Assembly: GCF_008107625.1 (NCBI RefSeq)
Contig: NZ_SDKK01000001.1
Location: 63,686-127,685, forward strand
Reading direction: 5' to 3'
DNA length: 64,000 nucleotides
From: Zoogloea oleivorans
Lineage (GTDB): Bacteria > Pseudomonadota > Gammaproteobacteria > Burkholderiales > Rhodocyclaceae
In this document: positions 1-64,000 of the stretch, piece by piece
Layout: each line of letters begins with the position of its first letter
Position numbering within the stretch: position 1 is the first letter of the stretch
Notes under the pieces: model-generated
What the model saw: the letters and a program-made list of their open reading frames with translations, nothing else
What the model was told of the DNA's origin: nothing
Database searches by the model: none
Position numbers and translations under genes: made by a program

Positions 1-80
1 CAAGCTGGCGAGGGTGCGCGTTTTTGGTAGAATGCGGGGGTTTTTGAATTCACCCGCACAATCTGGGAAGGAGTTAGCAC

Positions 81-320
81 ATGGAAAATATTGAACAGCG
101 CGTCAAGAAAATCGTTGCCGAACAACTCGGCGTTAACGAATCCGAAATCAAGACTGACTCGTCCTTCGTGGACGATCTGGGCGCCGACTCCCTCGATACC
201 GTCGAGCTGGTGATGGCCCTGGAAGAAGAGTTCGAGTGCGAAATCCCTGACGAAGAAGCTGAAAAGATCACCAGCGTTCAGCAGGCGATCGACTACGTCT
301 CCGCCCATCTCAAGAAGTAA
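81..320 (+). CDS. acpP: Acyl carrier protein
   Basis: A 79-residue acidic protein that carries growing acyl chains on a 4'-phosphopantetheine arm during fatty-acid synthesis in the cytoplasm. The attachment site is Ser37 in the GADSLD motif, and length and sequence are typical of bacterial ACP. The ATG follows a strong GGAAGGAG Shine-Dalgarno. A TAGAAT box at 28-33 could be a -10 element, but no convincing -35 is visible, so transcription may come from an upstream fab gene outside the window. fabF follows 17 nt downstream, the usual acpP-fabF pair, and its AcpS activator is encoded at 14232. Confidence 0.98.
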
Positions 321-337
321 GACTCCCGGAGCCTGCC

Positions 338-1573
338 TTGACCCGTCGTAGAGTCGTTGTAACCGGCCTTGGCGTTATTTCGCCGGTCGGTAATACTGTG
401 CCTGAAGCTTGGGACGCCATTCTCAATGGTCGTTCCGGCATCGGTGAGATAACCCGCTTTGATACTTCCTCCTTCCCGGTGAAGATTGCCGGTGAGGTGA
501 AGGGCTTTGACATTGGCGCCTATCTGTCGCCGAAAGAAGCTCGCCGTATGGATGGCTTCATCCACTACGGCATCGCTGCCGGCATCCAGGCCTTTCGCGA
601 CTCGGGGATCGAGGTGACAGAAGCCAATGCCCATCGGATCGGTGTCAACATCGGTTCGGGCATTGGTGGTCTGCCGATGATCGAGGGAACCCATGACGAT
701 TTCCTCGCCGGTGGTCCGCGCAAGATTTCCCCCTTCTTTATTCCCGGCACGATCATCAACATGATCTCCGGCAATCTGTCGATCATGTTCGGTCTCAAGG
801 GGCCCAACCTGGCCGTGGTGACGGCCTGTACCACGGGTCTGCACGCGATCGGCATGAGCGCCCGGATGATCGAGTACGGCGATGCCGACATGATGGTGTG
901 TGGCGGTTCCGAATCCACGGTGACTCCGCTGGCGGTTGGTGGCTTTGCTTCGGCCAAGGCGCTGTCTACCCGCAACGATGATCCGGCTACGGCCAGCCGT
1001 CCGTGGGACAAGGGCCGTGACGGCTTTGTTCTGGGCGAAGGCGCTGGCGTGCTGGTGCTCGAAGAGTACGAGCATGCGGTCAAGCGTGGCGCCCGCATCT
1101 ATGCCGAGATTTCCGGTTTCGGCATGAGTGGTGATGCCTACCACATGACCGCACCGGATACTGACGGCCCCCGTCGCAGCATGGTCAATGCGCTGAAGAA
1201 TGCCGGCGTCAATCCGGACGAGGTTCAGTATCTCAACGCACACGGCACCTCCACGCCGCTGGGCGACAAGAACGAAACCGAGGCGATCAAGCTGGCTTTC
1301 GGTGCCGATGTGGCCAAGTCGCTGGTGGTTAACTCCACCAAGTCGATGACCGGTCACCTGCTTGGTGGTGCCGGTGGTCTCGAGTCTGTGGTTACGGCTC
1401 TGGCGATTTATCACCAGGTCTCCCCGCCGACGATCAATATCTTCGATCAGGACCCTGAGTGCGATCTGGATTACTGCGCAAACGTGGCGCGTCCGATGAA
1501 GATCGACATCGCAATGAAGAACAATTTCGGCTTCGGTGGCACCAACGGTACGCTGGTGTTCCGCAAGCTCTGA
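338..1573 (+). CDS. fabF: 3-oxoacyl-ACP synthase II
   Basis: Beta-ketoacyl-ACP synthase II (KAS II) condenses malonyl-ACP with acyl-ACP to elongate fatty acids. The 411 residues match the family length. The nucleophile Cys164 is in VVTACTTG, and the two catalytic histidines are in NAHGTSTPLGD and KSMTGHLLGG. The start is a TTG at 338; the protein begins MTRRRVVVTGLG exactly where family members begin, so the rare start is credible. It is cotranscribed with acpP. Confidence 0.97.
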   Translation: MTRRRVVVTGLGVISPVGNTVPEAWDAILNGRSGIGEITRFDTSSFPVKIAGEVKGFDIGAYLSPKEARRMDGFIHYGIAAGIQAFRDSGIEVTEANAHRIGVNIGSGIGGLPMIEGTHDDFLAGGPRKISPFFIPGTIINMISGNLSIMFGLKGPNLAVVTACTTGLHAIGMSARMIEYGDADMMVCGGSESTVTPLAVGGFASAKALSTRNDDPATASRPWDKGRDGFVLGEGAGVLVLEEYEHAVKRGARIYAEISGFGMSGDAYHMTAPDTDGPRRSMVNALKNAGVNPDEVQYLNAHGTSTPLGDKNETEAIKLAFGADVAKSLVVNSTKSMTGHLLGGAGGLESVVTALAIYHQVSPPTINIFDQDPECDLDYCANVARPMKIDIAMKNNFGFGGTNGTLVFRKL

Positions 1574-1603
1574 CGAGGCGGATTGCACGGAGGGCCGTGC
1601 TTC

Positions 1604-2038
1604 GTGATCGTTATTGAATTAAAGCCGTCGCGGCTGCTTCCGGTCATTTTGACCGGGTTGCATGTCGCGGCGGCTTTTTCATTTGTGCTGGGGTTTGGCT
1701 GGAGCTGGCAGGCCACATCGGCGATGGGCTTGTTGGCGCTGTCGCTGGTTCACGCATGGCATTTGGCCCGGCGAGGGGGCGGTCGGCTGGGGCTTGCGGA
1801 GGAGGGTGTCCTGGTGCTGGAGCCGGATGGCGGTCGCCGTGAAGTGCTGGTCATCCCGCAGCCGTCCACTGTGGTGTTCCCGTGGGCGATCTGGCTGGCC
1901 TGGCGTGAAGAGGATGTGGCCCGGCGGGGTGTACTGCTGATTCTGCGCGACCAGTTGTCGCCTGCTGCCTGGCGTGAACTCCAGGTCTGGGCCCGCTTGA
2001 GGGCCCGGCCGCAAGCTGCCGGGCCCGGGCAGGCTTAG
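1604..2038 (+). CDS. YgfX-like inner-membrane protein (DUF1434)
   Basis: A small protein of about 144 residues with two adjacent hydrophobic segments near the N-terminus ([19 protein letters not shown] and a following stretch) and a short hydrophilic C-terminal domain containing [12 protein letters not shown]. This layout and its place beside nadB/rpoE match the YgfX/DUF1434 family; in E. coli YgfX (CptA) is tied to FtsZ/MreB inhibition, but that role is not established for betaproteobacteria. GTG at 1604 has GGAGGG upstream and is preferred; a TTG at 1583 is possible. The 3' end overlaps nadB tail-to-tail by 4 nt. Confidence 0.7.
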
Positions 2039-3639
2039 ATGCCGGTGTTGCGGCTGGGACGAATCACTGTGTCCCGAGCCTTGGGCAGTGTTTCGGGGTA
2101 GTCACGGCTGAAGTGGAGTCCGCGGCTTTCCTTGCGCTTGAGGGCGCTGCGGACGATCAGGTCGGCGGTTACAACCAGGTTGCGCAGCTCGATCAGATCG
2201 TTCGACACCCGGAAGTTGCTGTAGAACTCTTCGATTTCCCGGGCCAGCAGGCGGATGCGGTGCTGGGCGCGCTGCAGGCGCTTGTTGGTGCGCACGATGC
2301 CGACGTAGTCCCACATGAAGCGGCGCAGCTCGTCCCAGTTATGGGAGATCACGATGGCTTCGTCGGAGTCGGTGACCCGGCTTTCATCCCACTGGGGCAG
2401 GTTGTCGGCCAGTGGGCGGGTGGTGGCCAGGATGTCGTTGGCAGCCGCTTCGCCGAATACGAGGCATTCGAGCAGGGAGTTGCTGGCCAGGCGGTTGGCG
2501 CCGTGGAGGCCGGTGCACGCGGTTTCGCCGATTGCGTAGAGGCCGGGCACGTCGGTGCGGGCGCGCAGGTCGGTAACGATGCCTCCACAGGAAAAATGGG
2601 CGGCCGGCACAACCGGAATCGGCTGGTGGGTGATGTCGATACCCAGCTCCAGGCAGCGGGCCAGGATGTTGGGAAAGTGCTCTTTGAGGAAGTCGGCTGG
2701 CTTGTGGCTGATGTCGAGGAAGACGCAGTCGAGGCCGTGCTTCTTCATTTCAAAGTCAATGGCCCGGGCAACCACGTCGCGAGGCGCGAGTTCTTCGCGG
2801 CTGTCGTGTCCCGGCATGAAACGGGTGCCATCCGGGAGGCGCAGTAGTCCGCCTTCGCCCCGCACCGCTTCGGAAATCAGAAAGGACTTGGCCTGCGGGT
2901 GGTACAGGCAGGTCGGGTGGAACTGGATGAACTCCATGTTCGCAACCCGGCAGCCGGCTCGCCAGGCCATGGCGACGCCGTCACCCGTGGCGGTGTCCGG
3001 ATTGGTGGTGTACAGGTAGACCTTGCAGGTGCCGCCGGTCGCCAGCACCGTGTGGCGGGCGGCAAAGGTGCGCACTTCGTCGTTGACGATGTCGAGCACG
3101 TAGGCCCCGAGGCAGCCTTCTTCGGGTTGGCCGACTTTGGCGCCGGTGATCAGGTCGACCGCAATGTGCTGTTCGAAGACGGTGATGCCAGGGTGGGCGC
3201 GGACCTGCTCGGTGAGCGTGGCCTGTACGGCGGCGCCGGTGGCGTCTGCTGCGTGGATGATGCGTCGGTGACCGTGTCCGCCTTCGCGAGTCAGGTGGTA
3301 GCCCGTGGGTGAGCTGGCATCGCCGGTGAAGGGAACGCCGTGATCGATCAGCCAGCGGATGGCGCGGGGGGCGTTCTCAATGACGAAACGGGTGGTTTCA
3401 TCGGAGCACAGGCCGGCGCCGGCCGTGTGGGTGTCTGCCACGTGGGCTTCGGTGCTGTCTGCCGGATCGAGCACGGCGGCGATTCCGCCCTGGGCCCAGG
3501 CACTGGCGCTGTCCTCCAGGCTTCGCTTGGTAACAATGGCAACCTTGAGTTTGTCTGCGAGGCGCAGCGCAAGGGACTGTCCGGCAAGGCCACTGCCAAG
3601 GATGAGGACATCAAAAGCGGTCACTTCGAGGGTTGCCAC
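2035..3639 (-). CDS. nadB: L-aspartate oxidase
   Basis: This FAD enzyme oxidises L-aspartate to iminoaspartate, the first step of de novo NAD synthesis. The 534 residues are normal for the family. The N-terminal dinucleotide-binding motif is [11 protein letters not shown]. Succinate-dehydrogenase-like flavoprotein features include the Gly-rich [10 protein letters not shown] region and the FSCGGI segment near residue 350. It is encoded opposite to rpoE, with about 200 nt of shared upstream region. Partner nadA/nadC genes are not in the window. Confidence 0.96.
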
Positions 3640-3746
3640 AGAGGGCGATATTGGGGAGGGGCGACTATAGCATGGGGTGTTCCCGCTGCCGAAGCCTGCA
3701 AAACCCTTTGCGCGACTGAACTATACGGCGATGGGGGGGTCTAGCA

Positions 3747-3775
3747 GGTACTTTGGAAAGGATTGACGGGCTCTC
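3747..3775 (+). promoter_or_regulatory. Possible sigma-E-type promoter of rpoE
   Basis: GGTACTT at 3747-3753 resembles the sigma-E -35 consensus GGAACTT. A TCTC at 3772 lies where a TCTGA-like -10 would be, though the spacing of 18 is slightly long. Autoregulation of rpoE by sigma-E is well known in proteobacteria. The match is imperfect and the call is tentative. Confidence 0.25.
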
Positions 3776-3840
3776 GGGGTATACTCCGTGGTCTGTGGCC
3801 GTCCGGGCCACGACAACAAAGGTATATACGTTCCCCGACC

Positions 3841-4440
3841 ATGAGCGATCGCGAAATTGACCAACTGTTGGTCGAGCGTGTCCAGCGCGGTGACAAACAG
3901 GCATTTGGCCTGCTCGTCACGAAGTATCAGCGCAAGCTCGGCCGACTGTTGTCGAGATTGATCCGAGATCCTGCCGAAGTGGAGGATGTTGCCCAGGAAA
4001 CGTTCATCAAGGCTTATCGGGCCCTGCCGTCGTTCCGGGGAGACAGCGCTTTTTACACCTGGCTTTACAGGATCGGGATCAATACCGCCAAGAATTACCT
4101 TGTATCCCAGGGCCGCCGAGCGCCCACTACGACCGAATTCGATTCTGAGGAAGCCGAAACCTTTGAGGAGGGAGACCAGCTTCGCGATATCAATACGCCT
4201 GAACGTCTCCTGATGACGAAGCAGATCGGGGAAACGGTGAATGTGGCGATGGAGGCTCTGCCTGAGGAGTTGAGGACAGCGATCGTGCTGCGTGAGATCG
4301 AGGGCCTGAGCTACGAGGAGATCGCCGCGATCATGGAGTGCCCGATCGGTACGGTTCGCTCACGGATTTTCCGTGCGCGGGAAGCAATTTCTGAAAAGCT
4401 CAAGCCGTTGCTCGATACGGCTCCGAACAAGAGGTGGTAA
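3841..4440 (+). CDS. rpoE: RNA polymerase sigma-E factor (RpoE/AlgU)
   Basis: ECF sigma factor for envelope stress. The 199-residue form starting MSDREIDQ is chosen because it aligns with RpoE/AlgU; the reading frame stays open upstream to 3763, but that extension is not like the family. Region 2 is visible as EDVAQETFIKAYRALPSFRG and region 4 as LSYEEIAAIMECPIGTVRSR. It is followed after 4 nt by its anti-sigma factor rseA, then rseB, rseC and mucD, the standard stress-sensing operon. Confidence 0.97.
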   Translation: MSDREIDQLLVERVQRGDKQAFGLLVTKYQRKLGRLLSRLIRDPAEVEDVAQETFIKAYRALPSFRGDSAFYTWLYRIGINTAKNYLVSQGRRAPTTTEFDSEEAETFEEGDQLRDINTPERLLMTKQIGETVNVAMEALPEELRTAIVLREIEGLSYEEIAAIMECPIGTVRSRIFRAREAISEKLKPLLDTAPNKRW

Positions 4441-4444
4441 GACG

Positions 4445-4987
4445 ATGAAAGAGAAGGTTTCTGCCCTGCTGGACGGCGCGCTCGAAGAGCAGGTCTCGTC
4501 CCGGATGCTCGAATCCCTGAAACGGGATGGCGCGCTCCGCCAGAAGTGGGAGAGTTATTGTCTCATTGGGGATGTGCTGCGGGATGAGCAAGTTCTGTCG
4601 TCGGACTTCACCAGCAAGGTGATGTTGTGTCTGGAGGATGAGCCTACGGTTCTGGCGCCGGTCAAGCGGGAGGCGAGTGGCGGATGGGTTCGTCATTTCA
4701 TGCCGATCGCGGCTTCCGTGATGGGGGTTGCGGCGGTGGGCTGGGTGGCGATGGCGCTGAATGGTGCTGATCCGCAAAACCTGCTGGTGGCACGGGCCAA
4801 GACGCCTGCCGTTGCCGTGGCGGCGGTGGATCCTTCCAGGATTGCCCGGGTGGCGGCCGTCTCCGCAGAGCCCTCCGAGCGCGAATACCTGTTTGCCCAT
4901 CAGGCGATGGCGCCATCGGCCGCGATGCCGGGTGTTGCGCTCTACGTTCGGACCGTTTCGGATAGCCGCGTGGCCGGCGAGCGATGA
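4445..4987 (+). CDS. rseA: Anti-sigma-E factor RseA/MucA
   Basis: A 180-residue single-pass membrane protein that holds sigma-E inactive. The N-terminal cytoplasmic anti-sigma domain (MKEKVSALLDGALEE, then YCLIGDVLRDE) is followed by one membrane span near residues 87-107 (FMPIAASVMGVAAVGWVAMA) and a periplasmic tail. The family is degraded stepwise by DegS- and RseP-type proteases, releasing RpoE. The ATG at 4445 is taken because the longer frame overlaps rpoE. The stop overlaps the rseB start (ATGA), so the two are probably translationally coupled. Confidence 0.92.
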   Translation: MKEKVSALLDGALEEQVSSRMLESLKRDGALRQKWESYCLIGDVLRDEQVLSSDFTSKVMLCLEDEPTVLAPVKREASGGWVRHFMPIAASVMGVAAVGWVAMALNGADPQNLLVARAKTPAVAVAAVDPSRIARVAAVSAEPSEREYLFAHQAMAPSAAMPGVALYVRTVSDSRVAGER

Positions 4988-5949
4988 AGCGTTTTTTCTG
5001 CTTTGTGGCGGTCTTGTTTGCCTCGTGTGGGTCGGCTCTGGCGCAGGTGCCTACCGATCCGCTGAGCTGGCTCGGAAGAATCTCCAGCGCGGCGCACAAG
5101 CTCAATTACACCGGGACTTTCACCTATCAGAGCGGCAAGAGCGTCGAAACTTCCCGGATTGCTCACCTGGTTGATGCCAACGGGGAATACGAGAGGCTGG
5201 AGGCGCTGGACGGCAGTCCGCGGGAGGTTGTCCGCAACAATGAGGAAGTGCGGTGCTTCCTCCCCGAGCAGAAATTGCTGATTGTCGATCAGTCAGCTGC
5301 CCGGCGCAGCTTTCCGGCCCGTCTGCCCCAGTCTCCCAGCGCGCTTGTCGAGTATTACCGGATCCGCAAGGGGGAAGTGGTCCGGGTGGCCGGAATGGAG
5401 AGCCAGCAGATCATTCTGGAACCCAGGGATGACATGCGATTTGGTCACCAGTTCTGGGCGGATACGGGGTCCGGGCTGCTGCTGCGGGCTCGTTTGATCG
5501 GCGAGAAAGGTGAGAGTGTTGAACAGTTCACCTTCACCGAGGTCCAGGTTGGCGCCCCTTTCGACAAGGAAAAGGTCAAGCCCCACTTCGTGCCCGGGGC
5601 GGACTGGAAGGTGGTCAATGCGCGTGGCAGTGATGTGAAGGTCGAAGATACCGGCTGGGTGTTCAGGAATACGATTCCCGGCTTTCGTCAGGTGGTTTCC
5701 GTCGTGCGTCAGGCTCGCAAGGAGCGCGGTGAGGCCTATCACGTGGTTTTCTCCGACGGTCTGGCGGCGATTTCGGTTTTTATCGAGCCGATGCCTGCCA
5801 GGGGCAATGTCCAGAGCGGTCTGAGTTCGTCGGGCGCCTTTAACATCTTCCGCCGCGCGGTGGCCGATCACCTGATCACTGTGTTGGGTGAAGTGCCGTC
5901 CCAGGCTCTTGTCAGGATTGCCGATGGCGTGGAGATGCGGAAGCGTTGA
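4984..5949 (+). CDS. rseB: Sigma-E regulatory protein RseB/MucB
   Basis: A 321-residue periplasmic protein with a clear signal peptide (MKRFFCFVAVLFASCGSALAQ). The MucB/RseB N-terminal domain begins at DPLSWLGRISSAAHKLNYTGTF, and a C-terminal domain follows that contacts RseA. In the family it protects RseA from proteolysis and senses mislocalised lipopolysaccharide. It overlaps rseA by 4 nt and rseC by 1 nt. Confidence 0.94.
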   Translation: MKRFFCFVAVLFASCGSALAQVPTDPLSWLGRISSAAHKLNYTGTFTYQSGKSVETSRIAHLVDANGEYERLEALDGSPREVVRNNEEVRCFLPEQKLLIVDQSAARRSFPARLPQSPSALVEYYRIRKGEVVRVAGMESQQIILEPRDDMRFGHQFWADTGSGLLLRARLIGEKGESVEQFTFTEVQVGAPFDKEKVKPHFVPGADWKVVNARGSDVKVEDTGWVFRNTIPGFRQVVSVVRQARKERGEAYHVVFSDGLAAISVFIEPMPARGNVQSGLSSSGAFNIFRRAVADHLITVLGEVPSQALVRIADGVEMRKR

Positions 5950-6407
5950 TGCGGGTCAATGGTGTGGTGCAGCGGATTGAAGACGGTTATGCCTGGGTGG
6001 ACGTGTCTGTCGCCCAGGGGTGTGGGCGTTGTCAGGAGCCGGGTGGCTGCGGTGGCGTGAATATCGCGAAACCTTTTGGCTCCAGCAGCCGGGCTGTGCG
6101 GGTACGCAACGAGATCAACGCCCGTCCCGGCGAGCAGGTGGGGGTTGTGGTCGAGGAGGGGGTTCCCTTGAGGGGGGCCCTGTTTGCGTATGCGTTTCCT
6201 GTGCTGGGCCTGATTGCGGGCGCAGCGCTGGGGACGGCCGTGGCGTCGGCCGACAGCGTTGATCTGTCGGCGACCATTGGCGCGGTGGCCGGTTGCCTGG
6301 CGGCTATTTTGCTCGGGCGCGGTCGTACAGGATGGGCGAAGAGTGCCGAGCTGCCCTTGCGGCTTGAAAAGGGTGCCGTTTCTGCAGGTGGGGAGTGCGG
6401 ACGATGA
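5949..6407 (+). CDS. rseC: SoxR-reducing/sigma-E positive regulator RseC
   Basis: A protein of about 152 residues with a Cys-rich N-terminal segment (GCGRCQEPGGCGG) and two hydrophobic spans near residues 75-120, the usual RseC/MucC layout of an inner-membrane protein with a cytoplasmic Cys cluster. Its role in sigma-E control and SoxR reduction is known from enterobacteria and is only inferred here. A TTG directly precedes the ATG at 5949; either could start translation. It overlaps mucD by 4 nt. Confidence 0.9.
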   Translation: MRVNGVVQRIEDGYAWVDVSVAQGCGRCQEPGGCGGVNIAKPFGSSSRAVRVRNEINARPGEQVGVVVEEGVPLRGALFAYAFPVLGLIAGAALGTAVASADSVDLSATIGAVAGCLAAILLGRGRTGWAKSAELPLRLEKGAVSAGGECGR

Positions 6408-7837
6408 TGGCTTTCGTGCGTGCTTTACGTATTGCTGCCCTGTGCGGCCTGTGTGTCTCGCTGCTCTCGTCCCTGCCCGTTTGGGCGCGGGATTTGCCGG
6501 ACTTTGCCGATCTTGCCGATCGCTCTGGCATGGCAGTCGTGAACATCAGTACGACCCAGTCCGGCAAGCAGGGCCGTTCCGGTGTGCCGAGTCTGGAAGA
6601 AGACGATCCGATGTTCGACTTTTTCCGGCGTTTCGTGCCGCGCACTCCGGGGGCGCCCCGCATGGAGCCGGACAATCGCTCGCTGGGTTCCGGCTTTATC
6701 GTCTCGGCCGACGGCTATGTGCTGACCAATGCCCACGTGGTTGATGGCGCCGATGAAATCATCGTCAAACTCACCGACAAGCGGGAGTTTCGGGCGCGCC
6801 TTATGGGCACGGATGCACGCAGTGATGTGGCGCTGCTCAAAATTGATGCGGCCGGTCTGCCCAAAGTCAGTCTGGGTGATCCGGCAAAGCTGCGTGTCGG
6901 TGACTGGGTCATGGCCATCGGTTCTCCGTTCGGTTTTGAGAACTCGGTGACTGCCGGTATTGTCAGCGCCAAGGGGCGTTCCCTGCCCCAGGAAAATTTT
7001 GTGCCCTTCATCCAGACGGACGTGGCGATCAATCCCGGTAACTCGGGGGGACCCCTGTTCAACATGAAGGGTGAAGTGGTGGGCATCAATTCCCAGATCT
7101 ACAGCCGTACTGGCGGGTTCATGGGACTCTCGTTTGCGATTCCCATCGATGTGGCCATGGAGGTTCAAAGCCAGCTCCGCAGCAGTGGTCGGGTCCAGCG
7201 CGGGCGGATCGGCGTGGCCATCCAGGAAGTGTCGCGGGAGCTTGCTGACAGTTTCACGCTGGGCAAGCCGGTGGGGGCGTTGGTCAGTTCGGTGGAGAAG
7301 GGCAGTCCGGCCGACAAGGCGGGGATTGAGCAGGGCGACATCATCCTGCGCTTCGACAATCGTCCGGTGACTGTTTCGGGAGACTTGCCGCGAATCGTCG
7401 GCAGTACGCGACCGGGCAGCAAGGTGTCGCTCCAGGTGTGGCGCAAGGCAGCGCTGAAGGATCTGGCGGTCGTGGTGGCGGAGTTGCCTGAAGAGAAGGT
7501 GCGCAAGACTGCGGCCAGGCTGAGTCGGCCCGACGCCTCGCCCAACAAGCTGGGCATCCTGGTCGTCGAGCCTACGTTCGAGCAGCGACGGGATGGGCGC
7601 TTTGCCTCCGGCGGGGTGGTGGTGGATGCGGTGCGCAGTGCCTCTGCAAAGGCATCGGAGATCCAGTCAGGCGATGCCATTCTGGCACTGGTGAGCAAGG
7701 GGGTGCGCACGGATATTCGTGGCGTGGATCAGTTCAATCGCCTGGTGGCCGGGCTGGATGTCGGGCAGACGGTTACCCTGCTGGTCCTGCGTGGCGATCT
7801 GCAGACTTTTGTGCCCCTCCGAACCCTTGAGCGCTGA
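6404..7837 (+). CDS. mucD: Periplasmic serine protease MucD/DegP (Do family)
   Basis: A periplasmic trypsin-like protease and chaperone. After a signal peptide ending near VWARDLPDF come the catalytic triad motifs TNAHVVDG (His), SDVALLKID (Asp) and GNSGGPLF (Ser), then two PDZ domains; the first contains VSSVEKGSPADKAGIEQGD. The ATG at 6404 overlaps the rseC stop and is preferred over an upstream GTG at 6395. As the last gene of the rpoE cluster it removes misfolded envelope proteins. About 477 residues, normal for the family. Confidence 0.96.
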   Translation: MMAFVRALRIAALCGLCVSLLSSLPVWARDLPDFADLADRSGMAVVNISTTQSGKQGRSGVPSLEEDDPMFDFFRRFVPRTPGAPRMEPDNRSLGSGFIVSADGYVLTNAHVVDGADEIIVKLTDKREFRARLMGTDARSDVALLKIDAAGLPKVSLGDPAKLRVGDWVMAIGSPFGFENSVTAGIVSAKGRSLPQENFVPFIQTDVAINPGNSGGPLFNMKGEVVGINSQIYSRTGGFMGLSFAIPIDVAMEVQSQLRSSGRVQRGRIGVAIQEVSRELADSFTLGKPVGALVSSVEKGSPADKAGIEQGDIILRFDNRPVTVSGDLPRIVGSTRPGSKVSLQVWRKAALKDLAVVVAELPEEKVRKTAARLSRPDASPNKLGILVVEPTFEQRRDGRFASGGVVVDAVRSASAKASEIQSGDAILALVSKGVRTDIRGVDQFNRLVAGLDVGQTVTLLVLRGDLQTFVPLRTLER

Positions 7838-8078
7838 ACGCCAACTGACCGTGTTGAGCCGGGAATGGTGCCATTTGTGCCATGACCTGCTGGATGCGCT
7901 TGCGCCCCTGCAGCAAGAGCTCGGTTTTACTGTGGATGTGCTGGATGTGGATGCGTTTCCGGAACTGGAAGCGCTATGGAGTGAAAAGGTGCCGGTCGTG
8001 CTGGCCGGAGAAACAGAAATCTGTCATTACTTCCTCGACGAAATCGCTGTCCGTGCTCATTTTCAGCGTATCGGTTAG
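7827..8078 (+). CDS. Glutaredoxin-like thiol protein (DUF836)
   Basis: A short thioredoxin-fold protein of about 83 residues. The redox motif CHLC lies just after the first beta strand ([14 protein letters not shown]), and KVPVVLAG supplies the cis-proline region, as in the glutaredoxin-like DUF836 family. The start is uncertain: TTG 7827 overlaps mucD by 11 nt, GTG 7851 does not. It sits between mucD and lepA, its usual place in betaproteobacteria. Its substrate is unknown. Confidence 0.8.
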
Positions 8079-8113
8079 AATGCAAGTCTTTGCCAGGCAA
8101 ACAAAATTTATCA

Positions 8114-8136
8114 GGGTGCCCTCCGGCACCCTTTTT
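8114..8136 (+). terminator. GC hairpin with T-run just before lepA
   Basis: GGGTGCC at 8114-8120 and GGCACCC at 8125-8131 form a perfect 7-bp stem with a CTCC loop, followed by TTTTT (8132-8136). It has the full form of an intrinsic terminator for the mucD-glutaredoxin operon, yet ends one base before the lepA ATG. Either lepA is transcribed past it or it acts as a leader hairpin for lepA. A TAGAAT box at 8076-8081 could serve a lepA promoter upstream of it. Confidence 0.65.
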
Positions 8137-8137
8137 C

Positions 8138-9940
8138 ATGGCCCAAATGCAACACATCAGAAACTTTTCGATTATTGCCCACATCGACCACGGTAAATCT
8201 ACCCTGGCCGACCGGATCATCCAGCTGTGCGGAGGCCTCTCCGCTCGCGAGATGGAATCCCAGGTGCTGGATTCGATGGACATCGAGCGTGAGCGCGGTA
8301 TCACCATCAAGGCCCAGACGGCTGCGCTGAGTTACCGCGCCCGCGATGGCCAGGTCTACAACCTCAATCTGATCGACACTCCGGGGCACGTGGACTTCTC
8401 GTATGAAGTCTCCCGATCGCTGGCGGCCTGCGAAGGCGGCCTGCTGGTCGTCGATGCATCCCAGGGCGTCGAGGCGCAGACCGTAGCCAACTGCTACACG
8501 GCGCTGGAACAGGGCGTCGAGGTGGTGCCGGTCCTCAACAAGATGGATTTGCCCCAGGCCAATCCGGAGGGAGCCCGCCAGGAAATCGAGGACGTGATCG
8601 GCATTGATGCGACCGACGCGATTCCCTGTTCGGCCAAGACCGGCATGGGCGTCGAGGACATCCTTGAAGCGGTCATCGCGCGCATTCCGGCGCCCAAGGG
8701 GGATCCGGATGGCCCGTTGAAGGCGCTGATCATCGACTCCTGGTTCGACAACTACGTTGGCGTGGTGATGCTCGTCCGGGTTGTCGATGGCACGCTCAAG
8801 CCCAAGGACAGGATCATGTTCATGTCCACCGGCGTGCAGCAGTTGTGCGAGCAGGTCGGCGTGTTCACTCCCAAGTCCCAGCAGCGGGAAACCCTGTCGG
8901 CCGGTCAGGTGGGTTTCATCATTGCCGGCATCAAGGAACTCAAGGCGGCCAAGGTGGGTGACACCATCACCCTGGCCAACAAGCCGGCGGTCAAGGCGCT
9001 CGAGGGTTTCAAGGAGATCAAGCCGCAGGTGTTCGCCGGCCTGTATCCGGTGGAATCCAACGAATACGACCAGCTTCGCGAGTCCCTCGAAAAGCTGCGT
9101 CTGAACGATGCCTCGCTGCAGTTTGAGCCGGAAGTATCCCAGGCACTCGGCTTCGGCTTCCGCTGTGGCTTCCTCGGCCTCTTGCACATGGAAATCGTGC
9201 AGGAGCGCCTGGAGCGCGAGTTCGACATGAACCTCATCACCACGGCGCCGACCGTGATCTACGAGGTGCTCATGAAGGACGGGACGGTGGAGCAGATCTC
9301 CAATCCGTCCAAGTTGCCCGACCTGTCGAAGGTGGAGGAGGTGCGCGAGCCGATCATCAAGGCCGTCATCTTCCTGCCGCAGGAATACGTGGGGGCCGTG
9401 ATCACCCTGTGCAACCAGAAGCGTGGTTCGCAGGTGGACATGCTCTATCACGGCCGCCAGGTTCAACTGATCTACGACATGCCCATGAATGAAGTGGTGA
9501 TGGACTTCTTCGACAAGCTGAAGTCCGTGTCGCGGGGCTATGCGTCCCTCGACTACGAGTTCAAGGAATACCGCGCCGCCGATCTGGTGAAGCTCGATGT
9601 GCTGGTGTCCAGCGAGAAGGTCGACGCGCTGTCCATCATCGTGCACCGGGCCAACTCCCAGTATCGTGGTCGTGATCTGGTCGCCAAGCTGCGCGAATTG
9701 ATCCCGCGCCAGATGTTCGATGTGGCGATCCAGGCGGCCATCGGCTCCAATATCGTGGCCCGGGAAACCATCAAGGCCCTGCGCAAGAATGTGTTGGCCA
9801 AGTGTTATGGTGGCGACATTTCGCGGAAGAAGAAGCTCCTCGAGAAGCAGAAAGAGGGCAAGAAGCGCATGAAGCAGGTCGGCAACGTGGAAATTCCGCA
9901 GGAGGCCTTCCTGGCTGTACTGCGGGTGGACGAAAAATGA
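8138..9940 (+). CDS. lepA: Elongation factor 4 (LepA) GTPase
   Basis: A ribosome-associated translational GTPase that acts on stalled or mistranslocated ribosomes. About 600 residues, the family size. The P-loop AHIDHGKST, the DTPGHVDF switch II motif and the NKMD guanine-specificity motif are all present. The C-terminal LepA-specific domain includes [23 protein letters not shown] 8138 or 8147 could start it; neither has a clear Shine-Dalgarno. lepB follows 31 nt downstream, the usual lepA-lepB pair. Confidence 0.97.
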
Positions 9941-9971
9941 CCGGCACCAAACTGATAGTAGGGGCGCTCGC

Positions 9972-10760
9972 GTGAATTTTGCGTTGATTCTTTTTACCTT
10001 GCTGGTTTTCAGTGGCGTCTTGTGGGCGCTGGATCGTTTCGTCGCCAGCAAGCGGCGTGGCGTCGGGGCCAAGTCCCCCTGGTGGGTGGAGTACGGCGCC
10101 AGTTTTTTTCCGGTGATCCTGGTGGTCTTCAGCCTGCGCTCGTTTCTCGTCGAGCCCTTCAAGATTCCGTCGGGCTCGATGATTCCGACCCTGCTGGTGG
10201 GCGACTTCATCTTGGTTAACAAGTGGACCTACGGCATTCGTCTGCCGGTGATCAACAAGAAGATCGTGGCGATCAACGAGCCGCAGCGTGGTGACGTCAT
10301 GGTCTTTCGCTTCCCCGGCGATCCGTCGCTTGACTACATCAAGCGTGTGGTCGGTTTGCCGGGCGACAGGGTCGAGTACCTCGACAAGAAGCTCACCATC
10401 AACGGTGTCGAAATGGCTCAGAAGGCCGATGGCGACTACCTGCATGCTGACCGGCTGTACTTCTCGCCACGTTATTCGGAAAAGCTTGGCGAGATTGAAC
10501 ACAAGATCATCGTTGAGAATGAATCGCCGGCGTTTGTCTCCCAGACTACCCCGTATCCTTTCCGCGATAACTGCACCTATACTAGCCGCGGTGTGTCTTG
10601 CACAGTGCCTGCGGGGCACTATTTCATGATGGGTGACAATCGGGACGGCAGTTTCGACAGCCGGGGCTGGGGTTTTGTCCCGGAAGAGAATATCGTCGGC
10701 AAGGCATTTTTCATCTGGTTCAATTTCAGTGACCTGAAACGGATCGGCAGCTTCCATTGA
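9972..10760 (+). CDS. lepB: Signal peptidase I
   Basis: A membrane-bound Ser-Lys protease that removes signal peptides from exported proteins. The 262 residues include an N-terminal membrane span, a second hydrophobic stretch (SFFPVILVVFSLRSFLV), the catalytic serine in PSGSMIPTL and the catalytic lysine in DYIKRVVGLPGD. The GDNRDGSFDSRGWG box is near the C-terminus. Translation starts at GTG 9972. The stop shares a base with the DUF4845 gene start. Confidence 0.96.
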   Translation: MNFALILFTLLVFSGVLWALDRFVASKRRGVGAKSPWWVEYGASFFPVILVVFSLRSFLVEPFKIPSGSMIPTLLVGDFILVNKWTYGIRLPVINKKIVAINEPQRGDVMVFRFPGDPSLDYIKRVVGLPGDRVEYLDKKLTINGVEMAQKADGDYLHADRLYFSPRYSEKLGEIEHKIIVENESPAFVSQTTPYPFRDNCTYTSRGVSCTVPAGHYFMMGDNRDGSFDSRGWGFVPEENIVGKAFFIWFNFSDLKRIGSFH

Positions 10761-11134
10761 TGATGACAAAAAAGAGTCAGTCGGGTCTTAGCCTTATCGG
10801 GGTGTTGCTGGTCGGGGGCATCCTTGCCGCAGTCCTGCTCGTCGGGCTCAAGCTGATTCCCGTCATCTCAGAGTATTTCGGGATCCGGCGAGCGATTGCC
10901 GCCGTGGCCAGTGGCGCCGACCCCCAGACAGCGACAGTTCCCCAGTTGCGCTTCGCTTTTACAAAGCGGGCTATCGTGGATGACATCAGTTCGATCTCTG
11001 CAACGGATCTCGACATCACCAAGGAAAACGGACAAATCGTGATTTCGGTGGATTATTCCCGCAAGGTGCATCTGGTTTCCAACGTCAGCCTCCTCATCGA
11101 TTTTTCTGTATCGACTGCACCAGGTGGCCGATAA
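10760..11134 (+). CDS. DUF4845 small membrane protein
   Basis: A protein of about 124 residues with a pilin-like N-terminus: a short basic head ([12 protein letters not shown]) followed by one hydrophobic segment ([17 protein letters not shown]) and a small soluble domain ending [16 protein letters not shown]. It matches the DUF4845 family, which is commonly found between lepB and rnc in betaproteobacteria. Its function is unknown; membrane anchoring is inferred from the hydrophobic stretch. ATG 10760 or 10763 could start it. Confidence 0.82.
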
Positions 11135-11144
11135 GCGTTTTCCC

Positions 11145-11813
11145 ATGAAGCTGGATGTTTTGCAGCAGGCGCTTGGGTATCGGTTTGTCCGTCCCGAGTT
11201 GCTGGAGCAGGCCCTGACCCATCGCAGCTTCGGCTCGCCCCACAACGAGCGGCTGGAGTTTCTCGGCGATAGCGTCCTCAATTGCGTGACGGCCATGGCC
11301 CTGTTCGGGCGCTTTGGCGAATTGCGCGAAGGTGATCTGTCCCGTTTGCGTGCCAACCTCGTTCGTCAGGAGGCCCTGCATCGTCTGGCCGATGGACTGA
11401 AGCTGGGCGACTACCTGCGTCTTGGCGAGGGTGAACTGAAGAGCGGCGGGCATCGCCGTCCGTCCATTCTGGCCGATGCGCTGGAGGCGATCTTCGCCGC
11501 TGTCTTCATGGACGCCGGTTTTGAAACCGCCAAGGCGGTCATCGACCGGCTTTACGAATCGTCCATCGCCGAGCTCGATCCGGCCCGCGCCCTGAAAGAT
11601 CCGAAAACCGCCCTGCAGGAATGGGTTCAGGGGCGGCGCATGCCGCTGCCCCGTTACTCCCTCGCCAATACCCGCGGCGAAGCGCACCAGCAGGAATTCG
11701 AGGTCGAGTGTGAAATCACCGGCCTTGGCCTCAAGACCCGCGGCATCGGCGTGAGTCGCCGCGCTGCCGAACAGCAGTCCGCTCAGGCGGCGCTGGAACT
11801 ATTGCCAAAGTAA
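11145..11813 (+). CDS. rnc: Ribonuclease III
   Basis: A double-stranded RNA endonuclease that processes rRNA precursors and some mRNAs. The RNase III signature [11 protein letters not shown] is near residue 40, the second acidic cluster is in [16 protein letters not shown], and a dsRNA-binding domain ([11 protein letters not shown] to the end) completes the protein. ATG 11145 gives the family N-terminus MKLDVLQQ; an in-frame GTG at 11124 would overlap DUF4845. The stop overlaps the era start by 1 nt, the conserved rnc-era coupling. Confidence 0.96.
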
Positions 11814-12721
11814 TGACCGAATCCAATTCCGCTGCCGACAAGTCTTTTCGTACCGGCTTCGTCGCCATCGTCGGGCGCCCCAACGTGGGCAAGTCCACGC
11901 TGCTCAATCGCCTGATCGGGCAGAAGATCAGCATCGTTTCCCGCAAGGCCCAGACCACTCGTCACCGGGTTACCGGCGTGCTCACCGAGGGGCAGTCCCA
12001 GTTTATTTTCGTGGACACCCCGGGCTTCCAGACGCGTCACAAGAATGCCCTCAACCGGGCGATGAACCGCACCGTCACCCAGGTGCTGGCAGACGTGGAC
12101 CTGGTTCTGTTCGTCATCGAAAGCGGCCGCTACGGCCCCGAGGACGAGCAGGTGGTCAAGCTGCTGCCGCCGGAGGCCAAGGTGGTGCTGGTGATCAACA
12201 AGGTCGATCTGCTGGAAGACAAGGGGCGCCTGCTGCCTTTCATGCAGCGTATGAGCGAGGTTTTCCCGTTCGCCGAGATCGTGCCGGTGAGCGCCGAGAA
12301 GGGCCGCAATACCGACCAGCTCCTGAAGGCGGCCGCACCCTACCTGCCCGAGGGCGAGCCGATTTTCGACGCGGACGACATCACCGACCGTAGCGAGCGT
12401 TTCCTGGCTTCCGAATTTCTGCGCGAAAAGCTCTTCCGCCAGTTGGGTGAAGAGCTGCCCTACGGCATGACTGTCGAGATCGAGAAGTTCGAGGCCGAGG
12501 CCGGCATGCGGCGCATCAGTGCGGCGATCATCGTCGACAAGGCGCCCCACAAGGCGATGGTCATCGGCAAAGGCGGCGAACGCCTCAAGCGCATCGCTTC
12601 CGAAGCGCGTGTCGAACTGGAAAAGCTCTTCGACTCCAAGGTCTTCCTTGAGGTCTGGGTGAAGGTGAAGAGCGGCTGGGCCGACGACGAGCGGGCGCTA
12701 AAGAGCCTTGGTTACGACTGA
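11813..12721 (+). CDS. era: GTPase Era
   Basis: An essential GTPase for 16S rRNA maturation and 30S assembly. The 302 residues comprise a GTPase domain with G1 [10 protein letters not shown]3 DTPG and G4 NKVD, then a C-terminal KH RNA-binding domain with the [10 protein letters not shown] loop. It begins one base before the end of rnc, and recO follows after 18 nt. Length and motif order are fully typical. Confidence 0.97.
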
Positions 12722-12739
12722 TCCCTGGCCGGCCCTGTC

Positions 12740-13477
12740 GTGAGTGCCAGGCAGCGCGTCGATCAGCAGCCGGGCTTCGTGCTGCACAGTTATCCCTACC
12801 GGGAAACCAGCCTCATCGTCGAGGTCTTCAGCCGGGACTTCGGTCGCATCGGCCTGGTGGCCAAGGGCGCCCGGCGTCCCATGTCGCAACTGCGCGGCGT
12901 GTTGATGGCTTTTCAGCCGCTGTTGATCGACTGGAGCGGCGGCGGGGAGATGAAAACCCTCGTTCGCGCCGAATGGCTGGGCGGCCAGCCCCTGCTCGGC
13001 GGTCAGGCCCTGCTGTGTGCCTATTACGCCAATGAACTCCTGATGCGCCTGATGCCCCGGGAGGATTCCCATCCGGAGTTGCATCGGGCTTACGGCGAGG
13101 CGCTGCGCGCGCTGGCTGCCAACGAATCCCAGGAAGTCGTACTGCGCCGCTTCGAGCTGGCCCTGCTGCAGGAGCTTGGCTACGGCCTGTGCCTGGATGC
13201 GGATGCCGACGGCGTGCCCGTGCGGCCCGACGGACACTACGCTTATATAATTGAACAGGGCGCCGTGTCGCTGGACGAATACGGCATCGACGACCCCTCG
13301 GTGGTGAGCGGCAAGACCCTTCTCGACATGGCCTGCGGCGATTTCCGCGACGCGGAAACCCTGGCCCAGAGCAAGGCGCTGATGCGCCGGCTCATCCAGC
13401 ATTATCTTGGCGGACAGGTACTCCAGTCCCGCCGCGTCTTTACCGAACTTTTTGCCTTTCCCGGAGATCCGTCTTGA
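12740..13477 (+). CDS. recO: DNA repair protein RecO
   Basis: A recombination mediator that helps load RecA on SSB-coated DNA (RecFOR pathway). The 245 residues have the N-terminal OB-fold ([22 protein letters not shown], broken here by family variation) and the helical C-terminal domain. No zinc cysteines are evident, as in many proteobacterial RecO proteins. The start is GTG at 12740. The stop overlaps pdxJ by 4 nt. Confidence 0.93.
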
Positions 13478-14235
13478 TCGAACTCGGCGTCAACATCGAC
13501 CACGTGGCCACCCTGCGCCAGGCGCGCCGTACCTGGGAGCCCGATCCCGCATGGGCCGCGGTGGAAGCCCACCTCGGTGGTGCCGATGGCATCACCGTGC
13601 ACCTGCGCGAGGATCGCCGCCACATCCAGGATGCGGATGTGAAGAAGCTGCGCGAACTTACCCAGATCAAGCTCAACCTCGAGATGGCGGCCACCGACGA
13701 GATGGTCGGCATCGCCTGTGAACTGAAGCCCGAGATGGCCATGTTCGTACCGGAAGGTCGCCATGAGGTGACCACCGAAGGCGGTCTCGACATCGTCTCC
13801 CAGGAGGCACGCCTGAAGGATTCGGTTGCGCGCCTGGCGGAGCGGGGCATCGTCGTCAGCGTCTTCATCGATGCCGACATCGCCCAGATCGAAGCTGCTG
13901 CGCGCATCGGTGCGAAAGTCTGCGAGATCCATACCGGCCCCTACGCCCACGCCTTCCATGCGGCGGGTCGCGATGCAGAAAGCCCGGCGGTGCTGGTCGA
14001 GATCGACAAGATCGCCCGCGCTGGCGAGACGATTCTCGGCCTGGGCCTGCGTTTCAACGCCGGCCACGCCCTCAACTATTACAACGTCCAGCCCATCGCG
14101 CGCCTGCCCGGCATTCGTGAGCTGCACATCGGCCACGCCATTGTCAGCCGTGCGGTGTTCACCGGTTTGCGCGAAGCCGTACGCGAAATGAAGCGCCTGA
14201 TGCGGGAAGCCGCGGACCGCGGCCCGCGCGCATGA
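13474..14235 (+). CDS. pdxJ: Pyridoxine 5'-phosphate synthase
   Basis: Condenses 3-amino-2-oxopropyl phosphate with deoxyxylulose 5-phosphate to make pyridoxine phosphate (DXP-dependent vitamin B6 route). The 253-residue TIM barrel starts [19 protein letters not shown], a family hallmark, and ends near [13 protein letters not shown] with the phosphate-binding region. It starts at TTG overlapping recO, and its stop overlaps acpS. The recO-pdxJ-acpS order is common in proteobacteria. Confidence 0.97.
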
Positions 14236-14609
14236 TCCACGGCGTCGGCACCGACATCGTGCGCGTGGCGCGCATGGGCGAGGCCCTGGCGCGCCACGGT
14301 GCGCGCTTCGCCGAGCGCATCCTTGATGTGTCCGAGCGGCCCGCCTTCGAGCAGGCCCGCGACCCGGCCCGTTTGTTGTCGAAGCGTTTTGCGGCCAAGG
14401 AGGCTTTCGGCAAGGCCCTCGGCACCGGCGTTGCGGCGCCGGCCACGCTGCACGCGGTGCGTGTCGCTCATGACGCCCTCGGCAAGCCACTGTTTGAATT
14501 TTCGCCGTCCCTTGCTGCCTACATGCAGGAGCGCGGCCTCGTTGCCCATTTGAGTCTGTCCGACGAAACCGACTACGTCGTCGCCTTTGCCGTCATTGAA
14601 AAGCCATGA
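14232..14609 (+). CDS. acpS: Holo-ACP synthase
   Basis: Transfers 4'-phosphopantetheine from CoA to Ser37 of AcpP (gene at 81). The 125 residues hold the two family motifs: [12 protein letters not shown] near the N-terminus (Mg-binding Asp) and [15 protein letters not shown] around residue 57. It overlaps pdxJ and nagZ by 4 nt each, so the three genes are likely translated in coupling. Confidence 0.96.
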
Positions 14610-15643
14610 AGACTTCCTACGCCCATCCTGGCCCCGTCATGCTCGACGTGGCTGCCTATGAAGTCACCTCGGAAGAGCGCGAGATTCTCCAGCACCCACT
14701 GGTCGGCGGAGTGATCCTGTTTGCCCGCAACTACGCCGAGCCGGAACAGTTGCGTGCGCTTACCACGGCGATCCGCGCTGCACGGCCGGAATTGCTGATT
14801 TCCGTGGACCACGAAGGCGGCCGCGTGCAGCGCTTCCGTGACGGCTTCACCCGTCTGCCGGCCATGCGCCGGCTGGGCGAGGGTTGGTCGGCCGACCCGG
14901 AGGCGGCGAAGCAGCAAGCCCGTCACGCCGGCTTCGTGCTGGCGGCAGAACTGCGCGCCCACGGTGTCGACCTGAGCTACGCGCCGGTGCTGGACCTGGA
15001 TTACGGCGTCAGCAGCGTGATCGGCGACCGGGCCTTCCATCGCGATCCGTTGGTTGCCACCGAGCTGGCTCGCGCTGTGGTGGCCGGCCTGGCGGACGTC
15101 GGCATGCGTGCGGTGGGCAAGCACTTCCCCGGTCACGGGGCGGTCGAGGCGGATTCCCACGTGGCGATTCCGGTCGATTTGCGCTCCTTCGACGAGGTCT
15201 GGAAGGATGATGTGCAGCCCTTCCGCCTGCTCGCCGGCGAGCTGGGCGGGGTGATGCCGGCGCACGTCATCTTCAAGAACATCGAGCCGCGTCCGGCGGG
15301 CTTCTCGGCTTTCTGGTTGCAGGAAATCCTGCGCGGCAAGCTGGGTTTCGAAGGCGTGATCTTCAGCGACGATCTGACCATGGAGGGGGCGAGCGTCGCC
15401 GGTGGCATCGTGGCCCGCGCCGAAGCGGCCCACAGTGCCGGTTGCGACATGGTGCTGGTGTGCAACCGGCCCGATTTTGCCGTTGAACTGCTCGACGGCT
15501 GGCAGCCTGCAGTGAGCGCCGACAGCAGCAAGCGCATCGCCGCGCTGCGGCCGCGCCCGGGCACGGCACCGGCCGACCCGGCTACGCTGGCCGGCTGGGC
15601 GCCGTATCGCACCGCCCGCGAGAGCGTGCTGGCGCTGGCCTGA
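14606..15643 (+). CDS. nagZ: Beta-N-acetylhexosaminidase NagZ
   Basis: A cytoplasmic glycoside hydrolase family 3 enzyme that removes N-acetylglucosamine from recycled muropeptides. The 345 residues form the single TIM barrel typical of NagZ. The mobile loop with the catalytic His/Asp is in KHFPGHGAVEADSHVAIP, and the nucleophile Asp is in GVIFSDDLTMEGA. It overlaps acpS by 4 nt. In other bacteria NagZ products influence ampC induction; no such partner is visible here. Confidence 0.96.
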   Translation: MKTSYAHPGPVMLDVAAYEVTSEEREILQHPLVGGVILFARNYAEPEQLRALTTAIRAARPELLISVDHEGGRVQRFRDGFTRLPAMRRLGEGWSADPEAAKQQARHAGFVLAAELRAHGVDLSYAPVLDLDYGVSSVIGDRAFHRDPLVATELARAVVAGLADVGMRAVGKHFPGHGAVEADSHVAIPVDLRSFDEVWKDDVQPFRLLAGELGGVMPAHVIFKNIEPRPAGFSAFWLQEILRGKLGFEGVIFSDDLTMEGASVAGGIVARAEAAHSAGCDMVLVCNRPDFAVELLDGWQPAVSADSSKRIAALRPRPGTAPADPATLAGWAPYRTARESVLALA

Positions 15644-15666
15644 ACCCGCCTCCGATCCGCGCTCCC

Positions 15667-17463
15667 GTGACTTTCGACGCCAGGGATTTCTTGCGCAGCC
15701 TCACCGAGGAGCCCGGCGTCTATCGCATGATCGGCGCCGACGAGTCGGTGCTGTATGTCGGCAAGGCCAAGAATCTCAAGCGGCGCGTCTCGTCCTACTT
15801 CCAGCGCACCCAGCTGAGCCCGCGCATCGCCATCATGGTCGGGCAGATTGCCCGGGTGGATACCACCGCCACGCGTTCCGAGGCCGAGGCGCTGATTCTC
15901 GAGAACAACCTCATCAAGAGTCTCGGGCCGAAGTACAACATCCTCTTCCGTGACGACAAGTCCTATCCCTACATCGCCCTGTCCGGGGGCGACTTTCCGC
16001 AGATTTTTTACCATCGCGGCGGCTTTCACAAAGGCGTGCGCTACTTCGGGCCATTCCCCAACTCGTGGGCGGTGCGCGAGAGCCTGCACCTGATGCAGAA
16101 AATTTTCCGCCTGCGCACCTGCGAAGACACCACTTTCAGCAACCGTTCGCGGCCCTGTCTGCTGCACCAGATCCGGCGCTGCACCGGGCCCTGCGTGGGC
16201 CTCATCGACAAAGAGGCTTACGCCGCCGACGTGCAGCTGGCCAGCCTGTTTCTCAACGGCCGCCACGGCGATGTCATCGACGATCTGTCCCGGCGCATGC
16301 AGGAGGCTTCCGACAAGCTCGCCTTCGAGCAGGCGGCGTCGTATCGCGACCAGATCCGCAACCTGCAGGCGGTGCTGCACAAGCAGTTCGTCGAGAGCGC
16401 CAAGGACGAGGACGTGGACGTGCTGGCCGCGGTGGAGCGGGGCGGCATGGTGTGCGTCAACCTGGCGATGATTCGCGGCGGGCGCCATTTGGGCGACCGG
16501 CCGCTGTTTCCGAGCAATGCCCAGGGCTGCGATCCCCTTGACGCGCTGGTGGCCTTCGTCGAGCAGCATTACCTGGATCACCCGCTGCCGGGCAAGATCC
16601 TCGTCAATCTCGAGCCGGTGGCGGTCAAGGAAGCGCTTGATGCGGTGGTGGACGGCAAGGTCGGCGTGATGACTGCCCGCTACGAAAACGAGCGCGCCTG
16701 GATGGGCATGGCCGAGAACAACGCCAGCCTCGCCTTGCTGGCCCGTGAGCAAGAGTCCGCCCGCGGCGAGCAGCGTCTCGATGCCTTGCGCGACGCGCTG
16801 GGGCTGGCCGACACGCCGAACCGCATCGAATGCTTCGACATCTCGCACACCATGGGCGAATCGACAGTGGCTTCCTGTGTGGTGTGGGACGGCAAGGCCA
16901 TGAAGAAGTCCGAATACCGTCGCTACAACATCACCGGCATCACCGGCGGTGACGACTATGCTGCCATGCGCCAGGCCCTGACCCGACGCTACGAAAAGGT
17001 GGCGGCCGGGGAGGGCGTGCGCCCGGACCTGATCCTCATTGACGGCGGCAAGGGGCAGATGGGCGTGGCCAAAGAGGTGCTCGCCGAACTGGGCCTCGAG
17101 ACGATCACCATGTTCGGCGTGGCCAAGGGCGAAAGCCGCAAACCGGGGCTGGAAGAGCTGGTCTTTCCCGATGGCCGCGAGCCTGTGCACATGCGCCCGG
17201 ACGCGCCGGCGCTGCACCTGATCCAGGAGATCCGTGACGAGGCGCACCGCTTTGCGATCACCGGGCACCGTGCGCGGCGGGCCAAGACGCGCAACACTTC
17301 GCGCCTCGAAGACATCGCCGGTGTCGGTCCGACCCGTCGCCGCAAGCTGCTCGCGGCCTTTGGCGGTATCGAGGGCGTGCGCAATGCCACGGTCGAAGAT
17401 CTGTGCCGTGTCGACGGCATCAACCGCGTGCTTGCTGAACAGATATACAATTCGCTGCGATAG
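15667..17463 (+). CDS. uvrC: UvrABC excinuclease subunit C
   Basis: Makes both incisions in nucleotide-excision repair with UvrAB. The 598 residues show the N-terminal GIY-YIG nuclease (PGVYRMIGADESVLYVGKAK), the Cys-rich stretch (RPCLLHQIRRCTGPCVG), a UVR motif near residue 205, an RNase H-like endonuclease domain (ECFDISHTMGES, LILIDGGKGQ) and C-terminal helix-hairpin-helix repeats (LEDIAGVGPTRRRKLL). The start is GTG 15667. pgsA lies 15 nt downstream, a conserved uvrC-pgsA pair. Confidence 0.97.
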   Translation: MTFDARDFLRSLTEEPGVYRMIGADESVLYVGKAKNLKRRVSSYFQRTQLSPRIAIMVGQIARVDTTATRSEAEALILENNLIKSLGPKYNILFRDDKSYPYIALSGGDFPQIFYHRGGFHKGVRYFGPFPNSWAVRESLHLMQKIFRLRTCEDTTFSNRSRPCLLHQIRRCTGPCVGLIDKEAYAADVQLASLFLNGRHGDVIDDLSRRMQEASDKLAFEQAASYRDQIRNLQAVLHKQFVESAKDEDVDVLAAVERGGMVCVNLAMIRGGRHLGDRPLFPSNAQGCDPLDALVAFVEQHYLDHPLPGKILVNLEPVAVKEALDAVVDGKVGVMTARYENERAWMGMAENNASLALLAREQESARGEQRLDALRDALGLADTPNRIECFDISHTMGESTVASCVVWDGKAMKKSEYRRYNITGITGGDDYAAMRQALTRRYEKVAAGEGVRPDLILIDGGKGQMGVAKEVLAELGLETITMFGVAKGESRKPGLEELVFPDGREPVHMRPDAPALHLIQEIRDEAHRFAITGHRARRAKTRNTSRLEDIAGVGPTRRRKLLAAFGGIEGVRNATVEDLCRVDGINRVLAEQIYNSLR

Positions 17464-17478
17464 CCAGCGACCGCCGAC

Positions 17479-18051
17479 ATGCTTTTCAATATTCCGAACT
17501 CCCTCACGTGGGCACGCATTGCCCTGATCCCCTTTTTTGTCGGGATCTACTACCTGCCGGAAAGCTGGATCCCGGCCCAGGACAAGAACCTGGTGGCGAC
17601 CCTGACTTTCGTCGTGGCGGCAGTGACCGACTGGTTTGATGGCTACCTGGCCCGCTCCCTGGGCCAGACATCGGCTTTTGGCGCCTTTCTCGACCCGGTG
17701 GCCGACAAGCTCATGGTTGCGGCGGCGCTGATCATCCTCGTGCACCTCGGGCGGGTGGATTCCCTCATCGCGCTGGTCATCATCGGACGCGAGATCACCA
17801 TCTCTGCACTGCGGGAGTGGATGGCCAAGGTGGGGGCGTCGGGGAGCGTGGCGGTAGCCTTCGTCGGCAAGCTGAAGACGGCGGCCCAGATGTCAGCGAT
17901 TCCGTTACTGCTTTTTCAGGCACCGCTGGCAGGTTTCGACAGCATGGGGCTGGGAACGGTGCTGATCTACGTGGCTGCGGTGCTGACCCTGTGGTCCATG
18001 GGGTACTACATGCGCTGTGCCTGGCCGGAGTTGATGAAGCGCAGTCGTTGA
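17479..18051 (+). CDS. pgsA: CDP-diacylglycerol-glycerol-3-phosphate phosphatidyltransferase
   Basis: An inner-membrane enzyme making phosphatidylglycerol phosphate. The 190 residues have several membrane spans. The CDP-alcohol phosphotransferase motif runs through TDWFDGYLARSLGQ and FGAFLDPVADKL with the expected D-D-G-A-R-G-D-D residues. It is the last gene of the lepA-pgsA run; the tRNA promoter starts 17 nt after its stop. Confidence 0.96.
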   Translation: MLFNIPNSLTWARIALIPFFVGIYYLPESWIPAQDKNLVATLTFVVAAVTDWFDGYLARSLGQTSAFGAFLDPVADKLMVAAALIILVHLGRVDSLIALVIIGREITISALREWMAKVGASGSVAVAFVGKLKTAAQMSAIPLLLFQAPLAGFDSMGLGTVLIYVAAVLTLWSMGYYMRCAWPELMKRSR

Positions 18052-18067
18052 AATTTTCAGGTTTTGT

Positions 18068-18095
18068 TTGACAAACTAAAATTATTGCCTATAAT
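18068..18095 (+). promoter_or_regulatory. Sigma-70 promoter of the tRNA Gly-Cys-Gly operon
   Basis: TTGACA at 18068-18073 and TATAAT at 18090-18095 are both perfect consensus hexamers with 16-nt spacing. The first tRNA begins 15 nt after the -10, consistent with a short leader. This is the strongest promoter visible in the window. Confidence 0.92.
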
Positions 18096-18110
18096 GGCGG
18101 TCTGTCGAGA

Positions 18111-18186
18111 GCGGCAGTAGCTCAGTTGGTAGAGCGCAACCTTGCCAAGGTTGAGGTCGAGAGTTCGAGACTCTTCTGCCGCTCCA
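18111..18186 (+). tRNA. tRNA-Gly (GCC), copy 1
   Basis: A 76-nt cloverleaf with an encoded CCA. The anticodon loop CTTGCCAAG gives GCC, and the T-arm contains GTTCGAGAC. It is identical over its full length to the copy at 18314. Confidence 0.97.
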
Positions 18187-18226
18187 AGGAATTCCAGGAA
18201 AAGCGTTGCTTTTCCGCTTGTTTTAC

Positions 18227-18300
18227 GGCGCGATAGCAAAGCGGTTATGCACCGGATTGCAAATCCGTGTAGGTCGGTTCGACTCCGGCTCGCGCCTCCA
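18227..18300 (+). tRNA. tRNA-Cys (GCA)
   Basis: A 74-nt cloverleaf from GGCGCGATAGC to an encoded CCA. The anticodon loop ATTGCAAAT gives GCA. It lies between two identical tRNA-Gly genes in one operon. Confidence 0.96.
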
Positions 18301-18313
18301 GGTGTAGATTAAA

Positions 18314-18389
18314 GCGGCAGTAGCTCAGTTGGTAGAGCGCAACCTTGCCAAGGTTGAGGTCGAGAGTTCGAGACTCTTCTGCCGCTCCA
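18314..18389 (+). tRNA. tRNA-Gly (GCC), copy 2
   Basis: A 76-nt exact duplicate of the tRNA at 18111, with anticodon GCC and encoded CCA. The two copies can probably recombine with each other, which would delete tRNA-Cys. Confidence 0.97.
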
Positions 18390-18398
18390 GATGTAGAA

Positions 18399-18430
18399 AC
18401 GGGGAAAGCGATTATCGCTTTCCCCGTTTT
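18399..18430 (+). terminator. Intrinsic terminator of the tRNA operon
   Basis: A perfect 13-bp stem (18399-18411 with 18415-18427; arm ACGGGGAAAGCGA) with a TTA loop, followed by TTTT. It lies 9 nt after the last tRNA. Confidence 0.93.
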
Positions 18431-18781
18431 GTTTGTGTTTGTCGATTTTATCCGGACTCCCTCTGCAGGCTCTGTCCAGCGCCTTGTCTCCGTTCCGAAA
18501 AGCTTTCGTCACTCCCCTGTCATGCGCACTCTCCATGCTGGTGTCAGGCCCGGGAAGGGGTGTGTGCAGTTCTGGAGGGTGCGGTGATGCGAAGGAAATA
18601 CAACGGTTTGCGCAGGCCGCCGGGCGGCTTTTTGATGCGGGGTTTTGCAGCCCGTCTGCTGGAGGGCTGGGAGCGGCTCCTGTTCATTCCGGACGCTCCG
18701 CTCATGGGCGGGTGGTTCTTGATGGATGAGCAGGAGCTGGAGGCGGGTTTTGCGGGGGTGGGGGGCGGTACTCTCTGTGGC
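18431..18781 (+). other. Intergenic stretch with one doubtful small ORF
   Basis: About 350 nt with no convincing gene. An ORF at 18587-18826 (79 residues, start MRRKYNGLRRPPGG, a GGAGGG 8 nt upstream) would overlap the 3' end of the sensor kinase by 45 nt tail-to-tail. It has no recognisable domain, so it is not called as a gene. Confidence 0.3.
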
Positions 18782-20353
18782 TTATCTGCCCATGTCGGCG
18801 GCGATCAGCGGCAAATTCACCCGTAAGGTAGTGCCGCCTCCCGGCTTGCTGCTCACGTCGATGCGTCCGCCGTGCTTGCTGACGATGTCGTAGGAGATCG
18901 ACAGGCCCAGGCCCGTCCCCTTGCCGACCGGCTTGGTCGTGTAGAAGGGGTCGAAGATCCGCTTCAGCACTTCGGGTGGCATGCCGTGGCCGGTGTCGGC
19001 TATCTCGATCCAGGCCCACTGGGTATCGTGGCCGCTGCGTACGGTGATGGTGCCCCGTTCGTCGATGGCGTGGGCTGCGTTGATCAGCAGGTTCATGATG
19101 ACCTGGTTGATCTGGGCCGGAAGGCAGGGCACTTTCGGTAGCTCGGGATCGTATTCGCGCACGACCTCGGCTTTGTACTTGAGCTCGTTCCAGACTACGT
19201 TGAGGGTGCATTCGATACCGGCGTTGAGGTCGGCCTCCTGCCATTCGGCCTGGTCGAGCCGCGAGAAGTCCTTCAGGTCGGCGACGATCTTGCGGACCCG
19301 TTCCAGTCCGTCGCGGGATTCGCGAATCAGGTCGGCGCTGTCGGTTTTCAGGTAATCGAATTCGACAGCGACGAAATCGGCTTCCGTAGCCTTGCCGGTT
19401 CGGCACGCCTCCAGCAGCGTGATCAGTTCGTCGGTGTAGGTTTTCAGTGTGCCCAGGTTGGAGTTGACGAAGCCGACCGGGTTGTTGATCTCGTGGGCAA
19501 CACCTGCGGCGAGTACGCCGATAGAGGCCATTTTCTCCGATTGCAGCAACTGTCCGTGGGCCTCTTCCAGCTCACGCATCTTGCCCGCCAGTTCGAACCA
19601 GCGACGGCGCAGCAGTTCGAGGAGCCCCCAGCTGACCGCCAGAACGAGCAAAAACGCGGTGCCGTGGGCCAGCGTGGTCTGCCGGATGCCGTCGCGGGTG
19701 GCTGCCTGGACGGGGGCATAGCTTTGCGACACGCTGAGGCCACCGCGAATATCGCCGGCCTTGTAGCCTTGCTTGGCATGACAGGCCAGGCAGCTTTCCT
19801 GCACCAGCAGCGGTGCCATATAGCGCAAAATTGTGCCGTGAGGGCTGGGCTCTGTGCCCATCGTCTCCTTTTCGCCATGCTCAAAGGCCTCAAGGGCGCG
19901 GCGCTCCCAGTCGTCCGCCATGTTGGCTGGGCGGATCGGTCGCAGGCTGGTAAGGCGGAACACCACGCCGCCGTCCGAGGCTGCCATGCCGGCGATGAGG
20001 CGCGTCATGTAGGCCGGGTTGACCATCGTCATCGCCACCCCGTCAGTGGTCGTTATGTCGCGGCGGGAGTGTTCCAGATAGGGGTTTGGCGGGGTTTCCG
20101 GAGTGACGGGCACATACACTCCGCCATGGCTGGCATTCCAGTTGCGGGTCAGCATCACCATGCGGAACATGTTGCGCGCGCCCTCGATGGCTACCTGCGT
20201 GGACTGCTCGCGAATTTTATCGATCTGCAGTTCGAGGGACAGCGCAACAATGATCCCCCACAGCACCAGGGGCAGCAGCCACCAGCGCCGCTCGCGGATG
20301 AGCTGTGGAACGGCGCGCAAGTTGGCGGTGCTTGTTGAAAGCATTTCTGTCAT
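18782..20353 (-). CDS. Sensor histidine kinase with DUF3365 heme-type sensor domain
   Basis: A 523-residue membrane histidine kinase. One membrane span is at about residues 24-44 (WWLLPLVLWGIIVALSLE). A periplasmic DUF3365 (Tll0287-like) domain follows and contains a single CxxCH in ESCLACHAKQG, which could bind c-type heme. A second span lies near 235 (LAHGTAFLLVLAVSWGLLE), then a short coiled coil, the H-box AAGVAHEINNPVGF and an HATPase with DTGHGMPPEV and GTGLGLSISYDIV. No response regulator is adjacent. A redox- or gas-sensing role is inferred from the motif only. Confidence 0.88.
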   Translation of the reverse strand: MTEMLSTSTANLRAVPQLIRERRWWLLPLVLWGIIVALSLELQIDKIREQSTQVAIEGARNMFRMVMLTRNWNASHGGVYVPVTPETPPNPYLEHSRRDITTTDGVAMTMVNPAYMTRLIAGMAASDGGVVFRLTSLRPIRPANMADDWERRALEAFEHGEKETMGTEPSPHGTILRYMAPLLVQESCLACHAKQGYKAGDIRGGLSVSQSYAPVQAATRDGIRQTTLAHGTAFLLVLAVSWGLLELLRRRWFELAGKMRELEEAHGQLLQSEKMASIGVLAAGVAHEINNPVGFVNSNLGTLKTYTDELITLLEACRTGKATEADFVAVEFDYLKTDSADLIRESRDGLERVRKIVADLKDFSRLDQAEWQEADLNAGIECTLNVVWNELKYKAEVVREYDPELPKVPCLPAQINQVIMNLLINAAHAIDERGTITVRSGHDTQWAWIEIADTGHGMPPEVLKRIFDPFYTTKPVGKGTGLGLSISYDIVSKHGGRIDVSSKPGGGTTLRVNLPLIAADMGR

Positions 20354-20434
20354 GGCGGGCGAGGAGCTGGGTGGCGACCCATCGTCGCCAGAGCGCAGCT
20401 TAACGGCAGGACGTCCCCTTGTCCTGAGTCCGTA

Positions 20435-21442
20435 TCAAGGCGAAGTGTTCCCAGGCCACGCCAAGGACTGCATGAGCTGTTCTGCCAGCCTCTGACCACT
20501 CTGCCAGGCGCCTTCCACCTTGCCGCCATTCAGCCAGTCGCCACACAGCCCGATGCGAAGGTCTGCGTCCCACGCACACACGTTGTCCAGAGCCGGTTCG
20601 GTGTCGGCGTAGCGCCAGCGGTGGGCTGTCCATGCTTGCGGGGCAGGGGCGCCGAGTTTGATGAAGGCCTGCAGGAGAGCGGCCGCCACGGCTTCCGGGC
20701 TGTCCTCGATGTGCGCCTCGCTCCAGGTGGCCGAGGCGTGGAGCAGCCAGGTTTCCTGGGGGCCGCGCCCCGGTTTACTGTTGTCGCGGGCGACCCAGCG
20801 TAGCGGGCCGGCGTTGACGAAAGCCGCATCAAACGCGAGCGTGAGGGGGGCATCGTAGCGCAGCATCAGCGCCCAGCTCCCGCGCATCACGGCACGTCCG
20901 GCAAGGGCTGCCAATCGGGGAGCCGGCACGCGTAGCAGGGGCTCCGCCTGGGGAGCGGGGACGGCTAGCAGGATGGCATCGAAGCGGGTCGCCAGTACGC
21001 CCTGTTCGATGGAGGACAGGCACCAGCCGTCCGGCCCGCAGTGCAATGTCTGGATGGTGGTTTGTGCGCTCAGGGGCAAGCCATCGGCTAGATGGCGTGC
21101 CGGTGCCGTCATGCGCGGAACGCCGACAAAGCGTTCGTGACCCTGATCCGGTTCGCGGGTTTCTGCCCCGCCAAGTATGGCGAGGCGCGGTTGCCACAGA
21201 TCAGCCACCCCGGCCGCCTGCCAGCGGGCGACTTCTGCCCGAAACGCGGGATCGCGGGCAGTGAAGTACTGAGCGCCATGGTCGCACTGCCAGTCATCAC
21301 CGCGGCGGGTGCTCATGCGCCCGGCAGGGCCTCGGCTCTTGTCGAACAGAACGGTATCAAGGCCGGCGTCCTTCAGTCTTTTTGTGCAGGACAATCCTGC
21401 AATTCCGGCGCCAACGATGGCTATTTTGGGTGTATTTTTCAT
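20435..21442 (-). CDS. Renalase-like FAD-dependent oxidoreductase
   Basis: A flavoprotein of about 335 residues. The N-terminal Rossmann motif is IAIVGAGIAGLSCTKRL, followed by SRGPAGRMSTRR and CDHGAQYFTARD, which are typical of the bacterial renalase-like/amine-oxidase family. A C-terminal FAD contact is in LRIGLCGDWLNGGKVEGAW. The substrate is unknown; known renalases oxidise wrongly reduced dihydronicotinamide isomers. ATG 21442 follows CCAGGA; an upstream in-frame TTG at 21457 is less likely. It is divergent from the ABC1 kinase, with a palindrome between them. Confidence 0.85.
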   Translation of the reverse strand: MKNTPKIAIVGAGIAGLSCTKRLKDAGLDTVLFDKSRGPAGRMSTRRGDDWQCDHGAQYFTARDPAFRAEVARWQAAGVADLWQPRLAILGGAETREPDQGHERFVGVPRMTAPARHLADGLPLSAQTTIQTLHCGPDGWCLSSIEQGVLATRFDAILLAVPAPQAEPLLRVPAPRLAALAGRAVMRGSWALMLRYDAPLTLAFDAAFVNAGPLRWVARDNSKPGRGPQETWLLHASATWSEAHIEDSPEAVAAALLQAFIKLGAPAPQAWTAHRWRYADTEPALDNVCAWDADLRIGLCGDWLNGGKVEGAWQSGQRLAEQLMQSLAWPGNTSP

Positions 21443-21459
21443 TTTTGTCCTGGACAAAA
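21443..21459. promoter_or_regulatory. Perfect palindrome, candidate operator between divergent genes
   Basis: TTTTGTCC, one T, then GGACAAAA: a 17-nt perfect inverted repeat directly abutting the flavoprotein start codon. TGGACA at 21451 with CAATAC at 21474 could form a weak promoter for the ABC1 kinase, so a bound regulator could act on both genes. On the minus strand it also contains the Shine-Dalgarno of the flavoprotein. No regulator gene is adjacent. Confidence 0.55.
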
Positions 21460-21514
21460 TTTTGTTTGGCTCGCAATACTAAGGAAGTCCTGAAACGTAT
21501 TCAATGGAGTTGTG

Positions 21515-22861
21515 ATGACCGAGCGCTTCAAGAATGTCGCCCCGTCGGCCCGCAGTGCGCTTGCCGTGCCGAGCGGCAGGCTGTCGCGGCTGGCACGCCT
21601 GGGGAGTCTCGCCTCGGGGGTCGCCGGTGGCATGCTGGCCGAGGGCATGCGGCAACTGGCCCAAGGGCGCCGCCCGTCGGTCAGGGATTTGCTGCTGACT
21701 CCAGGCAATGCCCGGCGTGTTGCCGAGCAGCTGGCGCAACTGCGCGGTGCGTCGATGAAGGTCGGCCAGTTGCTGTCGATGGATGCGGGCGAACTCTTGC
21801 CGCCTGAACTCAGCGAGATTCTGTCGCGCTTGCGCTCGGATGCCCGGCCGATGCCGATGAGCCAGTTGGTTTCAGTGCTTGCTGCTAATTGGGGTGAGGG
21901 CTGGGAGAAGCATTTTCAGCGCTTCTCCTTTACGCCGATGGCGGCAGCCTCGATTGGTCAGGTGCATGCCGCGCAGGCCCTCGACGGGCGCCGGCTGGCC
22001 ATCAAGGTGCAATACCCCGGTGTACGGCAAAGCATCTCCAGCGACGTCGATAACGTGGCGACCTTGCTTCGCCTGTCCGGTTTGCTGCCCAAAACGCTGG
22101 ATGTCGGGCCGCTGCTCGACGAGGCCAAGCGTCAGTTGCATGATGAAGCGGATTACCTGCTCGAAGGCGCATACCTGATGCGCTATCGGAGCCTGCTTGC
22201 GACGAGCCCCGAATACCTGCTGCCGGAAATGCACACCGAACTGACCACTGGCAGCATCCTCGCCATGTCCTACGTGGAGGGTGTGCCGGTCGAATCCCTG
22301 CTTGAGGTACCGCAGGTCGAGCGTGATCGCCTGCTGGCTTTGTTGTTTAGGCTGCTGTTTCGCGAGGTGTTCGAGTTCCGCCTGATCCAGACCGACCCAA
22401 ATTTCGCCAATTACCGCTATGCGCCTGCGTCAGGCCAGTTGATTCTGCTCGACTTTGGTGCGACCCGGGCCTACCCCGAACGCATGGTCGAGGCTTATCG
22501 GCGCCTGCTGACGGCGGGGATGCAGGGGAATAGGCAGGGGGTGGATGAGGCTGCGCGCGAAATCGGCTATTTTCAGGCGGACATCCAGGAGAGGCATCGC
22601 CTTGCTGTACTGGATATTTTTACCCAGGCCTGCGAGCCCCTGCGCCACGCAGGCCCCTATGATTTCGGCCAGTCGGACCTGGCCTTGCGCATTCGTGATA
22701 CCGGCATCAAGCTGGGCATGGACCGGGAGTTCTGGCATACGCCACCCGCTGATGCGCTATTCCTGCACCGCAAACTCGGCGGGCTGTATCTTCTGGCGGC
22801 GAAGCTCAAGGTCCGCGTCGATATCCAGGCGCTGTTCGTGCCTCACGCCACGGGGGGTTAG
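21515..22861 (+). CDS. ABC1/AarF (UbiB-like) atypical kinase family protein
   Basis: A 448-residue member of the ABC1/UbiB family of atypical kinases or ATPases linked to quinone and isoprenoid lipid metabolism. Family marks are the KxGQ motif in GASMKVGQLLSMD, the A-rich nucleotide loop in PMAAASIGQVHAA, the catalytic-loop equivalent QTDPNFANYRY and the metal motif LLDFGATR. It is not the canonical ubiB, which usually sits with ubiE/ubiJ and has C-terminal membrane spans that are not seen here. It overlaps DUF1178 tail-to-tail by 4 nt. Confidence 0.87.
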   Translation: MTERFKNVAPSARSALAVPSGRLSRLARLGSLASGVAGGMLAEGMRQLAQGRRPSVRDLLLTPGNARRVAEQLAQLRGASMKVGQLLSMDAGELLPPELSEILSRLRSDARPMPMSQLVSVLAANWGEGWEKHFQRFSFTPMAAASIGQVHAAQALDGRRLAIKVQYPGVRQSISSDVDNVATLLRLSGLLPKTLDVGPLLDEAKRQLHDEADYLLEGAYLMRYRSLLATSPEYLLPEMHTELTTGSILAMSYVEGVPVESLLEVPQVERDRLLALLFRLLFREVFEFRLIQTDPNFANYRYAPASGQLILLDFGATRAYPERMVEAYRRLLTAGMQGNRQGVDEAAREIGYFQADIQERHRLAVLDIFTQACEPLRHAGPYDFGQSDLALRIRDTGIKLGMDREFWHTPPADALFLHRKLGGLYLLAAKLKVRVDIQALFVPHATGG

Positions 22862-23274
22862 TGCAGATCGTCCTTGTCCGGTGGAACTGGCAAGACGGGA
22901 ATGCCTTCGTCGATCAGTTCGATCACGTCTTCCTGATTGGCCTTGCCGCGAATGGCGCGCTCTTCCGCCTGGCCGTAATGGATGCGCCGTGCTTCGTCGG
23001 CAAAGCGCTCGCCCACATCCTCGGACTTGCTTGCCGCGGCACGCAGTGCCTCGATGAGGCGTTTGGCGATGGCCTGGGGATCGGGCTGCCTGGTTGGTGC
23101 GCTGTGGGACGAAGTCTGTACGTAGGGCGCCGACGGCAGGCGCCGGATCTGGTGCGAAGCGCACTGGGGACAGCTCACCAGCCCGGCTGCGAGCTGTGTG
23201 TCAAAGGCCTCGCCCGAGGCGAACCACGCCTCAAAGCGGTGCTCCTGATCGCAAATCAGATCAAGGACAATCAC
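22858..23274 (-). CDS. DUF1178 family protein
   Basis: A 138-residue soluble protein starting MIVLDLICDQEHRFEAWF, with a CPQC zinc-type knuckle (SCPQCASHQIRRLPSAPYV) near residue 35 and a helical C-terminal half containing VGERFADEARRIHYGQAEERAIRG. The whole pattern is DUF1178, a proteobacterial family of unknown function. The left prophage junction begins 18 nt upstream of its start codon, so the insertion may have removed its native promoter. Confidence 0.88.
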   Translation of the reverse strand: MIVLDLICDQEHRFEAWFASGEAFDTQLAAGLVSCPQCASHQIRRLPSAPYVQTSSHSAPTRQPDPQAIAKRLIEALRAAASKSEDVGERFADEARRIHYGQAEERAIRGKANQEDVIELIDEGIPVLPVPPDKDDLH

Positions 23275-23291
23275 GGCTGAAGTTCAAACGA

Positions 23292-23350
23292 GGTGGTACC
23301 CGGAACGGGACTTGAACCCGTAAACCTTGCGGCGGCGGATTTTAAGTCCG
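23292..23350 (-). repeat. attL: 3' fragment of tRNA-Leu
   Basis: A 59-nt copy of the 3' half of tRNA-Leu(TAA) (compare 38042-38100) with three mismatches. The last 26 nt, spanning the anticodon stem-loop, are exact (23325-23350 = 38075-38100). It lacks the 5' half of the tRNA and is not a functional gene. It marks the left end of the prophage; the crossover was most likely in the anticodon loop. Confidence 0.9.
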
Positions 23351-23533
23351 TTTTAAGGTTGATCATTGTTAATCTTTGTTAGTCAGATCAATAGCTTAGG
23401 ATTGTGAGGTTTGCCTGCATTGATCTGTCTACGTCTGTGAAGTTGTCAGTTTGTTGTCACTCCACAAGAGCTGCGCCCCGCCTTAAAGATAACGTAATCA
23501 AAATCAAAGTAGAGCTACCCGCAAGAGGGTAAA

Positions 23534-24481
23534 TCACTTCTTGGCTTCAGGGAACGGGTTCTGGGGAAGATCAAACCTGGTAAGCGTACCAGCCTGAGCA
23601 ACAACGATCTTGGTTGCAACACCATTGGTGAACTCAGGATAAATCGCAACCCAGCCATCTTGAAGTAGCTTCGCATGTGATGCAAGAATCGTATCAAAGC
23701 GTCGAGTGCCTACGTCTAGAAACGTCACTCTGCTCACAACAGATGGCCCCAAGTACTCACGGGCAAGGCTGCCTGGCATGGCCACCCAAGACATTCGGGA
23801 AACCTTGATTAACTTGCCATCAATAACACAATCGGATCGGAAGAACGCGGTTTGGCGATACAAGCCAGATTGCAAGAACTCTTTCTCTTTTTCACAAGAG
23901 AAACTACCAGAACGCACCGCAGACCTCATTTGGAAAAAGCGCCTAGAAAAAACAAGATCAATATCTCGATCCGCACTTTGATCCGAAATAGGATCCACCC
24001 GTAGAAAAGTCACTGTTGGCGAAGTTGATTCTGCGTAGTAAAACTTAGCCCGGCCTGCAAAAGTCTCCTCAGGAGATCTAGGAGCAATCAAGGACAGGCC
24101 AATCATAGCAACATTGAATCCACCGCCAAATCGGGAAGGTGAGCCAAACATCTTACTTGACAATAAGTCAGCAGCAGCAATTGAGCCTGATATGTCCCTA
24201 CCCTTTGACATGAAATCTTTTTCAACAGGACCGAATGACTTTCCTTCCAAGGCTAGGCCGTTCAAATACTGAAGGTAGTACTGAAAAGAGTAGTCATAAT
24301 AATTAGGGCTGAGTTTTCCTTTAAACTCCTTTTCCCGAGCGGCGACATACTCTTGTCGTGATACCAATGGAGTATGAGAGACAAACTCAGATCCATCCCC
24401 TGACTCATCAGGCAGATACTTGTAACCACCGCAAGCTGATAACAGCAAAGCCGTCAGGCACACCAAAGAAGCTTTGATCAT
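23534..24481 (-). CDS. Phage-encoded lipoprotein of unknown function
   Basis: A 315-residue protein with a lipoprotein signal (MIKASLVCLTALLLSACGGY; lipidated Cys at about residue 17). The mature part has no domain I recognise. It is the last gene of the structural operon, 107 nt after the secretin. Possible roles are a pilotin-like aid to the secretin or an immunity (superinfection exclusion) lipoprotein; neither is shown by the sequence. Confidence 0.75.
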   Translation of the reverse strand: MIKASLVCLTALLLSACGGYKYLPDESGDGSEFVSHTPLVSRQEYVAAREKEFKGKLSPNYYDYSFQYYLQYLNGLALEGKSFGPVEKDFMSKGRDISGSIAAADLLSSKMFGSPSRFGGGFNVAMIGLSLIAPRSPEETFAGRAKFYYAESTSPTVTFLRVDPISDQSADRDIDLVFSRRFFQMRSAVRSGSFSCEKEKEFLQSGLYRQTAFFRSDCVIDGKLIKVSRMSWVAMPGSLAREYLGPSVVSRVTFLDVGTRRFDTILASHAKLLQDGWVAIYPEFTNGVATKIVVAQAGTLTRFDLPQNPFPEAKK

Positions 24482-24587
24482 TTTGAATCGAAAAATCGAA
24501 GATAATATACCGAATGATTTTTTGATTCAAACGCAGCCCCAAGGTTGAAACTGGGGCAGCCAGTCGAGTATGGCAGCAGCACCTTCA

Positions 24588-25724
24588 TCAATCCTTGACT
24601 ATGTCAACTTGCAGAAGCAAAACGAGCTGCCCGCTAGATCTTGTCGAGCCAGAGCCCAAACGGAAGCCAAACAGCGATTGTTCCGAGCCTGATTGACGAT
24701 CACTGGACAAACCAGCAAGGACAATAACTTCGCCGGATTTAGCCGTAAAACTTGATGTTAACTCGCGTTTGTTAAGCGTCGGAGTGTAGTTCAAGCCGCT
24801 CTCAGTCCGAACGAAGTCCGAAACGGTCTGGCTGACATCGAGTGTCACACCCTCACGCCTCACCACGGGCGTAACAGACAGGATCACCCCAGACGGGCGA
24901 TACACCACGTTGTTGGTGATAGCCCCCTGACTAGCTACAGAGCCACCCGCAACGGGCGTTTCTGCGCCAACAGCAAAGTGACTTTTTTCGCCAGATGAAA
25001 CCCGTACGACAGGACGCGAAACAAGCCGAAAGCGAGAATCCTTGTCCAGCAGGCTAACAACAGCATCCAGGCCACCCACACTTAGGCGGCCGACCGCACC
25101 AGTCGTTGTGACGCCGAGATCGACACTCAACCTCCCGGCAAGGACAGTACCCACCGCATTGACTGCAGATTCGACCGTTTCGGAGTCGCCGACCTCATAT
25201 ATGGTGGCCCTGACGATCACGTCCTTAACCGGTACGTCAATTAGAGGGAGAACCTGGCGAAGAACCGCAACTTCTGATGGCAAACCAAGGTAAACCAATA
25301 CATCTGATGATGATGATTCTTTTGCCGTTTTCGAAAACTTGCCTGTAACAAGGACCTGAAGTTGATCAATCAAATAATCGGCTGATCGACTTTTAACCGG
25401 ATAAACAAACGGTTCAGGGTTAGGCTGCTTACGGGATTCGGGTTTGCAAACCACGGCAACGCCCGATTCTTCCCAAAGATCATAGCCATTGGATCGCAAG
25501 GCTGAAGTCAAAACCTTTCTATCGACGGCTAAAGACCGAAGGGAAACCGCTTTGTCGTCACGAAGCAAAGCATCGCAGATAACATAAGGTGATTTTTCAA
25601 CCTCGACAAAGTAAAGAGAAACAAGATCGCGAAGAGGGGCAAACGTAAAATCCATTGATTTGCCAGACTCCGCCGCAAAACAAATTAACGGAAAAGCCAA
25701 AATGGCGAATAGGTATCTGATCAC
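24588..25724 (-). CDS. Secretin, pIV-like phage exit channel
   Basis: A 378-residue outer-membrane secretin. A signal peptide (MIRYLFAILAFPLICFA) is followed by N-domains (PVKSRSADYLIDQLQVLV) and a C-terminal secretin domain with VGAETPVAGGSVASQG, GVILSVTPVVRREGVTLDV and SGEVIVLAGLSSD. Secretin multimers let assembled virions leave the cell. Having its own secretin frees the phage from host type II/IV channels. It overlaps the pI gene by 4 nt. Confidence 0.9.
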   Translation of the reverse strand: MIRYLFAILAFPLICFAAESGKSMDFTFAPLRDLVSLYFVEVEKSPYVICDALLRDDKAVSLRSLAVDRKVLTSALRSNGYDLWEESGVAVVCKPESRKQPNPEPFVYPVKSRSADYLIDQLQVLVTGKFSKTAKESSSSDVLVYLGLPSEVAVLRQVLPLIDVPVKDVIVRATIYEVGDSETVESAVNAVGTVLAGRLSVDLGVTTTGAVGRLSVGGLDAVVSLLDKDSRFRLVSRPVVRVSSGEKSHFAVGAETPVAGGSVASQGAITNNVVYRPSGVILSVTPVVRREGVTLDVSQTVSDFVRTESGLNYTPTLNKRELTSSFTAKSGEVIVLAGLSSDRQSGSEQSLFGFRLGSGSTRSSGQLVLLLQVDIVKD

Positions 25725-26731
25725 TTGAGCGCCTCGGTTGCGCCAATCTTGCCGGCATCGCGACCGATAAAGCCAGGCTGAATGATCGGCCCAGTATGAA
25801 GCTTTACTTGACGCCGAACAGCATCATAGTCATATCCTCCCATCCATCGCAAATCGGCAAGGTTGTAAAAACCACCATCAGAGCAAGCAATCATGATTCG
25901 CTCACCGAACGAATCATGATACGAACCGGAAACAACACAATCTTTAGAGACTTTCAGCGCCCGTCGGAAATCATCGGCCGTCAGCACCGGATTGCCAACA
26001 ACATCCTTAGCTTGAGAATTCGAAGCCGACGCCGTGGGAGCATCCTTTTTTTCGACCGGCCGACCCTTATGATCAACGTCCTTAAGGACAAATCGATGAT
26101 AGAAATTACTACCGCCATACCAAGTAAGGCCAAGGGCTAAAAAGACCGAACCGATTGCCAGCTTAACCTTAAAAGGAAGCTGAAACTTAACAGTGTGAAT
26201 CGTTGCAGATTCGTAGAGAGGATAAATCGACTTGCTAGGAAATATCTTTTTAGATTCGCCGACAAAAGATTTGGCTTTGGTTTGATCCGCCGGCTTTTCG
26301 AGGCAACCTTCGTAAATATAGTGGAATGCAAAAGGAGCGCCAAAAGGGCGATCAAAGTGATAGTGTCTCTGAACGAACTTACGCACCCAGGCATCGAGCA
26401 AACCCGTATCCTGAGTAATCAGTACGAAGTCGAACCCTCTATGACGATGTTCGGCCAAAGAGGAGACGCCAAACGGCACAGATTTTGATGATGCGCGAGT
26501 CGGCCAAATTTTTTGGCACTCATCAATCACCACATAGCTGCCGTCCGGCAAATCAGGCCAGTTAGCCAAGGTATCGTTATCGACAACCTCGACCCATGGC
26601 ATTTCGGATTTGCCCCGATCGGTCAAGGGGATGTTGGTATAAACTTTTCGATTTTTAAGCTCATCACGGATCAGCTTAACTATCGTTAACGTTTTGTAAT
26701 TACCTGGCAAACCCGTCGCAAGAATAATCAT
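25721..26731 (-). CDS. Zot-domain assembly ATPase (pI-like)
   Basis: A 336-residue inner-membrane ATPase that drives filamentous virion assembly. The Walker A variant ATGLPGNYKT is at the N-terminus, Walker B is YVVIDECQ near residue 70, and RGFDFVLITQD follows. A membrane span lies near residues 195-215 (VKLAIGSVFLALGLTWYGG), followed by a periplasmic tail. Zot-like domains are the hallmark gene of inoviruses; no toxin activity should be inferred. It overlaps its neighbours by 4 nt on each side. Confidence 0.94.
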   Translation of the reverse strand: MIILATGLPGNYKTLTIVKLIRDELKNRKVYTNIPLTDRGKSEMPWVEVVDNDTLANWPDLPDGSYVVIDECQKIWPTRASSKSVPFGVSSLAEHRHRGFDFVLITQDTGLLDAWVRKFVQRHYHFDRPFGAPFAFHYIYEGCLEKPADQTKAKSFVGESKKIFPSKSIYPLYESATIHTVKFQLPFKVKLAIGSVFLALGLTWYGGSNFYHRFVLKDVDHKGRPVEKKDAPTASASNSQAKDVVGNPVLTADDFRRALKVSKDCVVSGSYHDSFGERIMIACSDGGFYNLADLRWMGGYDYDAVRRQVKLHTGPIIQPGFIGRDAGKIGATEALK

Positions 26732-27072
26732 GATCCGAGGGCACCTGGCAAGCTACCTCGCATCATCCAGCCACGAGCAAAGACCAGTCCGGCAAGGCCA
26801 AAGTAAGCGCCATAAGCACCCATAACCATATTAACCGCCTGATCAATGCCGGCAATGCTGATGAGCTGCAATACCTCCATCCAGACATCGGTCAATACTG
26901 CAGGGGCATCGGTCTGGAGATGCAATACCTGCTCTTTGAGCACCAACCATGCCTCACTAATACCTTTGATAGTCAATAGATACACACCAGAGTAATACAG
27001 CACGCGCAATACAATGCTGCTCAAAATGGTAAAAAGCAAACCACCTAAAAGACCATACTTACCGATTGCCAT
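26728..27072 (-). CDS. pVI-like minor coat protein (DUF2523 type)
   Basis: A 114-residue protein with two or three hydrophobic segments: LLGGLLFTILSSIVLRVLYY at the N-terminus and MVMGAYGAYFGLAGLVFARG at the C-terminus. Size, hydrophobicity and position between the adsorption protein and the Zot ATPase match the DUF2523/pVI group, which caps the virion end carrying pIII. It overlaps the Zot gene by 4 nt. Confidence 0.8.
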   Translation of the reverse strand: MAIGKYGLLGGLLFTILSSIVLRVLYYSGVYLLTIKGISEAWLVLKEQVLHLQTDAPAVLTDVWMEVLQLISIAGIDQAVNMVMGAYGAYFGLAGLVFARGWMMRGSLPGALGS

Positions 27073-27075
27073 ACA

Positions 27076-28533
27076 TCACCTCTTTAAAGCATCGACAAAA
27101 ATCGCAATTGCCATCAAAGCACCAGCAGCAACAAAGATCGGCCGCAAAAAAGCCAGTACGATACAAATCCACTTGTAATCGATCGCCACGGAAAATTCCC
27201 GGCCAAACAGCCTGAAATCGAGCTGATGAGGTTGGGGGCAACTACCGTCAGCCCATCGATCACCCATAATCGAAGGCAATTCAAAAACCTCAGTCGGCAA
27301 ACGAGGATCGGGGCCAGGATCGCCGTAATTGCCAAACGCATCACTAAAGTCAAGTTTGGCCATAGTCGGCGAACTCTCAGGATCAGGCTTAGTCACACCA
27401 TCCGGCGTGGGGGCATTGGGATCACCCGCGTTAGGGTTAGGCTCCCACGGAGCTCTAACGGACGGCCAATCAATCGACGGGTTACGCATTGGCCAGGTAG
27501 CCGGTATGCCATCCCCCGGGATAGGTGCAACTGCAGGGTTTTCGGCAACGGCGGACTTTGGTGCAACAGCTCTGACCAAATCTGGTTTGGAGGCAACCTT
27601 GCCATATAGATCACCCTGGCGTATCTCTTTGTATATCGGGCAAGTAACTAGGCGACTCAAAGTACTGTCATAGGTCGTCGTAGTTTTGTTGAACGCGGTT
27701 TGAGTGTATCCAGCGGGCGCTTGAGGCACAGGCATTGGCTGTCCGGTACGATACGTAACCTCGACCACCTGAGCCGGCTTGTAGTAATTAACCGTGGTGC
27801 CTGGCGTCTGATATCGATTTGCCTGAGACCAATCGAGCCACGCATTAGGCCAAGCCGCCGATGGATTGCGGCCACAATCAGGGCCGGTACCAAGTTTTGA
27901 TTTTTCGTAAATCCTGTCTGGATTAGGGTTGTTAAGACCCAAAGCACCAGGAGCCTCTAAAGGCGAAGCGGCAGGAGCCGGATCAAAATTAGGTACGTTT
28001 TGGCGATCAGAATCGGCGGCAACGACTTGGCGAGGCGAATCAGCCGGGACTTTATGACCAGGTACAATACCGTTTTCGGCCATCCAGGCATCACCCAATT
28101 CAAGCAAAGCCATTTCAACGGCTTTAATCACAATTCGCTGCTGAGTGTTTTTCGCAAAAAAACTCGCCAAAGTCGAAACAGAAGTGACTACGCGGGTATA
28201 TTGATTGCCGAGCGAATCCTTGAACTTAGCCCACCACGATATCTCGACAGCCGGAACAGGTGCAGTCTTAACAACGCGCCCGACTTCACCGTCGATCTTA
28301 ATCTCAGTTGGCACAACACCTTTCGGCAAGTTGGCCTGAGTGGTGACCTTATCCGTCCACGACGAAGGGAATCGCTCACGCGAGTAATCGACTTGAGGGA
28401 CCGTGACGCAGGTTGTCGCGATAGTGCCAGCAACCACATAGGACATGATTGTGGCACCAAGCCCACAAGTGGCTTGCGCATAAACAGGCAACGCAGTTAA
28501 AAAGGCGACTAAAGCGATTAGATATTTAATCAT
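27076..28533 (-). CDS. pIII-like adsorption protein, copy A
   Basis: A 485-residue secreted, membrane-anchored protein. A signal peptide ends near VYAQA, an N-terminal domain contains FPSSWTDKVTTQANLPKG and DSLGNQYTRVV, and a Pro-rich linker follows (about residues 355-400, with APWEPNPNAGDPNAP). A C-terminal CPQPHQLDFRLFG domain and a final span (LAFLRPIFVAAGALMAIAIF) anchor it. This is the pIII/TspB-like layout used for host-pilus binding and virion release. It is a clear paralogue of copy B, whose 3' end overlaps its start by 8 nt. Confidence 0.82.
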   Translation of the reverse strand: MIKYLIALVAFLTALPVYAQATCGLGATIMSYVVAGTIATTCVTVPQVDYSRERFPSSWTDKVTTQANLPKGVVPTEIKIDGEVGRVVKTAPVPAVEISWWAKFKDSLGNQYTRVVTSVSTLASFFAKNTQQRIVIKAVEMALLELGDAWMAENGIVPGHKVPADSPRQVVAADSDRQNVPNFDPAPAASPLEAPGALGLNNPNPDRIYEKSKLGTGPDCGRNPSAAWPNAWLDWSQANRYQTPGTTVNYYKPAQVVEVTYRTGQPMPVPQAPAGYTQTAFNKTTTTYDSTLSRLVTCPIYKEIRQGDLYGKVASKPDLVRAVAPKSAVAENPAVAPIPGDGIPATWPMRNPSIDWPSVRAPWEPNPNAGDPNAPTPDGVTKPDPESSPTMAKLDFSDAFGNYGDPGPDPRLPTEVFELPSIMGDRWADGSCPQPHQLDFRLFGREFSVAIDYKWICIVLAFLRPIFVAAGALMAIAIFVDALKR

Positions 28534-30016
28534 TTCTCAACGCATTCAAAAATATCCGAATCGCAAGGATTGCACCGAAACTCAAAAATATAGGGCGGAT
28601 TTTGTTTAACCACCAACAAGCCCAATCAAAATTAAACGAAACGTCAAACGGCGGGCCACGGAATGACATAGTTATCACACGAGGTTGAGGACAAGCCCGA
28701 TTTGTCCACGGCTCCCCAGCGAGCAAAGGCAAATCAACCACATGGCTATCAAGGGGAGGATCAGCGCCCTCATCCGGATAATCCTCGCCAAACACAGCAG
28801 ACCAGTCCGCATCAAAGACAACCGGCTGCTCATCTGGTTTGACAACGGATCCACCGACACCAGAGTAGGGAGCATCATCGAATGGCTGTTCAAAACCGAC
28901 CCAATCCAGCACAGGCCGCGAAAAGGGCCAGGTAACTATCTGACCATCACCGGGGGAATTACCGTAGGCGAGGAAGGCAGAGTCTCTAACACCAATCTTT
29001 GGCAGCAAGGACCGGAGGAGATCAGGATTAAACAATACCAACTGCTTGAGCTCGACAAACCCCAGCTCAACCCAGCTCGCACAACTAATCAACGCATGAC
29101 ATACATAGCCATACGTGCATGGATCGCCGACTGTTGTGCAAGGCGCCATCCAGAGTATCGTCTGATCGCCCTCGCCACACGGAGTGACAGGACGACCACC
29201 GACACCGTGATATACGGCAACAACCTGATTATCAGACGGCTTGTAAAAGGCAGCAGTAACAGCATCGGGAACAACAAAAGGTAATTGATCCCAAGCGCTG
29301 TAATTAGCCCAGACGTCGCGTGCTTCGGAGGGCTTGCACTGACGCCCTGTACCAAAAGGACGACGCTGATAGATCTTGTCCGGATTAGGTTTGTTTGTCC
29401 CCCGACCGCCAGTAAGGATAGGCTCAGAAGGATAGTTATCAGAGGGATCAGCGAGCGGTACGTTTTGACTTGCGGTATGGACAATCAGAGGATGGTGGCC
29501 AGCATCAAGCGGGATTGCTGCACCAGGTGCGATACCGTTGGACTCAATCCATGATGAGCCCAGATCCTCAAGTGCAGCCCTGATTACCCTGAGGACTACA
29601 CGAGGGTTTTCGACCGCAAAAAATCTAGATAGCTGATAGCCGGCAGAGACGGTGCGGGAGTAACGATTGCCGAGGGCATCGGTGATATCAACCTCCCAAG
29701 AGTAATCAACGCCTGACAGATCACCGTTAACTGTCCTACCACGCTCGCCAGAGATGTTTATGCTGGAGGCAGACACACCCTTAGGCAATGCCGCCTGAGA
29801 TACAACGCCGCCGACCCAAGATGACGGCAAAGTGACTTTGGCGTAGTCCAAAACCGACGACGAAACACAGATATCAACCGGTTGACCCGATACGGATACT
29901 GTCCTGATCGACTCACCGTAACCACAGGCTAGGGGAGCAACTCCCTTAGCACAAGCCAGGTACACCCCAAGTAAAATGCCAAAAGCAAAGTGCCTAACAT
30001 GCACGACGCACCCCAA
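28526..30016 (-). CDS. pIII-like adsorption protein, copy B
   Basis: A 496-residue paralogue of copy A. Shared marks are LPSSWVGGVVSQAALPKG, DALGNRYSRTV, NKPNPDKIYQRRPFGTG and the C-terminal CPQPRVITMSFRG plus a final span (KIRPIFLSFGAILAIRIF). The central region is Cys-rich (for example APCTTVGDPCTYGYVCHALISC) and unlike copy A, so receptor specificity may differ. The frame opens with TTG 30016; GTG 30004, after GGGG, is another possible start. It follows the coat gene terminator. Confidence 0.8.
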   Translation of the reverse strand: MGCVVHVRHFAFGILLGVYLACAKGVAPLACGYGESIRTVSVSGQPVDICVSSSVLDYAKVTLPSSWVGGVVSQAALPKGVSASSINISGERGRTVNGDLSGVDYSWEVDITDALGNRYSRTVSAGYQLSRFFAVENPRVVLRVIRAALEDLGSSWIESNGIAPGAAIPLDAGHHPLIVHTASQNVPLADPSDNYPSEPILTGGRGTNKPNPDKIYQRRPFGTGRQCKPSEARDVWANYSAWDQLPFVVPDAVTAAFYKPSDNQVVAVYHGVGGRPVTPCGEGDQTILWMAPCTTVGDPCTYGYVCHALISCASWVELGFVELKQLVLFNPDLLRSLLPKIGVRDSAFLAYGNSPGDGQIVTWPFSRPVLDWVGFEQPFDDAPYSGVGGSVVKPDEQPVVFDADWSAVFGEDYPDEGADPPLDSHVVDLPLLAGEPWTNRACPQPRVITMSFRGPPFDVSFNFDWACWWLNKIRPIFLSFGAILAIRIFLNALRND

Positions 30017-30037
30017 GTTAAGGGGGCCGAAGCCCCC
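30015..30037 (-). terminator. Terminator-like hairpin after the coat gene
   Basis: On the minus strand GGGGGC, TTCG tetraloop, GCCCCC, then TTAACTT. It lies 13 nt after the major coat stop. Filamentous phages such as Ff place a terminator after gene VIII so that coat protein is made in far greater amount than pIII; this hairpin fits that role. The T-run is weak, so read-through into the pIII genes is expected. Confidence 0.7.
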
Positions 30038-30050
30038 ATGCCTAACCTAA

Positions 30051-30269
30051 TTAACGGCGGAAAAGACGAATGATCAGCAGCACGGCCGCGACCAGCGCAA
30101 CCACACCCAGGATCGCAGGGACGTTATCGGTGATATTGGCCATGTAATCCGCAGCACCATTAGTCACACCGGTCTTAAGTTCCGCGTTGCCGGCAGCCAT
30201 AGCGACGGCAGGCAGGGTGGCAACAGCGCCAGCGACGTAAGCCAGCTTGGACTTGATTTCATTCAACAT
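30051..30269 (-). CDS. Major coat protein (pVIII-like)
   Basis: A 72-residue preprotein. A signal peptide of about 25 residues (ending AVAMA, cleavage before AGNAELKTG) leaves a mature peptide of about 47 residues with an acidic/neutral N-terminus, a single hydrophobic helix (VPAILGVVALVAAVLLIIRLF) and a basic end. This is the standard design of filamentous-phage major coat proteins. ATG 30269 is chosen because GGAG lies 7 nt upstream; the frame is open further upstream. Confidence 0.9.
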   Translation of the reverse strand: MLNEIKSKLAYVAGAVATLPAVAMAAGNAELKTGVTNGAADYMANITDNVPAILGVVALVAAVLLIIRLFRR

Positions 30270-30284
30270 TTTAAATCTCCAAAA

Positions 30285-30316
30285 TTTGGGCAAAAGGAAT
30301 CCAACGGGTGCCCAAA
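30285..30316 (-). promoter_or_regulatory. Hairpin in the coat-gene leader
   Basis: TTTGGGCA (30285-30292) and TGCCCAAA (30309-30316) form a perfect 8-bp stem with a 16-nt loop. On the minus strand the stem is followed by TTTT and lies 15 nt before the coat start. It could be an attenuator between early and coat genes or a stabilising 5' end for coat mRNA. Confidence 0.45.
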
Positions 30317-30333
30317 GCCGTAAGATTTGAGCA

Positions 30334-30555
30334 CTAAGATTTAGCGCCGCGTTTGAAAAGTCGGATAACCCCGGCGATCGAAATCGAAAAAAATAAAACG
30401 ACAACCAAAGGAGGCAAAAGCTCCATGGCATCCTCAGGGCTGATGCCTATGGATGTGGCAAAAATCTGGTAATCGACCTGGCGGCAATCAGCCAAAGTAA
30501 CTGCACCTACCGGACAAACCGGTACGTACTCAAGCACGGCAAAAGCTCCAGTCAT
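30334..30555 (-). CDS. Small membrane protein, candidate pVII/pIX-type minor coat
   Basis: About 73 residues from MTGAFAVLEYVP, with a single C-terminal membrane span (ELLPPLVVVLFFSISIAGVI) and a basic tail RLFKRGAKS. Two cysteines lie before the span (PVCPVG, LADCRQ). Position just upstream of the coat gene and the single span suggest a minor coat protein, but no sequence family is recognised. Its start overlaps the preceding small gene by 26 nt. The frame is also open upstream to 30603. Confidence 0.6.
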   Translation of the reverse strand: MTGAFAVLEYVPVCPVGAVTLADCRQVDYQIFATSIGISPEDAMELLPPLVVVLFFSISIAGVIRLFKRGAKS

Positions 30556-30739
30556 CGTTGCAGACCATCGCATACACCGACCCCAAGCCGCCGCAGTGAT
30601 CAACTAACGCCTCTTCGGCCTCTTCGGCATCGTAAAAAATCCCAGCCGAACCCAATTCGCGTACGAAACCAACGTCACCATCAATAGGGGCCAGAAAGCA
30701 CGAAGTCTCCAAGTCCTGCACGACGTAACCACGTTTCAT
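30530..30739 (-). CDS. Small soluble phage protein, unknown
   Basis: A 69-residue acidic protein starting MKRGYVVQDLETSCFLAP, rich in D, E and G, with no membrane span or known motif. ATG 30739 is preferred because GGGGCC precedes it; the frame is open upstream to 30790, overlapping the pV gene. It lies between the ssDNA-binding protein and the putative minor coat gene. No function can be assigned. Confidence 0.55.
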   Translation of the reverse strand: MKRGYVVQDLETSCFLAPIDGDVGFVRELGSAGIFYDAEEAEEALVDHCGGLGSVYAMVCNDDWSFCRA

Positions 30740-30758
30740 TTTTTGGCCCCCGAAGAAA

Positions 30759-31076
30759 TCACTTTTGTGCGAGAACCGCGCCCGCAACACGAGCAGACGG
30801 CGTGATGGAAACGATGTTGGTCACCGACTTCGACCCCGACGTCACCAGATCAAATTCGACTTCGGCGAAAAACGGGAATTCAAGGTGCTTGAATGACCCA
30901 AAATTGTCGGAATTGCCGTATTTGTAGTCTTCAGCCGAAAAGCCCTTCGCCTTGCCAGTCGCGGCATCAAGTTCCGTCTCGATAAACACGCGGGTGAAGT
31001 CATAAACGGTGCCATTTTCGAGCTGGCCCTTGGAGGACTTCATCCCCAAAATCTTAACCTGACTCTTGAAACGCAT
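30759..31076 (-). CDS. Phage ssDNA-binding protein (pV-like)
   Basis: A 105-residue beta-rich protein (MRFKSQVKILGMKSSKG through FPFFAEVEFDLVTSGSK) placed after Rep, where inoviruses encode the protein that coats single-stranded progeny DNA and represses translation of other phage genes. Function is inferred from position and size, with fair similarity in style to other inovirus pV proteins. The IS66 element starts 7 nt upstream of its ATG and has displaced its Shine-Dalgarno (now at 34078-34082), so expression is probably much reduced. Confidence 0.75.
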   Translation of the reverse strand: MRFKSQVKILGMKSSKGQLENGTVYDFTRVFIETELDAATGKAKGFSAEDYKYGNSDNFGSFKHLEFPFFAEVEFDLVTSGSKSVTNIVSITPSARVAGAVLAQK

Positions 31077-31083
31077 TTTTGTA
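31076..31083. repeat. Left target-site duplication of IS66
   Basis: TTTTTGTA, identical to 34069-34076. The base at 31076 is the complement of the A of the pV start codon. Confidence 0.97.
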
Positions 31084-31114
31084 GTAAGCGTCGTCCCAAC
31101 CCCGTCTTGACGCC

Positions 31115-31708
31115 TCAGACCCTCAGCCTCTCCAGGCGCTCATTCACCGCAGACAAATCAAAGTGCCCGGGCTCGAAGTCCTCCCCGCACCACGCCCGCA
31201 TGGCGTGGTGTTCGGGGTGGTCCGGGTCGAGGATGGCCTCCAGGAAGTCGGCGTAGCCCGGCGCGCCGCCCACGTCTTCGGGCGGTGCGGCGTTGGCGCC
31301 GGTGAGGCACAGGGCGCAGGCCGACAAGATGGGATCCGGCGGGTGGCGTTTCTCCACCTTGATCCGGTGTTCCCAGTGATCGCCGAAGTCGTAGAGGTAC
31401 TTGAACGACTTCATGCCCGCGAGCGCGGTCTTGAGCTGGATGCGCTGCTCGGAGCGGGGCGGATCGCCCCAGTCGAACTCCGGGTCGGGGACTCCATAGC
31501 GCTCCCCAGCGATCTCGAACTCGTGCAGATGCCCGCCGTGCCAGCCCATGACGCACTGGATGACGTGATGAAGCCTGGCAAGGGTGATCGACTCAGGCAC
31601 GACGATCCGGCGCCAGATGGCGGGCTTGATCTCGGCCAGTTCGATCCGCAGTTGCAACAGATCGGCCGGTTTGCGGGTGCGCGGCTTGAGGGGGACGACG
31701 GTGCTCAT
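31115..31708 (-). CDS. pRiA4b ORF-3-like passenger protein of IS66
   Basis: A 197-residue protein with the plasmid pRiA4b ORF-3 pattern: LRIELAEIKPAIWRRIVVPESITLARLHHVIQ is recognisable in parts, then GWHGGHLHEFEI, LYDFGDHWEHRI and CLTGANAAPPEDVGG near the C-terminus. This family is frequent as plasmid or transposon cargo; its biochemical role is unknown. It lies inside the inverted repeats, 1 nt after tnpC, so it belongs to the IS rather than to the phage. Confidence 0.85.
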   Translation of the reverse strand: MSTVVPLKPRTRKPADLLQLRIELAEIKPAIWRRIVVPESITLARLHHVIQCVMGWHGGHLHEFEIAGERYGVPDPEFDWGDPPRSEQRIQLKTALAGMKSFKYLYDFGDHWEHRIKVEKRHPPDPILSACALCLTGANAAPPEDVGGAPGYADFLEAILDPDHPEHHAMRAWCGEDFEPGHFDLSAVNERLERLRV

Positions 31709-31709
31709 G

Positions 31710-33236
31710 TCAGGCGGCGTTGAGAAGGGTCTTGGCGGGGTTGAGGTTCCAGGGCAGCAATTCGTCGATCCGGTTGATCGGGTGCTCGGCGATGCGCGTG
31801 AGCACTTCGCGCAGGTAGGCCTCCGGGTCGAGCCCGCTCAGCGTGGCGGTGCCGATCAGACTGTACATCGCCGCCGCCCGCTCGCCGCCGGCATCCGATC
31901 CTGCGAAGAGAAAGTTCTTCCTCCCCACGGCGACCGCCCGCAGCGCGCGTTCAGCGGCATTGTTGTCGATCTCGAGATGGCCGTTCGTGCTGTAGCGGAT
32001 CAAGGCCGGCCATTGATTGAGCGCGTAGCCGATGGCCTGCATCAGGTCCGATTTGCGCGACACCCGGCGGCTCTGCGCCGCAAGCCAGTCATGCATGTCC
32101 GCCAGGCGCGGGGCGGCCTCCTGCCGGCGCAGCTGCGCCCGCTCGGCGGGCGGCTTGCCGCGCGCGCGGGCTTCGATGGCATATAGCGCCTGGATCCGGG
32201 TCAGCGCCTCGGCGGCCAGAGGCGAGGCGCTCGCGCGGTGGATGTCGTAGAACTTCCTGCGCACGTGGGCCCAGCAGGCCGCCTCGACGATCGTCCCGCC
32301 CTCGAAGAGCGCGTCGAACCCTGCATAGGCATCCGCTTGCAGGACGCCCTTGAAGGGGGCGAGATGGGCTTGGGGGTGGCACCCCTTGCGGTTCTCCGAG
32401 TAGGCGAACCAGACCGCCGGCGGATCCAGGCTGGCGGCCGGTCGATCATCGCGCACATAGGCCCACAGCCGCCCGGTCTTCGTTTCGCCCCGACCCGGTG
32501 AGAGCACCGGCAAGGGCGTGTCGTCGGCATGGACCTTGCCAGCGGCCATCACGTGGCGCTTCACCGCCTCGACCAGGGGGCTGAGCAGGGTGTGGCATTG
32601 CCCGACCCAGTCGGCCAGGAGGGCGCGTTCCAGGCTCAGCCCGCTGCGGGCGAAGATGGTGCTTTGCCGATAGAGCGGCAGGTGATCACAGAACTTGCCC
32701 ACCAGCACGTGGGCCAGGAGCGCCGGCCCGGCAAAGCCCCGCGCGATGGGGCGGCTGGGCGCCTCGGCCTGGGCGATGTGATCGCAGCGGGCGCAGGCAA
32801 GTTTGGGGCGCACATGGCGGATCACCTTGAAGCTGGCCGGGATGTACTCGAGCATCTCCGAGACCTCCTCACCCAGGGGCTTGAAGGCGCCGCCGCAGCA
32901 GGGGCAACGGGTGTCGGTCGGTAGATGCTCAATCGTCTCCCGAGGCAGATCGTCGGGAAAGGGTTTGCGTTGGCGCCGCGGCGAGCGACCCGCGGCCGGT
33001 GGGGCGTCGGCCGTCTTGGCTGGCGCCGGCAAGGGCTGCGGCGTCAGAAGCAAGGGCAGGTCGAGCTGCCCTTCGGCCCGCCAAGATTCGGCGCGCCGCC
33101 CGAAATGCATCTGACGGTACTTGGCCACCAGCAGCTTGAGACGCACCACCTCGGCCTCGAGCTCACCCACCTGATGGCGCAGGGCGGCCACCTCGTCAGA
33201 AGGGTCGATGGGGGGAGGTGTTACAGGCTGGGGCAT
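31710..33236 (-). CDS. tnpC: IS66 transposase TnpC
   Basis: The 508-residue DDE transposase of IS66. An N-terminal coiled coil ([22 protein letters not shown]) is followed by a zinc-finger-like CPCCGGAF and the catalytic core ([22 protein letters not shown], and a Glu-bearing [12 protein letters not shown] near the C-terminus). The C-terminal IS66_C segment ([21 protein letters not shown]) is present. Full length, with no frameshift seen. Confidence 0.95.
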
Positions 33237-33283
33237 GACGCGAGTCTACGCGAGACACCCGTCGGTGAACAGCCCCCGGAATC

Positions 33284-33631
33284 CTATCCTGCCGCCTCCG
33301 GCTGCCAGGTGCGCACAGGGCGCCGCCAGTCGATGCCTTCGAGCAGCATCGCGAGCTGGGCCGCGGTAAGGACCACCGACCCCTCGCTGGCCTGGGGCCA
33401 GATGAAGCGGCCGTTCTCCAGCCGCTTCGCAAGCAGGCACAGGCCGTCGCCGTCCCACCACAGCAGCTTGAGCCGATCCCCCTTGCGTCCGCGAAAGACG
33501 AACAGCTGGCCCGAGAAGGGATCCTGCTCAAGTTGGCTTTGCACCAGCGCTGCCAGGCCATCGAAGCCGCGGCGCATGTCGGTGAAGCCACAGGCCAGCC
33601 AGATGCGGGTGCCCGGGCCGGGGCGGATCAT
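33284..33631 (-). CDS. tnpB: IS66 accessory protein TnpB
   Basis: A 115-residue IS66 Orf2 protein with the family hallmarks TRIWLACGFTDMRRGFDGLA, GQLFVFRGRKGDRLKLLWWD and WRRPVRTWQPE. It is needed with TnpA and TnpC for transposition of IS66 elements, but its mechanism is unclear. Its ATG overlaps the tnpA stop by 4 nt. Confidence 0.95.
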   Translation of the reverse strand: MIRPGPGTRIWLACGFTDMRRGFDGLAALVQSQLEQDPFSGQLFVFRGRKGDRLKLLWWDGDGLCLLAKRLENGRFIWPQASEGSVVLTAAQLAMLLEGIDWRRPVRTWQPEAAG

Positions 33632-33990
33632 CGGGACAGACTCGCCAGCACCCGCTCGAGCACCGCCAGATCCACCGGGCCGCGCACCAGGAGACGGGCG
33701 CGGGGCAGCTCGATCTCGATCTCGCCACGGGGCGTGGAGGCCCGCGTTGCGGGCGGGGGCGTGTCGGGCACCACCGCGAGCCAGCTCACGTCCGCCTCCG
33801 CCTGGGTCGATGGGCGCGACTTCTCGATCCATTTGCGGACCAGATTGGCATTGACGCCGTGGGCCAGGGCCACCGCGGCAACCGATGCGCCCGGCACCAG
33901 GCACTCCGCTACGATCGCCGCCTTCAGCTCGGGGCTGCGCCGCACATAGGCCCCACGCCGAGCCACTCCTGCTGCCTTCTCAATTTCCAT
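33628..33990 (-). CDS. tnpA: IS66 accessory protein TnpA
   Basis: A protein of about 120 residues with an N-terminal helix-turn-helix (RSPELKAAIVAECLVPGASV, then ALAHGVNANLVRKWI), as in IS66 Orf1. ATG 33990 (MEIEKAAG) is preferred to the upstream in-frame ATG at 34005, because the latter lies inside a hairpin. The Shine-Dalgarno GAGG lies beside the 3' arm of that hairpin (33991-34019). Confidence 0.92.
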   Translation of the reverse strand: MEIEKAAGVARRGAYVRRSPELKAAIVAECLVPGASVAAVALAHGVNANLVRKWIEKSRPSTQAEADVSWLAVVPDTPPPATRASTPRGEIEIELPRARLLVRGPVDLAVLERVLASLSR

Positions 33991-34019
33991 GGTGTCCACC
34001 CTCAAAAATGGTGGACACC
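33991..34019 (-). promoter_or_regulatory. Perfect hairpin in the tnpA leader
   Basis: GGTGTCCACC (33991-34000) and GGTGGACACC (34010-34019) form a 10-bp perfect stem with a 9-nt loop; the stem ends directly at the tnpA ATG. In RNA reading into tnpA, the GAGG ribosome site would be partly in the stem, so translation could be blocked. IS10 and IS50 are known to use leader hairpins against read-through transcripts; a similar role is inferred here. Confidence 0.6.
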
Positions 34020-34068
34020 TTCGCTGCTCAAAGAAATGGGATCAAGACGGGACAGGGACGACGCTCAC

Positions 34069-34076
34069 TTTTTGTA
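34069..34076. repeat. Right target-site duplication of IS66
   Basis: TTTTTGTA, an exact copy of 31076-31083. Next to it (34078-34082, minus strand) is the AGGAG that once served the pV gene. Confidence 0.97.
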
Positions 34077-34102
34077 TCTCCTATAAACGGGATTTACGTT
34101 AA

Positions 34103-35527
34103 TCAACCGATGACCCGTGGCACCGGCGACAAGGAATTACCATCTTGATAAGCATTAAATGATTTTTGACGATCGGAAGGCAGAACACCCAACGCCTGAC
34201 GAGCTATTTGTTCCCGCCCGGTGCGGTAACCGTGCTGAGCGGCATCCTTGGCACCCCAAACCGCAACGCCACCAAAGGTGTAAGCCTCATCGGGCTGACC
34301 CAGCAATTCGTCATATTTCGCCCACCGAGCACTCATCGACGGCTGCCAATCGTACAATTCGGCCATAGCGGAGCGGATGCGACGTGGCATGTGAGCCATT
34401 TGCTCGAATTCGAAGGCTAATTTGCGCTCGTCGTAGCTCGCAGTAACCACCTCGACATAGGGGCTTATATCGCGCTCGTGTAGCGAAATGCCCGGATATT
34501 CGTGGTCGCCAATATCTAGCTTGCGAGGCCAACGGTCGTGATCGGCTTGGAGCATATTAAGTATGTCGGCATCGCCATACATGGCGCGGCCAAGCTTAAT
34601 CAGCGGGCCGTAACAACGCTTAGCGTGGTGCACCAGGTGCTCCCAGGTGCGATCAACGTATTTAGCTTTACGCTCCAAATGCACAGGTTCCTCGCCGGCG
34701 ACAGAAAACTGCGCCAAAAAGGCATTGCCGCTAACAAAATAATCCTGCGGCCGGACCAAAAAATCCCACGGGATAATGTGATGGTTGTCACGAAACCGAG
34801 CTTCAACCCGTACATGCACCGAATCCGGATCACCTAACTGCTTACCCTTTTCATAAACGCAGACCTCAAGCGGAGAGTCGCGCGTACCAACGTTTACAGT
34901 CAGGCCCTTGTTATAGCGATCTCCCCCCTCCCACTCTCCAGGCAGATGGATAACAGGGCGGTTGTGGTACCGGTCCATCTCTCCGGCATGCCAAGCCTTA
35001 CGGGCGTCATGCACCGTCAGAGCCCCGTCAAAAATATCGCGGGCAGCATCCCCGCGCGTGATACGAGGTCTAAGCGGGTCCAACAAATCATGCAGGCGTT
35101 GCTCCCAACCCGGCCTAAAAGCCATGCAGCCCACACCAGTTATGCTGACCAATACGGTCCCATGTTGACGACCACCCCCGGCAGCAACGTGCCCGCATAC
35201 CGCATTAGGGCCAATGCCCCACGTCGAATCGTAAAAGTCCCTAGGCTTAATTTGATCGCCCAAGCCAAAACCTGTCGCCTCAGCCAGCAGGCGAGAAACG
35301 ATGACGGCATAATCGTCCGCAGACTCGCAGGCTTCGCCCGCATGATCCGCAAGGGCAATCTCCGCCAGAACAAAACGGAGGGTATCTACGTGGCAGATCG
35401 CCTTGTCGACCTTAGTACGGCACAGGTGGTAAACGACTTTGCGGCCACGCAGCACACGCTTAACTACTATGTCGTCGCGACCAGCGTGATCGACCCATGA
35501 GTAATCATCCACAGGTTTGCGTGCCAT
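34103..35527 (-). CDS. Phage replication initiation protein (rolling circle)
   Basis: A protein of about 474 residues starting MARKPVDDYSWVDHAGRDD. It looks like the inovirus replication initiation factor family (Rep_trans type), with segments such as VLVSITGVGCMAF, RGDAARDIFDGALTVHDA and VCVYEKGKQLGDPDSVHVRVEAR, which probably hold the acidic and tyrosine active-site residues. It nicks the plus strand for rolling-circle replication. ATG 35527 is chosen; the frame is open to 35599. The IS66 element separates it from its usual downstream partner pV. Confidence 0.88.
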   Translation of the reverse strand: MARKPVDDYSWVDHAGRDDIVVKRVLRGRKVVYHLCRTKVDKAICHVDTLRFVLAEIALADHAGEACESADDYAVIVSRLLAEATGFGLGDQIKPRDFYDSTWGIGPNAVCGHVAAGGGRQHGTVLVSITGVGCMAFRPGWEQRLHDLLDPLRPRITRGDAARDIFDGALTVHDARKAWHAGEMDRYHNRPVIHLPGEWEGGDRYNKGLTVNVGTRDSPLEVCVYEKGKQLGDPDSVHVRVEARFRDNHHIIPWDFLVRPQDYFVSGNAFLAQFSVAGEEPVHLERKAKYVDRTWEHLVHHAKRCYGPLIKLGRAMYGDADILNMLQADHDRWPRKLDIGDHEYPGISLHERDISPYVEVVTASYDERKLAFEFEQMAHMPRRIRSAMAELYDWQPSMSARWAKYDELLGQPDEAYTFGGVAVWGAKDAAQHGYRTGREQIARQALGVLPSDRQKSFNAYQDGNSLSPVPRVIG

Positions 35528-35605
35528 CAGCGAGCACCCCGCCGGATACCAGCCACCGTGCCCCACCCACGAGACCCCGTGTTTACTAAGGGGGGGCATC
35601 GACCG

Positions 35606-35653
35606 GCCTGCCCGACGGCGGCCGCCTGACGGCGGCCATCCTGCCGGGCAGGC
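35606..35653. repeat. Long GC hairpin with internal repeats, candidate phage origin or packaging signal
   Basis: GCCTGCCCG (35606-35614) and CGGGCAGGC (35645-35653) form a perfect 9-bp stem. The 30-nt loop includes most of two direct copies of GACGGCGGCC (35614-35623, 35628-35637), and GGCGGCCGCC folds on itself. It is much more GC-rich than the surrounding phage DNA and lies just upstream of rep in a non-coding stretch. Filamentous phages keep replication origins and packaging hairpins in such intergenic regions. Confidence 0.5.
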
Positions 35654-35723
35654 TGGGAGGGAGTACCCGTACCGGCTGGGGACATGGATGCGGGCGAAAA
35701 ATGGCAGGTCATCGTTTTACCTA

Positions 35724-35797
35724 TGTACGCGTTTGGCGTACAGGCAATGTACGCCCGCAGCTTACATTTTGTCAACAACGAGCGTACAAAATATGAT
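35724..35797. promoter_or_regulatory. Overlapping divergent promoters with repressor-type operators
   Basis: The rightward promoter has TTGTCA at 35769-35774 and TATGAT at 35792-35797 (17-nt spacing) and drives the HTH gene. The leftward promoter toward rep has TTGACA (complement of 35770-35775) with TACATT (complement of 35746-35751, 18-nt spacing), so the two -35 boxes overlap. Four half-sites of TGTACGC/GCGTACA lie at 35724, 35736, 35748 and 35782; the first two form an inverted repeat with 5-nt spacer, and the last sits between the rightward -35 and -10. Confidence 0.72.
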
Positions 35798-35827
35798 TTT
35801 GCCCCCTCACGCACAAATAGCGACCCA

Positions 35828-36106
35828 ATGAAGGCGATAGGCCAATATCTGGACGACGCCGTACGACGCGGAGCCGCCAAAAACGACAGCGATGTTGCTC
35901 GGCTGCTTGGCGTTACACGTGCGGCAGTTAGCGATTGGCGTAATCTGAGACGTACGCCAGACGATGACCAAGCGGTCAATCTCGCTAAGCTATTAGGCAT
36001 CGAGCCGGGAGAATTGCTCGCCGAATGCGGAGCAGCCAGGGCACGTAACCCTGAAACCCGCGCAGCCTGGGAGCGAGTGGCGGCTAAGATGGCACAACAA
36101 GACTGA
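35828..36106 (+). CDS. Probable phage repressor (HTH protein)
   Basis: A 92-residue protein with a Cro/C1-type helix-turn-helix: DSDVARLLGVTRAAVSDWRN near residues 23-42, followed by DQAVNLAKLLGIEPGELLAE. It is transcribed divergently from rep, from a promoter carrying a GCGTACA operator, so it probably represses both directions and keeps the phage quiescent. ATG 35828 is chosen as it gives the domain a natural start; the frame is open to 35684 but would run through the promoter. Confidence 0.8.
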   Translation: MKAIGQYLDDAVRRGAAKNDSDVARLLGVTRAAVSDWRNLRRTPDDDQAVNLAKLLGIEPGELLAECGAARARNPETRAAWERVAAKMAQQD

Positions 36107-36113
36107 GCCAGCA

Positions 36114-36299
36114 TCACTTGCGACCAAAATCGCTTTGCAAAGCCGAGTCGGCCGCCAGCGCTACACAGTCGATCATCCTGTACCGGCCGACCTTACGCGT
36201 AGGCAAATAGCCCCTGGCGACCATGTTGCGCACGGCATGCTCGGTAAGCCCCGAGTTAACGGCGAACTGAGCAATAGTCAATAACGGCGTAATCAGCAC
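36114..36299 (-). CDS. Small excisionase/MerR-like DNA-binding protein
   Basis: About 61 residues from GTG 36299. The core TPLLTIAQFAVNSGLTEHAVRNMVARG is a helix-turn-helix of the excisionase/AlpA type, followed by a short wing LPTRKVGRYRMID. GGGGG lies 4 nt upstream of the GTG. It is convergent with the repressor (7-nt gap). It could be the recombination directionality factor for the integrase or a second regulator. The frame is open upstream to 36449. Confidence 0.6.
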   Translation of the reverse strand: MLITPLLTIAQFAVNSGLTEHAVRNMVARGYLPTRKVGRYRMIDCVALAADSALQSDFGRK

Positions 36300-36432
36300 A
36301 CATCCCCCAGCTATTAGCACATCGATGCCCCAATAGTAGCGGCCCACCTTGCGCGAAATAACAGCTAGGTACGGCGATTTATGCGGCGACCAAAAACAAA
36401 AAAGTGCACTCGTATTTCTGCGAACTTTTTTC

Positions 36433-36457
36433 CAAAAAAAACCCGGCAATGCCGGGC
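36433..36457 (-). terminator. Intrinsic terminator of the Sel1 gene
   Basis: On the minus strand CCCGGCA and TGCCGGG pair closely with almost no loop, then a run of eight T. It lies 26 nt after the Sel1 protein stop. The T-run and stem are strong. Confidence 0.8.
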
Positions 36458-36482
36458 TAAAGGTTGAGCAAATTAGATAGGA

Positions 36483-36794
36483 TTAACGACGCTGCTCAAC
36501 AAGCGGCACAATGTTGCCAGCAGGGTATCCATTGTCGCGAGCACGCTGCATCAAATCGAGAGCCTTAACCCTATCTTGCTTGACCCCCAAACCAGACCAG
36601 TACAGCTGGCCCAGGAAGTACGAAGCGCAGGCGTCTCCAGCATCGGACAACTTCTCCAACACGACTGCCGACCGCTCATAGTCATTATCAATTTGTCCAT
36701 AACTCAAGGCTCGACCCGCAGCCAAAGAGCAATCATTAGCTTTGGCCCCAAGAGACCAAAATACAAAGGCAACAGCAATCATCACTTTAAACAT
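36483..36794 (-). CDS. Secreted Sel1-repeat protein (phage cargo)
   Basis: A 103-residue protein with a signal peptide (MFKVMIAVAFVFWSLGAKA) and a Sel1/TPR-like repeat (ASYFLGQLYWSGLGVKQDRVKALDLMQRA) preceded by a degenerate repeat (ERSAVVLEKLSDAGDA). Sel1 repeats mediate protein-protein contacts. Its own terminator and its place outside the structural operon suggest a moron, expressed from the prophage for host benefit or superinfection control. No specific role can be named. Confidence 0.72.
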   Translation of the reverse strand: MFKVMIAVAFVFWSLGAKANDCSLAAGRALSYGQIDNDYERSAVVLEKLSDAGDACASYFLGQLYWSGLGVKQDRVKALDLMQRARDNGYPAGNIVPLVEQRR

Positions 36795-36899
36795 AGCTCT
36801 CAATCTCCAATCTATCCGCGCAAATCGCGCCTAAATAAGATAGCGTACACAAATTCTAATCAAAGCGATTTCTTTTAATCTTCCAGAGCGGAAAACGAA

Positions 36900-37904
36900 A
36901 TGCCAATATCGAAAACAGAAAATGGAAAATGGCTTGCAGATTTCCAGCCGGGAGGACGAGGCGGCAAACGCATTCGCAAAACTTTTGCAACAAAAGGAGA
37001 GGCCAAAGAATACGAAATTTGGCTTAAGTCAAAAAGCCAAGACCCTGAATGGTCACCCAAACGAGACAAGAGGAGACTCAATGATTTACTGACAATTTGG
37101 TACTCAGCACACGGAAAACACCTCAAATCCGGAGACGATACATTCGCGCGCTTAAAGGCATTCGCGACCGATATCGGCAACCCGCCACTATGCGCGACCA
37201 GCGCAGATCATTTCACTTCCTGGCGAACCGACAAGATAGCCGGAGGCATGGCGGCGGCTACCACAAACCGCATTCTCGCCTACACCAAATCAGCGCTCAA
37301 TGCACTAATTCGTACAAACGTAATATCAACCCAAAATCCGTTTTCGAAAATAAAACAAATCCAAATCGACGAGCATGAGCTATCGTTCCTCTCAATAGCG
37401 CAAATAAAGTCACTTCTCCACACGCTGCAAAACGACGCACGCAACAAGCACGCATACCTCGTGGCCAAAGTGTGTTTAGCTACTGGCGCCCGATGGTCCG
37501 AAGGCGAGCGCATGCGGATCAGCCAACTCCAAGGCGCCCTGATTCAGTTCGCGCGAACCAAGTCCAGCAAGGCAAGAGCTGTACCCATCGACCCGGAGCT
37601 ACAGGCCGAAATCGAAACTCACTTCAAAACGCACGGCGACGGCCAACAAATCTTCGGCACCGCATACAACGCTTTTCGAGAGGGTCTAAAACGAGCCAAA
37701 ATCACTTTGCCCGACGGCCAGTGCACACACATCCTGCGACACACGTTCGCCAGTCACTTCATGCAGCGTGGGGGAAACATCCTTACGCTTCAGCGTATCC
37801 TCGGCCACCACAGCGTCACGATGACCATGCGGTACGCCCACCTTGCCCCAGACCACCTCTCCGACGCTGTTCGGCTCAACCCCCTGGCCGACATCGATGG
37901 ATAA
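36900..37904 (+). CDS. int: Tyrosine recombinase, phage integrase
   Basis: A 334-residue site-specific recombinase with an N-terminal arm-binding domain, a core-binding SAM-like domain and a catalytic domain. Catalytic residues are Arg198 (ATGARWSEG), a Lys near 221-224, His277-xx-Arg280 (HILRHTF), His303 (LGHHS) and nucleophile Tyr312 (MRYAHL). It lies 140 nt from the intact tRNA-Leu, as expected for an integrase using that tRNA. It appears intact. Confidence 0.95.
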   Translation: MPISKTENGKWLADFQPGGRGGKRIRKTFATKGEAKEYEIWLKSKSQDPEWSPKRDKRRLNDLLTIWYSAHGKHLKSGDDTFARLKAFATDIGNPPLCATSADHFTSWRTDKIAGGMAAATTNRILAYTKSALNALIRTNVISTQNPFSKIKQIQIDEHELSFLSIAQIKSLLHTLQNDARNKHAYLVAKVCLATGARWSEGERMRISQLQGALIQFARTKSSKARAVPIDPELQAEIETHFKTHGDGQQIFGTAYNAFREGLKRAKITLPDGQCTHILRHTFASHFMQRGGNILTLQRILGHHSVTMTMRYAHLAPDHLSDAVRLNPLADIDG

Positions 37905-37905
37905 G

Positions 37906-37923
37906 AGTTTCACGCGTGAAACT
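37906..37923. promoter_or_regulatory. 18-bp perfect palindrome beside int (parS-like)
   Basis: AGTTTCACGCGTGAAACT begins 2 nt after the integrase stop. It resembles the ParB site parS (TGTTTCACGTGAAACA) with an extra CG at the centre. It could be a protein-binding site used in integration or excision, or chance similarity to parS. Confidence 0.5.
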
Positions 37924-37992
37924 GCGCGCCGACGTTGCCACAGACGCACACACTGTCGTCACTTCGTCGTCACCCGCCGAACAGCAAAACAA

Positions 37993-38029
37993 AAAGCCCT
38001 GCGTCAGAAGATCGCAGGGCTTTGTTTTT
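37993..38029. terminator. Bidirectional intrinsic terminator
   Basis: AAAGCCCTGCG (37993-38003) and CGCAGGGCTTT (38013-38023) form an 11-bp stem, with GTTTTT after it on the plus strand and TTTTTG-type bases on the minus side. It ends int transcription and also minCDE-tRNA-Leu transcription coming from the right. It lies within the prophage, so the phage brought a replacement terminator for the tRNA. Confidence 0.85.
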
Positions 38030-38043
38030 ACAGCGCTTTTCGG

Positions 38044-38128
38044 TGGTGCCCGGAACGGGACTTGAACCCGTAGGCCTTGCGGCGGCGGATTTTAAGTCCG
38101 CTGTGTTTACCGATTTCACCATCCGGGC
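38044..38128 (-). tRNA. tRNA-Leu (TAA), prophage attachment gene
   Basis: An 85-nt tRNA with long variable arm, from GCCCGGATGG to an encoded CCA. The anticodon loop CTTAAAA gives TAA. The anticodon arm and the whole 3' half are phage-supplied (attR 38042-38100, same block as 23292-23350). The displaced host 3' half at the left differs at three positions, including the base pairing with G1. Confidence 0.95.
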
Positions 38129-38138
38129 TCGATGAGAC

Positions 38139-38402
38139 TTACTTGGGCTGCTGCTGGTCCGGCAGCGTGATGTTCACTTCGAGGATCTCGCAGTTGCCCT
38201 GCTTTTCGAGCTGGACCTTGATGTCGTCGGGGCCGACGTTCACATACTTGGAGATCACGGCGATCAACTCGCGCTGCAGGTCCGGCAGGAAGTCCGGTGC
38301 CCGGTTCCCGCCGCGTTCGTGGGCGATGATGAGCGACAGGCGCTCTTTGGCGACCGAGGCGGTCTTCGGCTTGTTGCCGAAAAAGTAGGAAAGCAGGGAC
38401 AT
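38139..38402 (-). CDS. minE: Cell division topological specificity factor MinE
   Basis: An 87-residue MinE. The N-terminal anti-MinCD region is [23 protein letters not shown] in outline, with the topological domain [17 protein letters not shown]. It stimulates MinD ATPase and drives pole-to-pole oscillation, placing the septum at midcell. It starts 1 nt after the minD stop, and tRNA-Leu begins 10 nt downstream of its own stop. Confidence 0.96.
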
Positions 38403-38403
38403 C

Positions 38404-39219
38404 TCACTTGCCTCCAAAGAGCCGCTTCAGGATGCCGGGCTTCTCGTAGGTGACGAAGCGCAGCGGGCGGTCTTCGTCGAGGAAGCGTGCGATCACGTCT
38501 TGATAAGCGGCGGCGACGTCGCTGTCTTTCAGGTGGATCGCCGGGGTGCCCTGGTTGGAGGCCTGAAGGACGTCGTCGGATTCGGGAATCACGCCGATCA
38601 GGGGCACGCGGAGGAGTTCCTGCACGTCCTTGTAGGAGAGCATTTCGCCTTCTTCGACCCGCTTGGGGGAGTAGCGGGTGACCAGCAGGTGTTCCTTCAC
38701 CGGCTCGCGGCCTTCCATGGCGCGGCGGCTCTTGCTCTGCAGGATGCCGAGGATGCGGTCGGAGTCGCGTACCGAGGAGACTTCCGGGTTGGAGACGACG
38801 ATGGCTTCGTCGGCAAAGGTCAGGGCCATCACGGCACCCCGTTCGATGCCGGCGGGAGAGTCGCAGATGACGTAGTCGAAGGCCATGTGCTCCAGTTCCT
38901 TCAGGACCTTTTCGACACCTTCTTCAGTCAGCGCGTCCTTGTCGCGGGTCTGGGAGGCCGGCAGGATGAACAGGTTCTCGCAGTGCTTGTCCTTGATCAG
39001 GGCCTGATGCAGGTTGGCTTCGCCATTGACCACGTTGATCAGGTCGTACACCACGCGGCGCTCGCAGCCCATGATGAGGTCGAGGTTGCGCAGGCCCACG
39101 TCGAAGTCGATGACCGCGGTCTTGAAGCCGCGCAGGGCCAGGCCGGTGGAGATGCTCGCACTGGTGGTGGTCTTGCCGACGCCGCCCTTGCCGGACGTTA
39201 TTACGATGACGCGTGCCAC
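38404..39219 (-). CDS. minD: Septum site-determining ATPase MinD
   Basis: A 271-residue membrane-binding ATPase with the deviant Walker [10 protein letters not shown] near the N-terminus, [10 protein letters not shown] as switch region, and a C-terminal amphipathic helix (ILKRLFGGK) that targets the membrane. It recruits MinC to block polar Z-rings and is displaced by MinE. It lies 27 nt after minC. Confidence 0.98.
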
Positions 39220-39246
39220 GATGTTCCCTTCGGTATTGATGCCGCT

Positions 39247-40035
39247 TCAATCGTTCTGCAGCGGAGTGATTTCGAGAGTGTGCAGGTTGTCCGAGCCGGT
39301 CAGCTTTACCTGGGCGCCACGCCCGGCAACCGCTTGCGGGATGCCGCGTTCGAAGGTGCGATACACCCCCGCGATGGAGACCAGCTCTGGACCGAAATTG
39401 GTGCTGAAAATGCGGGCACTGGTGTCGCCTCGGGCGCCGGCGAGGGCGCGGCCGCGCAGGTGGCCGTAGCAATGGATGCTGCCGTCGGCGATAACTTCCG
39501 AGCCTGGGCTCATGCCTGCCAGCAGGACCAGGTCGCCGCCCTTGGCGTAGACCTGCTGGCCGGAGCGCAGCGGGCGGTCGACGATCAGGGTCGGGGCGAC
39601 GATGTTGACCGCTTCGCTGGATGCTGGGGCAGGCGCTGCCGCGGGGGGCGTTTCGACGACAGGCGCGGGTGCCGGGGGCGGGGCAATGACCCGCTGCTCG
39701 GCGGACAGGCCTTCGGCGCCGAGTAGCGCCAGGCCGGCGCGGCGGGCACCGTCGTGCAGGGTCTCGGGCAGGTTGCGTACGCCGATCGGCTGTACCTGGT
39801 AGCGGCGCAGCAGACTGAGGATGGCTGTCCAGTCGACCCGCTCCGGTATGTTGGCCAGTTGCGCAAAGTCGAGCACCGTTGGTTCGCCGGCGAAGAAATC
39901 GGGCATGCCGCCAAGCATCATGTGGAGGGCGTCGGCGAGGCGCACGGCCTCCGTGTCACGGACGTGGGCGGTCATTACCGCCAGGCTGGCGCCTTTGAAC
40001 TCGATCAGTTTGCCCTGCAGGGGAGCGTCGGCCAT
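39247..40035 (-). CDS. minC: Septum site-determining protein MinC
   Basis: A 262-residue FtsZ inhibitor. The N-terminal domain (LIEFKGASLAVMTAHV) is joined by an Ala/Pro-rich linker (about residues 115-155) to the C-terminal beta-helix (VYAKGGDLVLLAGMSPGSEV, HCYGHLRGRALAGARGD) that binds MinD. ATG 40035 (MADAPLQGK) is chosen; the frame is open to 40074. It is the first gene of the minCDE operon. Confidence 0.96.
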   Translation of the reverse strand: MADAPLQGKLIEFKGASLAVMTAHVRDTEAVRLADALHMMLGGMPDFFAGEPTVLDFAQLANIPERVDWTAILSLLRRYQVQPIGVRNLPETLHDGARRAGLALLGAEGLSAEQRVIAPPPAPAPVVETPPAAAPAPASSEAVNIVAPTLIVDRPLRSGQQVYAKGGDLVLLAGMSPGSEVIADGSIHCYGHLRGRALAGARGDTSARIFSTNFGPELVSIAGVYRTFERGIPQAVAGRGAQVKLTGSDNLHTLEITPLQND

Positions 40036-40126
40036 ATGGAATGCGGTGCGTAAGTGCGGACTAGAACCGGCCAAGTCTACTTTTCAGCAGGGTTTCGGGC
40101 AAGTGTGCCGGCAAAATGCCTGAAAA

Positions 40127-40987
40127 TCAGTGCAGGGTAGGTGGGGAGGCGAAGAGGGCGGCGACGTCCTCCGCGTCAAAACGGTATTCGTGATTCGACA
40201 GGTCGTCATGGATGAGGATTTCTCCGTGCTCGGCAATCATCGAATCGAGTTCTGCGCGGCCGAGGGAGCGCAGCATGTCGCGCACCTTGTCCCAGTCCTG
40301 GGTCCAGTCGTGGGTGACTTCCCGGGCATCGAGAAGGCGCACGGTTTCCTGGTGGAACAGGCGGGTCAGGATGTCTTCGGCGGACAGGTCGAGCAGCTCT
40401 TCATCACGCACGGTGGAGGCGAGGTGGGTGATCCGGTCCCAGCCGTCGGCATCCTTCTTGTCGGCATCGGGCAGCTTTTGCAGGAACAGGCAGGCGGCGG
40501 CCTTGCCCGAGCTGGCGGTGTGCAGGATGGCCGGTTGCTGTTCGGACTGGGTCAGGTAGTGCTCGAAGACTTCGGCGACGCTGTTGCCCTGGACGGGTAC
40601 GTAGCTCTGGTAGGGGTGACGCAGGCCGGGCATGTCGAGGGTCATCAGAAGCTGGCCGTCACCGACCAGGTCGATGATGCCGGTTTTGCCGACAGCCTCG
40701 TCACCGGCCTTGGCGTAGCCGCGCAGGTTGAGGGCCTCGGTGACATCCACCACCAGCAGGCTGACCGGGCCGTGACCCTGCAACTGGATGGTCAGGCGGC
40801 CGGACTGCTTGAGGTTGCCGCCGATCACGCTGGCTACGGCGCTCATGGCACCGAGCAGGTCGCGCACTTCAGGCGCGTAGTGGCGATTCTCGAGGAGGGC
40901 CTGCCAGACGTCATCAAGTTTGACGATGGCGCCGCGGATGTCGAGGTCTTCCAGCAGGAAGCGCTGGATGGTGCTGGTCGTGCTCAT
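40127..40987 (-). CDS. hslO: Hsp33 family chaperone lacking the redox cysteines
   Basis: A 286-residue Hsp33 homologue with the normal N-terminal fold (SAVASVIGGNLKQSGRLTIQLQ, KTGIIDLVGDGQL) and the recognisable C-terminal frame (LTRLFHQETVRLLD, LDSMIAEHGEI, YRFDAEDVAALF). Known Hsp33 proteins bind zinc through CxC and CxxC. Here those positions read VTHDWTQDW and HDDLSNHE, so all four cysteines are absent, and the protein has one Cys only (AAACLF). Oxidative activation by disulphides is therefore impossible. It overlaps the ArsC-like gene by 4 nt. Confidence 0.92.
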   Translation of the reverse strand: MSTTSTIQRFLLEDLDIRGAIVKLDDVWQALLENRHYAPEVRDLLGAMSAVASVIGGNLKQSGRLTIQLQGHGPVSLLVVDVTEALNLRGYAKAGDEAVGKTGIIDLVGDGQLLMTLDMPGLRHPYQSYVPVQGNSVAEVFEHYLTQSEQQPAILHTASSGKAAACLFLQKLPDADKKDADGWDRITHLASTVRDEELLDLSAEDILTRLFHQETVRLLDAREVTHDWTQDWDKVRDMLRSLGRAELDSMIAEHGEILIHDDLSNHEYRFDAEDVAALFASPPTLH

Positions 40988-41349
40988 TCTGACTTTCCGG
41001 CGGAAAACGGGACGCTGGCGTAGAGGGTGGGATCGAAGCCGACCAGCAACTGGCCGCTGTCGGTTTCAACCACCGGGCGGCGGATCAGGCTGGGAAACTC
41101 CACCATCAGATAGACGGCGGCGCTCTGGGTGCTGAATTCCTGGCGCTCGGGGGGCAGCTTGCGCCAGGTGGTGCCGCGGGTGTTGAGCAGGGTCTTCCAG
41201 CCCACGACCTTGCTCCATTCGTGGAGTTTGCCGGAGTCGATGCCGAGCTTTTTGTAGTCGTGAAAAGTGTAGGCGATGCCTTGCTCGTCGAGCCAGGCGA
41301 AGGCCTTTTTCATGCTGTCGCAATTTTTGATGCCGTAGATCGTGGTCAT
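40984..41349 (-). CDS. ArsC/Spx-family thioredoxin-fold protein (YffB-like)
   Basis: A 121-residue protein. The N-terminal YGIKNCDSMKKA holds the single active-site Cys of the ArsC/Spx family; TFHDYKKLGI and FPSLIRRPVVE are also typical, the latter supplying the family arginine. Closest in style to YffB (glutathione-dependent reductase-like), not a plasmid arsenate reductase. It overlaps hslO by 4 nt, which suggests a shared thiol or stress role. Confidence 0.88.
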   Translation of the reverse strand: MTTIYGIKNCDSMKKAFAWLDEQGIAYTFHDYKKLGIDSGKLHEWSKVVGWKTLLNTRGTTWRKLPPERQEFSTQSAAVYLMVEFPSLIRRPVVETDSGQLLVGFDPTLYASVPFSAGKSE

Positions 41350-41364
41350 GGGGCCAAAAGCAGT

Positions 41365-41385
41365 GCGACGCCGGGGAGGCGTCGC
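41365..41385 (-). terminator. Hairpin between tex and the ArsC-like gene
   Basis: GCGACGCC (41365-41372) and GGCGTCGC (41378-41385) form a perfect 8-bp stem with a 5-nt loop. On the minus strand only a short TTTT follows about 7 nt later, so termination after tex may be weak. Confidence 0.4.
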
Positions 41386-41438
41386 TGAAAAATCAATGAG
41401 ATGGAGCGGATTCTAGCCGCCTGCGGGCTCGCCTGTGC

Positions 41439-43766
<2,328 letters not shown>

Positions 43767-43944
43767 GGGCGGGCTGGCGCGCAAAAGGGCGCATGGTGCA
43801 GAAACGCAGCCCTCCCTGCAAGCCCGTTGCCCGGCCGCTTTCCGGTAAAATCAGTCAATTGTCCATGTCGTGCGTTGTTTCTTTGCGCGCGCGTCCAGCC
43901 GAATCACCCTTGGTGGTGAGTTCGGCCCAGCAGGAGATACATCC

Positions 43945-45051
43945 ATGAATCCCGTTTTCACCGCGCTGGCCGCGGTGGCGTTTGGCTTGATGATGCTCGG
44001 AGGCGATGCCTCTGCCGCTCACAAGCCGGCCCACCATGAGCCGGCCCGCAAGGCCGCACCGCATGTCCGGCCCGTTGCCAAGTCCGCCGCCCCCAAGCCT
44101 GCGGCCGCTCCTAAAGCCACGTTCTCCCGGGGCAAGGCCGCCAAGGTTGTTGGCGCAAAGGTTGTTCCCGCCAAAGAGACACGCGTGGCGCCTAAAACGC
44201 TGCGCTCCGGCAAGCCAGAGGCTTCTGTGAGGGCCGGCAAGATTGCGCCGGTTGTCCGCGAAACGGCCACCAGAGGGCGGGCTGACAAACAATACCGGGT
44301 GAGCCGTAATGAGGTTCAGCCTGAACGCCCGGGCAAGGCTGGCAGACGCAATGCCGAGCCGGTCCAGCCGGCGGCCCGGCGTACTCAGAAACCGATTGGC
44401 CGCGAAGCCTTCGTGCCGATCGGTCGCGAAGCCTTTGTGCCGACCTCGCCGCCGGTGCGGCAGGCCGCTGCTCGCCAGGCTCTGGTGATTCCGCCGCCCA
44501 TGCAGCCCCGGCCGCTTGTTTCGGCTCCGCCTGCTGCTGTTCCGACTCCGACCCCGCTGCGCCCGACGACCGAATTGCCGAAGGTGGCGCCTCGTGTGCT
44601 GGTGCCGTTTGCTGCTTCGGCCGCCGGCTTGTCGGCCGCCGAAGCAGCCGCTGCCGCTGCCGCGGCGGTGCAGACGCCTGAAGCGGCCCAAGTGACGCCG
44701 CCGGCGCAGGTCGCTCCGCCGGCTTCTGTGCCCGCTGTGGCAAGCCCGGCCCAGCCCCCGCTCGCCATCCAGGCTCCGCCGTCGGCCCGTCCGGGGCGCG
44801 GTCTGGCGCGAGCCTATGCGATGGATGGGGCGACCTTCTACCAGAGTGGACGCAAGATCCGCGTACAGGGCCTGGACGTGAAGGAGCCGGGAATGACCTC
44901 GGAACATGCGACCCAGCGCCTGCAACGGGCGCTGGATTCAGGGAATCTGACGGTGGAGCCGGTGGAAGCCGATAGTGCCGGTCACACCCTGGCGGTGGTG
45001 CGGGTGAATGGTCGCAACGTGGCCGACTCCGTGCGGGCGGCGGCCAACTAA
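43945..45051 (+). CDS. Secreted Ala/Pro-rich protein with degenerate nuclease-like domain
   Basis: A protein of about 368 residues with a signal peptide (LAAVAFGLMMLGGDASA), a long Ala/Pro/Lys-rich disordered region (to about residue 285) and a C-terminal staphylococcal-nuclease-like domain (AYAMDGATFYQSGRKIRVQG, LDVKEPG, TLAVVRVNGRNVADSV). Aligned by eye to SNase, one metal Asp is Ala (DGA instead of DGD) and the catalytic Arg87 is His (AGHTLA), so nuclease activity is doubtful. An exact 8-residue tandem repeat PIGREAFV lies in the linker. ATG 43945 follows AGGAG. Confidence 0.75.
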   Translation: MNPVFTALAAVAFGLMMLGGDASAAHKPAHHEPARKAAPHVRPVAKSAAPKPAAAPKATFSRGKAAKVVGAKVVPAKETRVAPKTLRSGKPEASVRAGKIAPVVRETATRGRADKQYRVSRNEVQPERPGKAGRRNAEPVQPAARRTQKPIGREAFVPIGREAFVPTSPPVRQAAARQALVIPPPMQPRPLVSAPPAAVPTPTPLRPTTELPKVAPRVLVPFAASAAGLSAAEAAAAAAAAVQTPEAAQVTPPAQVAPPASVPAVASPAQPPLAIQAPPSARPGRGLARAYAMDGATFYQSGRKIRVQGLDVKEPGMTSEHATQRLQRALDSGNLTVEPVEADSAGHTLAVVRVNGRNVADSVRAAAN

Positions 45052-45061
45052 GCCTGCCGAC

Positions 45062-45910
45062 TTACATCGCGACGAGAGACTGCCGGCCCCACCAGGATTC
45101 GCCGGCAGCCAGTTCTACCGGCTGACGCACGACGGCGGCTTCCACGCACAGCATGTGGCGGAAGCCGTCGGCGGGCATGTCGGCTAAGTTCGCGCACTTG
45201 TGTTCCCATGGGTTCCAGATCACTACGTCGGGGCAGTTCTCTGCGTGGATGCCCAGCGTTCGGTGATCTTCATGCACGAGCAGGGCGGGGGGCATGCCGT
45301 GATAAATGCGGTCCACCTTTTCTTCAATGATCACTGACGTGTTCATTTCCAGCTTGGGCGTGTTGCCATCGACGCAGTCCCGGTATTCCAGGCCGCGCAG
45401 GCCTTCGATGCGCACAGCTTCCACTTCCTTCACCTTCAGGTAGGTGTGCAGGGCGGCGGTGAAGCTGAAGGGCGTGTCGCCCGTGTTTTCCACTTCGAAT
45501 TCGATGTCCAGGCGCCCGGCGCCGATGGCGATGCTCATCTCGGCGGCGAAGGCGTGCGGCCACAGGGCGCGGGTTTCCTCGTTATCGACAAGGCGCAGGG
45601 TGACAAGGGTGAAATCCTTGCCCGGGCGGGTATTGGTAACTTCCCAGCGTTGTTTGCGGGCAAAGCCGTGCTTGGGCAGGGTGCCGAGTTCGCCGAACTG
45701 CGGGAAGCACACCGGCACGCCGCCGCGAATGGCCGTTTCGCCATCGAACACGGCCTTGGGGCTGAGGTAGAGGCGATCTTCGCCACCGGCCGGGGTCCAC
45801 GACAGCACCTGGGCACCGAACAGGCTGATGAGGGCGACGGCGCCATCGGGTGTTTGCAGTTTGATGACGGGCTGGCCGTGAAGCTCGGCCATTTCGATCT
45901 GGTCGGTCAT
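45062..45910 (-). CDS. D-hexose-6-phosphate mutarotase
   Basis: A 282-residue aldose-1-epimerase-fold enzyme of the YeaD type, which interconverts alpha and beta anomers of glucose 6-phosphate. Family marks are GGVPVCFPQFGELGTLPKHGFAR in outline (catalytic His and Arg nearby), SFTAALHTYLKV and VIWNPWEHKCANLADM. ATG 45910 is chosen by alignment of MTDQIEMAELHGQP; the frame stays open to 45967. It ends 10 nt from the nuclease-like gene, tail-to-tail. Confidence 0.9.
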   Translation of the reverse strand: MTDQIEMAELHGQPVIKLQTPDGAVALISLFGAQVLSWTPAGGEDRLYLSPKAVFDGETAIRGGVPVCFPQFGELGTLPKHGFARKQRWEVTNTRPGKDFTLVTLRLVDNEETRALWPHAFAAEMSIAIGAGRLDIEFEVENTGDTPFSFTAALHTYLKVKEVEAVRIEGLRGLEYRDCVDGNTPKLEMNTSVIIEEKVDRIYHGMPPALLVHEDHRTLGIHAENCPDVVIWNPWEHKCANLADMPADGFRHMLCVEAAVVRQPVELAAGESWWGRQSLVAM

Positions 45911-45929
45911 ATTTCCGGAAAAGGCAGGA

Positions 45930-46520
45930 TTACAGAGGGCGCGATGATAGCGCGGCAACCTCGCCATGGCGGAAACAGTCGGTGGTGTGATCGTTCACCA
46001 GGCCGGCGGCCTGCATGAAGGCGTAGCAGATCGTGCTGCCGACGAAACGGAAGCCGCGCTTCTTGAGGTCTTTGCTCAAGGCGTCGGACAGCGGGGTGCT
46101 GGCCTGGGCGTCCTTGAGGCTGGCGAGGGCGTTCTGGATGGGTCGGCCATCGACGAAGCGCCACAGGTAAGCATCGAAGCTGCCGAACTCGGCCTGCACG
46201 GCCAGAAAGGCGCGGGCGTTGCCGATGGTCGAGGAGATCTTCAGGCGGTTGCGGACGATGCCCGGGTTGAGCATGAGGGCGGCCTGGTCGGCTTCCGTAA
46301 AGCACGCCACCACGGCCGGGTCGAAGTTGGCAAAAGCGGCGCGGTAGTTGTCGCGCTTACGCAAGACGGTGATCCACGACAGCCCGGCCTGGGCGCCTTC
46401 GAGGGTGAGCAGTTCGAAGAGCGCCCGGTCGTCATGGAGCGGCACGCCCCATTCGGTGTCGTGGTAGGCCTGGTACAGGGCGTCTGCCCCACACCAGGCG
46501 CAGCGGACGAGTTCCGGCAT
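45930..46520 (-). CDS. tag: DNA-3-methyladenine glycosylase I
   Basis: A 196-residue base-excision enzyme for N3-methyladenine. The N-terminal zinc knuckle CAWC, the YHDTEWGVPLHDDRALFELLTLEG motif (read in parts) and AGLSWITVLRKRDNYRAAF are diagnostic. C-terminal zinc ligands lie in the VNDHTTDCFRH segment. Its start abuts the stop of the acetyltransferase gene (1-nt overlap). Confidence 0.96.
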   Translation of the reverse strand: MPELVRCAWCGADALYQAYHDTEWGVPLHDDRALFELLTLEGAQAGLSWITVLRKRDNYRAAFANFDPAVVACFTEADQAALMLNPGIVRNRLKISSTIGNARAFLAVQAEFGSFDAYLWRFVDGRPIQNALASLKDAQASTPLSDALSKDLKKRGFRFVGSTICYAFMQAAGLVNDHTTDCFRHGEVAALSSRPL

Positions 46521-49207
46521 CAGCCTTGCAGCGTCAGGATGCCGTGCTTGACGGTGTTGTCTTCCGGGTCGTTGTGCAGCACGAAGCCAAGGCTCTGGAC
46601 GAACTTGAGCATGCGGTCGTTGTTCGACAGGAACAGGCCGTTCATGCTGTGCAGGCCGCGATCGCGGGCGGTTTCGATGAGCACGCCCATCAGCCGGCGG
46701 GCGAGGCCGCGGTGCTGCCAGTCTTCGGCGACAACGATGGCGAACTCGCAGGATTCGCCGTCCGGATTGACCGCGTAGCGCGCTACCCCGATTTCAACTT
46801 CGACCCCGTCTTCTTCAATGATGGCGAGGAAGGCCATTTCCCGGTCGTAGTCGATCTGCGTCAGGCGGGCGACCATGGCGGGCGGCAGTTCGCGCATGGT
46901 GTTCATGAAGCGCAGGTACTTGGTTTCGGGTGACAGCTTGCGCACGAATTCGATTTCGAGTTCGGCGTCTTCCGGCTTGATCGGACGCACCAGGATCTCG
47001 CCTTCGGGCATGGAAATCTTGGTAATGAGGTGCGACGGATAGGGGTGGATCGCCATGTGGTCATAGCGGTCGGCGGTCGGGGCAATGTTGTCGACCGTGA
47101 TGCGGGCATCCACGGCAACGGCGCCGTTTTCGTCCACGATCAGCGGGTTGATGTCCATTTCGCGAATCCACGGTAGTTCGCAGACCATTTCGGAGATGCG
47201 CAGCAGCACGAACTCCAGCGACTCCATGTTGATCGGCGGCATGTTGCGGTATTCGCCGAGGAGGGTCGCCACGCGGGTGGACTTGATCAGGTCCTGTACC
47301 AGATAGTTGTTCAGCGGCGGCAGGGCGACGGCGCGGTCGGCCTGGATTTCGATGTGCGCGCCACCTTCGCCAAAGGTGATCACCGGGCCGAAGACCGGGT
47401 CACGGAAGGCGCCGACCATCAGTTCGCGGCCGTAGGGCTTGATGATCATCGGCTCGATGGCGACGCCGTTGATGATGGCGTCGGGACGCTTCTTCTTCAC
47501 CTCTTCCAGGATTTCCTGGTAGGCCGAGCGTACCGCAGCCAGCCCGCGCAGGTTGAGGCGCACGCCGCCGGTGTCGGCCTTGTGGGTGATGGACGGGGAG
47601 TCGATCTTCATGGCCACCGGCAGGCCGAGTTCTTCGGCGAGCACCATGGCCTCGGTGGCGGAGCGGGCCACTACGGTTTGCGCGATGGGAATGCGGAAGG
47701 CCGCCAGCAGGGCCTTGGATTCCATCTCGTTGAGATTCTTGCGGCGCTCGGAGAGAGCCGTTTCGATGACCAGACGGGCACTCTCGACCGACGGGGGATT
47801 GAGGTCGGACGACAGCGAGGCCGGCGTCTGCACCAGCAGTTTCTGGTTGCGGTAATAGGCGGAGATGTGCCCGAACAACTCGACGGCGGGTTCGGTGGTG
47901 CGGAAGGTCGGGATGCCGGCCGCTTCGAAGAGCTTGCGCCCCTCGCGAACCTGTTCCTCGCCCATCCAGCAGGTGAACACCGGCTTGTCGGCATTTCGTT
48001 CGATCTCGATGATCTTTTGGGCGACTTCGGTCGGGCGGGTCATGGCCTGCGGACACAGGATGGTCAGCACGCCTTCGACGTTCTCGTCGGCCAGCACGAT
48101 TTCCATGGTCTTGCCGTAGCGCTCGGGGTCGGCGTCGCCGATGATGTCCACCGGGTTGGTGTGCGACCAGTTGGCCGGCAGAATTTCGTTGAGCTTGGCG
48201 ACGGTGGCGTCGGTGAGCTTGGCCATCGGGATGCGCAGGTCGGCAGCCCGGTCGGCGGCCATCACGCCTGGCCCGCCACCGTTGGTGATCACGGCGAGGT
48301 GGTTGCCACGCGGACGGAAGTGGGAGAACAGGGCGTTGGCGGCGGCGAAAAGCTGGCCCAGGTTGTACAGGCGGATCACACCGGCACGACGCAGGGCCGC
48401 GTCGAAGACGGCATCTTCGCCGACCATTGCGCCGGAGTGCAGCAAGGCAGCGTGGGAGCCGGCCGGATGGCGGCCAACCTTGATCAGCAGCACCGGCTTG
48501 ACGCGGGCGGCGGCGCGCAGGGCGCTGACGAAGCGGCGCGCGTCCTTGATGCCTTCGACGTACAGGAAGATGCTTTCGGTGCGGGAGTCCGACACCATGT
48601 ATTCGAGGACTTCACCGAAGTCCACGTCCACCGAGGTGCCGAGGGACACGACGGAGGAGAAGCCCACGTTGTTCGGGCGTGCCCAGTCGAGGATCGCCGA
48701 ACAGAGGGCGCCGGACTGGGAGATCAGACCGATGGAACCCTTGATGGCGCCGCCGTCGGCAAAGCTGGCATTGAGGCCGAGTTCGGGGCGCAGCACGCCC
48801 AGACAGTTGGGGCCGAGCAGGCGGATGCGGTGGCGGCGGGCGTTCTCGACGGTGTTCTTCTCGAGCATCTTGCCCCGCGGGCCGTTGTCGGAGAAGCCCG
48901 ACGGCAGGACGACGACCGACTTGGTGCCAGCGCGACCACAGGCGTCGACGATGGCCGGCACGCGGTCGGCCTTGGTGGTGATGACGGCCAGGTCGAGGCG
49001 CTGGGGAATATCCTCGACGCTCTTGTAACAGGGCACGCCCAGCACGCTCTCGTACTTGGGATTCACGGCGAACAGTTTGCCCTTGAATCCTGCCTCCAGC
49101 ATGTTGCGGATGAGGATTTTGCCCAGGGAGAACTCGCGTTCGCTGGCGCCGATGATGGCCACGGAGCGGGGCTCGAAGAGAGGCGTGAGGTAGTGCTGTT
49201 CGTTCAT
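46520..49207 (-). CDS. ADP-forming acyl-CoA synthetase-like protein with GNAT domain (Pat/YfiQ type)
   Basis: An 895-residue protein-lysine acetyltransferase of the Pat/PatZ architecture. It has a CoA-binding Rossmann domain (PRSVAIIGASEREFSLG), a succinyl-CoA-ligase-like domain (GLISQSGALCSAILDW), an ATP-grasp domain (VAMKIDSPSITHKADTGGV) and a C-terminal GNAT domain (EFAIVVAEDWQHRGLARRLMG). Known relatives acetylate and inactivate acetyl-CoA synthetase. The 222 nt upstream (49208-49429) hold no gene. Confidence 0.92.
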   Translation of the reverse strand: MNEQHYLTPLFEPRSVAIIGASEREFSLGKILIRNMLEAGFKGKLFAVNPKYESVLGVPCYKSVEDIPQRLDLAVITTKADRVPAIVDACGRAGTKSVVVLPSGFSDNGPRGKMLEKNTVENARRHRIRLLGPNCLGVLRPELGLNASFADGGAIKGSIGLISQSGALCSAILDWARPNNVGFSSVVSLGTSVDVDFGEVLEYMVSDSRTESIFLYVEGIKDARRFVSALRAAARVKPVLLIKVGRHPAGSHAALLHSGAMVGEDAVFDAALRRAGVIRLYNLGQLFAAANALFSHFRPRGNHLAVITNGGGPGVMAADRAADLRIPMAKLTDATVAKLNEILPANWSHTNPVDIIGDADPERYGKTMEIVLADENVEGVLTILCPQAMTRPTEVAQKIIEIERNADKPVFTCWMGEEQVREGRKLFEAAGIPTFRTTEPAVELFGHISAYYRNQKLLVQTPASLSSDLNPPSVESARLVIETALSERRKNLNEMESKALLAAFRIPIAQTVVARSATEAMVLAEELGLPVAMKIDSPSITHKADTGGVRLNLRGLAAVRSAYQEILEEVKKKRPDAIINGVAIEPMIIKPYGRELMVGAFRDPVFGPVITFGEGGAHIEIQADRAVALPPLNNYLVQDLIKSTRVATLLGEYRNMPPINMESLEFVLLRISEMVCELPWIREMDINPLIVDENGAVAVDARITVDNIAPTADRYDHMAIHPYPSHLITKISMPEGEILVRPIKPEDAELEIEFVRKLSPETKYLRFMNTMRELPPAMVARLTQIDYDREMAFLAIIEEDGVEVEIGVARYAVNPDGESCEFAIVVAEDWQHRGLARRLMGVLIETARDRGLHSMNGLFLSNNDRMLKFVQSLGFVLHNDPEDNTVKHGILTLQG

Positions 49208-49429
49208 GATGAGTACTCGAGTGAGTGCAGTTCGTGCGGCTATTGTGCTGCCGTTGTCACGGGGTCGTCAGCCATTTAGGGTCGGGCGGATTTTAACCCG
49301 CAAGGATGAGGCCACGCATACGTATAAGTACCGACATATTGCGCTGCACAACCGCTCCTGTGACTTATATCAAGGCTTGTGTATTCAGAGTGTTGCACGG
49401 GGGCAACGGATTTGTGTCGACGCAACGTT

Positions 49430-52300
49430 TCAGTGGCTCAGCGTGAAGAAAAAGCTGGCTCCTTCGTCGGGGGCGGACATCGCCCATACCTGCCCTTCAT
49501 GGCGCTGGATGACCCGCTGGACGGTGGCCAGGCCGATGCCGGTGCCGGCAAATTCACTGATGCCGTGCAGGCGGTGGAAAGGCAGGAACAGCTTGGAGGC
49601 GAAGCTCATGTCGAAGCCGGCACCGTTGTCGGAGACGCAATAGACGATCTGCTTGTCGTGCAGTTCGGCGTGGAAGCGGATCTCGGCGATTTCCCGGCGA
49701 CTGGTGAACTTCCAGGCGTTGCGCAGTAGGTTGTCGAGGGCGACACGGATCAGCGCCCGGTCGGCGGCGGCAAACAGGCCGGGTTCCACGTGGCTTTGGA
49801 CATGGCGCTCCGGGTCTTCCTGGTGCAGTTCGGTAAGGATCTGCTCGACGATCTGGCTGAGGTTTACTTGTTCACGCTTCATGGTCTGGCGGGTCAGCCG
49901 GGCCAGATCGATGAGATCGTCGATGAGGCGGGCCATGCGCTGGGTGGCGACGCGGATGCGCTGGAGGTATTCGCGGCCGGTTTCGTCCAGGCGCGGGGCG
50001 TAATCCTCGGAGACGATCTGGGCGAAGCCGTCGATGGCCCGCAGCGGTGCCCGCAGGTCGTGGGAGACCGAGTAGGAAAAGGCTTCGAGTTCCCGGTTGG
50101 AGGCTTCCAGTTCGGCGGTGCGCACGCGCACGCGGGCTTCGAGTTCGCGATTCAGGTTGCGCTGGGATTGTTCGGCTTCCTTGCGCGCGGTGATGTCGTC
50201 GAGGGTGCCCGAACTGCCGATCACGTGGTCGTAGGTGTCGAGCAGGGGGCGGATCGTCGCCTCGACCCAGCGCGGCCCGTCCGACTGGGTGCGCAGGCGG
50301 AATTCGAACTGGCCGATTTCGTCGTAGCCGTCGCGGATCGCCCGCAGGCGTTGCTCAACCCGTACCCGGTCTTCGTCGATGACGAAATCGAGGAGGTTCT
50401 GGCCAATGGACAGGCGGCTGTCGAAGCCGGTGGTGTGGCGCCAGGCCCGGTTGAAAAATGTGACCCGGCCTTCCTTGTCGGTCTGGAAAAGGATCTCGTT
50501 GACCGACTCGACCACGTCCCGGTACATGGCCCGGCTTTCGCGCAGAACCTGCTCCGCCGACAGCCAGCGGGCCACGTCGCGGAGCACGTAGAGCACGGCT
50601 GGCTGACCTTCGAAGCGGATGCGCACGCCAGTGGCTTCGGCGCTGATCGATTCGCCGTCGAGGCGCTGATAGCGCAGCGGCAGTGGTGGGAGAATCGGCT
50701 GATGAGACGCCGCCTCGAACTGCTGCAGGCGGGCGCTCTCCATGGCCCGGTCGTCCGGATGCACGAGTGACAGCATGTCAATGCCGTCGAGGGCATGCGC
50801 TTCGCTTGCACCCAGGAGTTGGCGCGAGGCCGCATTGACCAGATGGATACGGCCGCCGATGCACACCAGTGTGGCTTCGGGCGACAGTTCGAAGAGCTGG
50901 CGATAACGTTCTTCGCCGGCCTGGCGGCTGTCGAGGGTCTCGCGGATGGCGGAGATGTCCTCGGTGATCACCACGAAGCAGGGAGGTGCTCCGGAGCTCT
51001 CCGCAATCAGGCGGGTGGACTCCCGGCACCAGCGAAGACTGCCGTCGGCAACCCGATAACTGACTTCACGCGTGAAGTGGTCTGCTTCGCCGGCCATGCA
51101 GCGGGCCCGCAAGGCCTGGCCGGCTGCCGCGTCTTCCGTCCGCAGCATGGCATCGGCGGGCATGCCGACGAGTGCTTCGACCGAGCGGCCGAGGAAGGTC
51201 GCGAGGGCATTGTTGACCTGCAGCCAGCGGTTGTCGGCCGAAATGCTGCCGATGTTCGTCGGAGCCTTGTCGAAGAGCGCGCGGAAGAAGGCTTCATCGT
51301 GTTGCAGGTGCTCGCGCGCCCTGATCTCGCCAGTGACGTTGCGGGTGGTGCCGCAGTAGCCGGCAAATACCCCCCGCCGGTCAAACACGGGGATGCCGGA
51401 TTCACTCAGCCAGATCGGTCGCCCCTGCGCATCAAGGCGCTTGAAGACAAAATTGGAGAAAGGTTCGATTTGGCGCAGGTGGGCAATATGCTCCGCCCAG
51501 GGCGCCGCGTCAGGCGTTGTGTCGGGCAAGTCCCAGCGCCTGGTGCCGATGCGGTCGTCGGCGGCCAGATCGGCCAGGTGGCCGGAACTGGCGGTGATGG
51601 CCGTGTAGCGCAGGTCGGCGTCCTGCTCCCAATAACCGTCGTGGCTGTAGGCGATGAGGGCGTGGATGCGTTCTTCGTTGCGTTCCAGGTCGTCGGCGAG
51701 GCGGGCCTGATCGGTCACTTCGCGGCCGATGCCGCGGTAGCCCTGGAAGCGTCCGCTGGCGTCGAACAACGGCTGACCACGCAGTTCCAGGTAGCGAATC
51801 TCGCCGGTCGGGCTGCGCCGGGTGAGGGTTACCGCGACAGGCCCGTGGCGGGCTAGGGTGTCTTTATGGGCGATCGCGAAGTCGGCGGGCAGTTCCGGAA
51901 CGATGACTTCATCCCAGGTCCGACCTGGCGCATCTTGTGGTGCAATGCTCGGGATGGCAGGGGCGCCGGGAAGATCAATGAAACGCAGCTCGGAATCGGT
52001 TTCCCACAGCCAGTCGGCCGAGACTTCGACGAAGTCCCGCCAGCGCGTGGTCGTCAGGGCCGGCTGAGGGGGCGCGCTTACCGTTTCTTCGCGTCGCCAG
52101 ATCGGCAGGCGGAAGAGCTGTCCTGCGGCAAGGCCAGCCAGGCCACCCAACAGATAAGGCAGTGCCGTCTGCAGCAGGGCACTGGCGTCTGCTTCGGCTG
52201 CAAATCCCGCCAGGACATCAGGCGAGCACAGACCGCCGGTGATGAGCAGGCAGTGAACAACGGCTGGTCGAAGCAGCGAGGTGGCAGGGCGGAAAACCAT
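49430..52300 (-). CDS. Multi-PAS sensor histidine kinase
   Basis: A 956-residue kinase with an N-terminal hydrophobic region (residues 10-65, with ALPYLLGGLAGLAAGQLF) and five PAS domains starting near WRDFVEVSADWLWETD, HALIAYSHDGYWEQD, FRALFDKAPTNIGSI, YRQLFELSPEATLVC and YRDVVESVNEILFQTD. The phosphoacceptor helix SYSVSHDLRAPLRAIDGFA and an HATPase with DNGAGFDMSFASKLF and GTGIGLATVQRVI follow. This is the phytochrome-type kinase subgroup without a receiver domain. No response regulator is adjacent, and ligands are unknown. Confidence 0.93.
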   Translation of the reverse strand: MVFRPATSLLRPAVVHCLLITGGLCSPDVLAGFAAEADASALLQTALPYLLGGLAGLAAGQLFRLPIWRREETVSAPPQPALTTTRWRDFVEVSADWLWETDSELRFIDLPGAPAIPSIAPQDAPGRTWDEVIVPELPADFAIAHKDTLARHGPVAVTLTRRSPTGEIRYLELRGQPLFDASGRFQGYRGIGREVTDQARLADDLERNEERIHALIAYSHDGYWEQDADLRYTAITASSGHLADLAADDRIGTRRWDLPDTTPDAAPWAEHIAHLRQIEPFSNFVFKRLDAQGRPIWLSESGIPVFDRRGVFAGYCGTTRNVTGEIRAREHLQHDEAFFRALFDKAPTNIGSISADNRWLQVNNALATFLGRSVEALVGMPADAMLRTEDAAAGQALRARCMAGEADHFTREVSYRVADGSLRWCRESTRLIAESSGAPPCFVVITEDISAIRETLDSRQAGEERYRQLFELSPEATLVCIGGRIHLVNAASRQLLGASEAHALDGIDMLSLVHPDDRAMESARLQQFEAASHQPILPPLPLRYQRLDGESISAEATGVRIRFEGQPAVLYVLRDVARWLSAEQVLRESRAMYRDVVESVNEILFQTDKEGRVTFFNRAWRHTTGFDSRLSIGQNLLDFVIDEDRVRVEQRLRAIRDGYDEIGQFEFRLRTQSDGPRWVEATIRPLLDTYDHVIGSSGTLDDITARKEAEQSQRNLNRELEARVRVRTAELEASNRELEAFSYSVSHDLRAPLRAIDGFAQIVSEDYAPRLDETGREYLQRIRVATQRMARLIDDLIDLARLTRQTMKREQVNLSQIVEQILTELHQEDPERHVQSHVEPGLFAAADRALIRVALDNLLRNAWKFTSRREIAEIRFHAELHDKQIVYCVSDNGAGFDMSFASKLFLPFHRLHGISEFAGTGIGLATVQRVIQRHEGQVWAMSAPDEGASFFFTLSH

Positions 52301-52440
52301 CGAGACGTATTATCGTTGTGAGCAGTGCGTTTGGTGCAGCGTCAACGGTGAAGGATCCATGTGCCTTGACACGACAGCTGCAAATTTGTGTGCCGCCCTC
52401 GGAGGTTTTCAGAAAAACTGAAATTTCCTCCCAAATTCAT

Positions 52441-52469
52441 TTGACGAGTCACAAAAGGGTCTGTAATAT
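52441..52469 (+). promoter_or_regulatory. Promoter of the tRNA Pro-Arg-His operon
   Basis: TTGACG at 52441-52446 and TAATAT at 52464-52469 with 17-nt spacing; tRNA-Pro begins 11 nt after the -10. A GC-rich start region (CGCCGCTC) between them could act as a stringent-type discriminator. Confidence 0.8.
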
Positions 52470-52479
52470 TCGCCGCTCT

Positions 52480-52556
52480 CGGGGTGTAGCGCAGTCCGGT
52501 AGCGCGCTTGCTTTGGGAGCAAGATGTCGGGAGTTCGAATCTCTCCACCCCGACCA
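52480..52556 (+). tRNA. tRNA-Pro (TGG)
   Basis: A 77-nt cloverleaf from CGGGGTGTAGCGCAG to an encoded CCA. The anticodon loop CTTTGGGAG gives TGG. Confidence 0.97.
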
Positions 52557-52582
52557 AAGCTTGACCCCGTGCCCACGGCAAT

Positions 52583-52656
52583 CTGCCCGTAGCTCAACTG
52601 GATAGAGCACCGGCCTTCTAAGCCGGGGGTTACAGGTTCGATTCCTGTCGGGCAGG
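52583..52656 (+). tRNA. tRNA-Arg (TCT)
   Basis: A 74-nt cloverleaf; the acceptor stem CTGCCCG pairs with CGGGCAG, and G is the discriminator. The anticodon loop CCTTCTAAG gives TCT. No CCA is encoded (GCTC follows), unlike the two neighbouring tRNAs, so CCA must be added after transcription. Confidence 0.95.
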
Positions 52657-52702
52657 CTCTGACAAGTTTCAAGATTGGCGATTCAGTTCGACAATCCGTA
52701 GT

Positions 52703-52779
52703 GGCGGCATTAGCTCAGTTGGTAGAGCACTGGATTGTGATTCCAGTGGTCACCGGTTCGAACCCGGTATGTCGCCCCA
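52703..52779 (+). tRNA. tRNA-His (GTG)
   Basis: A cloverleaf including the extra 5' G (G-1 at 52703, opposite C73), ending in an encoded CCA. The anticodon loop ATTGTGATT gives GTG. The second mobile element begins after its 3' end. Confidence 0.96.
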
Positions 52780-52806
52780 AAAATTCAAGCACTTAGCGCA
52801 GATTTA

Positions 52807-52843
52807 CAGTAAGCGCGAAAGTTGCAGTAAGCAGATAGTAAGC
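52807..52843. repeat. Three direct repeats of (C)AGTAAGC next to tRNA-His
   Basis: CAGTAAGC at 52807-52814 and 52825-52832, and TAGTAAGC at 52836-52843. Short direct repeats just inside an element end may be arm-type integrase sites. No gene lies between tRNA-His and 52919. Confidence 0.45.
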
Positions 52844-52848
52844 AACGA

Positions 52849-52873
52849 AGCACGCCGAAAAGCGGGCTTTTTT
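52849..52873 (+). terminator. Terminator after the tRNA Pro-Arg-His operon
   Basis: AGCACGC (52849-52855) pairs with GCGGGCT (52862-52868) with one mismatch, followed by TTTTTT. It is correctly oriented to end tRNA transcription before the minus-strand element genes. Confidence 0.7.
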
Positions 52874-52918
52874 GCGTCTACCTGTCTTGGTGGAGCTTTG
52901 CGGTGTGCGGCCCCAGCA

Positions 52919-53755
52919 TCAGTGTCGTGCTGTTCCGGCCAACCGGCGCCGGTACTGCTCCCAGCTTTCCCCAGGCCGGGCGTGGTTCGCTTCCGGCCGC
53001 TCTGCTGCTGACCATCGTCCCTTTCTGGCTCTGAACTGCGCCGGCGGGGCAGTGCCGTTCTTCAGAATGGTATCGATCAAGCCTGCGTTGATTGGCTGGA
53101 GGCTGCCGGACTTCTGACGAACAGCGCGGGCGGCGGTGATGGCGTCTGCAAGGCGGGCGGGTTGGACCCCAGCAGCAGCCCATTGCACCAACGCTGCAGA
53201 ATATCCCGCGATGGGAACCTCGTGGCGTTCCAAGATATCCACAAGGTCACCAGTCGACAACAACATTCCATGACTCATGATGTGTGCCCCGTTTGTCGAT
53301 TTTTCAGGGGTTGAGAGCGTGCCCGGTTTGGCCTGATTTCCCATGTCTTTAGCGGAATTCACGGCGCCGTGTTCTGTGGGCAAGTCTGTGCCCTCACCGT
53401 GCCCTGTTTGAATTGGACGAGCGGAGGCGGTGAGGGCCATTGGAAGGCGGAAAGACAGCCGGTCACCAGCCAGGCGGCGAAGCAACCCGGCTCTGACAAG
53501 CCGATCAATCGCTCCCCGGATAGTCTTTTCGCTCTCCTGTTCGATCTGGAGGCCGGCGCCCCGCGGCGTATGGGTCTCGGTGTAGCTGCGAAGCATGGAC
53601 AGAGACACCGGCCGCGTTCGGCCGACAACGCCACTCGGGTAATCCATCCAGGCCCTCAGAAGAACATAGGTCTGAAAGGCCAGCGGGCCGGATCCATGAA
53701 GAACATCAATCTCGCTGATCGTCAGAGCCACAAGTTGGACAGGGGTAGCGCTCAT
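52919..53755 (-). CDS. Element protein with winged-helix-like N-terminal half, unknown
   Basis: A 278-residue protein. The N-terminal part (ISEIDVLHGSGPLAFQTYVLL, then SEKTIRGAIDRLVRAGLLRRLAGDRLSF) reads like a winged-helix DNA-binding domain of replication or regulatory proteins. The middle is low-complexity. The C-terminal half (ALVQWAAAGVQPARLADAITAARAVRQ) is helical and ends with a basic tail ESWEQYRRRLAG. It overlaps the next upstream gene by 4 nt. A replication-related role is only a guess. Confidence 0.6.
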   Translation of the reverse strand: MSATPVQLVALTISEIDVLHGSGPLAFQTYVLLRAWMDYPSGVVGRTRPVSLSMLRSYTETHTPRGAGLQIEQESEKTIRGAIDRLVRAGLLRRLAGDRLSFRLPMALTASARPIQTGHGEGTDLPTEHGAVNSAKDMGNQAKPGTLSTPEKSTNGAHIMSHGMLLSTGDLVDILERHEVPIAGYSAALVQWAAAGVQPARLADAITAARAVRQKSGSLQPINAGLIDTILKNGTAPPAQFRARKGRWSAAERPEANHARPGESWEQYRRRLAGTARH

Positions 53756-54078
53756 GACGTGAACCTCGTAGAGGCATTTCTCAGAGCAGACCTCAGTGCA
53801 TCGATAGCCTGCCGGCAGTCGGCAACGTGTGCATCCTTGTCAGTGGCCAGAGTCCCAGCCGTGAGGAAACCTGAACTAATCAATTTGTATATCATGGCGC
53901 CGGCTGTGAACAACTCGGGTGCCGCGCTAATCAAGGCTTCGTTGGCATCCGCCTGGTCAATGCCGGAACCGCCGGATAAGACCTCGCAGATTGTCACCGT
54001 ATTGCCGCTGGTGCCGGCGGCAATGGCTCTGTGCCTGACACGACGCCACGGGCCAGGCGTGAAGTTCGGGGGGAGCAT
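53752..54078 (-). CDS. Small unknown element protein
   Basis: A 108-residue protein starting MLPPNFTPGPWRRVRHRAI. The TPGPW opening and an ANEALISAAPELF segment are typical of small phage early proteins of unknown role. No catalytic motif is visible. It overlaps its downstream neighbour by 4 nt and shares one base with its upstream neighbour. Confidence 0.6.
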   Translation of the reverse strand: MLPPNFTPGPWRRVRHRAIAAGTSGNTVTICEVLSGGSGIDQADANEALISAAPELFTAGAMIYKLISSGFLTAGTLATDKDAHVADCRQAIDALRSALRNASTRFTS

Positions 54079-54377
54079 TATTTCCCCTCCCTTAGTTTCG
54101 CAGCAGAGATCTTGGCGAGCTGGCAGACTTCATTGGATATGGATCCGCACGCCCACATGAAGCGGTCCTGCAGCTCGTCATTCATGCCGCGGAAGGCTTC
54201 ACCTTGTTCGCCGATGGTCATGTTTATCAGTGCGTCCAGCTGGGCCAGTCGAGCCCTTATCTGGTCCTGAATGATGCCGGTAGTGGCGCCGGGCGCGAGA
54301 ACGTACAGGTCACCGGATGCATCGGGGAAGGTCATCACCGTAGTGGGCTCACCGGCTTTCATGATCTTCGCGCTCAT
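54078..54377 (-). CDS. Small unknown element protein
   Basis: A 99-residue protein, MSAKIMKAGEPTTVMTFPD at the start, then a helical half containing IQDQIRARLAQLDALINMTIGE in outline. No known domain. It is tightly coupled to both neighbours (1-nt and 4-nt overlaps), so it is very likely translated. Confidence 0.6.
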   Translation of the reverse strand: MSAKIMKAGEPTTVMTFPDASGDLYVLAPGATTGIIQDQIRARLAQLDALINMTIGEQGEAFRGMNDELQDRFMWACGSISNEVCQLAKISAAKLREGK

Positions 54378-54868
54378 GCTGAAATCCTGCCACCCATTAC
54401 ACTTTCAAGGCGGCGGGCTTCTTCCTGCCCTTCTATGGCGAGGCGTATAGCTTCGGCTTTGCGGCCGGCTCCACTCTCAATTGCCCTGAACAACTCCAGC
54501 AGTTTGGCGAATCCGTCTTGTGCCTCTTTAAGGCCAGCACGGCATTCGTCAAGCTCAGCAGTCTGCAATTTCTCTATGTTGTGGGAGTGCTCAGTTTTGA
54601 GCACCTCCTCTCCTGTATGGGCCGCAGCTTTCCTGAGATCAGCCAGTTCGCGGACGAAAACGGGTTCGGTGCTATCCGGTGCATCAAATAGCCCATCGAA
54701 AATGTCCCTAAGATCAACCGACAGCGTTACGCAAGCATCGATGAAATCAGCAAGGGTGGCGTCATCCATACTGCCACTGGATAAGGATAGTGCTGAAAGC
54801 ATTGCGGACTGATGTGCAAGGCGGTCCGCAAAATGCTCCTGCCCCATGGTTTGCTGAATGCGGCTCAT
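54374..54868 (-). CDS. Helical unknown element protein
   Basis: A 164-residue, mainly helical protein from MSRIQQTMGQEHFADRLAHQ. Charged heptad-like stretches (EKLQTAELDECRAGLKEAQD) suggest a coiled coil. ATG 54868 is chosen since it overlaps the preceding stop by 4 nt; the frame is open to 55012. Its coding region contains the 17-nt hairpin repeat at 54588-54604, also found at 55332. Confidence 0.55.
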   Translation of the reverse strand: MSRIQQTMGQEHFADRLAHQSAMLSALSLSSGSMDDATLADFIDACVTLSVDLRDIFDGLFDAPDSTEPVFVRELADLRKAAAHTGEEVLKTEHSHNIEKLQTAELDECRAGLKEAQDGFAKLLELFRAIESGAGRKAEAIRLAIEGQEEARRLESVMGGRISA

Positions 54869-55005
54869 TTTCCGGCCCTCCAGGCGAAGGACAGGCGATA
54901 GGCGAGCACGGGGCCGGCGATGGTGCGAAGGACGCGGTAAAGCGTCAGGGTGCTGAAGGGCGAGGCGGAGATTTGGGCGGACGTGCCCAATGTTGTGGCT
55001 TGCAT
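54865..55005 (-). CDS. Very small unknown element protein
   Basis: About 46 residues, MQATTLGTSAQISASPFSTL onward, ending in a basic RLSFAWRAGK. AAGGAG lies 8 nt before the ATG and the stop overlaps the next gene by 4 nt, which supports translation despite its size. No domain is recognised. Confidence 0.45.
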   Translation of the reverse strand: MQATTLGTSAQISASPFSTLTLYRVLRTIAGPVLAYRLSFAWRAGK

Positions 55006-55356
55006 GGTGCATGCTCCTTGAGTGCGGTCAGTTTCTCCGCGCCCCGCTTCCAAACGGGGCGGCGGAACCGTACGGGGTTGGAAGACCGGCCTCAAGAAAC
55101 CGGCAGCCCGAAGGCTCCCCGCACGGCCCCGCCATTGAACAGGTGGCACCATGCTACCGACGTAAAAAAACCGCTTGCGCGGCCTTGTCGGCCTTGAGGT
55201 TTCGGGCTTCCAAACCCGTTCGCTGTTGTTTCAGCGACGCCCAGAGTATTCAGCCAGACGCATGCTGCTGTCAAGCATCTACTAGAAAATTATTCGGGCG
55301 GCCTCCACGAGCCGCTCTTCATCAGTTCGACTGCTCAGTTTTGAGCACTCCTACCT
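55006..55356. other. Non-coding stretch with direct repeats
   Basis: About 350 nt without a convincing gene, separating two minus-strand gene blocks. It holds a 33-nt direct repeat unit at 55296-55328 that recurs with two mismatches at 55366-55398 (the 3' end of the HEAGH gene), and between them a hairpin GCTCAGTTTTGAGC (within 55332-55348). It may contain the promoter of the downstream small-gene block and a terminator of the upstream one. Confidence 0.5.
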
Positions 55357-55884
55357 CTACGAACAGGGCGGCTTCCAGGAGCCGCTCTTCATCAGTTCAC
55401 CGGCAATCTGCACTACCCGGCCCCAGTTCTGCGTCAGCACCGACAACGCCACGCGTTGCGCGTAGCCGTGTCCGGCTGAGCTGCCGCCGAAGATCGGAAA
55501 GAGCATGTCGTGTGCAAGCTGCCAGTCAGAGTCATTGCGCTTGGTTACGCCCTGCCAGGGTGCGCCGGCATAGATCAGCTCTGCACAAATGCCCGCGTGG
55601 GCGAGTGCGGCGGCTCCGGCATGGTGGGCCTCGTTTGGGGAAACGATACCTACGGCTGTGGCACGTTCGGACGGCCTATCGAATAGCGTAGCGCCTTCCC
55701 CTTTGGCGGCCACAGCCTGCTTCACATCGAAGCCCACCCACTCCAGCAGAACAACATGACCGGCCTCGTGGTACGCCGTGAGGGCAAGGCTTGAGGTCTT
55801 GATTTCTTCCGGGACGAGAGCGAACGGCCACACGCGGCGGACTTCATCGTCCCGGGGAAATGGATATTCAATCTGTCGCATCAT
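55357..55884 (-). CDS. FtsH peptidase-M41-like HEAGH protein
   Basis: A 175-residue protein containing LALTAYHEAGHVVLLEWVG, the zinc-metalloprotease HExxH motif in the same context as FtsH (TAYHEAGHA), followed by AHHAGAAALAHAGICAELIYAG and NDSDWQLAHDM, which could provide the third zinc ligand Asp as in M41. It has no AAA domain or membrane span. In phage context it might process structural proteins; this is inference. The start overlaps the tape-measure stop (ATGA). Confidence 0.72.
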   Translation of the reverse strand: MMRQIEYPFPRDDEVRRVWPFALVPEEIKTSSLALTAYHEAGHVVLLEWVGFDVKQAVAAKGEGATLFDRPSERATAVGIVSPNEAHHAGAAALAHAGICAELIYAGAPWQGVTKRNDSDWQLAHDMLFPIFGGSSAGHGYAQRVALSVLTQNWGRVVQIAGELMKSGSWKPPCS

Positions 55885-58628
55885 GATCTAGCCGCCAGTT
55901 CCTGCAGCGTAGAAACAAGCGCCGCGGCATCTGCTTGACTCGCAACTTTTACCGACGACGTACCGCGGTTTGTCGTCAGGTCCACCCTGACGATATTCAT
56001 GTAGGAAGACTGAACACCTTTTCCGGTGAGGCGATCCGCAAGAGCTTGAACCGCTGCATCAAGCGACAGGCCATAGGTGTTCTGGGTGTTTCCGGCGCCA
56101 TCGAAGAACTGGCTAGCTTGCTGGGCAGCCAGCGCATCACTGACACCCAGGTTCTTCAACCTGGTGGCGACGGTCTGCGGGGTCACCCTCGCCACCTCGA
56201 GCACGTTGCCGCTGGCATCCCGCGTGAAGCCATCCTTGGCCGCAGCCGCACCGCGTATCGAGGTAGTCAATCCGTCGTAGCTGGTAGCTGCACGATCGGC
56301 AGCCGAAGCCGCATCGTCGGTTGAAGACGAGAGATCAAAGAAGCTCGATTTCAGCTCTTTGGTTTCGTAGGACAGCGCCTTCATCCGGGCGGCGATCAGA
56401 TCGTATTTATCCGCCTCCAGTTGCTTGGCCTTGATGTTGACATCCATAACGGCCAACTCGGCCTTCTTCGCTTCGGTCAGGGCGCCAGACGCTTCCAGCT
56501 CGGCCCGTTTGGCCTTGGCGACAATCAGCATGGCTTCAGCCTCGAGGCGTGACGCCTGCGCCGACGCTTCACTGATTTCCAGCTCGATCCGCCAGACAGC
56601 AATCTGAGCCTGTGCAATCTCCTTTTCGTTGCCGCGCTGCTTGGCGATCTCCAGGATGGTGTTGGCCCGGTAGAGGTCGTTTTGCAAGGCGGATTGTTGA
56701 AGGGTGGCAGCAGCCCGTTCAGCCGTTACATGGCGCTCAGCGGCGGCCGTTGCGTCGGAAAGGGCATCGCGGTAAAGCAGCAAGGCCTTTTGAGCGGCCT
56801 CCTTTGAGGCAGTCAGTTCCTTGTCGGTTGCCACTCCTTTTACGAAAGCCTCGCCCGTCTTCTCGAAGGCTGCATTCGCGGCTACATAGGCGTCTCGCAG
56901 CGCGTAGACCTGCTTGGAATGATCCTTGTATGTTTCGGCTGCAGCCTGAGCCTCCAAGGTGGCCGAGTGCGATGCCGCCGCTTCCTGAGTCGCCTTGTCG
57001 GCAAGAGCCTTCTTCGCGTCGACCTCCTTGCCCAGGTCTTCAATTTTCTGCTTGCGAGCAGTGGATTCAGCCCCCATTCCCGCAACTTCAGCCTTCTGAG
57101 CTGCGAGGTATTCCGCGAGGCCAGCAATCTCCTCCTGCAGTGCTCGTCGGCCATCTCCTCTGACGCTTGCTTCCTGCTCCAGGGCGGCAATCCGTGATTG
57201 CGTCATGGCAATCTGCTCTTGCGCCTGCTTCCTTCCTGCTTCCGCCGCGATTTTCTCCGCGGCCAGTTCCGTCTCTTTTAGGGCAACAGCAAAGCGGGTC
57301 TGTTCCGCTATGCGCTGCAGAGCAGCTTCTTCAGCTTGGGCTGCATCCACTGCCGTGCGGCGCTGCTGGGCCTCAGTGTCGTAAAGCTGACTGGCCCGCA
57401 TCATTGCATCAGCCTCTGACTGGCGGGCGGCAGCAACTTTCTCGAGGTTTATGATCTGCTTTCCCGCTTCATCATTCGCTTTTGTGAAAGCGCTCTGAAG
57501 CTGAAGGACGTCATTGCTCTGCGTCCGGATTACGGTCCCCATCTGTGCGGCGGCGGTACCAACATCGCCCAGCGACTTCGATAGCAATGCGCTGCTTCGT
57601 GCCGTCGCTTCCAGCGATTGGCGGGCCTTCTCCGCGTCCCATTGGGGGCCGCCAAAGAGCTCTCGCGTTTTGCTTATGCCAGCCTCAAAACCGACTGTCA
57701 GCGCCTTGGCGCCAAAGGTTGTGAGGGCCAACCCCTCGTTTAGAACCTTCATGACACCGGAGTCACCGATAACTGTGAAGAATTCCGTGGCGCTGTTTTT
57801 CATCCTTGCCCACTGGGCGGCGAAAGTGTCGTTGTTGGCCTTTCCTACGCCATACATTTCGGTCAGACCCCTGGCGAGGGCGGGCAGCAGGTCTTCGGCC
57901 AGGACAGAGCCGGACTCGACCATTTTTGTAAGCTCGGCGACGGTCAGCCCTGCGCCCGCTGCTGCGGCTTTCATTGCGCCTGGCAAGGCTTCACCAAGCT
58001 GGCCCCGCAGCTCCTCCATAGATACCTTGCCTTTAGACGCCATCTGATTGACGGCCAGCAGCGCCGTCGAGGTTTCGGCGCTTGTTTTCCCGAGGGTTGC
58101 CATTGCTCCAGCAACGGCCTCAAACACCTGCCGGGCGGCGGCGCCTTCAAGGGCCGTACCCTTTGTGCTGGCAAGCAACTGCATGTAGGCCTTGCCGGCA
58201 TCGAGAACATCCACGCCGAGGCGCTGAGCCGCCCCGCGAATGTATTCCAGTTCAGCGGCTGCCCGTTCGGTGCTGCCTGTCAGGATCGACATGGTGCGAG
58301 TCAGGCTCTCGACCTGACTGTTTGCATCAATAAAGGCTCTCCCTGCCTGCAGAGCGGCGGCGGCCTTGGCCAACTGGACTGCCATGTCCTGAACCTGCCC
58401 GCTCATGTTTTTGGTGGACTTGGCAGCCTTGTCGGCTGTGGCGTTGTACTGCTCGGCATCCGCGGACATTTTGCGAAGCCGATCGGAAAGCACGCCCAAG
58501 GCTGGTGCAGCCTCGCCGCCCTGTTTGGCCAAGCTGTCAATATGCTTTGCAAGTTGTTCGACGGCTGCGCCGCCGGTTGTGTCGGCGGCGATGCGCAACC
58601 GTACTTCGTCATCGCTCAGGAGAGCCAT
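55881..58628 (-). CDS. Phage tail tape-measure protein
   Basis: A 915-residue protein, very Ala/Lys/Glu-rich and largely coiled coil. The N-terminal tape-measure domain is clear: SLTRTMSILTGSTERAAAEL, VDVLDAGKAYMQLLASTKGT and GKVSMEELRGQLGEALPGAM. Tape-measure proteins set tail length and take part in DNA entry. No clear transmembrane segments are seen in the middle, where many relatives have them. No tail tube, sheath or baseplate gene flanks it in this window. Confidence 0.9.
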   Translation of the reverse strand: MALLSDDEVRLRIAADTTGGAAVEQLAKHIDSLAKQGGEAAPALGVLSDRLRKMSADAEQYNATADKAAKSTKNMSGQVQDMAVQLAKAAAALQAGRAFIDANSQVESLTRTMSILTGSTERAAAELEYIRGAAQRLGVDVLDAGKAYMQLLASTKGTALEGAAARQVFEAVAGAMATLGKTSAETSTALLAVNQMASKGKVSMEELRGQLGEALPGAMKAAAAGAGLTVAELTKMVESGSVLAEDLLPALARGLTEMYGVGKANNDTFAAQWARMKNSATEFFTVIGDSGVMKVLNEGLALTTFGAKALTVGFEAGISKTRELFGGPQWDAEKARQSLEATARSSALLSKSLGDVGTAAAQMGTVIRTQSNDVLQLQSAFTKANDEAGKQIINLEKVAAARQSEADAMMRASQLYDTEAQQRRTAVDAAQAEEAALQRIAEQTRFAVALKETELAAEKIAAEAGRKQAQEQIAMTQSRIAALEQEASVRGDGRRALQEEIAGLAEYLAAQKAEVAGMGAESTARKQKIEDLGKEVDAKKALADKATQEAAASHSATLEAQAAAETYKDHSKQVYALRDAYVAANAAFEKTGEAFVKGVATDKELTASKEAAQKALLLYRDALSDATAAAERHVTAERAAATLQQSALQNDLYRANTILEIAKQRGNEKEIAQAQIAVWRIELEISEASAQASRLEAEAMLIVAKAKRAELEASGALTEAKKAELAVMDVNIKAKQLEADKYDLIAARMKALSYETKELKSSFFDLSSSTDDAASAADRAATSYDGLTTSIRGAAAAKDGFTRDASGNVLEVARVTPQTVATRLKNLGVSDALAAQQASQFFDGAGNTQNTYGLSLDAAVQALADRLTGKGVQSSYMNIVRVDLTTNRGTSSVKVASQADAAALVSTLQELAARS

Positions 58629-58860
58629 TTGCGTAGTCCTTCAGAATTTTTGTGGCGGGGCCGGGAGAGATGGCGAGGAGCTTGCTGGCGAAGGAATCCG
58701 CCAAGTCGTGCTTGAGAGAGCGAATGGCAAGACCGAACATTTTCCGGAGAGGGTGGGCAGAGGCATACAGCTCAATGCCCAGAACATCCAGATAGGCGGC
58801 AATTGCAGCACGCACCTCTGGGTCTACGGCCGGATCGTCGCCGGCAGGGGATTGCGTCAT
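58609..58860 (-). CDS. Small unknown protein upstream of the tape measure
   Basis: An 83-residue protein, MTQSPAGDDPAVDPEVRAAI at the start, overlapping the tape-measure start by 20 nt. In tailed phages the slot before the tape measure usually holds tail assembly chaperones, often with a frameshift; here only one short frame exists and no frameshift signal is recognised. Function unknown. The 118 nt upstream (58861-58978) hold no gene. Confidence 0.55.
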   Translation of the reverse strand: MTQSPAGDDPAVDPEVRAAIAAYLDVLGIELYASAHPLRKMFGLAIRSLKHDLADSFASKLLAISPGPATKILKDYANGSPER

Positions 58861-58978
58861 CGGATGTTCCTTGGTGTATGGGGGCGCACCTCGCAGCCCG
58901 TAGGCGTCCCTGGTGCGCTTGTGCAGGCCGTCAGCCGCCGGCCGGCACGGGTGGGGCTGAAGCCCCTTTCCGGAGAAA

Positions 58979-60109
58979 TCAAGACCCTGCGTTGGTCACC
59001 GAGCCGCGGTGATCAACTGCAGATACACCGAAGTCGTAGCGGACCTTGAAGCGGGTGCCATCTACCGAAAAACCTTCCACCTGCTCGAGAAATGGTTGCT
59101 CGTTGCCACCAAGGAAATCTACTTCGAGGACGGGGGCTTCCACTGGATCGGCGAAGCTATAGCGGCGTGTGCCAAAGAGGCGCGGGGAATCTACGATGTC
59201 GCGGTAGAGGCCGCGGATGGAGTTGGGGCGGCGATCCCCGGGATTCTTCGTATCCAGTTCGTTGAATTCTGCACCGTTGACCTCAATGGCCCTGGCGCGC
59301 AGCCATACAGGTGCAAGCAGAATGGACGGCTGGAGAACAAGAGAGCTACCGCCACCAGGCTCTTTCTGATCCGCCATCAGTTGTCGGTCGGCATCGACGG
59401 AACCCTGTGACAGTGCAGCGGGGGCACCAATGTTGTTGTGGAGGGCATGAAACAGCGTGTAGCCATCGTCCATGACCGGGCCAAGGCCAGAGTTCAGGAG
59501 CAGAAGAGCGTAAACATCCGTTTCGACGGTACGCGCAGCGGAGCGGCCAAGCTGGTACGACGGGTCCATGAAGGAGCCGAGATCGTCGTCAATGATTGCT
59601 TGACGAGAGAGGTTGATGATCAGCCCCTTGGTACCTATACGGACGCGGGCTCTTTCGCCGTCGGGAATCAGGGCGTTACGGAACTCGCCAAGCTCATTGA
59701 GCGGCTGCAGGTTCTGCAGTGCGGCAAGTCGGTAGCGCGGGTGGTCGCGGAAGTCGGAGACGGAGCCGACAGCGCAGAAGCGGCGCCAGGTGACGGCGGC
59801 AGTGGCGTAGGCCATCTGCAGCGTCTTGTGCATCGCGTTTTCCAGCAAAATCGGGAAGTCGCTGGTGCTCTGCGTAAAGGCAGCGCCGACAATCTCCATA
59901 TTGTCGCGATTACGGTAGTCAACGCCACCACGTACCAAGGAAGCCTTGGCGATATTGAGTAGTGAATCGCCACGGTAAGGGTTGCCGTCAATCTTGGCCT
60001 TGTCCTCATTCGAGGCCACGCCGGCACGCACCATCAAGGCAGCAATGATTGCACCGCGGCGCTTGTCGGCTTCGTCTTCGACGGTTTGAATTTTATTTGT
60101 GGAAGTCAT
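58979..60109 (-). CDS. Major capsid protein (Mu-type, HK97 fold)
   Basis: A protein of about 376 residues starting MTSTNKIQTVEDEADKRRG. It matches the pattern of Mu-like major head subunits: FTQSTSDFPILLENAMHKTL, RFCAVGSVSDFRDHPRYRL, RARVRIGTKGLIINLSRQAI in outline, LLLNSGLGPVMDDGYTLFH, and a VDHRG motif near the C-terminus. In many relatives this part is fused to a ClpP-type protease; here the capsid region stands alone. ATG 60109 is chosen; the frame is open to 60226 but overlaps the upstream gene. Confidence 0.85.
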   Translation of the reverse strand: MTSTNKIQTVEDEADKRRGAIIAALMVRAGVASNEDKAKIDGNPYRGDSLLNIAKASLVRGGVDYRNRDNMEIVGAAFTQSTSDFPILLENAMHKTLQMAYATAAVTWRRFCAVGSVSDFRDHPRYRLAALQNLQPLNELGEFRNALIPDGERARVRIGTKGLIINLSRQAIIDDDLGSFMDPSYQLGRSAARTVETDVYALLLLNSGLGPVMDDGYTLFHALHNNIGAPAALSQGSVDADRQLMADQKEPGGGSSLVLQPSILLAPVWLRARAIEVNGAEFNELDTKNPGDRRPNSIRGLYRDIVDSPRLFGTRRYSFADPVEAPVLEVDFLGGNEQPFLEQVEGFSVDGTRFKVRYDFGVSAVDHRGSVTNAGS

Positions 60110-60120
60110 ATTCCGGCCTT

Positions 60121-60711
60121 TTAGGAAAGAAGGGTTTTCTTGCCCGCGGCGACTGCAGCGGGGGCCTCGTCGCCCGTTATTACGGGGAAACAATCCGCAA
60201 CCATGTCCCTCCAATTTACCCAGCATAGAGTCATATCGCTATTGGCGATCAGTCCATAAATTTCGATAAGGCTGGCACGCACTTTCTTGTCATCGGCAAT
60301 GCGAGCCTTGATCGGTTCGATCAGCTCTTCCACTCGTGATCGAAGGGCTGCGTTATGGGCATGAGTCGCTGCGTATATCTCTTGGTCAATCTGAGGTTGA
60401 ATGTCTCGGGCGGCGGCAATGACCTGCCTCACCTCCTCTAAACGCTTTCGGGCGGCCTCTATCCCATCCCGGGCCGTCATTACGTCAATTTCGCCGACAA
60501 GGCCGCGGACATAAGAGGCTTGCACCTCCTGGGCGCGCTTGGTGGCATCGACAATTTCGGTTTGGATGGCCTTAATCCCAAGCTCTGATTTTTCGACAAC
60601 AGCTTGAACGTGGGCGCGTTGCGCCTCGAGCTCCTTAAGGGCTTTGAGTGTTTTCATGGCGTGGCTTTCTGACGAGGGGGAGAGGGAGAGAAAACGGGAA
60701 ACGGGGTTCAT
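60121..60711 (-). CDS. Coiled-coil protein before the capsid gene
   Basis: A 196-residue protein with a long helical/coiled-coil core (KALKELEAQRAHVQAVVEKS through AARKRLEEVRQVIAAARD). It lies 11 nt upstream of the capsid gene and overlaps the HTH gene before it by 4 nt. Position and coiled-coil nature would fit a head scaffold or assembly factor, but no family is recognised. MKTLKALK at 60657 is another possible start. Confidence 0.6.
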   Translation of the reverse strand: MNPVSRFLSLSPSSESHAMKTLKALKELEAQRAHVQAVVEKSELGIKAIQTEIVDATKRAQEVQASYVRGLVGEIDVMTARDGIEAARKRLEEVRQVIAAARDIQPQIDQEIYAATHAHNAALRSRVEELIEPIKARIADDKKVRASLIEIYGLIANSDMTLCWVNWRDMVADCFPVITGDEAPAAVAAGKKTLLS

Positions 60712-60902
60712 GCTTGCGCCGCCTTGGCAGCAGTGACGGGCCAGCGCAGGCGACCGTTGGGCAGCTTGATCGGCACGGCGCCGAAGTAACTACCCTTCGT
60801 GTAAAGGGCATTGCGGACGGTTCCAGGCTGGACGCCATGCCGCTGGGCGAATGTCTCGGTGCTCTCCGTGGAGGGAGAAACGGCGGCGGCCTCTTTGTGC
60901 AT
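60708..60902 (-). CDS. Small HTH DNA-binding protein
   Basis: A 64-residue protein. The core TFAQRHGVQPGTVRNALYTKG reads as a helix-turn-helix, followed by a short wing LPNGRLRWPVT. AGGAG lies 7 nt upstream of the ATG. Similar small proteins in prophages and islands act as transcription or excision regulators (AlpA/Xis type). It heads the block that includes the coiled-coil and capsid genes. Confidence 0.65.
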   Translation of the reverse strand: MHKEAAAVSPSTESTETFAQRHGVQPGTVRNALYTKGSYFGAVPIKLPNGRLRWPVTAAKAAQA

Positions 60903-60998
60903 TGCATTGCTCCTAAAAAGTGCTGAATTAGGCTCAATGGTGCTTTGTGTGCTGTCTCATTTTCAGGGGGTGGCGTGAGACAGGTTCAGGTCTAGGAA

Positions 60999-61436
60999 CT
61001 ACAGCCGTGGCCGCTTCCAGTCTTTTCCGAAGAGGCCGAGACGAGGGGAGGAGCGGATTTTCGACAGGGAATTGGGGGTCAGGCGCTCCTCGCCGGCAGA
61101 GGCGTTATCGGCCACTACCGGCGCAGCGGCGGCAGCGACAAAGCCAGGACCGATAATCCGGTAGAACGTCGCCCGGCTGACGTCCCAGCGCTGCTGCAGG
61201 CGTTTCCGGCTGGCCCTGGTTCCGTCGTAGTCGCGGCGGATGGACTCATCCCGCTCGAGGATTTCCGCCGGGTCATGCTTGGCAACATAGATCGTTGCGC
61301 TTTGGTGGTGATGGCGAACCTTGCCGACAACCTTCACTGCCAGTGCACGGGCGATGCGTTCGTCTATCCCGCCTTCAGATCGGATGGCTTCAGTAAGAAC
61401 CCAAAGCAAGGACAAGCGCTCTTCATTTTTCTGCAT
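60999..61436 (-). CDS. Mor-like transcription activator
   Basis: A 145-residue protein. The central region (IYVAKHDPAEILERDESIRR, DYDGTRASRKRLQQRWDVSRATFYRII in parts) follows the Mor/C pattern of Mu-like phage middle and late gene activators: a short beta strand with I-Y-x-x-K, then a helical region and a C-terminal HTH. An N-terminal helix (LLWVLTEAIRSEGGID) matches the Mor dimerisation part. It probably switches on the capsid/tape-measure block. Confidence 0.72.
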   Translation of the reverse strand: MQKNEERLSLLWVLTEAIRSEGGIDERIARALAVKVVGKVRHHHQSATIYVAKHDPAEILERDESIRRDYDGTRASRKRLQQRWDVSRATFYRIIGPGFVAAAAAPVVADNASAGEERLTPNSLSKIRSSPRLGLFGKDWKRPRL

Positions 61437-61531
61437 GACTCACACCTTTTGAAAACTCGATCAAGTGAGAAAAGCCGGGGGGTGGATGCTGGCCGCCAGC
61501 TTGCGCGGCAAGGGTTGAAGCGGAACGGATG

Positions 61532-61644
61532 TGTTCCCAGTGTTCCCAGTCAACTTTTAACTACTGGGAACACTCAGTACCCTCTTGAAGCCGCATAAAC
61601 ACTAGGTTTTCTCAATCTGTTCCCAGTGTTCCCACTGTTCCCAG
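61532..61644. repeat. Iteron-like 9-bp repeats, cluster 1
   Basis: TGTTCCCAG at 61532 and 61541 (tandem), its complement CTGGGAACA at 61564, then TGTTCCCAG, TGTTCCCAC, TGTTCCCAG in tandem at 61618, 61627 and 61636. The region 61437-61650 is otherwise non-coding. Confidence 0.8.
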
Positions 61645-61650
61645 TGGTTC

Positions 61651-62202
61651 CTATGCTTCCGGGCCTTGGCTTTTGGTAATGCGGCGGAAAACGGGGTCGG
61701 TAATTTCCCCCCGGCGGAACTCCACGCCGGCATCGTGCAAGGCGTCGGCAACCACCTGGCGGATATCCCAGGACGGCCGCGGCCAATCCGTCCCATGGAC
61801 CAATACGCGGAACTGGCGCAGGACAGATGCCGACGGCGGTCGCGGCTCCCAGGGGTCGGACCCAATGAAGCGACTCATCGCGTGACTGTCGAGAAGTTCG
61901 GCCTCAGTCTGGCGATCGGACATCGCCCACAAGAGCTGGAGCACGTAGCACTTCAGCAACATGCGGAGCGAGTAGCCCTTCCGGCCGGTTTTGCGGATAT
62001 CCGACTGGTACAGAGGCCGGGTGATCTCCTCAAGCTTCCCCCATGGGATTGCCGCCTCCACGAAGGCGAGCATGTCGGCCCGTTTTGGGGTTTTAGCGCG
62101 CGGCCACCTCATGGAGGTGAAAAGGGCTGTCTGCGTTGAATCGGTGTTGCAGGGGCGTTGCATGATTTGTCGTCCTCTGTTGCCTATGTTTTTGGAGCTC
62201 AC
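61651..62202 (-). CDS. Orphan IS5-type transposase N-terminal domain protein
   Basis: A 183-residue protein holding the DUF772 N-terminal domain of IS5/InsH transposases: IPWGKLEEITRPLYQSDI, RKGYSLRMLLKCYVLQLLWAMSD in outline, and FIGSDPWEPRPPSASVLRQFR. The DDE catalytic domain is absent. The rest is a 40-residue tail ending ITKSQGPEA. Terminal repeats are not visible. It may be a remnant or a reused DNA-binding protein. The first 13 residues before MQRPCNTDS may be untranslated. Confidence 0.75.
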   Translation of the reverse strand: MSSKNIGNRGRQIMQRPCNTDSTQTALFTSMRWPRAKTPKRADMLAFVEAAIPWGKLEEITRPLYQSDIRKTGRKGYSLRMLLKCYVLQLLWAMSDRQTEAELLDSHAMSRFIGSDPWEPRPPSASVLRQFRVLVHGTDWPRPSWDIRQVVADALHDAGVEFRRGEITDPVFRRITKSQGPEA

Positions 62203-62258
62203 CCTGGCGGAGTCTCACGGCTCTCCGTACCCGAGTGGGTTTTGGCTGGGGAGTACCT

Positions 62259-62717
62259 TCAGGACATGGCCGGATGCAACACCCAGGTGTTGCAGGTCGC
62301 ACCCTTGTCGGCGGGAAGTCGGCGGAGTGGGTGGCTTGGTCCGTAGGCTGGTGCGAGGTCGAGCCGGTCGCCGCCGCAGTGCCCATCCGACAGGCCGGGC
62401 CTGTAGATGTGGGCACAGGTTCTGCAGGATGAATTTTCCCGTTTGACCATCGGCGCAGCTTCATCTAAACCACCACCACCCGGCATCAAGCTATGCGCTT
62501 GTCTTTGGGTTTGTGATGTGTCCTCATACCTTGCCCCTTCAAAACCGCTGGGAACAGCGGGAACTCTGGGAGCAGAGCTTAAAAACTCTTTGTCTTCAAT
62601 GTCTTGGGTGTTCCCAGTGTCTTCCGAAGCACTGGGAACACTGGGGCTTGGCTCTGGGAACAGATCCGCAGGCCCTAACACCTTGTCGACAAGCGAAGCC
62701 CACTCATTCGGCGGCAT
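62259..62717 (-). CDS. Element protein with Cys motif, unknown
   Basis: A 152-residue protein. The N-terminal half is Pro/Ser-rich and low-complexity, partly encoded by the 9-bp repeats. The C-terminal half contains CRTCAHIYRPGLSDGHC and a further Cys in KGATCNTW, a pattern able to bind a metal. It overlaps the DUF927 gene by 14 nt and is probably coupled to it. Confidence 0.6.
   Translation of the reverse strand: MPPNEWASLVDKVLGPADLFPEPSPSVPSASEDTGNTQDIEDKEFLSSAPRVPAVPSGFEGARYEDTSQTQRQAHSLMPGGGGLDEAAPMVKRENSSCRTCAHIYRPGLSDGHCGGDRLDLAPAYGPSHPLRRLPADKGATCNTWVLHPAMS
62548..62662. repeat. Iteron-like 9-bp repeats, cluster 2
   Basis: CTGGGAACA at 62548 with degenerate tandem copies GCGGGAACT and CTGGGAGCA (62557-62574), TGTTCCCAG at 62609, and CTGGGAACA at 62632 and 62654. 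These lie inside the Cys-motif gene, which appears to have absorbed them in its low-complexity half. Confidence 0.75.
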
Positions 62718-64000
62718 CGACAGCTCCCAAGATTGCCGGGGTTAGCGCGAAGAACCAGCCCGGCGAGGCTGCGCCGGGCTCGCGGAACTTCACCTGAAAG
62801 CGGGTGTTCTTTCCGTCGTGTGTGGTTTTCAGTAGGCCGCGCTTGACCAGTTCCGCTGCAACCTGTTTTGGGTCAAAGCCGAAGCACAGCTCACTGCGAA
62901 ATGAAGCCGGATAGATCAGGTATTCAAAGATCTGATCTGCTTCGTTCAGCGATGCGGTCTCACCCGTTGGCCGCTTCCAGCCGGCCCGGTTCATGGTGCG
63001 TGGGGCGTGGGTGTCGGTGATACTGGGGCGCCGCCAATCCTCAAGGCGTGTGCCGCCATTAGCCTGAATCCATGCCTGAACTTGTTCCACCATCTTGCGA
63101 GGCTCCCGGTTCTCTTCGCCCCCGAAGGCCTGCAGCCAGTCCTTGAACATACGCATTGCGGACTTGACGGCTTCGCCCGCTGGCCATCCGGTGATCCCGT
63201 ACTCCGTCGCCTTCTCTCCGGCATAAGCCACGGCAGCAAAGCGCGTTGCGGCCCGGATTGCCTGCCCGCCGGCCTTGTCAGTCAGGGCGCGGCCCTCGAA
63301 TGCGCGGCGCAGTTCCTCGAACTGGCTGGGCATTGCGGCCCGCTCCAGGATCACGCGTCGGATGAACTCCGGGTACGCCGTGCCGTAGTGCTTGCCGGCA
63401 TTGCATTGCAGGGTTTCGGAGAAGCGGGCGCCGTCGGCCAGGCCGTGCAGCGCATCCCAGCAGCCGAAGCCGGCGCCGGCATCGGCGGGCAGCTCGCAGA
63501 AGCGCACCTCCTGTCCGGCGTAGGCGCGCTCCTGGTTCTCTTCAAGGAACTGGGTCAGGCCAATTTCTCCGTTCGATTGGAACAGGACCACCGTGAGAGA
63601 AATTTCCTGTACCCCGCCAGTAGGCCGCCCGCGGCCCTTGCCTTGACCACTGGTGAGCATATAGGCCGCCTGTGCCACGTCCTTCGGGTTGCCGGCCTGC
63701 TTGAGTTCGTCGAGCAGCAAGGGGGCATCGCAGTGCCCGGCCGCCACGCCTTCAATAGCTGTGGCGGTCAGCAGCCAGGTGCGGCGGTAGGTTGCGGGTC
63801 CGCACAGGCTGGCTGCCCCGTAAAGCAAAGCGGACTTGCCCAGGCTCGAGCCGCCCGCCCAGTGGAAGCCGCCGGGAATATTGGGGTGGAGCCAGCATAG
63901 TCCGCCGGCGAAGCCCGCAGAGAGAGCAAACACTAGCCGGCTATTGCCCACCGCCAAGGCGGCGACATTGGCCCGCCAATCCTCCAAGGTGCCGGCAGTC
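62704..64000 (-). CDS. DUF927 helicase/primase-type ATPase (5' end outside the window)
   Basis: At least 431 residues; the frame is open to the window edge and the apparent start (TTG 63987) falls inside the conserved TLEDWRANVAALAVGNSRLVF region in outline, so the gene is truncated by the window. Walker A is AGGSSLGKSALLYGA and Walker B is APLLLDELKQAG. DUF927 proteins occur in mobile elements and prophages, often fused to primase domains, and support element replication. A C-terminal winged-helix-like part (KQVAAELVKRGLLKTTHDGKN) is visible. Confidence 0.85.
   Translation of the reverse strand, partial: TAGTLEDWRANVAALAVGNSRLVFALSAGFAGGLCWLHPNIPGGFHWAGGSSLGKSALLYGAASLCGPATYRRTWLLTATAIEGVAAGHCDAPLLLDELKQAGNPKDVAQAAYMLTSGQGKGRGRPTGGVQEISLTVVLFQSNGEIGLTQFLEENQERAYAGQEVRFCELPADAGAGFGCWDALHGLADGARFSETLQCNAGKHYGTAYPEFIRRVILERAAMPSQFEELRRAFEGRALTDKAGGQAIRAATRFAAVAYAGEKATEYGITGWPAGEAVKSAMRMFKDWLQAFGGEENREPRKMVEQVQAWIQANGGTRLEDWRRPSITDTHAPRTMNRAGWKRPTGETASLNEADQIFEYLIYPASFRSELCFGFDPKQVAAELVKRGLLKTTHDGKNTRFQVKFREPGAASPGWFFALTPAILGAVDAAE

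Follow-up and report, generated by a model that had tools for sequence, protein, structure and literature searches.

The 64,000-nt stretch analysed here (the window) ends within an integrated element of 17,050 bp, about 16 kb without its IS30 insertion. The boundaries and gene content of the element make it probable that it is an intact, integrated, helper-dependent satellite, which would place its own capsid and tape measure proteins in the virions of a helper phage. The element, L005, occupies a tRNA-His gene (52704..52779, plus strand, ARAGORN), the 3' end of which is the attachment site. A 49-nt direct repeat, D1, has its left att copy at 52732..52780 (plus strand) and its right copy beyond the window, at C14:133418-133466 (L005 17919-17967), where a tyrosine integrase gene adjoins it. 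The window edge splits the element, and the 5.8 kb past base 64000 contain the rest of the DUF927 gene, genes for a 143-aa protein and an AlpA-like protein, an ORF beside IS30, and the integrase gene. The flanks, once joined, align across the junction in 9 of the 22 other genomes of the genus. The att repeats, the integrase and the contiguity of the joined flanks in relatives indicate a bounded integration by an element with its own integrase, as expected of a satellite. Integrase, AlpA-like regulator and primase-helicase together are the P4-like combination. P4-like satellites and AH14b (16.8 kb) also have a tyrosine integrase, an AlpA-like regulator and a primase; unlike the present element, P4 (11.6 kb) and AH14b are described, in the available part of the source, as without structural genes (PMC4936722). 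None of sid, psu and delta appeared in the Pfam and PHROG scans of the element.

The genes and the dyad given below with window coordinates all lie on the minus strand. The C-terminal part of a Toprim-DUF927 primase-helicase (1027 aa) is encoded at 62704..64000, and its gene runs on to L005 13973, outside the window. Adjoining it is cys152 (62259..62717), whose Cys-motif product has matches in L007, L041, G275, L087 and the prophage of G222. The sequence-only reading had named Mor, coiled-coil, DUF927 and IS5-type genes, and all four were confirmed, the IS5-type gene (61651..62202) being by Pfam a truncated transposase (DUF772). Since it has no match in the relatives searched, it is probably passenger debris. 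The IS30 of the present copy lies within the early region, which counts against a satellite. At the left end are p278 (52919..53755) and p108 (53752..54078), which match PHROGs without an assigned function (13103 and 1273, respectively) and have homologues in L041 (p278) and in the sister element on C63 (p108), and two genes with no function assigned, p99 (54078..54377; homologues in L007 and L041) and p212 (54374..55012; weak partial match in L007). The IS30 transposase and its adjoining 97-aa ORF were scanned with Pfam only, PHROGs being used for the other scanned genes, and Padloc returned nothing for four proteins of the element.

Behind Mor the genes run in the order HTH64, coiled coil, capsid, p83, tape measure and FtsH-like peptidase. 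The major capsid protein (58979..60226) matches Pfam Phage_capsid_4 (E 4e-45) and, over its C-terminal half only, PHROG 4523, "major head and protease" (E 1.2e-94); it has no fused ClpP-type protease. Its start is probably the ATG at 60109 rather than 60226, giving 376 aa, and with that start the overlap with the coiled-coil gene disappears. The earlier description of intact, overlapping frames thus stands for the frames themselves and for the overlaps of 1-20 nt between several genes, and probably fails for the capsid and coiled-coil pair. The coiled-coil protein (60121..60711) has two long predicted helices and a predicted helical hairpin fold, and is a candidate scaffold or size determinant. 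Its gene immediately precedes that of the protease-less capsid in the present element and in the four close relatives found. Within the family, the coiled-coil profile hit 4 of 296 genomes, and these are precisely the ones that have a close protease-less capsid gene; in the class it hit 3 of 369 genomes, own included. The element family looks rare, and this was counted against the satellite reading. The class match in G537 belongs to a real element, L084. A match in G658 had no other element gene there and was taken as chance. In the capsid tree a single origin of the protease-less capsid was not rejected (p-AU 0.174), yet it is absent from the best tree. The tree was built on 20 of 42 rows; of the 22 others, three were truncated at a contig end (L014, L048 and L054), four were near-copies (L050, L051, L053 and L055), and fifteen were distant, twelve of them fused and three stand-alone (L035, L045 and one of the L038 rows). 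The 42-row set omitted L037 and duplicate loci.

Capsid and tape measure are indeed near neighbours, as the sequence had suggested at first sight, with only the 83-codon p83 (58609..58860) between them. The tape measure gene (55881..58628; 915 aa; Pfam TMP_3, E 1.3e-30) overlaps p83 by 20 nt at its start, and residues 73-841 of the protein are 68% identical to the 1170-aa tape measure of virus contig L039. The PLE11 tape measure gives shorter tails, according to the part of the report available (PMC12987554), and the present one falls 255 aa short of its L039 counterpart. We do not claim tail shortening here, because the tape measures of related elements range from 705 to 1144 aa. In L040 and the G275 element a p83 homologue lies ahead of the tape measure, and p83 is possibly a tail chaperone. 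The HEAGH protein (55357..55884) appears from a PDB profile search to be an FtsH (M41)-like zinc peptidase without the AAA domain: the best eight matches were all FtsH (E 3e-4 to 9e-3). The best of five fold models had a pLDDT of 85 and the other four were lower. In L040 a homologue comes after the tape measure, in L041 after the capsid gene and in L084 after the coiled coil; L045, a locus read in part, has one near a distant capsid gene.

Among the scanned element genes, no match was found to portal, terminase, head protease or tail-tube families (Pfam, PHROGs), which bears out the earlier remark that portal, terminase and tail tube were missing. A virion query set was made of 25 head, packaging and tail proteins from contig L039 and phages S1 and PBb001, to which two protease-only pieces were added. 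In the four capsid satellites these 27 queries matched nothing but the capsid half. On six phage loci with related capsids the same queries found a protease in all six (one a self-match), a portal in four and a terminase in three; neither of the last two turned up in L052 and L053, whose sequences begin immediately ahead of the capsid gene. For the tail tube the negative carries less weight, because the tube queries found only one of the six control loci. The gene scans and the controlled queries together indicate an incomplete virion gene set, as expected of a satellite. A compact prophage whose other genes lie past the window edge, the second option of the sequence-only reading, is excluded, since the element ends 5.8 kb on and no portal, terminase or tail tube was recognised up to that end. 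Two other identities, a capsid-forming PICI and a compact autonomous prophage, are scarcely credible. Capsid-forming PICIs do have their own capsid gene, as here, and some with putative tape measures are mentioned in the available text of PMC12987554, but they are described as having genes for a protease, a portal, connectors and the two subunits of the terminase (PMC10690885, available part), none of which was recognised inside the att bounds; nor were the terminase, portal and tail genes of a compact prophage.

The capsid and the tape measure lead to different phages. The capsid domain of the element is 49% identical to those of Stenotrophomonas phage S1 and Bordetella phage PBb001, which belong to its nearest named phage relatives (best 20 of 109). 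Unlike the present element, they have the protease fused to the capsid protein, a terminase and a portal, and 9 (S1) and 7 (PBb001) annotated genes between capsid and tape measure. No capsid match was found in 22 of the 53 kb of L039, the contig with the nearest tape measure, and nothing in the present element matched the tape measures of S1 and PBb001. Origin from a single phage by deletion is therefore rejected as the simple account. The difference in nearest phage relatives was counted against the satellite reading, as were phages G182 and G081, in which both domains occur about 6 kb apart and are only about 30% identical. Also counted against it, no second capsid or tape measure copy was found in the element's own genome. 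A search of that genome for two families, GpA_ATPase (GpA terminase) and Phage_portal, gave no match, and in a search for the helper the exact 25-base dyad core had no matches in viral_contigs.

Looking for the same gene order elsewhere, as had been proposed, gave three more att-bounded elements in other genomes, L040, L041 and L056, which are 15.6-16.8 kb long and lie at tRNA-Pro, tmRNA and tRNA-Thr sites. These share with the present element a core of Mor, HTH64, coiled coil and protease-less capsid. The tape measure is found in two of the four bounded capsid satellites; L041 and L056 have a capsid and no tape measure match. Conversely, two further bounded relatives have a tape measure without a capsid: no capsid match was found in G275 or in L084, which pairs the tape measure with the coiled coil. 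These incomplete combinations were counted against the satellite reading. L087 (G133) begins at its contig end, without a boundary.

The Mor-family transcription activator (60999..61436; Pfam Mor, E 2.1e-8) is 66-67% identical to those of L040, L041 and L056. The small protein HTH64 (60708..60902), with only a weak repressor-like match (E 0.08), is conserved between the coiled-coil gene and a 30-bp dyad, TGTCTCA-N16-TGAGACA (60953..60982). The dyad is identical in all four bounded capsid satellites and is upstream of the morphogenesis operon in each, with five sites across the four elements, ahead of Mor or ahead of the operon. Across 296 genomes there were 4 sites in 3 genomes, and 0 for the control. 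From its sequence and position, the dyad is a candidate operator of the morphogenesis operon. Mor and dyad co-occur, both being in L005, L040, L041 and L056, and neither was found in L007, L042, L084 or G275. Two cases were counted against the satellite reading: L042 (G120), which has the coiled coil, capsid and DUF927 without Mor or dyad and in which no convincing att repeat was found, and the G222 prophage, which has a Mor relative (35% identical) without the dyad.

The G222 prophage also has relatives of the primase, cys152 and capsid, and this kinship, with the IS5 fragment and IS30 on board, is what might be expected if the element were a decayed prophage that lost most of its virion genes by chance. 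We consider this most unlikely, given that the same gene selection recurs in bounded elements of similar size, that the 30-bp dyad is identical in four elements, and that capsid and tape measure resemble different phages. Frameshifts in relatives, named earlier as the sign of decay, did not materialise: the relatives keep open frames, with dN/dS about 0.12-0.25, and the genes evolve under purifying selection.

These results support the satellite option of the sequence-only reading, and we infer from the genes how particles might be built or redirected. On growth of a helper phage the satellite would excise and use its own primase to replicate, and the operon would be turned on through the action of Mor at the dyad. 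The protease-less capsid protein would join or replace helper capsid subunits, the coiled coil would act as scaffold or size determinant to give heads fit for a 16-kb genome, and the helper would supply protease, portal and terminase. The satellite's tape measure would replace that of the helper, giving chimeric tails with helper tube and tip proteins. An unlikely alternative is that a satellite or defence island uses the capsid and tape measure as dominant-negative decoys, which poison helper assembly and protect the host rather than build its own particles. Three relatives carry defence genes (Gabija, IetA, TIR), a cargo counted for the satellite reading as well, some have only one of the two structural genes, and interference by a single subunit would need no other virion genes; but the occurrence of such elements at four different sites, between att repeats and with an integrase and a primase, suggests transfer, and published satellite capsid and tape measure homologues enter satellite particles, as the accessible parts of PMC8569155 and PMC12987554 have it. 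A variant that overlaps our preferred reading, and that we hold to be possible though doubtful, is a satellite whose coiled coil is not a scaffold and whose tape measure is kept, not for tail length, but because that of the helper is targeted by competitors or host defence. PLE11's own tape measure evades its own inhibitor Rta (PMC12987554, available part), and L084 has coiled coil and tape measure with no capsid match; the position of the coiled coil directly before the capsid gene speaks against this variant.

Each half of the proposed satellite has a precedent, here compared by description from the available parts of the sources. In SaPIbov5, substitution by the capsid homologue Ccm was demonstrated, with cleavage ascribed to the helper protease (PMC8569155); here, in an element from Pseudomonadota, the capsid homologue is accompanied by a coiled coil and a tape measure. 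Tape measure substitution by PLE was reported in 2026 as new: PLE11, PLE1 and PLE4 of Vibrio cholerae encode a tape measure, and other tail parts are expected from the helper, as here (PMC12987554). PLE11 particles have helper capsid proteins, and PLE11 itself carries TAC and BhuB, whereas the present element encodes a capsid protein of its own along with a coiled coil and Mor, and no hub protein was identified in it. Separate capsid-homologue and tape measure satellites are thus already known, and their pairing without packaging genes appears unreported, no such report having been found in the literature searched. We tentatively suggest, at somewhat less than even chances, a modular satellite family that mixes single virion parts (protease-less capsid with coiled coil, tape measure with p83, tail-completion proteins, FtsH-like peptidase), with the capsid-bearing core under one Mor-dyad switch, the fullest members rebuilding the helper's head and tail without packaging genes. 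The identical dyad opens a direct way to study the switching of the operon and can serve as a probe for further members. An element that has both parts and no packaging genes, together with relatives that have one part alone, would make it possible to test which parts of the virion a parasite needs to encode itself and which it can take from others.

The sequence beyond 64,000 was fetched as far as position 150000 of contig C14 and analysed to 135000; in the assembly the window is positions 63686-127685 of that contig. The element's left end is the 3' end of a tRNA-His gene (window 52704-52779). At the other end a 49-nt stretch of this 3' end is repeated exactly, at 17919-17967 of L005, the locus that holds the element (window coordinate = L005 + 51814). 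Adjoining this repeat is the gene for a tyrosine integrase, whose product includes an arm-binding domain. The att repeats enclose 17,050 bp, about 1.07 kb of it taken up by an IS30-type insertion (L005 15380-16448, on C14 beyond the window) whose 29-nt terminal inverted repeats are imperfect; the insertion lies between the integrase and an AlpA-like gene. An ORF beside the IS30 may have lost its start. When both flanks were joined (200 + 200 nt) and used as a query against 22 other genomes of the genus, unbroken alignments reaching 37-57 nt beyond the junction were found in nine (G674, G261, G672, G133, G669, G668, G036, G164 and G248); in the other 13 the alignment was one-sided or ended near the junction. 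In another genome, G664, the tRNA-His site is occupied by a different element of ~33.5 kb (L103-L104, G664:C46:76000-110500), with a 91% identical integrase, replication genes of the type found in satellite L056, and no capsid or tape-measure match.

Pfam and PHROGs profiles were run over the genes predicted in the element (for the IS30 transposase and a neighbouring 97-aa ORF, Pfam only). Recognised were the integrase, the AlpA-like HTH protein, a Toprim-DUF927 primase-helicase, IS5 and IS30 transposases, Mor, a capsid protein and a tape measure. The sequence-only reading had seen no portal, terminase or tail tube, and these scans recognised none, nor a head protease or sheath, anywhere in the element, including the part beyond 64,000. 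The coiled-coil protein gave a weak PHROGs match to "baseplate hub" (E 0.008), taken as coiled-coil chance. Neither the capsid nor the tape-measure gene has a second copy in the host genome. We also ran 25 head, packaging and tail proteins, from Stenotrophomonas phage S1, Bordetella phage PBb001 and virus contig L039, plus two protease-only pieces, against seven bounded elements. These queries matched only the capsid half, in each of the four capsid elements, and gave one weak hit to the tape measure of the G275 element; the protease-only pieces matched nothing in any of the seven. As positive controls, six phage loci with related capsids (L043+L044, L092, L046, L047, L052 and L053) yielded, with the same queries, the protease in 6/6 (L043 via its own sequence), the portal in 4/6 and the terminase in 3/6, where L052 and L053 start just before the capsid gene and L047 at the portal. 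For the tail tube, the negative result is carried chiefly by the profile scans, because the tube queries gave a match in only one control locus of six (L046) and the L039 contig, of another head type, matched few S1/PBb001 queries.

Bounded relatives in other genomes carry the gene order seen in the window in full or in part. L040 (tRNA-Pro, 15.6 kb) repeats the element's own order, Mor-HTH64-coil-capsid-p83-tape measure-HEAGH, with a different primase. L041 (tmRNA, 16.8 kb, with an att repeat no longer than 15 nt) carries DUF927-cys152-Mor-HTH64-coil-capsid-HEAGH, and L056 (tRNA-Thr, 16.8 kb) combines a replication initiator and DnaB with Mor-HTH64-coil-capsid and a tail-completion protein; neither has a tape-measure match. 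Two further elements lack a capsid match: that of G275 (tRNA-Arg, 64-nt repeats, 20.7 kb), with DUF927, cys152, p83 and a 1144-aa tape measure, and L084 (G537, of another family in the same class; 15.7 kb between 20-nt repeats, boundary less sure), with integrase, primase, coil, HEAGH and a 705-aa tape measure. A sister element on contig C63 of the same genome (L007 5674-18800, tRNA-Arg, 13.1 kb) has DUF927, cys152, p108 and p99, and neither capsid nor tape measure. From these differing gene sets, a core is common to the four capsid satellites, with structural genes exchanged as modules. The sister element's DUF927 primase is 79-82% identical and accompanied by a DUF3987 helicase; primase and att-region fragments are repeated near one end.

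In this element, 16 nt past the Mor stop and 50 nt ahead of HTH64, lies a 30-bp dyad, TGTCTCACGCCACCCCCTGAAAATGAGACA, whose 7-bp inverted arms match perfectly. It is identical in L040, L041 and L056; in L041 another copy, carrying three changes, shortly precedes Mor. Allowing up to three mismatches, four sites were found in 3 of 296 family genomes, all inside these elements, and none with a reversed control. The dyad is thus present in all four Mor-bearing satellites and absent from four elements without Mor (L084, G275, L007 and L042, the last with capsid and coil) and from three phage loci searched; a G222 prophage has a Mor relative and no dyad. This co-occurrence, with the dyad's position and symmetry, suggests that Mor binds it. 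A short palindrome-like sequence (GAGTGCTCAGTTTTGAGCAC type) occurs twice in near-identical 20-nt form, at window 54585-54604 and 55329-55348, and 33-nt repeats lie at 55296-55328 and 55366-55398.

The capsid gave matches at E 1e-10 or better in 27/296 family genomes. In phages the capsid domain is fused behind a protease, in frames of 565-862 aa, the protease being annotated as Clp-type in several among the matches listed. Close, short, protease-less frames occur in the host genome, G190, G094, G120 and the L056 contig of MAG SZAS-76, and more distant short frames in G277, G027, G140 and G037. The coiled-coil profile found four of the 296 genomes, exactly those with the close short frames (the host G000, G094, G190 and G120); in all four the coil gene immediately precedes the capsid gene, and L056 also has the coil. 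The fold predicted for the coil protein has two long helices, 57 and 67 residues in length (mean pLDDT 80, pTM 0.51), which suits, and does not prove, a candidate scaffold role. In G277 (L045 7300-11244) the distant capsid gene is adjoined by a HEAGH gene and by a protein of coiled-coil appearance on visual inspection, and L045 also has a tail-completion-like protein; it is possibly a separate satellite lineage. L038 (G140:C59) has two consecutive capsid genes, one with a fused N-terminus of protease length and one short.

Over residues 73-841 the tape measure shares 68% identity with residues 307-1067 of a 1170-aa tape measure on a 52.9-kb virus contig, and its first ~50 residues and C-terminus are common instead to L040 and the G275 element; the satellite ends are therefore retained around a core like that of a phage ruler. 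The nearest phage sequences belong to different phages, L039 for the tape measure and L046 for the capsid (with S1 and PBb001 among the nearest named phages in the matches listed). G182 and G081 carry both domains, ~6 kb apart at ~30% identity, and a phage with both is therefore possible.

HEAGH is FtsH-like by profile: its best eight PDB matches are all FtsH (E 3e-4 to 9e-3), and its L084 homologue has a Pfam M41 match below the cut-off. As a guess, it might process virion or regulatory proteins. Satellites in general are reported to carry defence cargo; L084 carries a full-length Gabija pair, GajA and GajB (14725-18487), within a satellite-like element, the G275 element has an IetA, and in L041 there is a TIR protein whose family is a candidate for defence.

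Intact frames had been taken earlier to argue against random decay, and Nei-Gojobori dN/dS quotients of 0.12-0.25 in the relatives' genes compared bear this out: capsid 0.16 (L005-L056) and 0.12 (L040-L041), coiled coil 0.25 and 0.12 (overlaps trimmed off), HEAGH 0.15, DUF927 0.21 twice, and tape measure 0.24 (L005-L040, dS saturated) and 0.19 (G275-L087). The genes are maintained and not decaying.

Among known systems, PMC12987554 describes a PLE11 tape measure used in chimeric tails, whose deletion lowers transduction by ~99.9%, and a figure legend there mentions putative tape-measure genes in cf-PICIs. PMC8569155 describes SaPIbov5 Ccm as a capsid homologue that forms small-head pentamers and no capsids by itself, and PMC10690885 assigns cf-PICIs head and packaging gene sets. 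In our element a single capsid subunit and a single ruler are the only virion genes recognised, a combination for which no published description was found in the literature searched. How it would act is inferred by analogy and from gene context. With its att boundaries, integrase and related bounded elements, the case proposed earlier for a satellite is strong: it is real and seems intact, and belongs to a modular satellite family found for the most part within a single family of Pseudomonadota.
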